A stretch of DNA of 64,000 nucleotides, from assembly GCA_015501605.1 (NCBI GenBank), contig JADNRZ010000051.1, positions 25,907-89,906 of the forward strand. Direction: 5' to 3'. Origin of the DNA: Panaeolus papilionaceus (taxonomy: Eukaryota > Basidiomycota > Agaricomycetes > Agaricales). The notes beneath the pieces were generated by a model. That model made no database searches. It saw nothing but the letters and a program-made list of their open reading frames with translations, and was not told the origin of the DNA. Shown one piece after another: positions 1-64,000 of this stretch. The position numbers and the translations under genes were made by a program. Position 1 is the first letter of the stretch. Each line of letters begins with the position of its first letter.

Positions 1-960
1 ATAAGGTGTGTTGGACGAGTTATGAGTCGGAGCGGCGGAGCGCGGTAGGAGCTAAAATAGCTGAAAGAATTATTCGTGGCCAAGTAGAATTGATATTTTT
101 AATTTTTTTACCTGTTGCAATTCCTAGGAGATGGGTGCCGACCGGCTTGGGCAGGTGGCGACGCTTGCGCGGGGTACATGATGTTGTTGGTGTGTTTTAT
201 CCGCCTTATTATGAATTAAGCGGACCTGCGTAAAGTTGGCAATGTAGGTGATTTTTATTCGTACAGTGCATTACATTAACATGCTTGGGCTTTACGTTCA
301 ATTAGTAAGGCAAACGCGTACGCAGGATATATTTATCTAGGGATTGGGATATGTTGATTCGAACCACCGAGGACGACATTGGTGTGAAGCAACGCTGTTG
401 TCTTGCCGCCCGTGTGGCAATAGACGATGGGAACAATGCTCGTTTTGAATTGGATTCATTTACAAAATTCGAGAGCTACGCATTCGGCTCGTGCATATCG
501 TAAATGGCATGTGATATCTAAAATTGAGACGATAGACGAGAACCTATTGCGGTGCAGTTCCCATCCAATGGTCTACAAGATGAATTGATAATGATATCAT
601 CCATGGTATTTAGGTTGTTTCCTTGTTCACAGATTATAATTAGTAAGTAGAATTTTAGTCTGTTTCGTTTAAAAGGAGTAGTCTGAGTCGCTTTAGGAGC
701 TACCCAGAGTGAGGAAAATGCTGAGCCGATGGAGCAAACTAATGCCTTCTGTCTGATTGGATGTTGAAGCAACGTTGAAGTGGTAACAGGAATGACTAAA
801 GTACAACTGGCTTACAGTGCTCGATGACGATAATTAGTTGGATAACGAGAAGATATGAAAAGGAGTGAAGGCGACAGAAAATCCAGTATTAATTCTGTAA
901 GCGAGGCCCTGAAGGCGTATCGATATTCCTGATAACTATAGTGTGGCCAGAGATGATGCC
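1..960. other. Gene-free stretch resembling the desaturase upstream region
   Basis: No convincing coding region. Several blocks match, in the same order, the DNA upstream of the desaturase gene at about 3960-4740. Examples are the TTACCTGTTG.AA.TCCTAGG block near 108 and 4043, CGGACCTGCGTAAAG near 221 and 4161, and CCAGAGATGA near 948 and 4689. The simplest reading is that a paralogous minus-strand desaturase lies just left of the window and that its promoter region was duplicated with it. That is inference from short matches. Confidence 0.45.
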
Positions 961-1050
961 TATCTATTAAATCAGAACCACCCCGCGTGTAGCTGCGTAG
1001 GTCGGCCTAGTCCCCCGAGCTGATGACAGGTGTCGTACTTGACGTGACGC

Positions 1051-1896
1051 TGATGAGCGCCCAAAGGGGGATGACGAATGGAAACAAACCAAAAACAAAA
1101 TGAGTATGTGGATGGAAGTGTGAGGGATGGTGACGGTGCAAGTTGAGTGAAGTGAGAGGGGTGCTCTCGGTTGGAAGTGAGTTGGGTCCAGAGAGTTACG
1201 GTTAGAAGAGGGTTGCTGAGACGATGAAACGAGGTTCAGGTCAGCGATGGCAACGCTGAGGAATGAGACTGGGCGATATATGAAAGCCGGGATGAATAAG
1301 ACTGAGGGAACGTTCAAGTTTGCGGTGGCGACTGAATATGAAAGTCAACGACAGTGGCTTCGCAAAACGACTGGGAGACGACTGAGATACGAAGAAACTA
1401 AACTATGCACAGCCGGCGACGCTGAGAGCCTGCTGAGATAAGAGCGATGCAAAACTGAGAACAGATACTGAATCTGGGGAGTGAAAATATTCCAATTGAA
1501 ACGGTAAGCTATCATACAGTTGATAAGTAGGCTATCGTCAAGTGAGCTATCTGCCAACAAAAGAAGGGGAGGTAAAATAACACGAAATGAATGAGAAATA
1601 AAGAGAAAACGATGAAGAAAAGCGGAAATGAAACATATGAAACGAAGAAAAGAAACCTAGAACGGGGATATTGAATAAAATAAATGAAAGGGATGGGGAT
1701 CGAGGTGTAGGATGTGGTCGCTGAGGCCTGAGGCCTGAGGGTCGGATGGTGTCACAGAATGTGATAAGATACGGAAACTTTGGATGGTGTTCTTGTGTAT
1801 GATCCTGATACTGTGACGTAGGCGCCGTGTGCGCGATGAGTTGCAGAAATCGTCCAAAATCGCGAAAACGGGCGTATGTGGGCACGAGGCTCATCA
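1051..1896 (+). repeat. Repeat family B, copy 1 (MITE-like)
   Basis: About 846 bp, similar along its whole length to 7683-8525 and to the partial copy 45057-45589. It starts TGATGAGCGC and its other end reads TGATGAGCCT on the opposite strand, so it has short terminal inverted repeats. The flanking tetramers are ACGC and ACAC, not an exact duplication. It has no long open frame, so it is a non-autonomous element or relic. Confidence 0.65.
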
Positions 1897-2353
1897 ACAC
1901 ATTCTGTAGACGATTTCATTCTGATTTTGAAGGGTCATTAACGAGTATTCCGAATGCTGTAATATTCTCGCGATAAGGTGGAGGTTTTATTTGAACTTGA
2001 AGCCGCGATGCCAACAATGCACAAAAATGTCTGGTATCAGATGGGTGGAAAGTACTTTGTGACAACTTCTTACTAGGGTGTCTGGCAATCGCGATGAACA
2101 AAGGCCGGGGTAACACATCAGGGAACAACTTGGGGCCGGAATACAAGGGGATGGAGGTGCAAATTTCTTCGTTTCTGTGAGTAAATAATGTCCAAGATCC
2201 TCTCAATTGATTTCCAACGTCACTTCAAAATTTCAAAATTATCATTATTCGTATGGGAGTCTAGGGAGGAGCGTTTCTATGAAATGTGTACAAATTAATG
2301 TAACGCTCTCTACGTGCCATGGGCATCTCCTTCGTTAAAACATAAGCACCCGC
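1897..2353. other. Intergenic, nothing recognised
   Basis: This is the 3' flank of the desaturase gene. I see no gene, repeat or RNA in it. Confidence 0.5.
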
Positions 2354-3880
2354 TTACTCAGTCTTGCCGCCGATGGGAACACGGTACTTCTCAGCAGGGC
2401 GACGCAACATCTGACCCTTCTTGTCGCGGTAGAAGAGAACTTCACCCTCGTTGTCGACGAATTGGCACCTGTTGTAGGCATTCCAGAGAGCCTTGAACAC
2501 GGGGGCATCAGAGTAGGCATAGTGCTCGCCGATGAATGCCTTGAGGTGTTGGGTAGCCTCGGGGCCGTTATAGAAAGGCATCTTGGGGAAGAACTGATGA
2601 TATCAAGCGATGAGTACGGACTGAAAGAACGGCAGATAAATGAGACGTACGTGGTGGATAACGTGGTAGTGAGCGACGTCGTGGAGGAAGAAACGTCCCT
2701 GCCAGCCGAGGAAGTTGCGGTCGACGGTAGCAGCAGCACCACGCTGGAAGTTCCATTCCTTGCCACGGTAGTGGGGCAGGGTGGGGTCGGTGTGGTGGAG
2801 GTAGGTGATCATGATGACTACAATTCCTGGGTCAATCTCGACGAGCGGCAGATAATGCGATGGGTTACTTACACCAGTGAGAGACCTCGAGCCATGGGAA
2901 CATGTAGTACTTGATAACTTCACCAGCACCCCAGATAGAGGAAGAGTAGCAGACACCCCAGACCATGAATGCGATGCCGAGGTTGGACATGATGACGGCG
3001 TTGCGCTGGGCCTTGGTGAACAGGATCGAGTTGGCTATTCGTCATGGAATAAGACATAGTGAAGGAGACAATGTGAAGAGACACTCACGATCGAAGTGGT
3101 TGGTCCACTTGGGGTAAGTCTTTTGGCCAGAAACGTTGAAAACTGTGACATTGAATCAGCACTGTGTGCATGCTAACAAGATGTAGCCACTCACGAAGAT
3201 AAGCAGGGAAAGCGAGAACCTGCTGGCGGATCAACATGTACAGAGTGTAGATGGGGGTATCGCCGAAAATCTCATCCCAGTCAATTTGGTCGGTGGGCTT
3301 GTCAGGAATGCCGAGATCCTCACGGGTCTTGGGGACATAGACCTCATCACGCTCCATAGAGGCGTGGTTAGAGTGGTGACGGTGGTGAGAGATCCTCCAG
3401 GAGAAGTACGGGGTCCACATAGCGGTGTGAGTGATGAAGCCGAGAATGTCGTTGACGATCTTGTGGTCGGAGAAAGCACCGTGACCGCACTCGTGACCAA
3501 TAACCCAGATACCGGTGAAGATGAGGCCTTGGAACCACCAGTAGACACACCAGGAGGCCCAGCGGGCGACCTCGGCGCCGATGGGGGTGAGCAGATCCTT
3601 GCTGGCGGCTGAGGTGAAGTATGGGTCAATGTAGGTTGCGGACTTCCAGGCAATGGCAGCGCAGAGGACGTCGCGGGCGAAGTAGAGTAAGCCCTTGCGA
3701 GTATCCCTCACGAACATTTCAGCGGGGATGGCAGCACGGATCTCCTTCAGAGACCTGTAATATTGATCAGCTAATCGTTCAGAGGCGCAGAGATGCAAGG
3801 AAGCAAACAAACCATGGCATCGGAGTGTACTCGGGGAGAGCATCTTCGTTATATTTCTTCGTTTCGGTGCTGGCGCCCAT
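2354..3880 (-). CDS. Delta-12 fatty acid desaturase (FAD2-type)
   Basis: Membrane di-iron desaturase expected in the ER, converting oleoyl to linoleoyl lipid. Six exons on the minus strand: 3880-3813, 3754-3195, 3142-3089, 3034-2873, 2817-2651 and 2593-2354. They give 416 codons plus TAA with all phases matching. Introns are 52-58 nt with GT..AG ends. The three histidine boxes are visible: HECGH (about residues 110-114), HHRHH (146-150) and HVIHH (333-337). The order and the surrounding text (DEVYVPKTRED, TYPKWTNHFDPNS, ITYLHHTDPTLPHYR) are those of fungal delta-12 enzymes. The ATG at 3880 was chosen because MGASTETKKYNEDALPEYTP splices in phase into PWSLKEIRAAIP. An omega-3 specificity cannot be excluded from sequence alone. 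The upstream region resembles the first kilobase of the window. Confidence 0.93.
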
Positions 3881-5346
3881 GTTGTAGTAGAACTAGAACA
3901 GGGATAAGAAAGGTTGATGAGGTTCAATTGGGTCGACCAGGAGTATTTAAGTGCATCATCGGATAAATTATTGCGCTGAATAAGTCATGAGCAAACGGAG
4001 CACGGTACGCCGAAAGTATCTAAAAGAAGTGTTCAATGCATTTTACCTGTTGTAACTCCTAGGAGTACGAGTCTCGGTGGTGTTAGGTAACCCAGAGTCG
4101 ACGCTTGACGTGCAGAAGCGCACTCCTACTGGCCTAGCTATCAGAAATACATCATTAGTTGACCGGACCTGCGTAAAGATGGTAAACGATATTCATACGA
4201 TTAACTACCCGGATTTCGACTCTGCGTGCTTTTCGCATTCATAAGCAAGTGGATGCGCGAAACAACGCGCTGAGCCCAAGGCAAGAGTGTCGGAATCGCC
4301 AGACCGTCGTCTGCGGTGTCATGGCCCCAGTTGAAAAGTCGAGGGATGGACTATACATGATTTTTGGGCACAAAGGTATAAGCGTTTTAAATTTTTGTTC
4401 GCTTAAACATCCTATTAATGTAAAATCACAAACACGAAAATGCCAAAACTCACCATGAAAAGGCGCTATTCGACGAGGATATGCCCAATCATTGGCGGTG
4501 ACAACACAGATACCTCATCCGAAGCTTGCTTAAATGCTCACTAAGTATAAATATCTGACAGACATCAGTACTTGACAGATAAAAAAGGCTCGTTTCAGGT
4601 ACCCAGAGTAAACAACTTCGCCAGCCGAAGGATAAGGAGCAATGAAACGGGTAACGTCATCCGATGAACGACGCAGAATATCAGTGCTGGTCAGAGATGA
4701 CGCAGAAAGGTTCCAGGATTAAATATCGTATAAATAGGTCTCTTTCATGAGGCACATGTAGCAAGCAACGCTGTGAAAATAGTGGTAAGCGGTGGCAAGT
4801 ATGGGGGAAAGCAGGGATAGAGAACGCAGCCCTGAGTGTAAATTGGTCAACATGACCACGTGATAGTTTTCACGCCCCTATCCCACTCGACGTGGCGAAA
4901 TTTTGCACCTCCATTGGACGGTCACCTTAATTGTAAACCAGCTGCCAACAGAAAAAGCGACGACGGCTTGACCCCGTAAAATATAATGACATCCGTAAAT
5001 ATTTCATGGACAAATTCATTGAGTTTTTCTATAGAAATCGAGGGGATGACATTGATTACAAGAATGATTTCCGCTGCGAATAGATCACGAGCGGACTACT
5101 TATGCATCCTCTAAAATCGACGACGGCCGACATAGCTTGCTGCGGGGCTGTGCTGTACATCTCAAATTAGCAGCTAGCAGCCTTGCCTTTGTTCAAGCTC
5201 GCTGGTCGCTAGACCAAGCGATCGCGTGGTCATTGTGGGCGGACTATGCCGAAATCGAATGACAATGACATAAAGGGGCTTCAAGTTTTTCCTTGTTTCA
5301 GTCATAATTACGTTACATCCCTGAGCCAACTTGAACATTAACCATC
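3881..5346. other. Intergenic, upstream region of the desaturase
   Basis: No gene is supported. About 3960-4740 shares ordered blocks with 1-960. The remainder up to the gene at 5347 shows nothing recognisable. Confidence 0.45.
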
Positions 5347-6166
5347 ATGCCGCAGATTTCAACAGCTCCTTCGACCAAAGTTGAAATGCTTAAGACATCC
5401 ATCATCATATACGGTGGCGAAGAAAATTTCGAGCAACCTATTTCAGACGCGATGGAGAGAATAAAGACAATACGAGCGATACTTGAAGAACAACCAGCCA
5501 CGCGCATGAGGGTAGAGCTTGACGGTAAGTTCAGTTTCTTTTGCGGTTTATGGTTGATGCCCAAACATCCACTCAGTTAACATGCCGAAGACGAAGAAAA
5601 AGCTGGCCTATTTTAAAGATCAGAGAAGAAAACTTCGAGATTTGCTCAAAGAAATCGCCACAATTCCTGTCATCGCTTCTTTCTCCCTCAATTTGATCAA
5701 AACCCACCGCACAGTTTCCGTAACGGCAACCAAGATGGAACAACAAGACGAATTTGTGGGGCTGTTGTTGAGACACGCTACGGTGGTCGGGCGGGAATGC
5801 AAGGTTCCAGCGATGAACGTTCGAATTTCCGCTCGTATTGACGACGCCTACCCTTGGATATTCACTAATGCAGGTGTCAAAAACGTAATCCACCCTCTCT
5901 ACCTGCCAAAGATGAAACAGTTGTGCCTCATCATGAACTTTCAAGCCATTCCTGGACTAGAGGTCAACGAACTGGGGTATAGTTTGGAGTGGTCGAAAAA
6001 GAAGCTTCTGATTTCGTTGCACAACTTACAACTCAAAAGACCTGAACTCGAAGTGATATACCATATTCAAGGGGCCATGGGTACACCGTATGAATTTGAG
6101 GAGAAGCAAGGTGTCAAAAAAGTGACTTCGCGATCTAGACGCCATGGGTTGCAATCCACAACATGA
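5347..6166 (+). CDS. Hypothetical protein, two exons
   Basis: Not recognised. Exon 1 (5347-5524) and exon 2 (5577-6166) are separated by a 52-nt intron starting GTAAGT and ending CTCAG. The joined frame is 255 aa with a matching phase. The ATG at 5347 sits in CATCATGCCG. The protein starts MPQISTAPSTKVEML, has no signal peptide or membrane span, and has a Lys-rich stretch (PKTKKKLAYF) after the splice followed by mixed alpha/beta-like sequence. The splice consistency and sustained open frame argue for a real gene. No family can be named, and it sits in repeat-rich accessory DNA. Confidence 0.6.
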
Positions 6167-6618
6167 AATCTGACCTTTAGGTTCAACAGACAGCGCACTA
6201 GCATAGGGTCCTTGATACATACATTAGATTTTTGTGTTCTACTCTTCTGAAACCCGACTTATGGACAATAATGCTTCTGAAGGACAAAGGTATGAACATC
6301 GTGGGCATTGTTTGGGTATTGGGCCCTTGTATTCCCGATGATGTAGTGTATATTGTCTCCTCAGCGTTCCCTGCAGAAGCAAGCTTCGCCCTAGGTAACA
6401 TTCGACAATGAATCACATTGCTTTGTTGACCCCGTGGGCCCCTCTGAGAGGTATATAAAGCATTGACTAGACGCTTTTTCTTTTCACTGCTTCTTCATCC
6501 CGTTTCACTGAGTCTATTACCAGCGATTTCGTCTGCGTTAATTATGGCTCTTCATCTTCCGCCTCCACCTCCTGCAATGCCTCATGGAGACCCATATCGC
6601 ATCATAACCACGACGCAC
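6167..6618. other. Intergenic, nothing recognised except a TATA-like motif
   Basis: Contains GGTATATAAAGC near 6450, which resembles a core promoter, but no convincing coding region follows. The DNA passes into repeat family A. Confidence 0.35.
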
Positions 6619-6985
6619 GTTGATGTGCGCGTGGGGAGATCTGAGTGAAAAGGTGAGTGGTGGTGAAGGTGTGACTGGCGGATGAGATAGGTGGATGGAA
6701 AAGGAAGGTGAGACGCGCGGTACGAGTTCGTGGGGTCGATATGTGAGAGAAATGAGAAGATGGGAAGGTGGGGTGAGTATGAGGTGAAATGAGACGAAGA
6801 TGGAGGACGAAGACGACGAAAATGATGAAAATAAGCGCTGACGAAGGTGTGCGCGGACACCAGACGAAGACGAAACACGAAATACGAGGGCGGAAAGAGA
6901 CTTTTTATTCATTGTCAACAAAGTACATGATATATGTAAATGATAGAAAATCATAGAAATAGAAAGAAAATACGCGGTCACTGAT
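6619..6985 (+). repeat. Repeat family A, copy 1
   Basis: Similar to 16144-16620 (+), 16640-16803 (-) and 37290-37681 (+). Shared marks are the start TTGATGTGCGCGTGGGGAG, a GGTGAGCGG-like block, ACGAAGGTGTGCGCGGACAC, and the AT-rich tail GTACATGATAT..ATAGAAAATCAT. No coding potential. Probably a non-autonomous mobile element. Confidence 0.6.
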
Positions 6986-7324
6986 AATCGATGGTATGTG
7001 TGTAGTTTATATATGTTATATAGGTATGATTCTTATACTCATATCGTTAAATTATGCAGTTAAGACAATCAATCGTCGCACTGATGAGGAGAACAGTGCT
7101 ATCTACGAGGAGGTTAGCTATCTTCTCGGTACGGTGGCAGGGATGAAGATATGACGGTCCTTTGAGTTCAACATTAGAAACCACTGCGATAACTCTCAGC
7201 ATGACCCAGGCCTCCTTGCGCTTGCGCACAAAATTACGAATATTGCTAGGCGTCAGGACCTTGTGACATTCAAATTCCATGCTTTGTTCGTGGCTGCGAA
7301 CATGAACCTTTTCGGCACATCTTG
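6986..7324. other. Intergenic, nothing recognised
   Basis: I see no gene or repeat here. Confidence 0.4.
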
Positions 7325-7497
7325 CGTCTTCGGTCGCTCGTCACCGGAGGATGTAGGTAGCCTAGAGGCTAAGTTCTGGGGGTGGAAAGAGGGCAATGGC
7401 CCGAAGACCACTGCACCACTTCCCAGGTCGAGAGCCGATGGACGGAGGAGGATGCGCCCCACCACTTATCTGCTCTCTAACCCCTAGACTACCTTGT
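7325..7497 (+). repeat. Conserved block C, copy 1
   Basis: About 170 bp, strongly similar to 44758-44932. It contains CACCGGAG, TAGCCTAGAGGCTA, GGGGGTGGAAAGAGGGCAATGG and the end CTCTCTAACCCCTAG. Both copies lie about 300-360 bp upstream of a family B repeat in the same orientation, so block C may be part of a larger composite element. Confidence 0.6.
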
Positions 7498-7682
7498 CTT
7501 CCAGTAACAGCATAACCGTGTATGGGTCTGTGAACAGATAACAGGTTCCGAGAAAATTCGGAGTTTTGTGTAGTCAGGAGTGTAATGTTCATAGAATTTG
7601 TTCAGCAAGGAAAGTCTCCCCGACAGTGGACCTAGGAAAAAACCCCAGAGACGCACTTGTGAGACTAGAATGCTCCTCACGA

Positions 7683-8525
7683 TGATGAGCGCGCAACGGT
7701 GGGACGTCGAATGGAAACACAAACAAAAACAAATGAGAAAGGTGATGGGAGCGGTGAGGGTGATAGTGGTGGTGCAAGGTGAGTGAAGACAAGAGGAGTG
7801 CGCTCGGTTGCAAGATCGTGGGGTCCGGCGAGCTGAGGTTATGAGAGGAAGACTAAGACGATGGTGAGGTGTTCAGGTCGGCGACGGCGACGCTGAGGAA
7901 CAATATGAAACAAAATACGGCTGCTGAACGGCTGGGGAAGCGATTTGGGATAAAAACCGACGACGGCGGCGACTGAGTACGAAAGCCAACGATGGTGGCT
8001 ACCTAGGACAACTGGGAGATGAAGAACTAAGAGGAAAACTGAACCAGACACGGCTGGCGGCGCTGATATTGCTGGAACGAGGACGATACGAGACTGAAAG
8101 CAGAAACTGATCTAGGAGTGAGACTAATCTGATTTTCAAGGTAAGCTAGTGTACAGTTTTTATATTCTACCTGCAGAGCTATCTACCAAATAAGAAAGTG
8201 AGTTAAAATGGCAAAATGAATGAGAGCAGTGACTAGAAAAGAAACCAGAACGCAGAAATTAAAGAGATGAGACAAAGAGGAACAAAATAATCCAGGGACT
8301 TTTGAATTTATGAGGTGAGGAGGAGGGGGATCGAGGTATAAAGTGAGGTGGCTGAGGGTCGTATGAATGTGTTAAGAGGAGCGATGAAGCGCTGGTTTGA
8401 ATAGTAGACGTGACAGCTCGTGCGCTTGAGCTTGATCCTGATGCCGTGGCGTGGGCACGTGTGAGGGAGTCGGTGAAGTCGTCCGAAATCGCGAAAAAGG
8501 GCGTATGAGGGCGCGGGGCTCATCA
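7683..8525 (+). repeat. Repeat family B, copy 2 (MITE-like)
   Basis: 843 bp, close in length and sequence to 1051-1896. The termini are TGATGAGCGC and, on the other strand, TGATGAGCCC. The tetramer ACGA directly flanks both ends (7679-7682 and 8526-8529), consistent with a 4-bp target duplication. No transposase frame, so non-autonomous. Confidence 0.65.
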
Positions 8526-9323
8526 ACGATGTATCAAACAGACACCGGCACAGAATGTGGGCACTCTAGTGCACACTAGTACACACTTACCCGTGCACAC
8601 GAATGGGGTGAAACGGTCATGGAGGGAGAATGTGAAATAAGAGAAAGGGAAAGAAAGGGTGAAACAATCATACACGTCAATCAGTGATGTGTTGCAAGAA
8701 TTAAAGAAAGGTGAAGAATAAGGGAAAGGAAAATTGAGAAATGAAGTGGTAAAGGTCAAAAATCGCAAATCAAACCGAAGATCAAAGGTAACAATCGAAA
8801 GGAAAAGTCCCAGCTGTGAACCGTGGTAGACAATCTGGAAAGTTTGACAGCATACCTGTCGGGAATTGCGTTGGTGGAGTTGAGTCCACAGTTTCGAAGC
8901 TGTGTGATGTTCTAGAGACTGATCAACTGTGATTATGTGTTTTCAATGTAAAGGTAAGAATATCGAGAGTACAAGGAGAGGGTGGGTGGGAAAAGAAAAA
9001 GAATAAAAATACTGAGCCGAGCGACAACTTGTCGCGCCGACTAGAGAGCGAGGCGAAGTAATAATGAAGGTACAAGGAGGAAGTGTGAATCGAGTCGTCA
9101 AGGGTTGACTCGCTCACGTGACCAAGAAGGTCGATCTGTGTGCGTGCACACAGATCACTCCAGTATCCAGCCACATCATGGCCGCTGCAGCTTTATCATT
9201 TAGTGACGAGGTCAAAATCTCGTTCTCAGTCATTGGCTCCCCTGCGTGTGGTACAACGTACTCGTATTACCGTTCACAGTTGGTGACCAATGCGACGACG
9301 CAGTTGCGGATGGCGAGGCTTGA
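8526..9323. other. Intergenic, nothing recognised
   Basis: About 800 bp without a supportable gene. It is purine-rich, with short imperfect repeats only. Confidence 0.4.
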
Positions 9324-9590
9324 TGGTCTACTCCAAATATACATCTCAGAAAGAGGAATGTCACCTACACATGCAGTGCAAAATGCAAACAGGTCGCTCA
9401 CCCAGAGGAGCCTGATTGCAAAGAGAATGAAGCTGCGGTGGAGTTGAGGCGATTGGCGCGGGGTATGGGCTGGCAGAAGTGCCCCTCATGCAAGTGGCTG
9501 GTTGAACGAGGTAGGTATCGGCTTTGCTATACGTGCGCAAAACCATGGAATACGATACATGAATGCAGCCCCAATTTAGATTACACATGA
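9324..9590 (+). pseudogene. RBR-type E3 ubiquitin ligase remnant (IBR zinc finger)
   Basis: One open frame, stop at 9588-9590, reads TCSAKCKQVAHP, then ELRRLARGMGWQKCPSCKWLVE, then LCYTCAKPW. These are the conserved pieces of an in-between-RING (IBR) zinc finger of RBR E3 ligases. About 15-20 residues that normally hold the middle Cys/His ligands are missing between LVERG and YRLCYTC, although the frame is kept. RING1 and any upstream domain are absent, and a stop lies just upstream at 9321. It is read as a truncated, decayed copy and could not fold the full finger. Confidence 0.7.
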
Positions 9591-9736
9591 TCAATGATTG
9601 CCTACTAATTAAAATAATCGCTCGAATTTCTCCAAATGCATACATTGCCGTACATGTATTATACGAGTCCGAAATCTGGCAATTGTATCTAAGCACTATG
9701 TCGACGGGTACTTGAGTTTGGCACCCCATATCCAAG

Positions 9737-10553
9737 TCAACGACGAGGGCCTAGAAAAATATAAGTTAACTTCAGTTAGCGTATGAAACATTGGAGAGAC
9801 ACAATAAGACTGACCTTCAACGCCTTTGTACTGGTTCTCTGAGTGATCTTCGAACGACTCAACTTTGCAATGGGATACATTCCCTACGTTGTTGAAGTGA
9901 ACATTCCAGGTATTGGCGATTGGTCTCTGAATGTATTGTGCAGGGTCTGAGAGCCACCTTGCTTGAAGCTGATGAAGCAGGATGACCTGGCGCTCAACAC
10001 CCTGAAGATCGGCAAGAATTAAGGGGGAGCTTGGTGGCAAGGACGTGGATTCTATCGAAGCATTTGATCCAAGATCTTCCGGAGGAGCGCAAACGGACTA
10101 GAGTTATGCAACAGATTAGCAAATGCACAACATTTAGGATATTGACGTCAATAAACCTTGAGGTATAAAAACAGTGCGACCAAACAGCCCATGCATTCAT
10201 TTCGTGCGTTGAGACGCGCTCGGGATAGGCTCCATTTCTGATGAAGCGGAAGGTTTTCAAGGTCCTCGAGGCACTTGAGAGTGTGTTGTAGCTGTCTATT
10301 CAATTGCTTGAGCGGATAGTAATTGAGACGTGTCGCCAAGAGGCGTAGCGTGGACGTACCTTACAAGCGCGCAGATTGATTCGTCCTTTGATGTGCTGTG
10401 ATCCATTATATGCGTGACCTGTGTCGCTAATTTGGACAGCATCTCAATGAGCACTCGTTCATCTGAGTTTTCAATAAAACCAAGGAGCCTGTGAGCCCAT
10501 ATAAAAGAGCAGAGAAGGAAGAGAAAAAGGAATAAAGTAAGAGGGACCTCCAT
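9737..10553 (-). CDS. Hypothetical protein with N-terminal hydrophobic segment
   Basis: Not recognised. Proposed exons on the minus strand: 10553-10360, 10295-10157, 10097-9815 and 9750-9737, giving 209 aa. Introns are 59-64 nt with GT..AG ends. The start MEVPLTLFLFLFLLCSFIWAH is a strong signal peptide or signal anchor. The rest is soluble-looking, with helical text (VERQVILLHQLQARWLSDPAQY). The first three exons join in phase. The last junction is uncertain: another open frame, ALVVDLDMGCQTQVPVD, continues downstream and could be the true 3' exon if a weaker donor is used. It may be a secreted accessory protein, or a decaying gene. Confidence 0.45.
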
Positions 10554-12137
10554 GAATGGGGTTGCTCATGAGCAATTCCGGAGGGATTATATAAGGTTTT
10601 ACTACATTAATTAGACTTTCAGGGAATTTACATAAGCAGACTTTCACGGCTCCCCCATTAAGGGGGGGGGGGGCACCCTAAAGGGTTAAATCGATGGGAG
10701 AGGATGTTGAGTTACCCCTTTAGGGTGTCCCCCCACCCTAAAGGGTTAACTCGATGGGAGAGGATGGGGGACCGAGACTAAGTTATAATGTTATACAGGA
10801 TATTTACTAAATTATTTAGGGCATGAGGCGTCAGATACAATTCGCGTGATTATAAACAGAATGAAGCAAACATCTGGGTTCAAAAGGCCATTAAATTGAA
10901 GATGGCATTATTTTACACGAAAATACGAAGGTCAAGGCCAATCCGGTTAAAAATGGCAGACAAGTAGCAATTAAGGCATTCGGAATACAAATAAGCTCCT
11001 TCTGATACGACAATTTCATTCTCCCTTGCATGAAAAAAACACCATGCTGGACCATATAGTGTCAGACATGGCTAGGGCAAGTAAATTTTATTGAAACAAA
11101 AAAGAATCTATATCTCAAAAGCTACACATCGTCCAAACAATGTGTGAAAAGCTGGGGGGAAGAATTTTTTGATTCACGAGATCTAACCAGATAGTTGGGT
11201 AGGTAAGGATGGGGGAGGGAGAAAAGGGAACAGCGACAGTGGTTGAATGTCTTTCGTTGCTTATCATGTTCTTAAATTCCATACCTATTATACTGACATT
11301 TACTCAGCTACAACAGATAGAGGGTACTCCCACTTACTCGATCGCAGAAATATAGGTGACAATCGAAGAAGTTTGTCAATTCTTCCATCTGCGTCCATTT
11401 GACTAGTCGCAGTGATGCTGCAGAAGACTGCCCTGTACTGAACGTTTTTACAGAGATTCTTCCCACCTTGACTCTGCTTCATAGATTGACGACGCTGCAT
11501 TTGGAGATAGATATGACTCCTGCGAATATGATATGTCTTTCATCTCTGTATACTTTCCCGTTATCCTTCGATAGCTGTCTCAGGGCTGGCATTCACGGAG
11601 AAAATAAGGATCGCTCTAGTGGTTAATGGAGCTCCCGCTAATGCCCCCGAGCATGCAGAGCAGATGTTGCTTTTTGAAGAGGAAATAACAGCATTGCGTC
11701 CACGAAGCAACGTGTATTGGTTGTTATGTGAATCTCATGGATGAAGCATCAAATTTAGGCTTTTATGTAGTTCTATATCCAATTTCCATTAAAAATCCAA
11801 CTATTCATCAACCATTTTCCTCTTTTTGAATGCACCGGCGCGGTTCTTCTTTTAGTACGCAGTGTTGATAGTCGTCATTACTCGCCTGAGAAGTGCAACA
11901 GAGTCAACCTGCACTGCCGTGGCAACCTTCCATTGTCAGAGCTGGAGCCTACTGCATTGTCGAAGCCGCGCAAGGCAAACCAACACCATATAAGGAAATA
12001 GTGAGGCTCTGGTCCCACACATCACAATGCGTATCTCATTGTCGGAAAGTATAAAGCTAAAGCCTGGTCCGAGAGAAATAGTGTTAACTACATATACTCA
12101 TCGCACTCATTTTCGCACACCATCAACTGTTCGTTCA
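10554..12137. other. Intergenic with a hairpin and a weak LRR-like relic
   Basis: No intact gene. 10665-10766 holds an inverted and direct repeat, listed separately. Around 11410-11600 a short frame (LPTLTLLHRLTTLHLEI) resembles one repeat of the F-box/LRR-like proteins seen elsewhere in the window and may be a relic. Nothing else is recognised. Confidence 0.4.
10665..10766. repeat. G/C-run hairpin with direct repeat
   Basis: A run of 12 G followed by CACCCTAAAGGG is answered by CCCCTTTAGGGTGTCCCCCC about 20 bp later, so the two arms can pair (about 10665-10689 with 10711-10732). The segment CACCCTAAAGGGTTAA.TCGATGGGAGAGGAT occurs twice, from 10674 and from 10734. Its function is unknown. 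It could be the end of a transposon or a replication-slippage product. Confidence 0.7.
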
Positions 12138-12720
12138 ATGGCCAAATCCACCAAGGCTGCCGACCTTTCTCGACGCGCACTCCCCATGGAGCTCCATGAG
12201 GTCATTCTCAAGTTCTTCCTGACCGACCTCAGCATCGACGACCCAAACAAATCTTTTTCTCGTGCGTGTTCACCGAGCCTCGTCAGTAAGCTCTTTTTGG
12301 AGGTTTCCAAACCCAATCAACTCAAGCGTGTCTCTGCACTCTCGCTGAACGCCCACCCCAATGGTAACAAGGAGGCCCAACGAGCCCTTCAGTATTTCAA
12401 TGACCATCCTTGTGACAGAGAGCTTGTCAAGAGGATTCAGTTGTTCATCGGAGCTGGTTGTTCTCTGAATCCTGACCAGGTCCGAGATTGTTTAGACTCT
12501 CGCTGGAGTACGAAGAGACACCAGACATCAATGGTGATCAGGTCATTTATGTTCGGTCCGCCTTCACAGGCATTCGGTTTCTTGAGCTTACCAAGGTCGC
12601 CGAGCTCTACCTACCCGTATTCCTTAGTATTCCCAGCATCGAGACGCTCAAACTCAATGGTTGCTTGTTTTGCCTTACGGTAGAACTCGATCCATATGAG
12701 ATGCCAGTTGCAGACTCCAA

Positions 12721-12726
12721 CATTCG
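12721..12726. repeat. Target-site duplication, left copy (CATTCG)
   Basis: Direct repeat of 14170-14175, directly abutting the TIR at 12727. Confidence 0.85.
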
Positions 12727-14169
12727 TATGGTGCGCCATCCGCACAAATATTATTTTCGGTGTGGAAAGTTAGAAAGGGGGATGTACCTTAGTAAAATTA
12801 GACTTGAATTTAAAACTTGAATGCCGAAGTTTCATGTACGCATGTTGAAACTCCTGACATGTGTGCAGAAACCTTCGAAGAGTGCGGGGAAACTCTCAGA
12901 TGGGATGTCCAAACTTGGGAAACCAGTGTAGGAGATGAGTGAAAACCTCGAAACGGTGATGAGCAGCGCGCTCACCTGAACCCGTAACCCACCTTTTTCG
13001 CATTTCACTATCACGCACGCACGCACGCGCTTCACACTCCGCCGCTTACGCATCCCGGTCATCACGGCTTCGTCACCAACTCACGGCGCTATCGTATACT
13101 ACAAGCGTCGCTTGTTAGCATTACCATCAGCCGCCACAACACTAAACGGGATAGCCCCGACCGATGTACCTTACAACGACGCACCCCATGATGCGTACGG
13201 GCGTTAAGTCCGTTATTTTTATCATTTTCTTCATCTTTTATTCCCCTTTTGTTGTCCAACTCCTTTATCCCCTCACTTCACCCCCTCCTTTCACCCATTT
13301 CAAGTCATTTCTTTTGTTTTAAATCCTTTCTTGTGCGCCTCGGCGCTTTCCTATTTCGTTTCGAACCCCCTAGTCAGTATTATACCTCCGTAGTGAGTTT
13401 TGTACATAGTCTAGGAGGCTTCGTAAAAAGAAAAGAGCTACTTTTATGCCCACATTTTGAACCTCTAAGTTTTAGTCTCACATCTCAGTCCTAGGAAGCG
13501 TCGTCTGCTTCAAATATCTGTTTATTCTATCGCTACGAAGGCCTAGTCAACTACGGAAACACCTATTCGCAACCCCAGAGCGCCCTCTGCGACGTTGACC
13601 TCACGCTCGTCATCGAGTGTGTAATTTCCCGCGCTTGAAGACGTTGCGCGCACATCAACGGTTGTCCAAACTTTCAAAAATCGGCCACATTTTGAGAAAT
13701 ATATTGAAAAATTGTGTGCAAACTTGTTGTCTGAAGGAGTTTTGCCAGACTTTGTGAGATTTATGAGTCTTTGCACACCCAGATTGAATGGTTTGCATCG
13801 GCTGGTATTGCCTTTTTACGAAATTTTTAGGGTTTTCTCGATGCATTTCTCAACTTTATGGTCAATTTTGAGTACTTTACAGACACACCAGAGGGTTTTG
13901 AATGTCTTTTAAAAGTTCAAGCATTCATCAATTTAAAACTTTGGACACATATTTTTGGGCTTTGATACATGTTTTCAAAGTTTAGACACTCGTTTTGGAA
14001 GTTTGGACACACAATTTGAGAGTTTGCGCACACTCTTTCTAAATTCCACATACATTTGTACTTCGTCGTGAAATGATTTTATCTAATGGTAGATGTATTT
14101 TCATTACAATATGCTAACATTACAGAGTTTCAACACACAAAATAATATTTGTGTGGATGGCGCACCATA
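12727..14169. mobile_element. Non-autonomous TIR DNA element, 1,443 bp
   Basis: The ends are inverted repeats of 31 bp with one mismatch, starting TATGGTGCGCCATCC on each strand, with weaker similarity further in. The hexamer CATTCG occurs immediately outside both ends (12721-12726 and 14170-14175), a target-site duplication. No transposase-sized frame lies inside. The interior contains degenerate TTTGGACACAC-type repeats (about 13670-14040). A 6-bp duplication does not fit the common hAT (8), Mutator (9) or Tc1 (TA) classes, so the superfamily is left open. Confidence 0.88.
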
Positions 14170-14175
14170 CATTCG
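14170..14175. repeat. Target-site duplication, right copy (CATTCG)
   Basis: Direct repeat of 12721-12726. Keeping one copy and removing the element joins the two coding halves in frame. Confidence 0.85.
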
Positions 14176-15109
14176 CGGCTTCGAGTTCAACGGGAACATA
14201 GTTCCTGATGGAGCGCATAATCAACGAAATTATGTCGGCTTGTCTACACTTTTACTTCTCCCACGTCTCGAAGAGCTAGTTTTCAATGGTCTCCAGCGCT
14301 TTTGTCCCTTACCCTCAATCTTAGGTTTTGAACCCGCCCTTTCATTTGATCTCCACAAGCTCGTGATTCACGCCGAGAAGGAGGAGGAGATACGACTTCT
14401 GCTTGAGCTATATCACGATCAAGCAACGTTGATGTCAGTCAGGCCTTTCGATCGACTGCGTGAATTTCGAGTCAGCGCAGATGGGAGGGTGGGGGGCGAT
14501 GTGCCAGTGGAGCATATTCGCAGAGTCCTGGAAATGACTCACTTGGAAACTTTCGGATTGTCATGGGGTAAGATCTCGAAATCATTAACAACATACACGT
14601 AGGGTTAACTTTTTATATTAGGGTGGACCACATCGATGACTGAACTGTGGAAGATCTACGACCGGCTAGCCATGTACATCACATCTCGCGACAACATGCT
14701 CAAAAACCTTCAGATCCCTGTTCTAGCGTTCCCAAACTTCGACGTCTACGACGAAGCGATGGCGAAATTGGTTGGGTTTTCGAATTCCATCGCCGTCAGC
14801 AACACATTAGAAGACCTTCGGATCTCTTTCAGCACCAATGCTCCCAGTCATCCCCTGCTTAATCTGTTCCAGTCATTCCCTCTTGGCCCCTGGCGCGACG
14901 TCGCTGAGCTCCTCAAATCTCCCGACAATTTTCCGTCCTTGAAGTCCGTAGTCATTGATTGGACTTGCCTCAGACAGCGGAATACCGACGAGGTCATGAT
15001 AAACTCTGTCGATTCCTTGGCCCACTACCATTTTAGGATGGCAATGAAACCGCTGGCTGAGCGTCCAGCAGTTAAGAGTTCTCTAAACTGGAGTACCACA
15101 ATCTTTTGA

Positions 15110-16143
15110 TTTATTCGCACCAGACTGTCCTAGATACCCCAGATATTTACCGTGTATATGAATCATTATGTCCGTTATGGTTATGCTTTTATGGTTTTTG
15201 AACGAATTTGCACACGAATTACACTGAAAATATGGGAAGCGTCCAAGTTCAAAATTTCATGCTTGAAAAGGATATACGCCGACTCGATTGTACACTTATA
15301 TGAGTATTGTAGCCAATGTATCCGTCGCCCGAGCATCATGAATTCGAACCAGGTACGGTTGACGGGAACCGCATGGTTGGACTTTTTCGCTTTATGCGCT
15401 TGACTCCTCGGCTCCTGCTCGGCACCTATGGGAGGCCCCATCACATTAAAACACCCCTATATCCCAATTTCTGAGCACCCCCACTAGCTATCGACAACAC
15501 CCACAATAATGCTTGAAATCAAATGGTAATATCATAGTATTAAAATATATAAAGTAGTGAAAGGGAATAACCCCTGAACATCGCTGAAAAACCTGATTAT
15601 AGTTCTTATTTATCAATAATGAAGGTTTTTATTGGATGAGTCGATGTCGGCATTCAAATGCACCAAATACATAAGATAAACGCTCAATTTGAGAGACAAC
15701 TGACAGGTAAGCGGAGGTGTATGAATGCGTGACCCCAGTTGTTGTGATCATATGTATATAAAGAAAAGGACTGGTAGGACACATGAAAGACGACATGGGT
15801 GAGTGAGAGCAGAGGGCAGAGATCGTTGGATATGTGTACCTATAACAATAACGTTTCGGATGAAAAGTTGACTCGGAATTGAGTCAAGAGTTATATTTTG
15901 AGCTTAAATTTTGCGCTGTTGATGGGGGAAGCAGAACGTCATCCACTATGGCACAATTTCACTATGTAGTGTGTGGATCCAAATGAGCGCTCCTGCTTTT
16001 CGTAGATTCAGACACTTTTGTTTGACTTCCACCATTTTCCATAGCTATCTACTTAGTTTACAGCGAATAAAAGCTTCTTTCCCATCCTAACCTTCCTATT
16101 TGGTGATTGTATTCGTGGATGTCGTCCTTGAATGCATGGTGTA
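15110..16143. other. Intergenic, nothing certain
   Basis: No gene. Around 15353-15385 a segment (GGTACGGTTGACGGGAACCGC) is the reverse complement of 16950-16981. Otherwise nothing is recognised. Confidence 0.4.
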
Positions 16144-16620
16144 TGTTGATGTGTGTGTGTGGGGAGACCTGGGTGAAAGGGTGAGCGGCGGTGAAGGTGT
16201 AACTGGGAGATGAGATGGTAGGATGAAAAGGGAAAGCAAGACACGCAGTTCGTTGGATCAATGAGAGAGCGACAGAGATGAGGAGATAGGAAGAGAAGTT
16301 GAGTGTGAGGTGAAATGGGGCGAATACGAGGGACGAATAACGCAACAATAACCGTTAACGAAGATGTACGCGGACACCGATCAACGACGCAACACGAACA
16401 CGAAATACGAGATACAAGGGAGAAAGAGAGCTCGTTTTCGTCGTAAACTAGGTACATGATATTTATAATGCTATGAGCAATGATGGAAATTAAAATAATA
16501 TACTCGAATCTAAGGAAAGCAAGAGCGCTCACTGCGTGAACGAAGCGCTGATGCGACCAGAAATAATCAGAAAATGATCGAAAAATAGATAAATAGGGAT
16601 TACCGATGCGGGGCTCACCA
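16144..16620 (+). repeat. Repeat family A, copy 2
   Basis: Resembles 6619-6985 and 37290-37681 along most of its length, ending with GCGCTGATGCGACCAGAAAT and CGATGCGGGGCTCACC. That end resembles the GGGGCTCATC end of family B. No coding potential. Confidence 0.6.
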
Positions 16621-16639
16621 CCGTCTGTGCACCTTTATT

Positions 16640-16803
16640 AGAGGTTTGTCCTGTTATTTTCGCCGTTTTCCTCCCTCCTCTTTGCCTTAGTTCACCTCAC
16701 ATCCATCTGCCCTTCACGGGGCGTGTCATAGCCCTCCCTTTCCATCCGATCCTCTCACCCTCACTCACCTTTCGCCGGGGTCTCCCCACGCGCACATCAG
16801 CGC
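16640..16803 (-). repeat. Repeat family A, partial inverted copy
   Basis: Read on the minus strand it starts GCTGATGTGCGCGTGGGGAG and continues GGTGAGTGAGGGTGAG, matching the 5' part of the other copies. It lies head to head with copy 2. Confidence 0.5.
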
Positions 16804-17364
16804 TTACATATTGGATTTCCACTTTCTAAGGATTGGACGTTCTGAGCCAACGTCTGGCCCTCGGAGTCATCTGGGTGGGTGTTTCACTTCAGTTCAACTC
16901 AGTCAAAGCCGTAAAACCGACGACTGGAATGTGCGAAGCGAAGGAAGTTCAACCATGCGGTTCCCGTCAACCGTACCAGGAAAGAGAGAAGCCACTCTTG
17001 GATAAATCTAGAAGAAAAAATGTTGTACAGATAGCGGAGTTACCTGTTCGTTGACCAGTGTTAACCCTTGGCGTTGACGCTGGGGTCATTTCGGGGATGG
17101 TGATTGGTCAGAGCGGGGTTTCAAATATTTGGATGGAGTTGTTCCTGGACCTTTGAGCATTTTCATCAGACCCTTTCCACTGGACCTATTCGTCGTCGTT
17201 CAATGTTCCTCATTTTTGTCAAATGATGCTTATCAAGGGAAATAGAGGGACTCATACCTACCGAGATGGCTGCTGACGGTTTGCGCAGCACCTCTCTTTA
17301 TTCTGAACCACCATAGTTGAACACTGGATGACCCGTTGAGGTTCTAGCCCTTCTCTTCTTCCCA
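16804..17364. other. Intergenic, upstream of the membrane protein gene
   Basis: No gene. Contains the segment CCATGCGGTTCCCGTCAACC near 16955, shared in inverted orientation with 15353-15385. Confidence 0.4.
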
Positions 17365-18923
17365 ATGTTATACACCATCCTCGCCGTCCTTACTCTACTC
17401 ATATCAGGAGCAAACTCGCAGGCTACACGCCTCAGTGGCGACGAATACACATGGGTAAACGAGTTCTCATTTAATTCGTCGTGTCACTCATAGCGTATTT
17501 TCAATATAGGGGTTCAACAGTCTCGGGCAAAGTCCTTGTCATGTAGCCAGTCGCCTATTATCCATATGCGTTGGTGGACGTTAGTGTATTTAACGTTGTC
17601 CCTGTGTCCTGATTTTGCTAACCATTCACATTCACATTTTCAGCTGTCACAGTCGCGGCTCTGAAGCCTAATGCTATCTACGCAGGCGCACAGGAGGGGG
17701 GAGGTGGCTCAGATTGTAGATGTAGCTCAGTCTACTACTCCATGTTGTCTGCCTGCGCGCAGTGTCAGGGGAGGGCTTGGCTAGAGTATGTTGTTCTCGT
17801 CCTTCATCACGCGACTTCTGATTCTGATGTGCGTTTTGCCCCTCTGCCGCTACAGCTGGCCAGATCAAATATACTGGTGTAAGGACGTTTACCATCAGTA
17901 GTGAGTATTGTAACCATTTCCCTTTGAGAGTTTTTTTTTGACGCATCGTCATAGTCTCCCGTTTTCCGTCCCTTTAGATTTTCAGGTTCCGTCCTGGGCG
18001 TATATAGATATTGCAGTGTGTCTTTGCGGCATTACTTCAATTTCGACTATAATTGACTCATCTTCCTCTCTCAGTCACTCAACATTTTCAACCTCGACGC
18101 AGCCCGAAATTCAATTAGGACTACGTCAGATCCGCCAACTCCCCGTCCAACTCGTACCCCAACTCCAACCCCGAGAACAACACCTACTCCCTCTCCCAAC
18201 TCTCCCGACGTCGCACCTACCTCTACCCCTGGCCGTACAAACACCAACACCTCTTCAGACTCTTCGACCTTGCGTTCCAATTCCCCATCACCCTCATCTC
18301 GCACCACCTCTGGGACAACCACGTTAGTGGTTGACGCACCAGTAAATTCAGACGACGCACCCTTCGCAAATTCCCCCTCAAATTCATCCAATGGTGCGCC
18401 TGATGCAATCAACGCCAACGGTGGAGGTTCCGTTTCAGCGTCTGGTAATCCTGCTCCAGTTGGAGCGATACTCGGTGGGATTGTGGGAAGCATGGCTGTC
18501 ATCGCATTCTTGATACTGGGCCTGCTGTGGATGAGACGAAAGTCGCAATACGAGGCGAGATTACTCAACAGGGAGCAAATGGGTGGATCGGGAGTGATTG
18601 GGGGCAATGACGACACTGTCCCGCCTGCATATACGGTGTCGCCTCATACAACCGGAACGAGTGGTTTGGGTAGCTCGAATCCGTTTTTTACTAGCGGTAA
18701 AGGCCGTGTGGAGTATCACGGTGGGATGGGCAGCGCAACGAGCCCGATGCTCTCAGGTTCGAGGACCCCGGATTATAGTAATTTCATGGATCCAGATTCG
18801 GGATTGTCTGTGGCGGGTACCGCAGGTAACCGTACGACTGATTGGGACGAGCAGATGAGGCAGGTAGATGCCGCTCCGACCCGTGTCCTCAGTCCTGTTC
18901 GAGGCAGTATAAATAAATTTTAG
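17365..18923 (+). CDS. Secreted-type single-pass membrane protein
   Basis: Exon 1 (17365-17454) encodes a clear signal peptide, MLYTILAVLTLLISGANSQA. After a 55-nt intron comes WGFNSLGQSPC, a motif I associate with a basidiomycete family of Cys-rich type I membrane proteins. Exon 3 (17644-17785) has the Cys cluster CRCSSVYYSMLSACAQCQG. A later exon has VPSWAYIDIA, followed by SLNIFNLDAARN. The last exon, to 18923, has a long Pro/Ser/Thr stalk, one transmembrane helix (about GAILGGIVGSMAVIAFLILG) and a cytoplasmic tail starting WMRRKSQYEARLL. The exon boundaries between 17770 and 17990 are ambiguous: two alternative frames each look partly coding, so a frameshift there is possible. The role may be cell-surface sensing, which is inference. 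Confidence 0.7.
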
Positions 18924-19186
18924 TTATTTATCTTTCGAGAATGTTCAAGAAGGTTGACGATTGAATCATGCTTTTTCGCCACGATGCCCTCATTCAGTCG
19001 CTACCAAAGGATCTGGAAGCTCCCCAGGTGATGTTGTCAGAGCTACTTGCAGCGATGTAGTGAGCATTCATAATTGTTTCTGTTCGACATGCACCATTTT
19101 CACATAGGACCGATAATATTAGCAACTGAGATAGACAAGCAAGTTCATAGTGTACATATGTTTTTTAAATCGATGTGAACATAGAG

Positions 19187-20575
19187 TTATACGAATGCCC
19201 TTCCTGACTCCCGCTTGATTTGAACTTTTCTCGAGTCTTGAGGTGTCTGGCCTGCCGGTACGTCCTTGCTAAACGCTGTCTTGCGTGAGTACTGGACGTA
19301 TTGTGAGTACTCCTTGGAGTGATCTGCATCGAAAACTTCCATTCGAAATTGGGCTAGTGTCTCGCACGAAGAGAAGAGACGGCGGATGACTCTGCGATTG
19401 CCGCTGAATCTGTCGGTGAGATCGTCGGGTTCGCGACCGCTGGGGTACATATAAATGCAACGCATTGTAATCGCAAGAAACCGAAGCGTAGGTCGAGGGC
19501 TTCGTATGAACTTGTTGAGGATGGGAACAACATCATGAACCTAACAAATAGATGAGATAGATATTAGGTAAATTGGCACAGTAGCAGAACCCACTAGGCT
19601 AGAGGGGATGTTGATCGTCATCTTTTCAATCGATGAGAGATGAGGAATAATGTTCTCCAGTTTAAGCGTCGAATTTCGGACCAAGTCAACGTTGAAAATC
19701 TTGAGGGGGTTGAGTTTTAGATATGCTACAAGTCTGCAGAGGATGTCATCGAAGTTAGGAGACCCGTGCGATGGCTGGAGGAACTCTGATTCTGATGAGG
19801 CGATAATGTCAAGTCGTTGGATTTGTTCTGGCTCTGCAGCCACCTCGAGAACGGTGTCTAACGCCTCTTGGCTTCCTCTAAGTGTGTGAAGGCGGGCCAA
19901 TGGCCACAGCACCCGAGAGGGTGGAAGGTCTGGGAAGCTAGTTTGAGGGGGATATACGTCCTGTTCGCGGAAAGCCTTGAACTGTCCAATGAGCTGACGT
20001 CTGTCCTCATGCGTCTCAAAAGCTGGAAGATGACCGTCGTGGAAGTCTAAACTGATATCTTCCAGTGTATGGCGGTGAAATGCGATAAAGTTGCAGAGTT
20101 GGTATATGCTGGCAGGTAAGCGAGTGCAAGACCACTTCAACTTCTTCAGTTGGTATGAGGGTTTACTGTCTGGATGAATTAGATGAGGTATTACATCTTT
20201 CATTGAACCTTTGGAGGATGATTCTCGTATATAGAGGCTTGTGAGGTTTTTCATTCTCCCGACAGCTTTAAGAAAGAATTCGAGAAACTTCTTTTGACCG
20301 GACGACTCGCCTATGGTCCATTCAAAGTGACGCACCATATTTGCGTGACGCTGGGAGGTATTTATGACTTGGAGGAACCGTATTGCACGTAAATGACGCC
20401 TGGAAGTGGTTACACGACCCGGGATATGTGGGGAGGAAGAGTACAGGGGCTTTGTAGCCTCTTCATTCCAAGATTTGCTCACTAAAGCAAGGTTGACCAG
20501 GGTGTTGATATCCCCCAAAAGATCCGCGACAATCTTGCAGAAAATCTCGTAGGGAAGGTTTAGAAATGTGGTCAT
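19187..20575 (-). CDS. F-box protein
   Basis: Two exons, 20575-19595 and 19540-19187, with a 54-nt intron starting GTGGGT, give 444 aa in phase. The N terminus, MTTFLNLPYEIFCKIVADLL..LVNLALVSKSWNEEA, is a standard F-box (about residues 4-45), the Skp1-binding part of SCF ubiquitin ligases. The rest lacks obvious WD or Kelch repeats and has LRR-like leucine spacing (LTSLYIRES, LKKLKWSC). An in-frame GTG codon lies upstream, but the first ATG just before the F-box was chosen. It is divergent to the GTPase gene at 20990, with about 410 bp between them as a shared upstream region. Confidence 0.8.
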
Positions 20576-20989
20576 CGCGGTTCTGAGTAGAGATTGTTTC
20601 TGCACTTCTGAATTCTGGACCTCGTGCAGGACTCGTGTTGCATATGGTGATCGATCGCATTACTATACAAGTCCTTGATGGAGATGGAGATATCAATATT
20701 CCCATATACAGTACATGTCGTTGGTTGATCGGTTTTTTGACTGGACCCCGAAGTCCGTGTATCCACAGGTCGTCGAATACATCCCATCAAGTAGATGAAT
20801 TGCTTACATTTGTACACGTCTGGAGGTCTAATATCTTCGACTGAAAATGGACCTTGATTTGACCTGAGCTCGTTTGCCGGATTATGTGGGAAAAATCATG
20901 TCAATCACTCAGCAATTGATGAAAACATTGAAACGCAACACCGCCTCGTCGGTTCCCCTTGCCTTCCTACCACAACCACCACCACGCAA
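20576..20989. other. Divergent intergenic region
   Basis: 414 bp between the F-box gene (-) and the GTPase gene (+). It must carry both promoters. No unambiguous TATA box or operator is seen. Confidence 0.4.
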
Positions 20990-22354
20990 ATGGGTGAATT
21001 TAGAAAGAAAGGGCCTGTCACAGTCAAGCCTGTTGTAGCGCCCGAAACCCCATCGGATGACTTTATAAAGCGTGCAATCGTGTAACTACTTATCGTTCAA
21101 TTGTGGTGTTATTCGCAGCTGATAACAAGCCTGGCAGAATCATGGGTCCTACAGGTGCTGGCAAAAGCTCGGTATGTGATATATCAGGATGAATTCCTGA
21201 ATATTTCCATTATTAGACTCCTACATTACGCTTTCATGCAGTTTATCGAGGCATTGGCCGGCGAAAAATCTTTAGGGATATCAAAGGATCAATTAGAAGG
21301 ATACACGCAGGACGTGTGCGCGTATCATTTAGTCAATCTTGTTTTGTTCGAAGATGGCATTGAATGGCCTCTTGTCATATTCGATACCCCGGGATTCGCA
21401 GATAGGAAGATATCCGAAATGGATATCGTCACTAAAATTAACCAATACATTGGGAGCTGCGGGTGCGATTATTATCATTGACATCTTGCTATTGATGACG
21501 TTTAAAAATAGGGGTAATACATTAGTGTCAGCGCAAGTATATATGCGATTCTATATCTGATACCAATAACGGATATCAGACTCAGCGGTAGCCGCCGGCG
21601 TGTCATGGACACATTCAGAGCTATGACTGGGGATAGAGGAGCACACCAAGTGACTGTTGTAACGACCATGTGGAACACGATGTACGTCGAAGCGACGAAG
21701 AAAAAGGCCCAAATTCGGTATGAAGAGCTTCAGAAAGGCCCATGGAAGGTAAGCAAGCATTCTTCGAGGGGAAATTTCTCATTTTTGTGGCAGGACCTGT
21801 TAGCTAAGGGAGGGAGAGTCACAAAATTCCTCGACAACAAGCAAGAGGACGCGCTTGGTATCCTGAAGACCGCTCTCGAACGCCCGGCAAATGACTATTA
21901 CTTCCCGTTCTACGAATACAACTACAAGACTCACTTCGCCCCTACAACACCGTTTTTATTCAACATGATGTCAGATGTCGAGACCCGTGTTGACGCGCTT
22001 CAAACAGAAGAAAATAGACTGAAGGCCGAGATCGAACAAGGGGTACTCGACGGGGAGGAGCTTCTTGTTTCAATTCTGGAGGAAAATCTGGCTGAACTAC
22101 GACCCAACCTCGCACGTTTCAGCGACCAACTAGCAGCCTTGCGTGCTACAGCTGAAGAAGAAGACGAAGGATCTTTCGACTTCTCCCGTGATGATTACAC
22201 CAACCATCCAGAGCTTTTCACCAGCTACAAGCCCGGATTTCGGCAGAAGATTAAAGATCAATTCGATACGACGAAGCGTTGGGGGAAAGAAAAGTTGAGC
22301 ATAAAGCGTGCAGGACGAGGTCAGCAGTTCCATTTCTTGGTATTCTCACTCTAA
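20990..22354 (+). CDS. P-loop GTPase-like protein with coiled coil, copy 1
   Basis: Five exons: 20990-21071, 21119-21171, 21242-21462, 21526-21748 and 21794-22354, giving 379 aa with consistent phases. Walker A/G1 is GPTGAGKSS (about residues 37-45), split off by an intron directly after the Ser. The G3-like motif is FDTPGFAD (92-99). A further G-domain strand is TVVTTMWNT. The C-terminal third is strongly charged and helical (VETRVDALQTEENRLKAEIE), probably a coiled coil. This is the AIG1/septin-like P-loop class abundant in agaricomycetes. The substrate is taken to be GTP from the DTPG motif. Its cellular role is unknown. The paralog at 33487-35097 has the same intron positions. Confidence 0.8.
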
Positions 22355-23944
22355 TCCCCATGAAACCATCAGCTCCCTAACGACTTGCTGAGCCCCAACT
22401 ACACCATTACATGTTCAATTCGCGGTCTCACTCAGGCTCTATCAATGATATAGTCGCTACTTGAAATACATTTCATTGAAATAATCGTATCCCCGCTACC
22501 TTTAGGTAGTGGGTTTTAGTGAAATGTTCGGAGAAATTTTGGCAGAGGATTTGAATGTGGCTGTGCCAGCAAGACCATTTAGAAATTGAATCCCACCCTT
22601 CGGGGATTAGTGGCTGTGCTCAGACTAGGATTCAAGCTCGAGCGTTGACTTGTGCTTCGACTCTGCGCTTCGACGCTGCGAGTCAACGCTCTTCAATATT
22701 GACACGAAACAAGGCTGCATTAAAAAAACTTCGATGTACACGCGAGCGCATTCCCCTTATCTTTCAAAACCCGAATTCCGTGCTCAATGATGTCAATGTG
22801 GTTAGTATAATTTGTTGTACCAGCACCACTCAGCATGATAGCCATACATAGGTAGGTATAATAAATGAACGAGCGATGGAGTACTCTCATAAAGACACCA
22901 AACCAAAACGGCGATTGCATCCCAATGTTTCGTTGGTATTGCTTTTGTGTTGCTAGTCTCCCCTGCTCCAGTGAATGTAGGTGTTTGTTGATTCGGTATA
23001 TCTCCTTCTTTGAATGAATCAAGTCTGATTACACAGATTGTAATGTTAAGGTACTATGTAAATGTCACGTCTTGAACAGCCCGCCTTCTGACTCCTCAAC
23101 CTGATCGACTTCGTGTACATGTCTAAAGAACCCAATTTACCTAGAGTTTAAACTTTCAACTAAGAGCAGGCTTTTCAGTAGCGGGCCATGCCGCTGGTCG
23201 GCCCTATCGTTATATCGTTACGTTGGTTCACAACATAACTATCCACACCACGCGTGTTTTTCAAGAGCTGTGTTTGGCGATGATTGGTTTCAAGCACTTT
23301 AAATTGCAGGCACAGCCACACGTTTAACGCCACCCCAAAGCAGCATTTTCGCAACACCTTTCATTAGTTCGCTACAGTCAAGTACAGTGGCTCGTCATCG
23401 ATTCATCGCTTATGCCTCTTTCTCAATGGTCATGTCTCGTCAATAGGCTCTAGCCTTCAAGGATGCAAACTGTTTGAGTAGTAGCATCAACTATGACTGC
23501 TTTTCGTGTGGCTTCTGTGACGACATCGTGTGGCCTGCTGTAACAATCTCCATCGCTATAGGTACCTCCTGCGAGCAGCAGTGGACTATGCTCTTTGTCG
23601 TCTTTGAGATGGTTACGACTTCTAGAATACAAAGGAGCAATACACCCCAGCCTTGCAACACTAGCTCACGTAGTCCGCATTCTGTGAACCCGGCATTCTT
23701 CTGCATCAACAGTCGCGCCTCGTGTCCATATCGGACTATGAACTTTGGGGCCAGTTATTCATCGATGGGCAGTCTCATTGTATACTTTTAGGTATAAATT
23801 GGAGAGTGAGAGGGAACACCTACCACTACAATTCAACCTTGCTGGAATCTTCTCCCCCGCTCCTCTTTCCCGCTCCTTATTGGCTGAATATCCCACAAGT
23901 CTAAAACCAACGCATACCCCACTCTATCATTGAATATACCAGAA
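22355..23944. other. Intergenic, nothing recognised
   Basis: 1.6 kb with only short shadow frames. I see no gene, RNA or repeat I can support. Confidence 0.45.
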
Positions 23945-24430
23945 ATGGTTCGCCAACCGCTGACCCCGGTGCAACCCCGCGCGGATCAGTCTTCGACAAC
24001 TGCTCATGGAACACACAAACATCACCGCCCGAAAAAATCCAGTCTGACGATTCTGATAGATATCCGATTGGGATATCCTCAATGGACCCCCAGACAGTAC
24101 GTTTATCAAGTCCCTGCTTTCATTCGCCACTCACAAATGTTCCATCTGTCCTTTATCCTTTGATAGACTGAGTGTGTTGAAGAAAGGTAATGCGTCTCAA
24201 CCACTCCCTTTCAATACCGTTATTGACTCGTCTTGCTGTATAAATCAGAGTATCAGAGAGGTGTGGAAAACGCGACAGGGTCCACCCAATCGCATCGCGC
24301 ACTCGTTCGGATTATGAATGACACAACTGGCCCAACGTTTAAGTTGCGCGACATCCGTGCCGCGTTGATATATCTCCAGGAGAGGAAGAAAATTCAGCCA
24401 GCGCACTGGATCCAGAGGATTCGCGATTAG
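23945..24430 (+). CDS. Small hypothetical protein, three exons
   Basis: Exons 23945-24096, 24167-24186 and 24249-24430 join in phase to 117 aa. Introns are 70 and 62 nt. The protein is basic (HGTHKHHRPKKSS) and ends with a helical segment, RDIRAALIYLQERKKIQPAHW. No family is recognised. A decayed copy at 29794-30130 supports this as a genuine gene, since similarity is concentrated in the coding parts (NDTTGPTFKLRDIRA versus NDPTGSTFGLHDIRA). Confidence 0.55.
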
Positions 24431-25297
24431 GTGTTCGCCAGCGGGATTCGTGGGCTTTATATTTTCGACCTTGGAAGATGTCGTTCTGCGCGTGGTACGT
24501 GGCGAGCATTTTCACCATTTCTCCACTCCGCGAACCATGAGAAAGCATTCTCTCAGAATCTCTCTGCCTATCCTAATCATCTCATCGCCCCTATGTCATC
24601 ACGCCCCAGCATATCATCTACCACTATTTCCTCATTGTCTCGCGCTGTCATTATCACATCCAGAGGGATTGCTCTTGAGGTTCAACACCTTGGGAAGTGA
24701 GCGCTTTGGAGCGCGTTGTGTGTCGCGGTCCCACCTATCTGCGTCAAGACATTTCATCCCACTGTACCCCTTAATCCACCGCTCCCCTCCAGCTTTTCCT
24801 GTGTATTGCTGTCATTTGTCTGTTATTCGCGCTATTCATCTCATGTTATCGTGTGGACATTTTATCATTATGTTGTGCATTATCATTATTGAATAGTAAA
24901 CTTCACGTTTAGTAGGCTTCTTTTCACATCCAATACATCAAATGTGTTGTCTCTGTTGGAGCACGATGTGGTTCAATAACGGCGATGATGCAATCTGCAC
25001 ATTGGCAGTATGCGGAGCTGTGGAGGGTGCTCATGAGTATGTATATTCTCCGTGTACTGAATCATATTGAAAAGTCATTTCTATGGGTCACATTTACTAT
25101 GAGAATGCGGTGAGATTTGGGTCGCCAGGACCGAATTGTGCCACTAAACAGAACGGATACATCGCCACTATTAGCCTCATAGCTTGAAAATCACACGCAT
25201 GCAGTGAGGTCCACGACACACTTTCTACTTTACAGTTATCATCTGTTTCTCCCTCACCACGTCTGTGATACACTCTACCATCTTCTTTTCTGAAGTA
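24431..25297. other. Intergenic, nothing recognised
   Basis: I see no gene or repeat I can support. Confidence 0.4.
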
Positions 25298-26414
25298 TGG
25301 ACGTACTGGGACAAGGGCAAGGAGGATCCAAGTTTTTGATTAATAACCCAGTGTATAACATTACCAACGTGGATCACGGAATTCAGGCGCACCGGAACTC
25401 GTTCTCGTCTGGTGAGTAAGATCGCAATTTCGGCAGACATCAGGCTAAACGGTAGCATATCAGCGTTTGAACGACTGCTCGCTCACATATGTCCCGCTGC
25501 ATTCTATAACTCGGATCAGTTTGACGAGACGAAGTGCCATCCTGAGACACGCAAGGCGTTGCTGCAGATGTTGGAAGATTGGGCGAGAGCGCTTGAGGAG
25601 GACGATAACCCGATTTGCTGGCTTTATGGACCAGGGGGAATAGGAAAGACAGCCGTTGCAAAATCTCTGGGAGATCTCTGCACGAAAGCAGGGACTTTGG
25701 CTGCGTCGTTCTTTTTTTGGAAAACTGATCCTGGTAGGAATGATGCTAATATACACCATGATGCTTCTGGATTCCCCTTTCGAGATGCAGAAGTACAGGT
25801 TCGACTGTTTTTGGTACATTGTGACGCCAGGATTTCCGGTCAACCGTCACATATGGCAATCTAGCATATTGGAGGTGCTCTTTCAGTTGTGGTGCATCGG
25901 TTGGGCATCTCTCCCAGGTTACTCGGATGGGGTTAATTACCTGCGTCGCTGTGGCATAAGCGCAGGAGCACAGGTTCAAATGATTTTAAATGTGTTCGAT
26001 GGTTTAAATGTAAGTCGTATTTCTTTCACTACAATTGTCAATTCTCCCTGATCCTCTAACATTGATATCTTACAGATTAAACCCATGATTAGCTCATTCA
26101 AATCTCTTGTGGAGCCTCTTCTGCTCTCTTACATGGAAGACCCCTGGTTACATAGCCTTCTGATGACTTATCTCTACAGCTCGAGGCCAGACCTTGCAAA
26201 GCTGAACCACTGCAAGTCTATGCGGAGACGCATACAGAAGGCAATCATCTCCCATAGTGACATGCACCGACAGGCGGGAGGAGACGTGCAGAACTGGGAC
26301 TATCTTCAAAAATTTGCGTCCTCCGAATCCTTTCATGAGTTTATGGGTTTCCGGAGGAACATGTCCTTCAAAGATTTGAATTTTTCTCCGATCGAGGATC
26401 TACTATTTTCGTAA
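25298..26414 (+). pseudogene. NACHT-type NTPase (NLR-like), truncated and frame-broken
   Basis: Exon 1 from the ATG at 25298 reads MDVLGQGQGGSKFLINNPVYN, a 52-nt intron follows (25412-25463), then FERLLAHICPAAFYNSDQFDETKCHPETRK and the P-loop WLYGPGGIGKTAVAKSLGDLC, then ASFFFWKTDPGRNDA. This is the usual start of basidiomycete NACHT proteins. Just after RNDA the NACHT frame is lost. The next readable piece, from about 26080 to 26414, starts MISSFKSLVEPLLLSYMED and may be a C-terminal remnant. Walker B, the sensor motifs and the repeat domain are not visible. Whole proteins of this class are several times longer. Confidence 0.7.
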
Positions 26415-27008
26415 CTGATTACTCACATCGTACTGAATTAACATAATCATTTCTTTAACTGTCGGAAACCTACTATTCGTCAAGGTACCATTCTGACACC
26501 GGGATCAATCGACCCACGGCATTCAATTATATTGTGATCCGTGAATAAAACACGATAGAGTGGTAAGAGGAGAAATTAAATCATAAGCCTTGTTGAGATA
26601 ACCCCTCAGAGTTCGTCTCTCGTCATTGAAAAGCAATTAAAATCTGTCAAGTTTCTTGAGATTCACGACTGACAGGGTATCAACTCCGTCATCAGGTGGC
26701 CGCATCCTCACAAACTGCCGGATTTATCGAAAAATAAAAATATATATGATATAATGCTTTACTTGCGTCTTTCGTTATGAGACCAGGAGTATGTAGGGAA
26801 GCGGAGTTAGGTTGTGAGACCGGTTTCCCAACCTAGTGTCAGTACCGAGGGTAAAGACGAATGTGCCCCCACCATCAACTCACTCCACCTACATACGGCT
26901 AGTCTGGAAAGATGAGACAACAGTCAGGGGTGGGAAAACAGACACAATCAGAACAGTGTGAACGTTTGAACCCTGCTTATCAACCACATCCTTCCTCGTA
27001 TTGCGATC
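26415..27008. other. Intergenic, nothing recognised
   Basis: I see no gene. It is the upstream region of the F-box gene at 27009. Confidence 0.4.
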
Positions 27009-28634
27009 ATGTTTCTCCTTACAACGACCCCACTTGATATCACGGAAAAGATCCTATTAGAAGCAGGTTGGCAAGCCATTCTGAAGCTGCGATCTGTGTG
27101 TTGTATTATCACTTATGCTGTCGTCGCCGCATCACTGACCCGTGTACAGGTATCCAAGTCGTTCAAGCAGCTGACGCATCTGCGGGCTCTGTGGATAAGT
27201 ATCGTCAAAGACCATCAGGACTGGGACGTACTCTCATCTGCATTCGAACTACCCCTTTCTCAGTACACAACTGAACAATTGGAGTCGATCTTTCTTCGCT
27301 GGCAACGTGTCTCTCGCCGATGGCGCCATATTGACAACCGAAGCTTCACAGACGTAACAGAATTGCCCTTACCCGAAGGGCATGTACATCAAATGGTCAT
27401 GATACCAGGTGGAAGATGGATTCTGATGTTAACCCAAGCCTGGTCTGTGGTCTACATCGACCTGGGCAGCAAGGACAGTATTGTTCAAACGCTCATTCCT
27501 CCTCAAGTGGAAGACAAAGAATACAGATATCCTTGCCAGGGCGATCTGACTTTTCATGATGCATCCATACAGGGCGATAATGGGTTTTCGTTCATGTTGG
27601 GTGTTGCGTTTGGGTGGAGAGAAAGGACCGCGACGGACACCGGCCTTTCAAATGCCAGGGCCATTGTTCAAGCATGGTGTGTACAGCATATCGTGTCCGA
27701 GGACGGGGCTCCGACCGGCCTTGAAGCGAACCTAGTTACATCAATTGCCGTCCCAGAAACCTTTGTATCCGTCTATGACGTAGGGTTCACCGCGTTATCG
27801 CGCTCCCAGATGCTCTATTATTCAAAGAAGCCATATCTAGACGATGACTGTGATGCATCTCTCCTCCGAATCGACCTCCGACCTGATAATGTGGGTCAAA
27901 CACCCGTCGACATTACGAGCTCTCCCCCTCATTTTAACACGTCAACGAAGCGGTATTTCGTTCGGTTCATCAACGATTCGTGCGTTGTTTACGTGCGCGA
28001 CAACAAGGTCATCATTCTCCGACACAACCCATCAGGAGCACCATACACCTCTATACTGTATTCTCTGGAAATTCCAGAGTTTCGCACTCAAGAAGGAGGA
28101 ATTTCCCAGCTGTCTGAGCGTTTCAGGATTGGAAAGACGTCCAGGTTCACTTTGTATTATGTAGACAAGGTGTGGGGAATCATCATTCCCGACGCATGTC
28201 TTCAGGCGGACGGCCTCGAGATCGGGAACATCGGATCACCACAAGTCATAGTTATTGCTCGATTTCCGCACGAATACGCCGAATCTTACACCATCTCACA
28301 CTTTTGTGCGTATCGACATGTTTTGCTCTGCCTTAGCGAGCGAAACCGCCCGATTCTGGCAAAGTTTTCGTGGCCCGATGACGCACTGTTGGTCAGTCAG
28401 GGAGGCGTACAAAGAGCTATGTATATAACGCCAGTCAGATTACGCGTGAACTGGGAGATGATCAGACCCAGAATCCAGGAGACACCCGGCGTGGAGCGAG
28501 ACTTCGGGGAGGAGGAAGAGCAGGACCCAATTGAGACGATATTTTTTCCACCGCCTCTTTTATCCCTGGACGAGGTATCAGGTCAGATTGCGGTGTATGA
28601 GCGGGAGGTTGGATATGTAGTTCGGTTGAGGTAG
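27009..28634 (+). CDS. F-box protein, copy A (intact)
   Basis: Open frame of 541 codons with no intron required. The N terminus, PLDITEKILLEAGWQAILKLRSVCCII, is an F-box-like helix bundle. It continues with RWQRVSRRWRHIDNRS and the segment HVHQMVMIPGGRWILMLTQ, typical of agaricomycete F-box proteins. The C-terminal half looks beta-rich. It would act as an SCF substrate adaptor, with unknown substrate. The paralog at 35322-36728 (-) is broken by a 191-bp deletion. A GTPase fragment lies directly downstream in the same orientation, as it does in the inverted copy. Confidence 0.75.
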   Translation: MFLLTTTPLDITEKILLEAGWQAILKLRSVCCIITYAVVAASLTRVQVSKSFKQLTHLRALWISIVKDHQDWDVLSSAFELPLSQYTTEQLESIFLRWQRVSRRWRHIDNRSFTDVTELPLPEGHVHQMVMIPGGRWILMLTQAWSVVYIDLGSKDSIVQTLIPPQVEDKEYRYPCQGDLTFHDASIQGDNGFSFMLGVAFGWRERTATDTGLSNARAIVQAWCVQHIVSEDGAPTGLEANLVTSIAVPETFVSVYDVGFTALSRSQMLYYSKKPYLDDDCDASLLRIDLRPDNVGQTPVDITSSPPHFNTSTKRYFVRFINDSCVVYVRDNKVIILRHNPSGAPYTSILYSLEIPEFRTQEGGISQLSERFRIGKTSRFTLYYVDKVWGIIIPDACLQADGLEIGNIGSPQVIVIARFPHEYAESYTISHFCAYRHVLLCLSERNRPILAKFSWPDDALLVSQGGVQRAMYITPVRLRVNWEMIRPRIQETPGVERDFGEEEEQDPIETIFFPPPLLSLDEVSGQIAVYEREVGYVVRLR

Positions 28635-28839
28635 TGTAATCTCATGGAGGTCACTTCTTTCTGCTAGTATGCGTAGTTGACCTTGATACCTGCAAATTGA
28701 ATGCTTAGTTATAAATGTCCTTCAACAAACAATTCACTCAACCAATTACGATGGGTATCATGATCGGAAGGGGGACTCAGTCTCGGAGTCGGCCTACCTG
28801 CTTTCGTACCACCGCTACTTACCACGTTTATCAATATGT

Positions 28840-29260
28840 CGAGCTCGAAATGTTTGACAACGAACTGAGAGTCAAAGGTGCGATATCGATAAAGGTGATT
28901 TGCGGGCATACACTCAAGATGTTTGTGTCTATCGTCTGAACAGTGTCATGCTTTTAAATGGAGGAGTTACTAGGAGTGGCTTCTCATTTTATTTGACACG
29001 CCTAGGTTTGTAGACAAGAATTTTCAGAGATGGACATAGTAACGAGAGTGAAGAGTTATTTGCGCAGCTGTCGGAGGGCATCTTATCCGCTCTTGCCTTC
29101 TGTTCCGTTGATCCTGATATTGTAGCTGAGCTCAGCATAAGCACAATAATTTTGGCATTGCTTTATTTGGTAGCCATAATGGATCTCAGATCGAGTGGAA
29201 CGCGTCTGGATACGTTCAGATCTATTCCCGGCGTCATTTGAGGTGTAAAGGACTCGAGGG
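28840..29260 (+). pseudogene. GTPase copy with P-loop exon missing
   Basis: MFDNELRVKGAISIK matches the N terminus of the intact copy at 33487-35097, and the DNA 5' of it (GATGGGTATCATGATCGG) matches that copy too. Sequence then jumps to a region like GYTQDVCAYRL and, after damage, to ISEMDIVTRVKSYLRSCG and the LYLVPITDLRLSGTRR equivalent near 29170-29215. The exon with GPTGAGKSS is absent, stops interrupt the rest, and the coiled-coil half is missing. Confidence 0.7.
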
Positions 29261-29793
29261 AGAGGGAATATTACGAAAACCAAGGCAGAAATAGAACTTG
29301 TCTCGTTCGTAAACTAGATACTGGTAAAGCTGCGCAAGTCAACGCTGGAACAATGTTAAATTTTGATTTGATTTCTTATGTCGAACAATGGCACTCCAAT
29401 GTACCTGTCCCTTGTGAGGGCGTAGAGGGGTCGATGGGCTTGATGCAACGAATGAGCTGGAGCCAAAAGTACTGATTGCTCTGTGGACAATGAACAATGA
29501 ACGATGGACGACGAGGGGCCGAGGTTAGAAATGTGTATAAATACCCTCGAAATATCGATGACATTCCTTCCCATCTTTTCACTCTCAGTCACCCAACATA
29601 ATACACGATACCAGGTCCGATTCGATCTCAATCTTATCAACAAATTGAATTTATGGCGATTATGAACATCAGATGTGCGCTTCGCACACTCAGAATCCAA
29701 TCGCATATCCACACTATCGCTTTCGATGCATATCGTGAGTCCAACCAAACCCAATCTATTCAACTCGTTCACTGACGAGAGGAGAGTGCAGGA

Positions 29794-30130
29794 ATGGGTC
29801 GCCAACTGCTGACCTAGTGCAACCCCGCGCAGATCAGTCGTCAACGTTAATGGTCATCCATGATCCATCCAACACACGAACCTAACCTTACCGACTGAGA
29901 AAGCGGGTTTTACAGTTCTGCTGGATATCCGATTAGGATGCGCCTGATAGACCGCGAGCCAGAGTATCGAAGAGCTGTAACAAGATCTACTCATCAGACG
30001 CATCGTTCAATAGTATGGTCAGGGTTGTGAATGACCCAACTGGCTCAACGTTTGGGTTGCACGACATCCGTGCTCCGTTGATTCAGCTCCATGAGCGGAA
30101 GAAAATTCGGCCAGCGCATCGGATTCATAC
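29794..30130 (+). pseudogene. Dead copy of the small gene at 23945
   Basis: Starts ATGGGTCGCCAACTGCTGACC and meets TAG at codon 8 (29815-29817), where the intact gene continues. Similarity returns in exon 3 (GTTGTGAATGACCCAACTGG, then the equivalents of RDIRA and ERKKI). It is a disabled duplicate. Confidence 0.65.
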
Positions 30131-30345
30131 ATGTAGCAGTATTTACATTAATTCAAACATTTAAACGTTCAACTGAGTGAACGGACTGAGTGCTGAACTG
30201 ACGAGGGAATGCGTGACGCAAGAGTCTAGACCCTTCTGATGGCCCTGATCATATGATATCATGCTGACAAAGCACGATCAACAATCAAATCAATCCATTG
30301 TGATTTCGTCTTTCTTTGTTTCTTCGTCCATCGTCTATTCTAACC

Positions 30346-31908
30346 ATGGCCCCTCTTCAGAACCAAACCTCAGCGGATCCACTCAGATGTACGTCTCCCT
30401 CTTGTTTATCTGTACTCAAGCTAACTAGCACCTCCCCTCTCACCACCATAATGTCCATGTCGATGACAATGATGATGCTGATACCAACGTTGATGTTGAT
30501 GAACAGCCGCATCTCCCTCATCCCCACCCCAGGATCTACGCCATATGACGTCCAACACGCACCTCACATCGCCGAGCAAAGACACCCATCATGGTCGATC
30601 CAGGTCCCCTAATCGCCTCTCTCAGCACCTCAAAGCGTCAGATGTGAGGCTTGCGACGTCCGTTCCTGGGTCTCCTACATCAATGTACGTCCTTCCCTCT
30701 ACACTTTTCTCATTCCATTCATCCAGTTAACACTCAATTCACCTACCCACGTTAGTCACTCATCCTCTTCCGCCATTTTTGAACGCGACATCGAACCCAT
30801 CCTCCTCCCATCCCCCCACACGCACTCCTCCACACATCCACCCAACCCACATCGTATCCCCCGTGCCAAAACCACTGAACAGCTGGAACAAGCTGTCCCG
30901 TCTGTACTTGACAGCGCCGCATCTGCACTTGCAACGATGGAGAACGAACCTGTGGCTGTTATCTCGCCTATATCCAATGCGGGTGTGTCGTCCCTGGAGC
31001 TTGGGCTAGGGTTGGCGTTTGCGAATCAGGGAGGAATGGGTGGAGGTGTGAGAGGAGGAAGGGCGAGTGGGTTCTCGTCGCCTGCTGGTGATCATAGGAG
31101 TCGTAGTCCGTCCCCGCTTGGAAATAGAATTAACGAGCATGGGTCTGCGCAGGTGAAGGGGGAGTTGTTGCTGGGTATCCCGATCCCCAACGCGCCTCAG
31201 ACTCAGGCTCCCCCTGCGATTGTCACTCCTACATCGGGAGGGTTGGATGGACCAATGAAGCCCACTCAAACCGCATCGTCACCTTCATCGCCCCCTCATC
31301 CTCTTCCATCTAATATTTCTCCTCCTACGACGCACCCTACGTCACCTACGTCGCCTGTATCTCCAACTCCTAACCCAATCCTGTTACCGACGACCTCCCA
31401 TCCTCCGTCTCCACGCAAACCATCACAAACGCAAAACGCCAAAGCGAACCGTCTGTCGTTTATCTCGTACTCTGATCTCTTGTCTTCTACGCCTACGTCG
31501 ACGCAACCGCTGAGCTCCCTGACGACGAGCGCATCTATCTCCGTTGAGCCCCCGCATTTGGCGAGTGTGAGTGGAGGGTTGAGTGCGTTGAGTGTGGCGG
31601 GGAGTAGGGTGGGGAGTAAGCCCCCCAGTCGGGTGGGTAGTGTTACAGGGAGTCCTGTATCCAGCCCTATCAGCTTGCCTTTATCCCTCTCCTCCTTGCC
31701 CTCTGTTTCTTCTCCCACTATGAATACGATCAACACCAACGTCCCGTTAACGACAAATCACGCCTCGCCTGTAGGCGGACCGATTGGGGGGTTGAGTCAT
31801 CCGGGGAAGAAGGAGAGTATTGCGTTACTTGATAATGTGGGGGGTGAGTGGGAGAGGGAGGGGTTGGGGAGGGGGTTGGAGGAGAGGTTGGAAGGGGTGG
31901 GGATTTGA
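30346..31908 (+). CDS. Ser/Pro-rich conserved fungal protein
   Basis: Three exons: 30346-30388, 30507-30684 and 30756-31908, giving 457 aa in phase. The first intron is 118 nt, the second 71 nt. Most of the protein is low-complexity Ser/Pro/Thr/Gly text, hence likely disordered. Two more constrained parts stand out: KTTEQLEQAVPSVLDSAAS in the N-terminal third, and the C-terminal GGEWEREGLGRGLEERLEG, a charged helical motif I have seen at the end of conserved basidiomycete proteins. There is no signal peptide or membrane span. A regulatory or scaffold role is a guess. Coding bias in the last exon is strong. Confidence 0.7.
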
Positions 31909-33486
31909 GGGATGGAAATTACCGGAGAGGAGGATGAGAGGAGATGAGAGGGGAGGGAGGGAGGCGTGGTGACGTTGTTCGTTATGAAGGGTGGGGAGAA
32001 GAACGGAAGATGATGGGATGTTGGTGCCGTTGCTGTGTTGGTTCTCGTTGCATGAATCCATCCCTATGTTGCAATGTGCCCTTTCTCCCTTCTTCTTCTG
32101 TCGTTTATCCTTGTCTTGGTTTTTGCTTACCCTCTTCGTCTTCGTCATACGTTTCCTGTTCCCGTCCCTTCTTTCATTGTTACTCACTTTTCGTTTTATT
32201 CTTCGTTTCCCTTTCTCTATTCAAAGCATCCCTTCCTCCATCCATCGTTGTCCTCTCTGTTCGCCATTCCCCTTCGTCATTTCCCGTCCCTGCTCCAGAA
32301 ATTGAATTTAAAATCAAATTTGTTCACTTCGCTTCGTCGAACGATGACTCGTTAATTCTGATTAATTATTCGCTTTTTCATTAATTTGGGTTTCATATGT
32401 TTACTTAGTTATGCTTATCTGTATCGTAAAAGTTTAAATCGACTGCAAAACGAGTCTCTGATATTTCCTGTTTTAGAATTTGTGTCGCGTTTGAATTTGC
32501 GCGTGGGGGTGGGGATGTACTGGGATATGAACGAACAGACGGGCTGGGATTGTCGAGCACATAAACGATTAGTTGGGGTTTAAACGTTTAGACTTGTCCG
32601 ATATACTCGACATTTTATCATTGAAGAGTAACTTTGAATTAATGGAAACACTATTGTTCACCGAAGATGTTTAAATGTGTGTTTAAATGTTCGTTTAAAC
32701 ACCTATTTAAATCTTCATTAAATGCCTCATATTGTAGCAAGCTAGTTAGTAGCCCAGTCGAATTACACAAATTATCGATTATTAATTGAAATATGTTTAA
32801 ACGATAAATCATTGTATTGTCGCACCGTTTATAATCAAACGCCATCGTATTTTTGACGATCAAAGGCCCGCAGATGGTACGGTTTCTCATGATCGTCATC
32901 AACATGTGATGAGATGAGGATGCGCAGGCGCCGCATCGAAGAAACAGAGACTCAAGCCCGACGGTGGGGTAATGGGACAAAGGATACCCCATCCATCCTG
33001 ACATTGATAGCTGATCGTGCTCATTTCGACGCGAAGCTCTCCAAGATGCAGCGTTCATACGAATCAGGGACAGTAAGGCCAAGATTCGTACCTCACCTCT
33101 AATCAACATTTAACGTACTGACGATGACAGTGTCCTAACTCTAGGCTTGACTCGCGCTGTGAAACGCCTTGGGCGTTGGGCATGAGCCCTTTTGACCTAG
33201 CAAGTCATATGGGGCGGCAAGCGCTTTAAAAAATCGTTGGACACACATCTTGGACGAGACGAGTTTAACCCATCCCCCCTGCACAGAAGATGAGGTTCAC
33301 AGGCTCGCGGCCCCGGGCCTGAGGAGATTGATGCGTCGGGTGAGGGACTGTGACACCAGGCTACCCCCTTTATCCGAAACCCCCAGACGACAACCAAGGA
33401 ATAGAGACTACCAAGCAGATCCATGTAATTTGCTTTACGTGTACATGCTCCTGCTCTTTGTCCCTATCACCTACATTACACGAGCA
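31909..33486. other. Intergenic with a TTTAAA cluster
   Basis: No gene is supported. 31909-32300 is the pyrimidine-rich 3' flank of the Ser/Pro-rich gene. 32430-32801 contains seven TTTAAA palindromes, two of them full GTTTAAAC. The rest shows nothing recognisable. Confidence 0.45.
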
Positions 33487-35097
33487 CTAAACCTCGGCCT
33501 CACGCTCAACCCAGTCCCCATGCGGTCCCATGATCCATCTTGATATGGATACCGGATCATAGCTGTTACGATGTGGCAGATCTCTCCGAGACTTAGCGCG
33601 CATGCGACTCAGAAAACGCATCCCAATTTTCCGCTTTGTTATCTCATCCTGCCGTCGAGCCACCCAAGGTACGAAATCGGACGAGACATCATCATCGGAC
33701 TCGGGCTCCTCGGTTATTAAGCCTGTCTGTTGTCCGAGTTCCACAATGGGATTTGCATTGGTGGTTCGGCTTCTAAACCCTGCCACTTGATGGTTGTCGT
33801 CAACACCGTAGTAGAATACCGTGGGCCAACTATGGCGAAGCTTAAAACGGTTATCATCGCTGATGAAAGAGTAATCAAAAGGAGTCGAAGACCTTTCCTG
33901 ATTCATAGCGGCGCGTAGATCTCTGAGCTGCTGCGTGAATCGTAGGAGGTGCGGTTGTATATCCTTCAAGTTCTCCTCGAGTACGGAGACAAGAAGGTCT
34001 TCTCCATCCTTCTCTGCCTGCGCTATTTCCTCCGTAAGCCTTTTATCCTCGCTCTGAAGGGCATCAATCCGACTTTCAACGTCCGATACGAGGTTAGGTA
34101 GGAATGGTGTCTTCGGTGAGAATTTCTCCTTGTGAACGGATTCGTAGAAAGGAAAAGAGAAATCCGAACAGTTGGGTTCTTCGAGTGCTGTTTTCAACAC
34201 CGCCAAAGCGGACTCTTGGGTCGTATCAAGGAATTTCGTCATTTGTGCGCCAAGGTTCAGAACCTCCTTTTTAAGGGGATAAAGGCAGTCCATGAGGGTT
34301 ATACTGAGAGAGCCGTGAGATGGTTTCACTCACTTTCCACGGGCCATTCCTGAGTTCCTCATACCTCGCATCAGCTTTTTCCTTTGCCTCGTCCCTATGA
34401 ATTGTGTTCCACATGGTGGTTACCACAGTGACCCGGTGTGCTCCCATATCGCCTACCATGGTTTGAAAAGTATTCATAACGCGACGTCGTGTTCCGCTCA
34501 ACCGAAGATCCGTTATGGGGACGAGATAAAGAAGTGCGTAAATCATTGCGCTTATGCTGAGAGCATCAAGGTTGTCAGTCTCATTAAAGTAAGACATCAC
34601 CGAATGATATTGATGACGAACCCACAGCTACTCAGATACCGCGTAACCTTCGTGACGATGTCCATCTCTGATATTTTCCTATCCGCGAAGCCAGGCGTGT
34701 CAAATAAGACAAGAGGCCACTCATTCGTACTGTTCCCCTCCATCAGGACGACGCCGTCTAGATGGTAGGCGCAAACGTCCTGGGTGTATCCATCCAACTG
34801 ATCTTTCGATATTCCCAAAGATGTATTTCCAGACAAGGCTTCTATGAACTAAAAGGAGCAGGTTGTAAAGCCAGTTGAGCGCAAAGAGTATATATCGAGA
34901 GTCTGAAACATACTGAGCTCTTGCCTGCGCCGGTGGGTCCTATGAGTCTGCGATAACAATATTGTATCAGGGCTCTCCCAAAGTTCTTTGAGCACTTACA
35001 TGATTGCATACTTGAGGGATTTGTCTCTGGGACTCTCGGATGCAGCTTGTGCTCTAATCGATATAGGACCTTTAACTCTCAATTCGTTGTCGAACAT
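33487..35097 (-). CDS. P-loop GTPase-like protein with coiled coil, copy 2
   Basis: Minus-strand exons 35097-35000, 34947-34914, 34848-34622, 34556-34334 and 34266-33487 give 453 aa in phase. Intron positions equal those of the copy at 20990, and exon 4 has the same length (223 nt). It has the P-loop GPTGAGKSS, the G3-like FDTPGFAD and the same DQLDGYTQDVCAYHL segment between them. The C-terminal half is helical and charged, then extends about 75 residues beyond copy 1, ending in a basic stretch (RRQDEITKRKIGMRF). The start at 35097 (MFDNELRVKG) was chosen by homology to the fragment at 28840. Likely GTP-binding, function unknown. Confidence 0.8.
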
Positions 35098-35321
35098 TAC
35101 GAGATAGCGATGTAGGTAGTAAGCGGTGGTGGTACAAAGGCAGGTAGAGACTACTCCAGGACTGTGTCCCCCTTTCGGCGATGATACCCATCGCAAGTGG
35201 CTCCGCCTTGACTGAATAGTTTGATGAAGGATATTTTTACAACTCATTCAAGCACCGTATTTGGAGATCTCACGGCAAACTGCGTATGATATCAGAAATG
35301 AGTGACGTCTACGGGATGACA

Positions 35322-36728
35322 CTATCTCAATCCAACTAAATAGCCGGCCCCCCGGTGATACACCGCAATCTGACCTGATACCTCATCCAGGGCTAGAAGA
35401 GGCGCAGGGGTAAATAACATCTGAATCGGATTAAGCTCTTCCTCCTCTTCTGCGTTGTCATCTCCACGTCTGCTCTTCTTCCAGTCCATGCGAAGAGTGA
35501 CTGGCGTTATATACCTAGCCTCTTGCACGCCTCCCTCACTCACCAACAGTGCGTCATCTGGCCATGCAAACTCTGCCAGAATGAGCCGGTTTCGCTCACC
35601 AGGGCAGAGCAAAACATGCCGATACGCACAAAATCGCGAGATGGTGTGAAATTCGGCGTATTCGGGCGGAAATCGAGCAATGACCACGACTTGTGGTGAT
35701 TCAAGATTCCCGATCTCGAGTTCCTCGGCTTCAAGACATGCGTCGGGAATGATAATTCCCCACACCCTGTCTGCGTAGTACAGAGTGAACCTGGACGTCT
35801 TTCCAATCCTGATGAGGGGGGGAGCTCGTAATGTCGACGGGCGTTTGACCCATGTTATCAGGTTGGAGGTTGATTCGGAGGAGAGTTGCATCACAGTCAT
35901 GGTCTAGATATGGCTTCTTTGAATAATAGAGCATATGGGAACGCGATACCGCGGCGAACCCTGCGTCATAGTCTGATGTGGAATCTTCTGGGATAACAAT
36001 TGACGTAATCTGGATTGCTTCGAGGCCGGTCGATTCCCAGTCTTTGGATACGACATGTTGTACACGCCATCCTTGAACCACCGCTTTGACGTACGAAATG
36101 TCGCCGTCCTCCAGGATCCTTTCTGTCCATGCAAACACGACGCCCAACATGAACGAAAACCCACTATCGCCCTGTATGGATGCATCATGAAAGGTCATAT
36201 CACCAGTGCAAGTGAATTTGTTTGGGTTGTCTTCCACCTGAGGAGGAATGAGGGTCTGAAAACTGCCGTCCTTGCTGCGCAGGTCGATGTAGACCACGGA
36301 CCAAGCTTGGGTTAACAGCAGAATCCACCTTCCACCTGGTATCATAACCATGTGATGTACCTGTCCTTTGGGTAAAGGCAAAGCTGTTACGTCCGTGAAG
36401 CTTCGGTTGTCAATATGGCGCCATCGGCGAGAGACACGTTGCCAGCGAAGAAAGATTGACTCCAACTGTTCAGTTGTGTACTGCGAAAGGGGTAGTTCGA
36501 ATGCGGATGAGAAGGCGTCCGACTCCTGGTGGTCTTTGAAAATACTAATCCATAAAGTGCGCAGGCCTGTCAGTTGCTTGAACGACTTGGAAACCTTTGC
36601 ATGGCACGGTGCATCAGTGATACTGTAAGATCAGCATAGGGCGCAACACAACGCACTGATCGTAGCCTCAGAATGCTTTGCCAACCCGCATCTAAGAAAA
36701 TCTTTTCTGTGATATCAAGTGACATCAT
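35322..36728 (-). pseudogene. F-box protein, copy B (191-bp deletion)
   Basis: Inverted paralog of the gene at 27009-28634. The start MMSLDITEKIFLDAGWQSILRLRS lies at 36728, and good identity continues to VDITSSPPH. At that point DNA equivalent to about 27933-28123 of copy A is missing (191 bp), which shifts the frame. Identity then resumes as RIGKTSRFTLYYADRVWG to the stop at 35322. The 5' end also differs around the F-box/linker junction, where a splice or a second lesion may exist. Both halves stay open separately, so the damage is recent. Confidence 0.75.
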
Positions 36729-37289
36729 TGTGAGGGCAAGCATGATTGAAATGCAAGGACTTGTCGACGAGGTCGTTGATGAGAAAGGTTCATACGTTCA
36801 TCCTGCATCGTGGTTTTGATTGCGTCTATTTGCTGAGCCCTGACATCCACATGTAGCTTCTCTAGGGTTGGTTTACATCCGCGTACTGGATATAATCGTA
36901 TAAATTTGGAAAAAGAACTATAGAGTAGCTGTTGAGTGAGTGTAAAATTTGGGCCTGATTACCATTGTCATTGAAATGTTACGACTGGAACCAGACTGAA
37001 AGACGTGTTATAACTTCTGAGCTTACAACCCCCGGTACCATGAAGTAAGGCGAGATACAATTCGTTGAAGATTTTATGATCAATTGAGGTATTCGTATCC
37101 GCTCAACGTATTACGTGACTGGCCCCTTCGTCAATGATCAACGAACAATGAACATCGGAATTGTTCAAGCTAGCCCTCGGATCCGGGTGGTCCATGCAGC
37201 ATTGTTCTTACCAGATCGAACTCGTCATCTCAAACAGAAGTTATTTGTGATGAAATTTTCCTGACGCAATAAATGAGAACAGCGTTTAG
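36729..37289. other. Intergenic, nothing recognised
   Basis: I see no gene or repeat here. Confidence 0.4.
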
Positions 37290-37681
37290 AGGCGGGGATC
37301 TGGGTGGAAGGTGAGCGGGGATCATGGTAGGATGGAAGAGGAAGGTGAGACGCGCAGCACGCGCGTTTGAGAAGAGAGGAAAAGGTGAACGTGACTTGAA
37401 ATGAGACGAAGACGGACGACGGAAATGACGAAAATAATCGCTGACGAAGGTGCGCACGACACACCACATACAAGGGTGCAAAGGAGCTTGTATGAGATGT
37501 ATACTAGGTACATGCTATATTTAAAACGATAGAAAATCATGGAAATAGAAAGAAAATACTCGAACCTACAGAAACCAAGAGTTCTCGGCGCGTGAACGAT
37601 GCGCTGATGCGAATAGAAATACACGGAAATATATAGAAAAATCGAAAAATAAGGGGATACTGACGCTGTAGTCATCAACGC
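37290..37681 (+). repeat. Repeat family A, copy 4
   Basis: Matches 6619-6985 and 16144-16620: CGCTGACGAAGGTGCGCACGAC, GTACATGCTATATTT..GATAGAAAATCATGG, and the end GCGCTGATGCGAATAGAAAT. It ends near GTAGTCATCAACGC. No coding potential. Confidence 0.6.
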
Positions 37682-38454
37682 TGTCTTGCAGAGGGCCAAG
37701 GAGAGGTCCTGGTATTATTAATAACTCGAAAGGCGTGTTGTTCATAGGCACGTCCTTGTATTTATTTCTGTGTCTTGTCGTGCGGTTTCATTGACAGCGG
37801 CCAGATGATAGAGTGCGGATAGGGTGATCCCGACCCTGGAAGCGTCCTGATCATGGGCACCCTTGAGAGCTTCTGGTCGAGTTCATCAATTGGCATGGTG
37901 CTTATTCGTGCCATGATAAGCGGTGTTACGCGAGGATCACATTATTAGGAGATGCCGACAAAGACTGGTTCTACGGTATGCTGATATGGATGTCTATTGG
38001 TATGAGATGTTCTGAGCACCAGGCTCTGACGACGGGGTGATGTCAGGGTACAGCGGCATAGAGAGCTATCTGGATGAAGATTTGTGGTGGTCCGCCTATG
38101 GATAGATTCTTTATTTACATAAAAATACGCTGAACTGCGTTGAAAATGAGAGCCCAGTATCTGGGTTTACACGAATATTAAATGAAAATCGAGAACGATT
38201 CATGTTAAAATTACATTCTTTACAAATAATATATGATTTACAGATGAAATGCAATATGAAGTTAGGTATACATAGTATGAGGGAGAAGTACATCGTAGAA
38301 GACAGACATGATGCATAACACAACGTTAACAATAGAGGGAAAAGTCACAACGCCATCCCTTCAACGCACACGAGACCCGAACGAACACGAAACCACACAA
38401 CCTCAATGCGAGCCTCTCCGTCATAACATCTACACCCCTGCTCGCCCGAATCAC
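37682..38454. other. Intergenic, nothing recognised
   Basis: This is the 3' flank of the metacaspase gene. No gene is seen. Confidence 0.4.
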
Positions 38455-41400
38455 TTAAGGACTCCAAACCTTATCCTTCGGCTTTAATTCAATCCATCAC
38501 ATCAGCACCCCTCCCAAACCCAAAGAAAAAATAAAAAACGACTCACCAAAGGCACAAAGCTACTCAACACGGGTTCCTGGAAGTTGTTCATCTCCACAAC
38601 CACCACTGATTCCTCCTGCTGCTTCCGACGACACCGCGTCTTATACGCGCTCGAGGCGATGTGTAGTTTTAGATACGATTTGTGCAATGAGTGGGACACG
38701 TCCGTGAGCAGGGAGGGAAGAGTGGGATGGTGATTTTTTTCGAGGATTTTGTAGAGTTGCTGGTGGGGTTGGATGTTAGTTACGTGTATGACGACGGAGA
38801 GAGCGCGGAGAGGAGAAAGGGAGACGAAGGAGACGGACGAAGGCAGGATGAGGCAGTGAAGGAAGGGACTCACGTATGTCATCGATCTCCCCTTTGCGTC
38901 ATTCCATGTTTTTTGACTATCCGTAGACGAACTTAGGCAAATCTAAAAACAGAATCGTATCGTTAGCGCCTTTTCTCGTCACCATTCCGGCTCAAACATA
39001 ACAAGGATACGAAAGAGAAAATACGAAACAAACTCACCACATCAACCCCATCCTTCTCACCAGCCACGATCATCTTCTGCCCTCTACTATCCAAATTAGA
39101 CGCACATTGACCCGTACAATATAAGGTACATGGCGTCTCGACCATATCCCCATCCCCATCCCCCTCTGGTGTGAGGCCCAGATGTGACATATCGGTATGA
39201 AGAGCACGACTCAGAATGCTGGTGTTAGTGGTAACAGAGAGACCCTTAAGTGAGATGTGTTTGTGGCGCATTGGGGGTGTGCGTTGAGGATGAGGAGGGT
39301 GAGGGACGGGGGCGTGGTAAGATGAACCTGAGCCTGAACCTGAAGCGTGATTCAGATGACTCGCATGAGGTATGGGCGCGAAGTGCGGGTGCGATTGGGG
39401 TTGGGAATGAGACTGAGGCTGAGACTGAGACTGCGACGTAGAGGTAGAGGTAGAGGTTGCCTGTGAAGGAAGCATTCGGGAGTGGCCCTCATATTCCTTG
39501 GAGAGCGACGACCGTCCATGGGGGAGTGATTCGTTTGAGGACGAGTGCGCGCCGTGGGGGTGGGATATCGGTATTGAAGTTAACGTCGAAGCGAGATGTG
39601 CTACCCGAGTCGTTGAGAGCGCGTCGTATGCCTTAGATAACGAAGAGCGTCCATGCGGTAGTAGGTCCACTCCATGCGGCGGAATCTGTGCGTGAACATG
39701 AGTTGGAGAATGCGACTGAGGGTCTTTCGGGATCGCCATCCCCGGCCTTGCATGTAGAATCTTCGGCGACTCCGAAAGGACGCGATCCTCAATGATCATC
39801 TCCAGCGTCGTATTGGAGCCGTTATGATTGGATTTCATGATTGCGTCTATACTGAGACCGCTGGGTGCTTTCATGATTCCGTCGATGGAGGTGGACGACC
39901 AGTGGCTATGATCGCGTAGCCGGTTGTGGAGAGCGTGGTTGGTAGACATGCGGGCTTGACGACGCGCTGGTTACACGAATAAAATATATGTCAGTTTTAG
40001 TTGAGAGAAACAAAATCGTGAAAGGAATGGAGAATATGACAACGAAGGAAGAACGAAGAGACAGTGTAACCCTAAGGAACGACACTCACTGGTATTATTC
40101 TGCTCGAACCCCGACCTCCTCTGGCCCTTATTCACCCAGGGTACATACACAGCATTACACCACGAATGCGGCAAATCCAAAAGCGACCCCGAGTGGCAGG
40201 CGTCGCAGACAGCGACGAGGGTGCTCCCGGGTGGGAGGGGCTTGACGAGGTGTGCGTGGAGTTCGTTGTCGATGATGCGCAGGCCGTCGGAGGTGAGCAT
40301 TACTGGGGAGAGGAGGGGTGAGGATGAAGTCAGAATTTTGCACGACGATGGGTAATGAAGGATAGCATACTCACCCTCATTTTTCTTATCCTCCTCCTCG
40401 ATATCATCCGTATCCTCCTGCGTTCCATGGCCCGCAACTGTCGATTCAACCAGTTCATCCCTAAAAGCGCGAGACGAGAATAGGAAGAAGGTGACGTACA
40501 ATGAAAGAATACGGTATCACCCGCTTCAATGCCAGATACGAGTTTGTCGATCTCCGCGAGCTACAGGGTGACGTTGGGGTTTAGAAGGCGGAGGTGGAGG
40601 TGGAGGTGGAGACGGGCGATGTTTCAGGTGAAACACAGCCCACGATAGGCGCGTATATGAGACGGTAAGCGCGTATTGATAGTCATGAGTACATGATAAC
40701 GATCACGGAGAATGATGATCGTGCACAGGGGTTGGGAGCGATCAGAAGATTGAATGGAAGGAATGTCGCAATTGACGTGAGGGAGATACGGGGGCATCGG
40801 AATTCGGACGGACGGAGGTCGGAAATTAGAATTGGAAGTTTGGAAATAGAACACAGGAGGTTCAAAGTGGAATCCGGAATAGGAAAAAAAAAAAAACATA
40901 AGCATGAGAAGATCAGACCATAAGAAACATGAAACGAGGAGGCGGAGCAATTGAATACAAAACACAGCTTGTCAGTAAGACAGGTGGAACGAGGATGCAG
41001 TAAAAACACGCACGATATTAGCTCTGGTGGGTTGTTTTCTGCTTGCCTTGTTATCGTCGATGAGGACGACGATGTCTCTGGATTTATAGCCATACCATGC
41101 TGAATATTACAAGTAATCAAGCTGAGTTAAGATGAACGATAAGTTCAACGGGAACGACGCACTCATCAAAGCTTTCCTCATCAACGCAACGTCGTTGTGC
41201 GCAATTGGTAGTTTCTTGGTTATCAGCGCGATACTCCCACTTTTCGTGACGGGTTTAGCACCGGTATTACTCCTTTTCTTCGCTCCTGTTCCTGCCCTAT
41301 TAATACTGGAGCTGTCTCGTCCTGGTGATACGGGTAAGGGACTGTCAACGGCAGCTTCTTGGCGTCGAGAAAATCCATCCACAGGTTCTGGAGGAGGGTC

Positions 41401-41616
41401 TGCAGCGATTCCGATGAGTAATGCGCGTTTTCGTGGGCGACGGGTGGGTTGAGAGGTGCTGGTGCTAGGTTGAGCTTTGGAGGATGATGCTGTGGGGATG
41501 GAAGCAGCGGGAGCTGTGGCGGTGGCGGTGGCCGGAACGGGATGGGGAGTGATAGTGTGGTTGCTTTTGATGTTCAACCAGACGAGAGGCTTGAGCTTTT
41601 GTTTGATGTCCTTCAT
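38455..41616 (-). CDS. Metacaspase (peptidase C14 family)
   Basis: Cysteine protease of the caspase-like clan, cleaving after Arg/Lys in proteostasis and cell-death pathways. Nine exons on the minus strand: 41616-41163, 41099-41014, 40560-40500, 40437-40375, 40302-40090, 39966-39038, 38942-38874, 38759-38547 and 38481-38455. They give 704 aa with all phases matching. Family marks are RKRALLIGI, HNDVALMRKALMTWYGYKSRDIVVLIDD, QPTRANI, the catalytic His in FAGHGTQ (about residue 204) and the catalytic Cys in VAVCDACHSGSLLDL (about 257), then CNAVYVPW and the late SSSTDSQKTWNDAKGRSMT. Exon 6 adds about 300 residues of His/Ser/Gln-rich sequence with two PHGRSSLSK repeats before the C-terminal subdomain, so the protein is longer than usual. 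Intron 2 is long (453 nt). Confidence 0.88.
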
Positions 41617-43309
41617 GATGAATATACGGTTTGGATTGTACGAGAAAGTCGACTGGCGAAGTTGGGGTTGTTGTCTTGCTCAACACTTGGTGCGTAGACC
41701 TGTTCGTGTGCAGCGAAGAGAACCTAATGAAAGGTATGAATACATTCTATTCTGTGAGGTTATATCAATTATAAGTAGGTCAAGAGGCGGTGTGAAACGA
41801 TGAACATCATCAAGAATAGACCATCCTATTACTTAGATGTGATAGATATGGATCGATCTACCCACCTTATGGATGTCAAGGCTGTGAGAGTTTTACTGCA
41901 ATACAAGTACGCCGTTCCTTGTGTTTCCAATCACCTATGGTATCCGACTGAAACCGGGAGATGGAAAAGAGGGAAGAGGAGGATGTTCAGGCGAAACCTG
42001 GGACGATGGGAATAGGGAAAGAGGAGGAGTCAGGGAGAGGAGTCCCTTATTCATCATGTTGGTCAACATTGAAGGTGCCGTTGACACCGGAATGATGATC
42101 AGCAACCAGGGTCCCCGAGCGGAGATTGCGCATCAAACCCCGAATTCAACTTCCGACCATCGTTGGGTAACGACATGTCATGCCTCATCGACGAGTGCTG
42201 AATCGTTCGTGTTCATTCTCTGATCCTGAATGCAGGCAGGATCGACTTTTCGTCTTACGTGAGCCCGTCATTGATATGACTTTACGCGACAGCATATGCC
42301 ATGACACATCTCTTTACCCTATGATCACCTCTGCATGCCCGAGCATCGCCCTGGTGCTCTATTCTTCTATTTTCTTATTTTATTTTATTTGTTCCCACCC
42401 ACCCACTTCCTCGTCAATAATCATTGGCAGTAATTCTATCTCCGTGGACTGGAAGGCTGAAGCATGACATGCATGACACCTCAAATTCTGCCTCGCGCAT
42501 CAACTCTCGACTCATGGGAACTTAACATCTAAACCAACTAAAGCACCTTGGGCTCTCGCAGCTTTATATAATTATAACCCCAGATCGTAACCCTTGTTTC
42601 GGAAAACGTGCCCAAACTGTAACATTATTATATTCCGCGCTACTTTGAAAGCCTCGAAGACTTCAATAACTCGCCATTTAGGCTCACCTGATGGTCATTC
42701 GCTTAATTTTACTAATCGTCAAGCGAGCTCAGAATATGCCTGATGAAAAGTCTAGCGACGCCATCTTCGAGATCTGAACTAGAATCTCACGCAATGCTTA
42801 ACTCTTTTGTATCAGGTTTTCTTCTTATTTTTAGCTTATTTTATGCCGTAGCCATATTCCGTGGCGGTAGGCTAGTGAACCAATTGGACTTGGACTTGGG
42901 GGTGCATCCGCCCTGAGCGCGTCCTCGTCCATCAGCACTCGTCCCGGCGAAAGGGTTGACGCTTTGGTCACCCCTTCTGCCTCTCCCACTTTCATGCCTG
43001 CCTTCACTGACTGGAAAGCAGGAGTAAAGAATGCGATCTTATTCTCCGCACAGCTGGTTTGATCTCTAACATGCGTTCATATGGATGACGTATTGACTAT
43101 ACGATACCAAAAGTACGACTGCGTTTGGTTATAACGGTTCAGCAATACGACGGATTTTTGTTTAAACAGAATTTGATTAAACATGCTCATATACCATTAC
43201 CCACCTGTGCAAGATATGTATGTCATGCATTTAAATGGTGTTTAAACAAAAATATTGTGATTAAATATTGAATGTTTAAACACGATAAGCACATGAATAA
43301 ATGGGTGAC
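41617..43309. other. Intergenic with a second TTTAAA cluster
   Basis: No gene is supported. 43161-43280 holds four TTTAAA palindromes within 120 bp. Nothing else is recognised. Confidence 0.4.
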
Positions 43310-43655
43310 TGGAGAAATGATAAAATGGGTCGGGGGTTGAGAACACCCTTCCAGTTGATCTTTGGAGATGGAAATTTTCTGAGATTCGCCTGCAAGCGCT
43401 TCGATAAACTATCACGCATCAATACCATATCAATACTATGCCAATATTAGACCTCAATGAAAGAAACAATTCTTACGGAGCTTTTCCCGGCCCCGGTAGG
43501 TCCCATGATGCTATGTGAATTTATTCAGTACATTCGTGTCGGACTCTTTCCTACTGGTACAAATCACAGGTCAGATTGAGGATGGTTTCGGCTGCTTGGG
43601 TATTGACCAGTAACTGGTTCGATAGAGATAGCGCCGGTAACTTGAAGAGATAGTG
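43310..43655 (-). pseudogene. GTPase fragment, 3'-truncated
   Basis: On the minus strand: LQVTGAISIEPVTGQ (like the N terminus of the two intact copies), then IMGPTGAGKSS followed directly by a GTAAGA donor as in the intact genes, then FIEALAGESQKISISKDQLEG. Similarity stops within exon 3 and stops follow. Everything from the G3 motif onward is absent. Confidence 0.75.
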
Positions 43656-44069
43656 TTCGTTACATTTTCACATGAGAGTAATGACGAGTAAGCAAGACCT
43701 CAAAGTTGTGGATAATGATGACGAGGTGAGATGATGGGCTTTGAAGTAGAAGGTGTGGTCGACAGTTGACCGCATGTTCGAGGCGACGCCCAAATGATAC
43801 CATTTGTGAGATCAGTCCCCATCGCATCACGACCCTACGTTTCGCTATCCATAATTTCGAAATGCACATCGTAAATTCATGGTCGCGTACTGTCTTTATC
43901 CTTATAGTTTCGTCAATGGGCATGCTCCGTGGTGGGATTGCAAGTGAGCACATATTCACTCATTTGTATCTCAGCGAAAAAATTCTACGCATGGGTTTCA
44001 GAACGGAAAATCTAGCAAAGCGAGAACGAGCTGGAGTATCTCTATTTACCGCCCCGACCTTGCGGGTAG
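43656..44069. other. Intergenic, nothing recognised
   Basis: I see no gene. Confidence 0.35.
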
Positions 44070-44620
44070 GATCTTCGGGTATTCCGCCAAAACAGAATTT
44101 TCATTGGTTATCTCCAGCGTGTATTTGAGTTATTACCATTTGATTTCATGATTCCTTCGACGGAGGCGGACGCCCAGTGGCCGTGATTGGCAGACATGCG
44201 GGCTTGATGATGCGGTTGGATTAAAGAAGTAGAATCAGAAAATAATATCAAAATGGCACTCATGATAAATAGAAAAATGAAAATGCGAAAAGAAATAAAA
44301 TAAAACCCTTATTCACTGATCCAAAAGCGACGCATCGCAGACGGCGATAAGGGTGCTCCCAGGTGGGAGGAGCCAGATGAGTTGTGTGTAGAGTTCGTTA
44401 TCAACTTGAACGATGCGCAGGCCGTCGGAGGCGAGCATGTATATAACGGAGGGAAGGCAAAGGGTAGGGAGGAAAGGGGTAAAGAGGAGGCTAGAATGGT
44501 GCGCAGGAAGAACCTGAGGGCGCGAGAGAGGAGTCGAGAGCGTACCTTGGTTTTTTTTTGTCCTCCTCAACGTCGTCCATATCCTCCTGTGTTCCATGAG
44601 ACGCGGCTACATGAATTTTG
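44070..44620 (-). pseudogene. Metacaspase fragment lacking the catalytic Cys
   Basis: Minus strand: ASHGTQEDMDDVEEDKKK (His motif region), an intron-like stretch, then ASDGLRIVQVDNELYTQLIWLLPPG and IAVCDASLLDQ-stop. Compared with the intact gene's CDACHSGSLLDL, the four residues C-H-S-G are deleted in frame (12 bp). Downstream, the equivalent of QARMSTNHALH (QARMSANH) and a shortened linker remain. The first exons and the C-terminal subdomain are absent. It is a tandem decayed duplicate in the same orientation. Confidence 0.8.
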
Positions 44621-44757
44621 CGTTGTGGCGGCTGATGGTAGTGATAACGAGCGACGCTCATACTGATAGCTGAACGCCTTGGGTAGGGAAATAAACCATG
44701 ATGACCGGAATAGGGTCAGCATTGAGGCGTACAAAGCGCGTGTGTGCGTGCTGATTT

Positions 44758-44932
44758 TTGCGTCTTCCGGTCACTCGTCACCGGAGTAGGGAGTAGCCTA
44801 GAGGCTACGCTTGGGGGTGGAAAGAGGGCAATGGCCCGAAAGCCACTGCCCCACTTCCCAGGTCGAGAGCCGATGGACGGAGGAGGATGCGCCCCACCAT
44901 CCACCGGCTCTCTAACCCCTAGGCTATCCCGA
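44758..44932 (+). repeat. Conserved block C, copy 2
   Basis: About 90 percent similar by eye to 7325-7497. It contains CCGGTCACTCGTCACCGG and GAGAGCCGATGG..CCACCGGCTCTC, both able to form hairpins. It lies upstream of the truncated family B copy. Confidence 0.65.
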
Positions 44933-45056
44933 GTCAGAGTGACGGTGCGAAACCAGGTGAAAGTTTAGATGAGCTATGAAAAAGGTAACATGGCGTTGAG
45001 TATTATATATGGAAAGGAGTATAGGAATTGAAGAACAAGGTCTGAAAACTTGCCAA

Positions 45057-45589
45057 TGATGAGTGCACAACAGTGGGAAGTCGAATGAAAAGAACCACAC
45101 AAAATAAAATGAGATGGTAAATGGAACAGAGGTTATGGTGATGGTGCAAGTCAAGTGGTTAGGAGAGGGTGGCTAAAATGGTAGGGAGGGATTCAGGGCG
45201 GTGACGGCGACACTAAGGGACAAATTGGGGTATGTATGAATGCTGGGGCTGACTAAAAAGACCAGAACAGCGGTAGCCGGGACTCGTAATGAACACCAAT
45301 AACTGCGGCTATGTAGCGCAGCTGCAAGATGACTGAAATGATAAAGGAAACTGGACTATATACAGCTGGTGACGCTGGGAGTCTGGGAGACAACGAAATG
45401 TGAAGAAACTTGACCAGACAACAGCTAGTATGACTGCTGAGACGAAAAGAAACAAAGACAAGATTTAGATACGAAATCCGGGGAGCAGAACTGATCTAAT
45501 CTAAACAGAGAGCTAGCGTGCAGTTGATATAGTGTGTCAAGAGAACTGACTATGAAATAAGGAAAGGGAGGTATAATAAAAAAACAAGT
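45057..45589 (+). repeat. Repeat family B, copy 3, cut by the LTR element
   Basis: Starts TGATGAGTGC and follows copies 1 and 2 to the GGAGGTATAATAA block, then stops exactly at the LTR start. The missing final third (about 310 bp) does not resume after the element at 57107. Confidence 0.65.
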
Positions 45590-46594
45590 TGATACGATTG
45601 CTCTAAATCCACCCACAAAAGTGTGGCGAGAACACTAAGTTCGAGTCACACGAGTAACAGGTAGAGTAGAAACAATTGTAATTAGTTCTGGGGAAAATGG
45701 AATACAAACGAGTGTTGGACTACAATAGAACTGAGTGAACTAATATGAAATTAATTTCAAACAGGCGCTAAAGGTCGCGCTAGACTTCTGGTTGGTATTT
45801 CTGAGTTTAATAGGGCGCGGCACGCGCTCTGGCTTCTGACTTCCAAATTAGGACTTCTGATATCACACTAACTTCAATCGCGCACTCCGCACGAAAACTT
45901 CTATTTCTTCTATCCTACGTGTCTGCAACGCGCAAACGGCTTCTGCTTCTTCTTCTTCTTCTGGTTCTTCGATGCTTCTTCGATCCGCAACCCCCCCTCC
46001 TTATATACCTTGTCGCTCCCCCTGTCTCGGGACCATCGGATTAATCTCGGTAGGTCCGGTTTCCATCCCTATCCCATTGTTCTCATGTTTTCCTTCATCG
46101 CTATTGGCAGCTCCACAGCTGCTTATTCATCGTTGTCTCGGCGTCGCGATTTCATTGGGTGTCTCCATGTAGCTTGGTAAGCTTTCGTCTCGGCTTCATT
46201 GGACCCATACAAAGGTGGGTGGGGCTTTTAGTCAGCTTCCCACTGGGCTGATGTCATTTGAAGGTCCAGGTAAGTCTCGTCGCGATTGTCTCTTCTTTAT
46301 TTGGTATTCTACTGATGTGTTGCTTCATGCACGAGCGCTGCATCGTTGCTAGGTGTCGGTCCGCGTCGTCACCAGTCTGAAACGGAGGTGGGCGTGTGAA
46401 AGGGACGCTCGCTCCGTCACATTCCCACCCAATACCTCTGTGTATCCGGATTATTAGACGCGCGACCTTAGGTTAGGTATTTTAGTTTTGTTTCACACCT
46501 GTCAACAAGTCGCAACTCGTATCTTAAATAATACTATTTTATTTTAACTTTTAAATCGCGCGAATTAAGGCCTGGGTACCCGCAAGGGTCATCA
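45590..46594 (-). repeat. 3' LTR (element orientation), 1,005 bp
   Basis: Same length and, by eye, identical to 56102-57106 apart from position 46434. Its terminal bases are TGATAC and GTCATCA. It contains the minus-strand TATA motif GGTATATAAGG near 46010. Confidence 0.95.
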
Positions 46595-46603
46595 TCTCCC
46601 CCC
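46595..46603 (-). other. Polypurine tract
   Basis: On the minus strand, GGGGGGAGA lies immediately before the 3' LTR. It is the usual plus-strand primer of LTR elements. Confidence 0.85.
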
Positions 46604-46737
46604 AACCAAAAATAAGGCTGTCCTCAGCCTTGACCTAAGCGAATGATAGCTCCGATTTGAAAATTTGAATTATGTGCGGGACCCTAAGTCTCGGTTTCCA
46701 ATGCATTCCATAGAGTTCGGTCTGCGCGCTTCATTAC

Positions 46738-46745
46738 TATAAAAA
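46738..46745 (+). promoter_or_regulatory. TATA box of antisense gene 1
   Basis: TATAAAAA lies 49 bp before the ATG at 46787. It sits between the polypurine tract and the gene and points away from the LTR. Confidence 0.55.
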
Positions 46746-46786
46746 GACATGCGCACCCGCCCTCCCATTCCAAACCAAACTGCACA

Positions 46787-47888
46787 ATGTCTTCTCCTCC
46801 TGCTTCTGTTTTCGAACCGCTCGATGTCAACCTGCTCACTTCCTGGCAGCTCATTTCGTTCCGCAAGATAGGGAGCGTTATTGAAGCGTCTCGTGTTCAG
46901 CACTTGCTGAGCATGAGCGCTTACCAGCTGGTAAGTCTCTCTCCCTACTGTTGTATGCCTCTTGGCTTCACCATTTTGTTTCAGCTTTCTCGCAATGACC
47001 CCAATATTGTCTCAGATGCAGTCGCTGGTCGCGCTAAGATTATTTATGCGCTCCTCGATCGACTTCATCTTTTATTCCCTCAACTTCCCCCTCCCACTGT
47101 CATGCATTCTCTCGAATTACTCTGCCTCCCTAATTGTCCCAAAGGTGTGGGTCAGTTTCGTCTCGAGATGACGGAATCGTCCCTCCAAGTCTGTCGTTGG
47201 CTTGGAGGAGATGAATCTCTCGCCACTCGAAGCACTCCGGCTCATACCCCTCCGTTCTACTGGTTGGCTGATGCCAATTTCCTTCGGCTCACCGTGCTAT
47301 GGTCTCATAATCTGGTTCAAGACTTTGTACACGTCCTTACTCCTGCCCTGGTATGTCTTTCGTTTTTGTTTTGTGCTCTCCTCATTGAACACTTTCTTTC
47401 TAGCAACACGAGCTCGAAGCACCCCACAATCGCCGCTCCCACCCTGCTGACTGGAAGTTCGTCGCTACGGGTCTTTCAAAGCTTCGAGGCTGGTTTAAAT
47501 CCAACCATCTTCCTTTGGATCGCGATTTCGAAGCTGTTCAAGCTTCAATTTTATCCAAGATCGCTATGTTTCCCTCTAACAGGTCCAAATCAAACCTCAG
47601 CAACGCTCTGAACGCTCCGGTTCCTCAGGGCGATGCATCATTGGTAAGTTTCACTGCTGTCTTTATCTTCCTATATTTCTCTTATTCACCTAGTCATCGC
47701 TTCCTTCAGCCGCTCCCATCGTGGTACGAACTGTCCAACGAAGCAGCACGATCCAACACCACCACTACACTCCCAACAACAAACCAAACCGCTCCCTTAA
47801 CTCGTCGTCACGATCAAGCTCAAGGGCGAGCTCGTGCTCGTCTCGAATGTCAACAACCCCTTGTCTCCGGCGCCGACTGACACTATGA
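46787..47888 (+). CDS. Antisense gene 1 of the retrotransposon, unknown function
   Basis: Not recognised. Four exons, 46787-46930, 46985-47350, 47404-47643 and 47694-47888, give 314 aa. The introns are 54, 53 and 50 nt, each GTAAGT/GTATGT to CAG/TAG and each in phase 0. The N-terminal two thirds look globular and helical (LTSWQLISFRKIGSVIEASRVQHLL, NFLRLTVLWSHNLVQDFVHVL). The last exon is Ser/Arg-rich (SSSRSSSRASSCSSRMS), like an RS tail. No protease, envelope or nucleic-acid-binding motif is seen. It lies between pol and the 3' LTR on the strand opposite to gag-pol, with its own TATA box. Because the genomic RNA is transcribed from the other strand, these introns are not removed during retrotransposition. 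Confidence 0.8.
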
Positions 47889-48023
47889 CTCCACATCTCA
47901 ATTTTCGGACTTATTTCTTTGTGTTATTCCATGTAGCTACTTCGTCTTAGTCCCTAGGATGACGTGTACCCTAGCGTAGCTCCAATAGTACAAGTTATTT
48001 CGTTCGAAATCATCTCTGTGAGG

Positions 48024-48031
48024 TATAAATA
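48024..48031 (+). promoter_or_regulatory. TATA box of antisense gene 2
   Basis: TATAAATA lies 78-85 bp before the ATG at 48109, in the 220-bp gap after antisense gene 1. Confidence 0.6.
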
Positions 48032-48108
48032 CCCCTGCTTGCACCCTCATAACGCTTCATCATCTCGCATTGTGAATTTCCCTCAATATTTCGAACCTCC
48101 CGTCCCCT

Positions 48109-49358
48109 ATGTCCTCTCCATCCCTTCCTGCTGACCTCCCTACCATCGCTGATGTCAAGGTCTTCATGTCCAAGGCATATGTCGATCGGAAGAGTGGTAA
48201 ACTTCCTACCACCCCCTTTTCCACGCGCTTTGTATGGTTGAACTCTGCCGCTGAGTTAGCGGTGAGTTTCTCTTTTCTTTATTTTTGTCTCTATTAATTT
48301 CTGATGGATATTTTATCGTTCAGTTACTCTGGCGTCCCTACGTTGATTCGCTCTGGTCCGATAAAGAGAAAGTGGATGCAATCTTTGCTATCCGCGATCT
48401 CTACTACGACCTGGAGTCCGAATTTAACCATGGGCCACACCATCAAGGCACCGATTTCAAGTTCCCCAAGGTTTATCACGCAATCGCCGAGTTTACCAAG
48501 GCGATTCACCTTCAGCGCGAGGCTGCTAAGGCTACCGATTCGTCCACCACGTCCAATTCCAATTCCTCTTCCTCTCCAGCTACCAATCCTGCCACTGATT
48601 TTAATGTCTCGATTCCAACCGAGCCTGCGGCTGACCGTCACAGTGTAAGCATAGTTCTCCTTCCTGTCACAATTGCATTCTAATATTGTTTATTCTCTTC
48701 TAGGCTACTCGTCGCACCAAGGGCTCTCGTACCAAGACCCCGAAATACGTTCCAGAGGGTGCAGACGACTCTGATGTTGATATCAACATCCCTAAGGCTG
48801 TTTCCACCATTTCCGTTACGCCTAAGGACCCCCAGGTTACTATTACTCAGGACAACGACGTTGTCATGTCAGATGCCAGTGGAGCAACTGAGTCCACCAC
48901 TCCTTCGAACGATTCCGCTTCCACTGCACCTGCTTCATCCTCTAGCTCCAAAGGTCATCGCTCTAGCAGTAACCCTGGCTCTGCTGTCCTTTCTGGTTCG
49001 TCTCGCAGCTCTTTGGTAAGTCTAGTATTTATTTCCACTTAATCCAGACTAACTCATTTGAATGTCCAGACCAAATCTATCGCTTCATCTAGTCCAGCCA
49101 AACCGGAGGTATGTTTTCTTTCCTATACCGAGGTTCCTGGCTTGGACTTAACATCTGCCTTCTTTCCTCAAGTTCAAATCACTCCCCTCCTTCCGTTCTT
49201 CGTCGCTCGGCAAGAGGACTCGTCTCGACGATTCCTCTTCTCTGGGTGCTCGTAACGCCGTCGCTGATCTCGAGGCTGAGATCAAATACTTCGATGTCCG
49301 CATTGAAGTCTTGACTCGCACTCGTGATCATCTTCGTGCGCTTATTGACGCCCTTTAA
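48109..49358 (+). CDS. Antisense gene 2 of the retrotransposon, unknown function
   Basis: Not recognised. Five exons, 48109-48261, 48324-48644, 48704-49015, 49070-49108 and 49173-49358, give 336 aa. All four introns (54-64 nt) are phase 0 with good GT..AG ends. The N-terminal domain is helical (VKVFMSKAYVDRKSGKL, LLWRPYVDSLWSDKEKVDAIF). The middle is Ser/Thr-rich and disordered, with a basic patch (ATRRTKGSRTKTPKY). The C terminus has KRTR, then a coiled coil (AVADLEAEIKYFDVRIEVL). The basic patches suggest nuclear targeting, as inference. It starts MSSPS, like gene 1's MSSPP. Its 3' end converges on the pol stop, 105 bp away. Confidence 0.8.
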
Positions 49359-49463
49359 TCATTTTTCTTTCATACTTCGTAGCTCTAGTAGTTATAGGGT
49401 AGAGTAGTATACACCCCTTTGTGTACCCTCTCCCCCCAACCAATAAATCTCGACCGTCCTCGG

Positions 49464-52400
49464 TCAGTTTTCTTCATTCTCCTCTGTGTGAATCTCGACA
49501 TTCCTTCCATCAAAGATAAAATCTTCGTTAGGGTCTCTCTCGACATCATATAACTTAGTCAATTTCTTTAATTCTTCCAAACTGATATCCATGAATTCTT
49601 CTAAGTCTGGAGGTAAGTCTATTTTTCGTCGCGCTACATAAGGTACAACCCTAAATGCAGCCACGCGATTCTGCCAGACTGAGCCATCCAGTTCTGCAAC
49701 AATGTAAGCTCCCCCCTCGAGCCTTGCCAATACAACCATCGGTCCAAGGTATCTCCCTTTCATTTTTCTGTCCAGAGATCCCTCGATACTCGTATCTCGA
49801 ACCATCACCAAGTCTCCTTTCTTAAACTTATAATTTTTAATTCTGTGCTTATTTTTAGCTTCATACTCCTCCAGCTCTCTATGCTTGCGCTCATCCACAC
49901 GCGCTATCATTTCATCCACATGCGCTTTGTGTTTTGCAAGTGCACGCGCTCGATATCCAACCAATTCCGCTGTTGTCACGGTTCGGTCTGGCAGCTTCAC
50001 TAACCAGGTTGCCTCAACAAGGTCTAACGGTAACACTGGGTGCGCTCCAGTTACCAAAAAGTAAGGTGAGCATCCAGTGCCCTTCTTAACTGTCACTCTG
50101 TCCGACCACAGCACATGATTGAGGAACCAGTACCATTTCGAAACATCACCCCCTGTCGCTTTATAGAGCATTTGTCGAATGTCCCAATGTGGGCGTTCGA
50201 TCTTGCCATTCGCTTTCGAGTTATAAGGTGAGATTCGAATGTATTTGATCCCGTATTTCTGCGCTAACCATGCCAGCGCAGCTCTGAATGGTGTTCCATT
50301 GTCTGTCACTATCTCTCTAATAGAACCCCAACGACACAGTAAGTCTTCAAAGATAAAGTTAGCGATTGACTTAGCGGTCTCGCGCCTCAGTGCTCTCGCT
50401 TCTGGCCATGAAGACAATGAGTCTCTGGCATGTACAATGTACTTGCAACCATTGGATAGTGGTGACATGTGCATTGTGTCTATGTGCACCCTCTGGAAGA
50501 GCGACGGCGTATGAGTTAAGGTAGGTGGAATAGCTATCATTTCTTTCTGTCGCTCTTGACATATGTGACAGCTTTTCACATACCAGCTCACATCGCGCTC
50601 AAACTCAGGCCACCAAAATCGCTCTCCGATCAATGTTTTCGTCGCGTAAAAGCCTCTATGTCCTAGTGCGTCGTGTGCGCTACTAAGTACCCACATCCTC
50701 TTTGACTTTTCAACCACTAACTTGTGTTTATCATCTACAGATCGTCGATACAATCTGCTGTCATTATCCAAGAAGAACGCTCCTGCAGAGCGCTTGAAGT
50801 TAAGTGTCTCTTTATATGACAATCCTTCAATCTCTGGTGTTGGATTTGCTAACCATGTTTTTATCTTTGGTAGCTTATCATCTTGCAGTCGCGCTGTTAC
50901 AGTGCGATGTTCCTCTGGGTAAGTCACTTCATTTGCTTTCGAGACGTCCATCTCGATACTTTTAATCGAGTTGGATAACACTAATACTCGCTCTCGAATG
51001 GTTTTCTTGACCTTTCGGTGCTCCTTCTTTGCTGCTGCTTGCCACAGCACCAACTCCTCCTCAGCCTGTCGCTTTGCACGACTCAAATCCTCTTTAAATT
51101 CTTCAACACTCCTTGCACACCCTTCCCCAGCTTTCGCTACAAGGTATCCACCCCTTGTATCAATATTTATCTTGAAATCTTCGAAATCCAGTGGATCTGG
51201 ATCCGTTTCGAACTTCTTGGTGAGTACAGGTGGGCCTAATGGCTCTTCATCTGCCTCGTCCTCCCTTCTTACTCGCTCTACAGGATCTTCATCACTTGGG
51301 CTTCGTCGCGACAGTCCATCTGCGGCGAAGGTTTTCCCTTTTACATGTCTTAATTCAAATTGAAACATTAAAATGGTATCAATCCATCTGTTTATTGTCG
51401 CATTTGGACCAAGTCCCGCATTCTTAAGCATTCCAAAGATGTAAGAAGCATCAGTCTCAACAATTAACTTCCGGCATCCCTTCAACCAATGTTCACAAGC
51501 GTTCAACGCTGTCATAAGTCCAAATAGCTCCCGCTTTGGCTGCGAGAATCGTGTTTCGCGTTCTTCCAAAGGTATGGAACCAAAACGGGCATATCTCTTT
51601 CCATTTGGTGCGGTTGGGTCTTCTTGGTAGATATAATACCCAACTGCTATGTAAGATGTGTCAACTGCTAGTACCACTGCGCCATCTGCCTCATAATCTA
51701 TAGGTCTTAGGCATACAGTATGGTCCAGAGCAGCCTTAATATCATCCATACACTTCTGCTCATCCTCTCCCCACTGCCAAGGTGTGTTCGCTTTTAATAA
51801 GTGTTGCAACACTTCAATTTTAGCCCCATAATTAGGGATGTATGGCCGTAGCGCGACCATCGTACCCATAAATGACCTTAAGTCTGTTACGCTTTCACAT
51901 GGTTTCCAATTTTTGAGAGACCATAGGGCATCAGGCGACGCTTTGCGTCCCTCATAAGTGCACAAATGTCCTACTACCGTAATTTCTTCTGCACAGAGGA
52001 TTGACTTGTGACCTGAGAACGTCCCTCCACAGTACTTCATCCTCTGTACTATCCTCGCTACATTCTGGAAATGTTCCCACACAAATCTTCGTATTCCTGG
52101 ATTCTCAGGAAGCGTCTCATACCCTCCATCTGGTAGTTCATATCTAGTTTTAGGTCCTCGAATAGGGACATCATCAATATATGGAATTGTGTAATCTGGA
52201 ATTTCGTCCTGTAGGATATAAGTCACATCGTCATGAAAGATCGGGACTGAGTTTGTCCATCCCATTGGTAGCGTGGTTAATCTCAGCGCTCCGAATGGAG
52301 TCTGGAACGCTGTCATGTCTCGCGACGATTCATCCAACTTGCGCTCATCATATCCTACATACAAGTCTAAAATTCCGCCACATGCTCTTCCTGCGAAGTT

Positions 52401-53297
52401 CTCTGCAAGTGTCTCGGTTGCTGGTGGTAAGCCTGAATGTGCAATCGTAACCTTATTTAGAGGTTCGAGACTATGCACTATTCGATGCTTTCCATTTTTC
52501 TTTAACACCACAAACCAACGACTTCGATAGGATGAGTTGGTTGGTTCGTAAACTCCGGCTTTTATTTTTGTCATAATAATATCACAGATTTCTCGATACA
52601 ACCCTGGCGGGATGGGTATGTTCTTCATCACCCAGGGCTTATGTTCAACTACCGGTGCTTTCACAGGTGGGAAGAAGTCCTCCCTAAAATGTCCTCGTTC
52701 GCTATCCTCCCAAGCAAACGCTTTGCTATTCTTCATCATGAACTCATGTAGCAATTTTCGTTCTTCAGGCCACAGGAAGTCTCCCTTGTGTGCCTTATCC
52801 ATCTCTTCCATTCTCTCCTGTGTATAGCGACCAGTTGGTTTAAAATCCCCCGGAGTTTTACTCAACGGTGGCATTTCGGCTAACGGGTCGCCTCTAATGT
52901 CTCGAATAATTCTAAATTCCGGAGGTAAGTCACGGAATTGAGGTCGAACCTTCAGTGCTACGGGTTTATACTTCCCAAATTGACTTCTCACAGGTTGCCT
53001 CCCTACCACATACTTCCCCATTACACTTCGCTTTGCCTCCTTTTCTGAAGGTTGGTTCAATCCTTCATATTTCTGGTTAAGGTAAGCATCAAGTCGCTTC
53101 TGGGCTGTGTTATCCATGACCTGCATCATTGCTACAAGCTCCAGGTAAGCGTCGCGCTTGTCTTTCTTATTGAAACAATTCATTCCAGCATCGGGTAATC
53201 GATACCCAAGCAATTGCAATCCCTCTCCATCCCACTCAACTGCCAACGCGACCTCTCCCTGCCTCTCTATCAGCTCATTGAGGTCTTCGGAAAAGAA
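49464..53297 (-). CDS. pol: Pol: reverse transcriptase, RNase H, integrase
   Basis: Open frame from 53297 to 49464, with no ATG near its start, so it is expected to be made by a -1 shift from the protease frame. Residues are counted from 53246. RT has KKNGKHRIVHSLEPLN, LDLYVGYDE and the catalytic YIDD (about 356-359). RNase H has AVDTS (D529), KREL, ETDAS (D599) and AADGLSRR (D643). Integrase has an HHCC finger (H858, H863, C893, C896) and a DDE core: D923 in HIDT, D982 in TDNG and E1017 in KANGKIERPH. A GPY/F-like segment follows (GRYLGPMVVLARL). About 1,277 codons in total. It ends 105 bp from the convergent antisense gene 2. No disabling lesion is seen. Confidence 0.93.
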   Translation of the reverse strand, partial: FFSEDLNELIERQGEVALAVEWDGEGLQLLGYRLPDAGMNCFNKKDKRDAYLELVAMMQVMDNTAQKRLDAYLNQKYEGLNQPSEKEAKRSVMGKYVVGRQPVRSQFGKYKPVALKVRPQFRDLPPEFRIIRDIRGDPLAEMPPLSKTPGDFKPTGRYTQERMEEMDKAHKGDFLWPEERKLLHEFMMKNSKAFAWEDSERGHFREDFFPPVKAPVVEHKPWVMKNIPIPPGLYREICDIIMTKIKAGVYEPTNSSYRSRWFVVLKKNGKHRIVHSLEPLNKVTIAHSGLPPATETLAENFAGRACGGILDLYVGYDERKLDESSRDMTAFQTPFGALRLTTLPMGWTNSVPIFHDDVTYILQDEIPDYTIPYIDDVPIRGPKTRYELPDGGYETLPENPGIRRFVWEHFQNVARIVQRMKYCGGTFSGHKSILCAEEITVVGHLCTYEGRKASPDALWSLKNWKPCESVTDLRSFMGTMVALRPYIPNYGAKIEVLQHLLKANTPWQWGEDEQKCMDDIKAALDHTVCLRPIDYEADGAVVLAVDTSYIAVGYYIYQEDPTAPNGKRYARFGSIPLEERETRFSQPKRELFGLMTALNACEHWLKGCRKLIVETDASYIFGMLKNAGLGPNATINRWIDTILMFQFELRHVKGKTFAADGLSRRSPSDEDPVERVRREDEADEEPLGPPVLTKKFETDPDPLDFEDFKINIDTRGGYLVAKAGEGCARSVEEFKEDLSRAKRQAEEELVLWQAAAKKEHRKVKKTIRERVLVLSNSIKSIEMDVSKANEVTYPEEHRTVTARLQDDKLPKIKTWLANPTPEIEGLSYKETLNFKRSAGAFFLDNDSRLYRRSVDDKHKLVVEKSKRMWVLSSAHDALGHRGFYATKTLIGERFWWPEFERDVSWYVKSCHICQERQKEMIAIPPTLTHTPSLFQRVHIDTMHMSPLSNGCKYIVHARDSLSSWPEARALRRETAKSIANFIFEDLLCRWGSIREIVTDNGTPFRAALAWLAQKYGIKYIRISPYNSKANGKIERPHWDIRQMLYKATGGDVSKWYWFLNHVLWSDRVTVKKGTGCSPYFLVTGAHPVLPLDLVEATWLVKLPDRTVTTAELVGYRARALAKHKAHVDEMIARVDERKHRELEEYEAKNKHRIKNYKFKKGDLVMVRDTSIEGSLDRKMKGRYLGPMVVLARLEGGAYIVAELDGSVWQNRVAAFRVVPYVARRKIDLPPDLEEFMDISLEELKKLTKLYDVERDPNEDFIFDGRNVEIHTEENEEN

Positions 53298-54292
53298 TCA
53301 TTCTCGATTTCAGGTGGGCGAGTACCTCTTTCATAAGTAGGTACTGTACATCTCTCGCCTGAGTTTGGGTCTGTAATAGTAATTATTTGAGCACCGTTGG
53401 TGCTATTCAACACTTCACTTGCAGTCAATACATCAAATGGTCGCCCAAGTAGGATACGGTAGGCTGGATCTCGCATAATATGCACCTGTAGGTAGACTTC
53501 AATGTTACCTATTTTAAATGGCACATTTCTGGCGAGACCAAGTGTACTTTCCACTTGTTTATTTGCGCTCTGCATCTGAATTCGAATGTCTGGATTCCAA
53601 GTTATTCCCAATGATTGCGCGATGCGACAATCCATTGAAATTATTTGTGATCCACTATCCAATAAGGCTTCTTCTGAGCGACTTCGATTGACAATTGGGT
53701 AGATAGCTCGAAGCCCGTGGGATTCTCGAGCCACAAACACCTTCCGTTTTGCCTCTTCAGGGTCTAAGTCCTCCAAATATTGAAGCACTGGGTCGCCTAC
53801 TATAAGTGACCCCTTCTGCATCCCTTCTGTCTCTTGTGTGAGAATTGTCACTGTCGGTGCAGGTAAATCGTCCACCTGTACCAAGTTGCATTCCAACATC
53901 TCCAATTGTCTCAGTTTTTCTTCACCCTCTTTCACATTCTGTCGAGTTCGAGTTATAGCTTTCTTTAGTAATTCACGCGCTGGTGCACATGTACTTAAAA
54001 GCTCTCGTGTGGTTAATGTAAATGGTGACTCCAGCAATTTCTCAACCACTTTACTTGCTAACCCTTCCTCTTCGATCTCTGCTCTATTTCGGTATGATCT
54101 CTCTCGTTGTCTTGCTTCGAAATCCTCTCGTGTCTCGATTCGAGGCTGGATCTCCGAGAGATCGGCATAAGGTAAATTATTTTTCTCTTTAGATTTTTCT
54201 TGAATTTCAGTAGGCGACTCTTTATTTGAGTTCTCCGGGAGCTGCGCCTTGGTACGTGTACCCGCTCCCTTCCTCGAACTTACCGGAAACCC
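53270..54292 (-). CDS. pro: Retroviral-type aspartic protease frame
   Basis: Lies in the -1 frame relative to gag. The frame opens at 54301, 22 nt before the gag stop, and is uninterrupted to TGA at 53270. The N-terminal part is charged and helical (EIQPRIETREDFEARQRERS). The protease follows: LLDSGSQIISM with the catalytic DSG, a flap region, and YRILLGRPFDVL, the conserved ILLGRP-type C-terminal motif. It overlaps pol by 28 nt. The product is probably Gag-Pro by frameshift at GGGTTTC (54286-54292). A spliced route is an alternative, because the gag end also reads G/GTAAGT. Confidence 0.85.
   Translation of the reverse strand, partial: GFPVSSRKGAGTRTKAQLPENSNKESPTEIQEKSKEKNNLPYADLSEIQPRIETREDFEARQRERSYRNRAEIEEEGLASKVVEKLLESPFTLTTRELLSTCAPARELLKKAITRTRQNVKEGEEKLRQLEMLECNLVQVDDLPAPTVTILTQETEGMQKGSLIVGDPVLQYLEDLDPEEAKRKVFVARESHGLRAIYPIVNRSRSEEALLDSGSQIISMDCRIAQSLGITWNPDIRIQMQSANKQVESTLGLARNVPFKIGNIEVYLQVHIMRDPAYRILLGRPFDVLTASEVLNSTNGAQIITITDPNSGERCTVPTYERGTRPPEIENDSFPKTSMS
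53291..53294 (-). other. Candidate second -1 shift site (TTTT)
   Basis: The pol frame is closed by TGA at 53298-53300, and the pro frame ends at 53270, so any shift must fall within 28 nt. The only slippery-looking sequence there is TCT TTT CC, where a Phe tRNA on TTT can re-pair one base back. This is not a canonical heptamer. Confidence 0.4.
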
Positions 54293-55779
54293 TGTTGATT
54301 TTCAGGGTACTGTTTATTTCTGGTGTTCACCAGTGTCGAATGTGTACTATTAGCTCCCACATCAGCTCCACCTTCACGCGCATACCTCTCAATCACCTCA
54401 TCGCGCTGATCACGAAGTTTATTGGTGTAAATTGACATACGCGGAGGCTCGGGATCTGGGGTAATAGGTACATATTCTCCTGTCTCATCAACTTCAAAAT
54501 AATTTGTCTCCCTATTTTTGTGCCAGTCGTCCACTTTTTCTTTCATTGACTTGTCTTCAGGGAACCGAGGAATCGGACTCCCATCAGGTAAGCGTGTCTT
54601 TCCATTTTCAATAATAATTCTATTATTATCGCGATCACCCAGACGGAAGGGACACTCTTGGAACAAGTGGTCCTTGCGTCTGCAATAATAACATGCCCCA
54701 GCTTCGCGTTCATTCACAGGTGGGTTTCTCGGTCGGTTGAAGTTGGAGTTCCCAAAGCGCGATCCATTAAATGAGTTAGAGGCAGGGGCGTATGGCCGCG
54801 GGTTCGAGTTCTGAACTCCACCCTGACCCTGACTCATACTCTGGAACTGCATACGGGTCTCCTGCATCAACCTTTCGAACATTTCCATCTGCCTTTGCTC
54901 GCTCTGTCTCTGCATGTCTTCTAGTTTATTAATATACAATTTAAAGTCACTCAGCCCCTCAATTTTGATTGACTGAGTATCATTTCTACCTCCTGTAATA
55001 TTTAAGTTCATATTTGAGTCTCCCACGTCACTCGAAGGTGACGCATCAGTTAACTTCTGCGCATGTTGAATCACTCGCGCTATAGTGTATTTCTCTTCGT
55101 TTGACCATTCTGGCTCCTCTGGAATGGCTGTCTTATTAAATCTTGCCAGCGCGACTTCAGCATAGTGTGCGGTTGTCAAATCGTTATCAATACTGCTCTT
55201 GATGCGCTCCACAAACTCGCGTGAGAGCGCTCTGAAGAACATCTCAACAAGTTCGCGTTCAGAGGTAATTCCCTTCCCCACAGCCTGTCGCGCTTCAAGC
55301 TTCTTCACTTCTCCACGGAAAATGCGCACTAACTCATGCACTTCATCAGAATGGTGAGTTGTCAAATTTTTATATTTTCGCGCCGCCTCATCAAGACGAC
55401 GCAAACTTCCTTTTTCAACTTCTCGAGCTTTTGGATAGCTCTTTATCAATTCTTTCTTAAACTTATCCCAGTCACCTGTCCCATATGAAGGTAAGGCTTT
55501 CCACTGGTCTTCTGTCTCCCTATCTGTGTATCTGACTATCTTCTTCATCTTATCTCGTGCATCCGTAATACTAAAATCTGTAAATAATTCTTCCATTTCC
55601 ATAATGAACCGTGTCAATTCCACGGGTTCATCTTTATCAAATCTCGGTGCATTATTATCTTGAGGACTTGGGAATCGCGCTCGCGACCCTATTTGATTAC
55701 TAGTTACAGTCGCGTTTGTAATGGGTGCTCCTGGAGGAGTGCCACTACTCGTTCCTGCTCCTGTTCCTCCGTTTGTCAT
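54280..55779 (-). CDS. gag: Gag polyprotein with zinc knuckle
   Basis: 499 aa from the ATG at 55779. A Gly/Ser/Thr-rich start is followed by a helical capsid-like region (RFIMEMEELFTDF through FFRALSREFVERIKSSID, about residues 50-200) typical of Ty3/Gypsy Gag. A coiled-coil-like segment (INKLEDMQRQSEQRQMEMFERL) and a Gly/Asn/Arg-rich linker follow. A CCHC zinc knuckle CYYCRRKDHLFQEC lies at about 363-376 (C363, C366, H371, C376). The C terminus overlaps the protease frame, and the slippery heptamer lies just before the TAA at 54280. Confidence 0.93.
   Translation of the reverse strand: MTNGGTGAGTSSGTPPGAPITNATVTSNQIGSRARFPSPQDNNAPRFDKDEPVELTRFIMEMEELFTDFSITDARDKMKKIVRYTDRETEDQWKALPSYGTGDWDKFKKELIKSYPKAREVEKGSLRRLDEAARKYKNLTTHHSDEVHELVRIFRGEVKKLEARQAVGKGITSERELVEMFFRALSREFVERIKSSIDNDLTTAHYAEVALARFNKTAIPEEPEWSNEEKYTIARVIQHAQKLTDASPSSDVGDSNMNLNITGGRNDTQSIKIEGLSDFKLYINKLEDMQRQSEQRQMEMFERLMQETRMQFQSMSQGQGGVQNSNPRPYAPASNSFNGSRFGNSNFNRPRNPPVNEREAGACYYCRRKDHLFQECPFRLGDRDNNRIIIENGKTRLPDGSPIPRFPEDKSMKEKVDDWHKNRETNYFEVDETGEYVPITPDPEPPRMSIYTNKLRDQRDEVIERYAREGGADVGANSTHSTLVNTRNKQYPENQQGFR
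54286..54292 (-). other. Probable -1 ribosomal frameshift heptamer GGGTTTC
   Basis: In the gag frame the codons read CAG GGT TTC CGG TAA, giving the X XXY YYZ pattern G GGT TTC two codons before the stop. Slipping back one base enters the open protease frame. The window in which a shift can work is only 22 nt (54280-54301), and the heptamer lies inside it. Confidence 0.7.
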
Positions 55780-56080
55780 ATCTTCGGTAAGTGTTTGGCT
55801 CCTTGTTCTGCTTGCACTCGCTACTGACTTCGTTCTCCTGTAACTTGGTTCCTTCTCAAGTCCCGGCTCTACTCCGGCTTGTATCGAACGCTTGCTTTTT
55901 CTTGGTGGTATCTCGAAAGGTGAGTCCTCTTCTGACTCGTCTTCTTCTAAACTATGGTAATCAACTTCTGTTTCAAGGGTGAGATTGGCAAGTAAATTGC
56001 TGATCTCGTCTTCTGTATCTGAATAACAAGGTATGTTTGCTCAATTCTAGAGAGCTTGCTGCTCGTTTCTAATCAATTTC

Positions 56081-56099
56081 CCCCTCGCGGTGGGCTCCA
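56081..56099 (-). other. Primer binding site (tRNA 3' end complement)
   Basis: Two bases inside the 5' LTR the minus strand reads TGGAGCCCACCGCGAGGGG. Its complement ends GGGCTCCA, i.e. with a tRNA-like CCA end. I cannot name the tRNA. Confidence 0.7.
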
Positions 56100-56101
56100 G
56101 A

Positions 56102-57106
56102 TGATACGATTGCTCTAAATCCACCCACAAAAGTGTGGCGAGAACACTAAGTTCGAGTCACACGAGTAACAGGTAGAGTAGAAACAATTGTAATTAGTTC
56201 TGGGGAAAATGGAATACAAACGAGTGTTGGACTACAATAGAACTGAGTGAACTAATATGAAATTAATTTCAAACAGGCGCTAAAGGTCGCGCTAGACTTC
56301 TGGTTGGTATTTCTGAGTTTAATAGGGCGCGGCACGCGCTCTGGCTTCTGACTTCCAAATTAGGACTTCTGATATCACACTAACTTCAATCGCGCACTCC
56401 GCACGAAAACTTCTATTTCTTCTATCCTACGTGTCTGCAACGCGCAAACGGCTTCTGCTTCTTCTTCTTCTTCTGGTTCTTCGATGCTTCTTCGATCCGC
56501 AACCCCCCCTCCTTATATACCTTGTCGCTCCCCCTGTCTCGGGACCATCGGATTAATCTCGGTAGGTCCGGTTTCCATCCCTATCCCATTGTTCTCATGT
56601 TTTCCTTCATCGCTATTGGCAGCTCCACAGCTGCTTATTCATCGTTGTCTCGGCGTCGCGATTTCATTGGGTGTCTCCATGTAGCTTGGTAAGCTTTCGT
56701 CTCGGCTTCATTGGACCCATACAAAGGTGGGTGGGGCTTTTAGTCAGCTTCCCACTGGGCTGATGTCATTTGAAGGTCCAGGTAAGTCTCGTCGCGATTG
56801 TCTCTTCTTTATTTGGTATTCTACTGATGTGTTGCTTCATGCACGAGCGCTGCATCGTTGCTAGGTGTCGGTCCGCGTCGTCACCAGTCTGAAACGGAGG
56901 TGGGCGTGTGAAAGGGACGCTCGCTCCGTCACATTCCCACCCAATGCCTCTGTGTATCCGGATTATTAGACGCGCGACCTTAGGTTAGGTATTTTAGTTT
57001 TGTTTCACACCTGTCAACAAGTCGCAACTCGTATCTTAAATAATACTATTTTATTTTAACTTTTAAATCGCGCGAATTAAGGCCTGGGTACCCGCAAGGG
57101 TCATCA
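56102..57106 (-). repeat. 5' LTR (element orientation), 1,005 bp
   Basis: Pair of 45590-46594. The minus-strand TATA motif (GGTATATAAGG, about 56512-56522) would drive the genomic RNA. Confidence 0.95.
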
Positions 57107-59589
57107 GAGGAGTGAAACAGCACGAACGAAGGTAGACTGAACTCTATCGAAATGAACGGAAATGAACGAGTGCCGGGGGGTATGTTAACATTTGAGCTTT
57201 GAGGATTGAGATGTAACTTTGTGTGCGTATCAGCCTTCGGTCATCAGAGCGTAGCAATCATTCGACGAGATTGCTGTATATTTATTTTAAACTCATCCGG
57301 GTAGATAGCTGTTATCTACGAAGTTATCGAGGCATTAAAACTATAGCTCCGACGTATGTTCAAAGTTTCTCAGATCCATGTCAAGCGAAAGGGCGGAGGG
57401 CGCAATACACTACGAGCACCGAACGGGAGCAATTCCCCGAACAGGATGACAGTCATTATCAACATTATACGTCAAACCTCGACGTCAACATCATTGCTTA
57501 TCAGAGTCATCGTCGGATCAAACCCTTCGATTGCCTCGGGGCGGAGGCTCTAGCGCTTCCCTCTAAGCTTTAGTCTACATTCCTGACTCAACATTCTTCT
57601 TCTCAGGTGGGTGGATGTCGCCCGTCTCGCGTCGGCTACAGCTGGATAGCTTGTAACATGTAAACGTTTAGCATTCGGCGGCTTATCGAGCGCACTAAAT
57701 CGGCGCATGTTGGATAGTTGACCAGAGGATGACACTTTGCCGTCATCCAGAATTTCATTTTGGAAGTTTCGGCTCGCTAGATAGCGTTTTGATAACAATA
57801 AGCATGAGCTGCGCTCGCTGTGCATACACTACAAAGAAAGGGACCAGGGTTCGAGCGTTGAGATAGTGGGGATGGGTATCAGTGAAACCTATGCATTCAT
57901 GAAGAGATAAGGAGAAGGAGGTAGCGAACATTCAATGCCCGGTCGGGAAAACGTTTGAAGTCCGACCACAGCACCTCGATGCTGCATGACATCGTCGAAG
58001 CATCCAGATCAGCACTAGCGTCGAACACCAGAAGGCGAAACAATCAAGTTCCGTAGCATGGTTGACATGGCACTCTAGGTGCCCTGACTGGTGCCGAACA
58101 GGATCATCCAGGCCCTCAATCTGCCCTGGTCTACCCTGATATGTATTATGTATAAACCAGCTATCACGCTCTCACCCCTCACCACTGCGTCACTCACGTG
58201 CGCGCGTTATGAGAAAACATTGCGGCTCAAGTGGCATGGTCTTTCGATATTCAAGAACCGGCGCAGCGAGGCGAGGGTTAAATGTGCCATGGTCAACTTT
58301 GAGAATAAATCTCTCATGGGGGCACTAAGTAAAGAAAGGTAATTATATAGAAACCCCACTCTATGTGCGAGAGAAGCAGCAGTAGCATTGGAAGTAAAAT
58401 AGGGGTCGCGTACCGGCGGCTTTAAGTCACAACACGAGCTCGTAAGCTTTTGTTGTTTAAGTCAATTGGAATCTAGGAATCATCGCAATGAATGCCATCT
58501 GTGGCAGTGTTACACTTGGGTTATGGGCGAATTGATTAGCTTTCGACTTTTCGAATCCAGAGGGGACTGGTCATCCCCATTCGATGTTTATTGATTCGTG
58601 GGTATCCATAAATGAACACACATCGGCATCACATTGAGAAAAATTTGGCGTTTCAGCATATATGGTAAGTTATCACCCAGAGCAGGAAGCAATTGAGTTT
58701 GGTTTTTTCTTTTTTGCAAAATCGAACAGCGGTCTGATAGCGCGGAGGTCTTGGAAATTCCTTGGTATGCAGCCGTAAGTCACCACATATTAATTCAGCA
58801 ACATAATGCGAAGCAAGTGCGACGAACTTGGCTCATGGGGCCCAAGTACGACAATCTTGACGATTGAGGTAAGAAATGCCTGTAAAAGAATCACCAAGAG
58901 CCACCAAGAGCACTGGGGAGGAGGAGCAAGGCTCGGTGAGGTGATTTTGAGGCTTGGGACAGACCCCAGACACCAGGCTGAAAGAAAAATGATAGAACGG
59001 CACACGAAACCCGAAGCCCCATCACCAGGTACATGAGGCACGTAATGACTGCCCTGCATGACCTTGAGGGTGCTAAATATATAAAGCGTTTCTTACAAGG
59101 CGTTCTGTTGACTAAAAACGAGAAAAGAGGCGTAGCTCTGAATAAAACGGATTAGCTTTTGTATGCAAGTTGAATTTAAAATGAAGATATCTTGCTGCGT
59201 TGGCCGAGCACCTTGGAGCCATGGCATCAAAGAAGTTGAGCTTGGCAAGGAGGTGAGGCAAGGGAGGAGCTTTGAATATTCGCACGTGCAGCCCTGTACA
59301 TGACGGATTTATTTATGTTCGCAGGGGTGGTCACCGATAGGCCAGTTATTATAAAAACATTTATCATCGCCACATCGGCTCTCCATGCGATACATTTCTC
59401 CACCCGTCTCCCAACACTCATCACAAAATCCCTCATTCCTCGACACCCCCCGCCCATCCCTCACTGCGCCAATATCGCCGTTCGTGACTGAAACCCTAGA
59501 CAGGCCTCGGTGAGACTCTTTGAGATGACATCGTTTTGGCCGGTGAGTCCTGTTCTCAAAATATCCTCGGAGAGGGTAAAGTTTCTAAA
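57107..59589. other. Intergenic, nothing recognised
   Basis: About 2.5 kb between the retrotransposon and the antiporter gene. Only short shadow frames are present. The interrupted family B repeat does not resume here. No RNA gene is seen. Confidence 0.45.
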
Positions 59590-62466
59590 ATGCTTGTACA
59601 GTTTGAAATCACCACTCCTCATGTTATCTATGCATTACTCGGCGGATTCATCGTTCTGGTGAGTAATACCAATCGAAGTTTTTCGTTACTTTCCCATCAA
59701 TTGACGCTCTGGTGCTTAGTTTGGCATGTTTTCTCTCTTGCTGAGAGAAAGGGTACGTTTGCAATAGTATTGACGCTTCGGTATTGACCCTGTGTCTAGT
59801 TATACATTGGCGAGGCAATTTGGGCGTTCGTATTCGGGATTATCATCGGTATGTTTCCAAATTTCGTCATGCTTCCTTCTCTCATCGTTCGGACAAACGC
59901 TTAGGACCATATGGCGCGAATGTCTTCAATCCTCGGTCATGGGGCGGCGATGGCGACGAATCCACAAATGTCATCACTCTCGAATTTACGCGTGTCGTGT
60001 TGGCTATTGGGGTGTTTGCGATAGGTGTCGAGTTACCAAAGGCGTACATGGCGAGACATTGGAAAAGCCTATTCTTTTTGCTGGTACCGGTTATGACTTG
60101 GGTATGTGTCCTATGCACGTTTATCGGCGTTTAAACCCCAGATCTATGTTGTTCAAAACTCTAATCGTCACCGCTATATTTAGGGTTGGTTTGTCTCGGC
60201 TGCATTCATTTATGCTTTGATACCTGGCCTCAACTTCCTCTCGAGCCTCGCCGTCGCTGCATGCCTAACACCTACCGATCCCATTCTCGCCGCAGCCGTC
60301 GTCGGTGGTAAATGGGCAGACAAGCATGTTCCAAGCCATATTCGACATCTCCTGGCAGCCGAGAGCGGGTGTAACGACGGCGCCGCTTTCCCCTTTCTCT
60401 TCCTCGCCCTATACCTTATGATCGATTCCCCCAACGTCGGGTCAGCAGTTAGAGACTGGTTTCTCCTTCTGTGGCTATGTAAGTGGATAATAATCATTCT
60501 CTTCCCCCTTCGAACGCCGGCTTACCATCATCCCGTGCAGACCAAGTCATCATGGGTGCTGTCATCGGCTGCGTTCTAGGATTCGGCTTCAGGCATCTTA
60601 TGAAATACTGCGAAAAGCACGATCTAATCGACAGGCATTCCTACGTCGCGCAATACGTTTCGTTGGCCATCCTCACTATTGGCGTTTGCACTCTTCTAGG
60701 GTCGGATGACCTTCTCGCTGCGTTCTTCTGCGGAACGGCGTTTGCATGGGATGGGTTCTTTAACAGGCAAACGGAAGAGAGCGTGTTTAGTAGCGTTATC
60801 GACACGCTGTTCAATGTGGCTGCGTTCATCTTTGTCGGAGCATGGATGCCTTTCAACAAGTTTCAGGATGAAGCGCTAACCTTAAGCGTGTGGCGCCTCG
60901 TCGTGATTGCTATCCTGGTTCTCATCTTCCGCCGCCTTCCTATCATCATGGCACTTTACAAATGGATCCCTGATATTAAGACATTCCGCGAGGCTCTGTT
61001 CAGTGGACACTTTGGACCTATTGGTATCGGCGCTGTTTTCATCTCCACCCTCGCTATCGAAGTCTTGCACCGGGCACACAAGGAAGGCGACCATCAAATC
61101 GAGATTCTAATGGAAACCATTCAGCCTATCGTCGCATTTATGGTCTTGACCTCCATTCTCGTTCACGGTCTATCTGTTCCGTCATTCAGCCTGGGCCGCA
61201 GAGTGCACTCGGTTTCACGGACATGGTCGAGACGAGACACAATGACCAGTAATACACCTGAATGGGCTAATCAAGCCCGGATCGTACGTCGCGGAGAAGA
61301 TATCGTTATTAATAGGGATCAGCCGGATCTTGAGCGTGGACGCGTCGAATTCGAGAAGACGACGACTGAGGTCAGTATCCCGGAGACGGAGTTGAACGAG
61401 AAGCGACAGGACTCGGAAATTAGTGAAGACACCAGGGTCGACAGTGCGGCTACGACTCCACCTCAGCTTCACCAGATTCGTAGGGAGGAGTCTCCTGGTC
61501 GTGAGGAACCCAGGAAGAGACATTTGACGAGTGGATAGAGGGCGATAAGAGGGTGACTGAACGTACGGTGGGCCATGGATCGGATGTGAGTATTCACTTT
61601 CCTCTGTGTTGTTCCGAGCTGCGGATATTAATTTAATTTCGCAATTTATAGCCCGAGGTAGAAGTGTTCGACGTACCTGATGCGGGCCAAGGATCATGGT
61701 CCGGCGCGGTTCATGACCTTGGACGAAATGCCCTACACCATATCCCGAGTATCGGGCAAAGCAGTAGGAACGGGACCGCACCACCCACACGAACAAACTC
61801 GTCTGAGAAGATGAAAGCTCCCGAGAGACCAGGACCAGTACCCATTCTTGACTCGGCCGTTGCGACTGATGATGAAGAAGGGTGGTCATCAGAGGGCAAC
61901 GATGAGCCCGAGGAAGCTAACGCCGTCGCGTCATCATCATCACCTCGTCCCGCGATGCATCGTCGCCGACCAGCTTGGAATCTTCATCTCGCCGCAAGGG
62001 GTTCCGACACGCGAAACGGGCGGTACACGCTGTTGGCAATCATTGGAATAGACGAAGAGGGTCGACGTCTGCGTCTGCGAGGAGGGGCTCGTTGAGTCAA
62101 GCTGAGCTTGGTGCTGCTCCTGCTGTCGTTGATATTGATGAGCCGAGAGGAAGAGAAGGAAGACCACCGCAGGTCATTTCAAATGACTACTATAGCAGCC
62201 CGAGGTCTCAGAATTCCGGATCTTCGTATATCAATGGTCGTCCGACTACGGCTGGCTCATCATCAATGACTGCTGTTAGTAGAGCATCAAGACCGGGCAC
62301 TGCGGATAGTTCGTTGAGGCACCAGCGGCTGGATAGTATCCGCGCTATGCAAACGACGAGAGAAAATTCGCCTTCGCGATCTGTCAGATTCGTAGAGAGG
62401 ACGATGAGCAGCGGGAGTGTAGGAAACGGGGGAACTTCATCACCTAGGACGACTGCCGCCGACTAA
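59590..62466 (+). CDS. Na+/H+ (K+/H+) antiporter, NHA1/Sod2 type
   Basis: Plasma-membrane cation/proton antiporter of the CPA1 fungal group. Exons: 59590-59658, 59720-59752, 59800-59848, 59905-60101, 60184-60478 and 60541 onward, with consistent phases. About 12 hydrophobic segments are expected. Landmarks are GPYGANVFNPRSW, LEFTRVVLAIGVFAIGVELP, LTPTDPILAAAVVGG (TDP at 147-149) and AAESGCNDGAAFPF, whose Asn180-Asp181 pair is the ion-binding site in this family. The membrane part ends near SVPSFSLGRR (about 61195). The frame in use then stops at 61538, but a hydrophilic tail typical of the family continues in another frame (TFDEWIEGDKRVTERTVGHGSD, a 66-nt intron at 61586-61651, PEVEVFDVPDA). 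It changes frame again near 61950 and reaches 62466. The exact tail structure is unresolved. Confidence 0.85.
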
Positions 62467-62927
62467 GCTCCTCCCTTCCAAATAGCATCCACAAGTTCCG
62501 TTTCCCCAACCGACGCATTCAGTATCACATTCACGCTAACGTTTTAATGCCCTGGACATTTGCTTCGTAAAATATATTTGACGATCTGTCATGCAATGCC
62601 CATATTCCCCATATCTTTTTTCATTGTTCATCCTCGCATCTGTTTCTTAATGTTGAAAGATTTATTTGTATTCAGAGCCCTGCTTTCAATGTTGTTAATT
62701 TTTACCATCCCGTATAACGACGTATACACACTTCCTACTTTTGTATTCCATTGGACTACGATAACGAGCACATTTCCTTCCTATGTGGCCCAACTTTTGA
62801 GTTTTTGCACCACTTTGCGTTTTTCATTCTCGTCTTTTTCTGTAAAGTGTAATAAAAGTGTAGAATTACACACCGAGAATACAAGTGAATGATACCATTA
62901 CATGAAAATAAAACCTGCTTAGTCAAG
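62467..62927. other. Convergent intergenic region
   Basis: 461 bp between the 3' ends of the antiporter (+) and APC2 (-). It is T-rich, as expected for 3' ends. AATAAAA near 62906-62912 and GTAATAAAAG near 62849 are possible poly(A) signals for the two strands. Confidence 0.4.
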
Positions 62928-63999
62928 TCATTTCTTCAATCTCCACATCCCATCCTTCACATCAACCAACCCTTCCCTCTTTGCAGCTTCCATAAACAAC
63001 GAAAGTTGATCCACGGATTGACTATACCCAGGTGCAAATCGCAACATGGCTTGTATGCGATCGATGGGGAGTGTGCCGAGATTGGTGAGCATGCCCTCAA
63101 TAAACTACACAACCAAGACGAGAAAGGAAACGGAGTGATCAATCAGCGCCCAGAACGATAATGGAGTGGAAACAAAAGAAGAAAATGGTAGAAGCATACC
63201 TTCCAATGTACCCTCATTTGTTCAGCTTGCTGCTGTTGCGCTGCTGACATCGGGGGGTTGTCCGACACGACGTCAGCTATAGAATGAAGGAGCGGTGGAG
63301 TGAAAGAAACGCCATTTGAGGGTGCAAAAAAGAGACAAGAAAAACAATAATCAGCGATCTATGAATAGACCAATACAGATAAGCGGTAACGAATAACGTA
63401 CCAAGCCTTGCTGTTCCCTAACAGGAGCAGTCGTCCCACTATCGTCTGCATGTTCAAGGAGGATGAACGTATTTTCAGGGTCTTCCTTGATAACGCCATG
63501 ATCTATCCAGGTTGCCAAGGCTTTGAGAGCAGCGCTTCTGTCGACCTTCCCAACAGCGGAAATGAGGTCGTCTAACAGCCACGTATCTGTCAAGCATATG
63601 TGTCAGTTAGAGTTGCCCAGGGGTGATCATCGTGAAAATAGAACGAAAAGCAGGAGAGAAAACGGGGTAAAAAAGCTTATTTCAACAAGCGAGGGGAGAT
63701 GAAACACACAGCGAGTTCGTTAGGCAATCAATCCACGTACCTTTCTCCGAAAATAGTTCAATGAACGCCGCTTCCAGGGGTGGAACGTCTAATTCCAATA
63801 TCCTATCCTCCAACTCGAGATGAAGGTTGACAGTGCCGAGATGAGGAATCCATTTGAGTTTCTTGTCGGGTTTGAAGACGTTGAATTCTTGAGAGTAATC
63901 TTCTTGAAGTCTATTAAGTTGGAGAAAGAGGGCACGCGATTAATAACTGAGGACCCCGGAGTGACTTTGAAAGCGTTTTTTGGAAACCTATAACATACT
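62928..63999 (-). CDS. APC2: Anaphase-promoting complex subunit 2, C-terminal part
   Basis: Partial, as the 5' part lies beyond the right edge. APC2 is the cullin-like scaffold of the anaphase-promoting complex, binding the RING subunit APC11. Reading inward: YSQEFNVFKPDKKLKWIPHLGTVNLHLELEDRILELDVPPLEAAFIELFSE is the end of the cullin homology domain, followed by WLLDDLISAVGKVDRSAALKALATWIDHGVI, the winged-helix part. After introns come AAQQQQAEQMRVHWK and FIEGMLTNLGTLPIDRIQAMLRFAPGY, the extreme C-terminal APC2 domain, ending DGMWRLKK-stop. Last exons: 63276-63200 and 63104-62928, joined by a 95-nt intron. The junction between the exon ending near 63403 and 63276 is uncertain. Confidence 0.87.
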
Positions 64000-64000
64000 T

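Follow-up and report, generated by a model that had tools for sequence, protein, structure and literature searches.

Two intron-bearing antisense genes recur between pol and the 3' LTR in a Ty3/Gypsy lineage of Panaeolus

Antisense open reading frames between pol and the 3' LTR (aORF-3R) are listed for several plant LTR retrotransposons, among them Grande (gene23), RIRE2, Retand and PvRetro13 (PMC7264820, PMC11963269). Maize Grande gene23 is reported to be transcribed from its own promoter and to be nuclear, and antisense genes of LTR retrotransposons are described as having unknown functions (PMC7264820). The Ty3/Gypsy element Boty of Botrytis cinerea is credited with an antisense gene, brtn, in the same interval, attributed to Zhao et al. 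2011 (PMC7264820, PMC8365987, PMC4227169). Since antisense genes at this place are known from plants and from Boty, their kind is not new, and with the Boty gene listed in PMC7264820 a view of antisense genes as undescribed in fungal elements is not supported. For a fungal element with two spliced antisense genes, a weak negative can be given: no description was found in fungal and basidiomycete literature, with subscription journals mostly outside coverage. The available text of a survey of fungal LTR elements (PMC3248453) uses the words 'antisense' and 'intron' 0 times.

The window, the whole 64-kb stretch of Panaeolus papilionaceus DNA analysed here, contains a minus-strand Ty3/Gypsy element spanning 57106 to 45590 (Table 1), denoted C47 or W. 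Its two LTRs have TG...CA ends and differ by 1 mismatch over 1005 bp, which points to a recent insertion. By Pfam, protease, RT, RNase H and, last, integrase follow the Ty3 order. Integrase is represented by Integrase_H2C2 alone, with no Pfam match to the catalytic core at E 0.001. Neither the gag-position ORF nor a search of the element for a chromodomain gave a Pfam match. The flanks of the C47 copy differ, leaving no target-site duplication; recombination between copies could be the cause. At the 3' end, the polypurine tract directly adjoins the LTR. The complement of the putative primer binding site, CCCCTCGCGGTGGGCT, occurs at 35 genomic sites, many of them upstream of related elements. 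ARAGORN reported no tRNA gene bearing it in three sites examined, two of which look un-tRNA-like by eye, and Rfam gave no match over 45500-57200 at gathering score.

Table 1. Features of the element and its antisense cassette (window coordinates)
Feature	Position	Strand	Remarks
3' LTR	45590..46594	-	TGATACG...TCATCA, 1005 bp; also seen as direct repeat
LTR-proximal polypurine tract	46595..46609	-	TTGGTTGGGGGGAGA
LTR-proximal hairpin	46614..46631	-	NGGA loop
TATA-like box, gene 1	46738..46744	+	49 nt upstream of ATG
Antisense gene 1	46787..47880	+	306 aa; exons 46787-46930, 46985-47350, 47404-47643, 47710-47880 (incl. stop)
TATA-like box, gene 2	48024..48031	+	85 nt upstream of ATG
Antisense gene 2	48109..49358	+	336 aa; exons 48109-48261, 48324-48644, 48704-49015, 49070-49108, 49173-49358 (incl. 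stop)
Gene 2 intron 4, exitron-like	49109..49172	+	encodes LSYTEVPGLDL, coding in relatives
Pol-proximal polypurine tract	49426..49443	-	TTGGTTGGGGGGAGAGGG
Pol-proximal hairpin	49450..49467	-	NGGA loop; pol stop codon 49464-49466 inside
pol ORF	49464..53246	-	RVT_1 (below cutoff), RNase H, Integrase_H2C2
Protease ORF	53270..54049	-	Pfam gag-asp_proteas
gag-position ORF	54280..55779	-	499 aa; CCHC-like YYCRRKDHLFQECP by eye
Putative primer binding site	56082..56099	-	TGG start, two bases inside 5' LTR
5' LTR	56102..57106	-	1005 bp

Elsewhere in the window, Pfam identified genes or exons for a Na/H exchanger (60483-61538, plus strand), a fatty acid desaturase (3085-3927, minus), an F-box-like protein (19541-20605, minus) and an NPHP3_N NTPase (25412-25864, plus). 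Inspection of the ORF list by eye also revealed similar coding stretches in opposite orientation at 27009-28634 (plus) and 35322-36465 (minus), and a second such pair at 21605-22354 (plus) and 33487-34329 (minus). These two inverted pairs are perhaps a local inverted duplication. No Pfam match was obtained for 27009-28631, 21605-22351 or 33490-34329.

Pol and the 3' LTR are separated by a cassette of 2.8 kb. As the initial annotation had proposed, it holds two multi-exon genes antisense to gag-pol, both with GT-AG introns that keep the frame (three in gene 1 and four in gene 2). The sizes first given, 314 and 336 aa, held in part: the frame is kept and gene 2 reaches 336 aa with intron 4 removed, but gene 1 comes to 306 aa because its third intron, judged from sequence, most likely ends at 47709 rather than 47693. 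With acceptor 47709 the protein is as long as P0001, deposited for P. papilionaceus, and has a C-terminal tail in common with P0002, P0003 and P0005 of P. cyanescens; the tail of the 314-aa model matches none of these homologues. The earlier statement that neither protein has a known domain agrees with our searches, in which Pfam matched neither the longest gene 1 ORF nor, apart from one sub-threshold match at 0.1, five deposited homologues of both genes. A PDB sequence search with the antisense proteins returned nothing up to E 1. The structure model of P0001 (gene 1) is helical with a mean pLDDT of 54.6 and drew no Foldseek match at an E value of 0.001 or below, and that of P0006 (P. cyanescens gene 2; pLDDT 48.6) has a disordered middle followed by a long C-terminal helix.

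Sequence searches returned 12 loci carrying one or both antisense genes in the 50.85-Mb P. papilionaceus genome, instead of the one-off insertion matching a single host locus that the initial annotation had considered. These are six near copies with the cassette (C47, C23, C9, C14, C12 and C46), a 73% remnant (C37) and five divergent or degenerate relatives. Single-protein searches added C56 and C21 through gene 1 and C67 through gene 2. In reverse, C56 gene 1 recovered the six near copies, and C56 gene 2 found C56 and C21 alone. Profiles built without C56 and searched against 919 ORFs from eight loci gave E values for genes 1 and 2, respectively, of 3.4e-17 and 6.6e-5 in C56, 1.7e-10 and 1.4e-3 in C21, and 9.6e-4 and 1.6e-16 in C67. 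C52 is a weak case (gene 1 E 3e-4 with a profile including C56, 0.05 without it), further supported by the exitron motif described below and by collinear weak matches. C23b was assigned on gene 2 evidence alone, namely the C-terminal part of the protein (E 2.3e-5) and the same motif.

The antisense genes run opposite to the pol of their own locus in 11 of the 12 loci; the contig carrying C9 stops short of pol. C67 has a truncated pol about 1.7 kb from the antisense genes, and in C46 the two are separated by other sequence that includes another pol. None of the best candidates scored in the P. papilionaceus genome placed the antisense genes outside elements. In P. cyanescens, homologues of the two genes are neighbours by locus number (010886/010885 and 010995/010994), each pair on equally long contigs (9581 and 9546, respectively). 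Protein searches covering 5.8 billion proteins matched P. papilionaceus and P. cyanescens and found no homologue outside Panaeolus.

Carrier elements were placed by a FastTree phylogeny of RT-RNaseH with 22 rows (W and 21 loci), with stops coded as X. W, C12, C14, C67, C56, C21, C52 and C23b formed a clade, with support 1.000 for its separation from the remaining 14 rows, although the midpoint rooting makes gain in one clade indistinguishable from loss in the other. Outside the carrier clade, C70, C46b and C5b showed no antisense genes over 4.2-4.5 kb (best profile E 0.97). In C15, C34 and C14d, with about 0.9 kb examined, pol and the apparent LTR start seem too close together to accommodate a cassette. 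This tally leaves out C8, where the examined stretch ends before a recognisable LTR, and omits C5a, C46a, C11, C25, C14c, C21b and C56b. Beyond the 3' end of C70 we observed, by eye, Copia-like gag-pol and integrase ORFs, a cluster of retroelements.

Splice sites were conserved throughout the near copies, with GT..AG in 41/41 intron instances present; the 42nd is not in the aligned part of C46, a copy with an interrupted gene 2. None of the six was intronless. This fits the idea that introns would persist through copying since the genomic RNA is of the opposite strand. Introns 1 and 2 of gene 1 and intron 1 of gene 2 fall at the same aligned place in C56, and intron 1 of gene 2 does so in C67 as well (by eye). 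Intron 2 of gene 2 lies elsewhere in the C56 model, whose third donor, GTTCGT, is weak. In 9/9 upstream regions a TATA-like box was seen no more than about 90 nt from the start codon (both genes of W, C56, C21 and C52, and gene 2 of C67), a count made by eye without a background rate and, for C52 and C67, from start codons of our own choice. In gene 1 of C56 and C21 the box is TATTTATAG, unlike TATAWA. The earlier claim that the genes have their own promoters is matched by TATA-like boxes upstream of both, which would be candidate promoters on the strength of their sequence.

The five-exon structure first proposed for gene 2 stands as an open model, but its last intron is coding in relatives and therefore exitron-like. 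Our automatic splice enumeration, restricted to CAG/TAG acceptors, did not list the 336-aa model, which is open with an AAG acceptor at 49172 and has a C-terminal end like that of P0006. The donor of the intron is good, and a branch-like CTTAAC is present. It measures 64 nt in C47, so that in the window copy its removal alone keeps the frame. It is 63 nt long in C23, C14 and C12, reading through in frame in C12, and 62 nt long in C9. Among the P. cyanescens proteins the segment is present in P0008 and P0009 and absent from P0006, P0007 and P0010. The pattern L[PS]Y.{2,4}[LIV]P.[LI]D, defined after the relatives had been inspected, matched once each in C56, C21, C52, C23b and C67 and once in the whole window. 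Every match was on the antisense strand in the pol-near part of gene 2, and C70, C46b and C5b had none.

The frame of gene 1 is undisturbed in 6/6 near copies, with a frame change in the divergent relative C21; gene 2 is undisturbed in three of the six (C47, C14 and C12). Nei-Gojobori counts were made over 15 pairs of near copies, which are non-independent because the copies are mosaics. Gene 1 gave dN/dS of 0.21-0.25 in 12 pairs, the three others lacking synonymous change. For gene 2, the undisturbed copies gave 0.19, 0.23 and 0.16, and the 12 pairs involving C9, C23 or C46 gave 0.17-1.20, the maximum reflecting 2 synonymous and 7 non-synonymous changes in a pair with the frame-disturbed C9. 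Between C56 and C21, dN/dS was 0.11 for gene 2 and, for gene 1, 0.03 in exon 1 and 0.15 in exon 3. Third codon positions took 50/90 exon differences between the window copy and C12 (p = 1.2e-5). The neutral decay of the frames between copies that the initial annotation had considered was accordingly not found (0.21-0.25 for gene 1, 0.16-0.23 for undisturbed gene 2). Pol compared with C12 gave 0.026 (dS 0.189, dN 0.005). The antisense values are several times that of pol; both antisense proteins therefore look selected, less strictly than pol.

The cassette is flanked by two hairpin and polypurine-tract modules, one just after pol and the other beside the 3' LTR. A loose detector found 14 modules in the 3' regions of 11/13 elements, with none in C23b and C67, and a stricter one found 13 in 3' regions against 0 in 51.5 kb of flank on both strands. 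Five of the seven hairpin pairs change on both sides among ten distinct 18-mers. The covariation score was 0.54; shuffling gave 0.23 and sliding no more than 0.15. The inner four pairs are required by the detector itself, which leaves the outer three as the unbiased ones. Both module copies are present in W, C52 and C46b, and a second tract after pol was seen by eye in C70 and C5b. As C46b, C70 and C5b are doubled without a cassette, the doublet is independent of it. The second, internal tract could serve as a start of plus-strand synthesis. The second module of C34 runs off the end of the examined stretch, and in C14e, which is outside the tree, neither module nor LTR was recognised in 0.9 kb. 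C8 has a seeming extra sense-strand ORF of roughly 200 aa (about 100-740) after a stop in the pol frame; it ends in the only module seen in C8, with its own stop codon inside the hairpin.

Near copies are also mosaic in sequence. C14 is 99.7% identical to the window copy in pol (from 49511) and 92.6% identical in the cassette and 3' LTR. It lacks 49386-49510, which includes the pol-proximal module, and the joint of the divergent block lies there. C9 shows 0 exon differences from the window copy in gene 1 and divergence beyond it, and C23 and C12 are mosaic too (compared over window positions 45400-53300). Either template switching between RNAs or gene conversion would produce such mosaics.

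Mostly on grounds of anatomy and selection, we consider it quite likely that the cassette is a resident accessory module of one Panaeolus Ty3/Gypsy lineage, encoding regulators that act on the element from their own promoters. The observations behind this reading are the anatomy, recurrence, splice-site conservation, TATA-like boxes, protein-level selection and the absence of a match outside elements. Because related elements carry them too and selection has kept them, the two genes are better seen as accessory genes than as stray sequence; their place in related elements and purifying selection bear out the initial assignment of the genes to the element. Host RNA polymerase II would transcribe each gene in integrated copies from its own TATA promoter, opposite to gag-pol, and the host would splice the mRNAs to give two unrelated proteins. 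The genomic RNA would start in the 5' LTR on the opposite strand, where the introns would go unrecognised and survive reverse transcription. Both proteins would be small regulatory factors with the element itself as their target; by analogy with Grande gene23, the nucleus is a plausible site of action. We infer all of these steps, from transcription, splicing and translation to role and site of action. With no domain or fold recognised, the regulator role is without homology support, and it counts against the accessory-gene reading that related elements replicate, or did, without the two genes. A fuller picture is possible, if somewhat doubtful as a whole: a two-gene, intron-bearing antisense module with LTR-independent expression and a gene 2 exitron giving two protein forms, held between hairpin-polypurine-tract modules and block-swapped between element lineages during reverse transcription.

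Alternatively, the antisense transcripts might themselves be active, base-pairing with the genomic RNA in its 3' part so as to restrict or silence the element, with coding secondary. Both genes do lie wholly opposite the genomic RNA, and regulation of this sort is discussed for comparable elements (PMC7264820), but amino-acid-level selection in both would be unexpected if RNA alone mattered. We regard this as unlikely; RNA may act additionally. The introns and TATA-like boxes resemble those of ordinary host genes, as they would if one or both genes had been captured, from the host or from a different element, and were carried as cargo with a function of host origin. With no match outside elements among the best candidates scored in the genome, and none outside Panaeolus among 5.8 billion proteins, capture appears quite improbable. 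A recent host capture was rejected on the genome result, and the captured host function suggested in the initial annotation is unsupported; an old capture may have diverged past recognition. Copy-number control and interference with sense RNA, the other roles suggested there, are candidate functions.

The position of the cassette between two module copies, and the divergence of the C14 cassette and 3' LTR as a block jointed at the pol-proximal module, would suit proteins serving reverse transcription, for instance by binding the modules at the cassette ends. Yet C46b has both modules without a cassette, so the module is independent of the antisense proteins, and we give this idea little credence. 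It is scarcely credible that the frames arose by chance in untranslated sequence: the lack of a known domain would fit, but dN/dS lies well below 1 in two independent copy sets, third positions are in excess (p = 1.2e-5), and homology extends to divergent elements and a second species. An env remnant was rejected: the genes run the wrong way for env, and 19-residue hydropathy peaks at 1.0 in gene 1 and 0.7 in gene 2. Derivation of gene 1 from gag, or kinship with gene 2, was rejected as well, profile searches giving no match to either.

These two selected, spliced-looking antisense genes form a tractable set for the study of function, in a mushroom that offers several near-identical copies, relatives at graded distances and a sister group lacking the genes. 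If they prove to be expressed, the element would be an example of a retroelement carrying intron-bearing genes without intron loss.

The aORF-3R elements have the same place and orientation of their antisense genes as the Panaeolus element, with function unknown in both, but their hosts are plants and the host here is a fungus. Occurrence in most members of a family, a further trait of this class, is seen here too: besides C37, the genes are in six near copies and five divergent or degenerate relatives. Several antisense ORFs are possible in the plant elements, and the Panaeolus cassette has two (PMC7264820, PMC11963269). Where Grande gene23 is described with its own upstream promoter, the Panaeolus genes have TATA-like boxes as putative counterparts. 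The word 'intron' occurs 0 times in the main texts of PMC7264820 and PMC11963269; the Panaeolus genes have three and four introns. The TRP28 domain (PF04195) of Retand proteins was not among the Pfam matches of five homologues up to E 1. One antisense gene is named for Boty against two here, and Boty-like elements are stated to carry a chromodomain (PMC4227169), whereas none was found in the Panaeolus element. Protein searches with the Panaeolus proteins matched Panaeolus alone, a result that would bear on homology to BRTN if the BRTN sequence is in the database.

Beyond LTR retrotransposons, the mRNA of HBZ of HTLV-1, an animal retrovirus, is spliced. HBZ, for which no homology is claimed, is an antisense accessory gene encoding a nuclear protein (PMC11963269) and has its antisense placement in common with the Panaeolus genes. 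It is a single gene, with its promoter placed inside the 3' LTR (PMC7264820), whereas the Panaeolus element has two genes, each with an internal TATA-like box.
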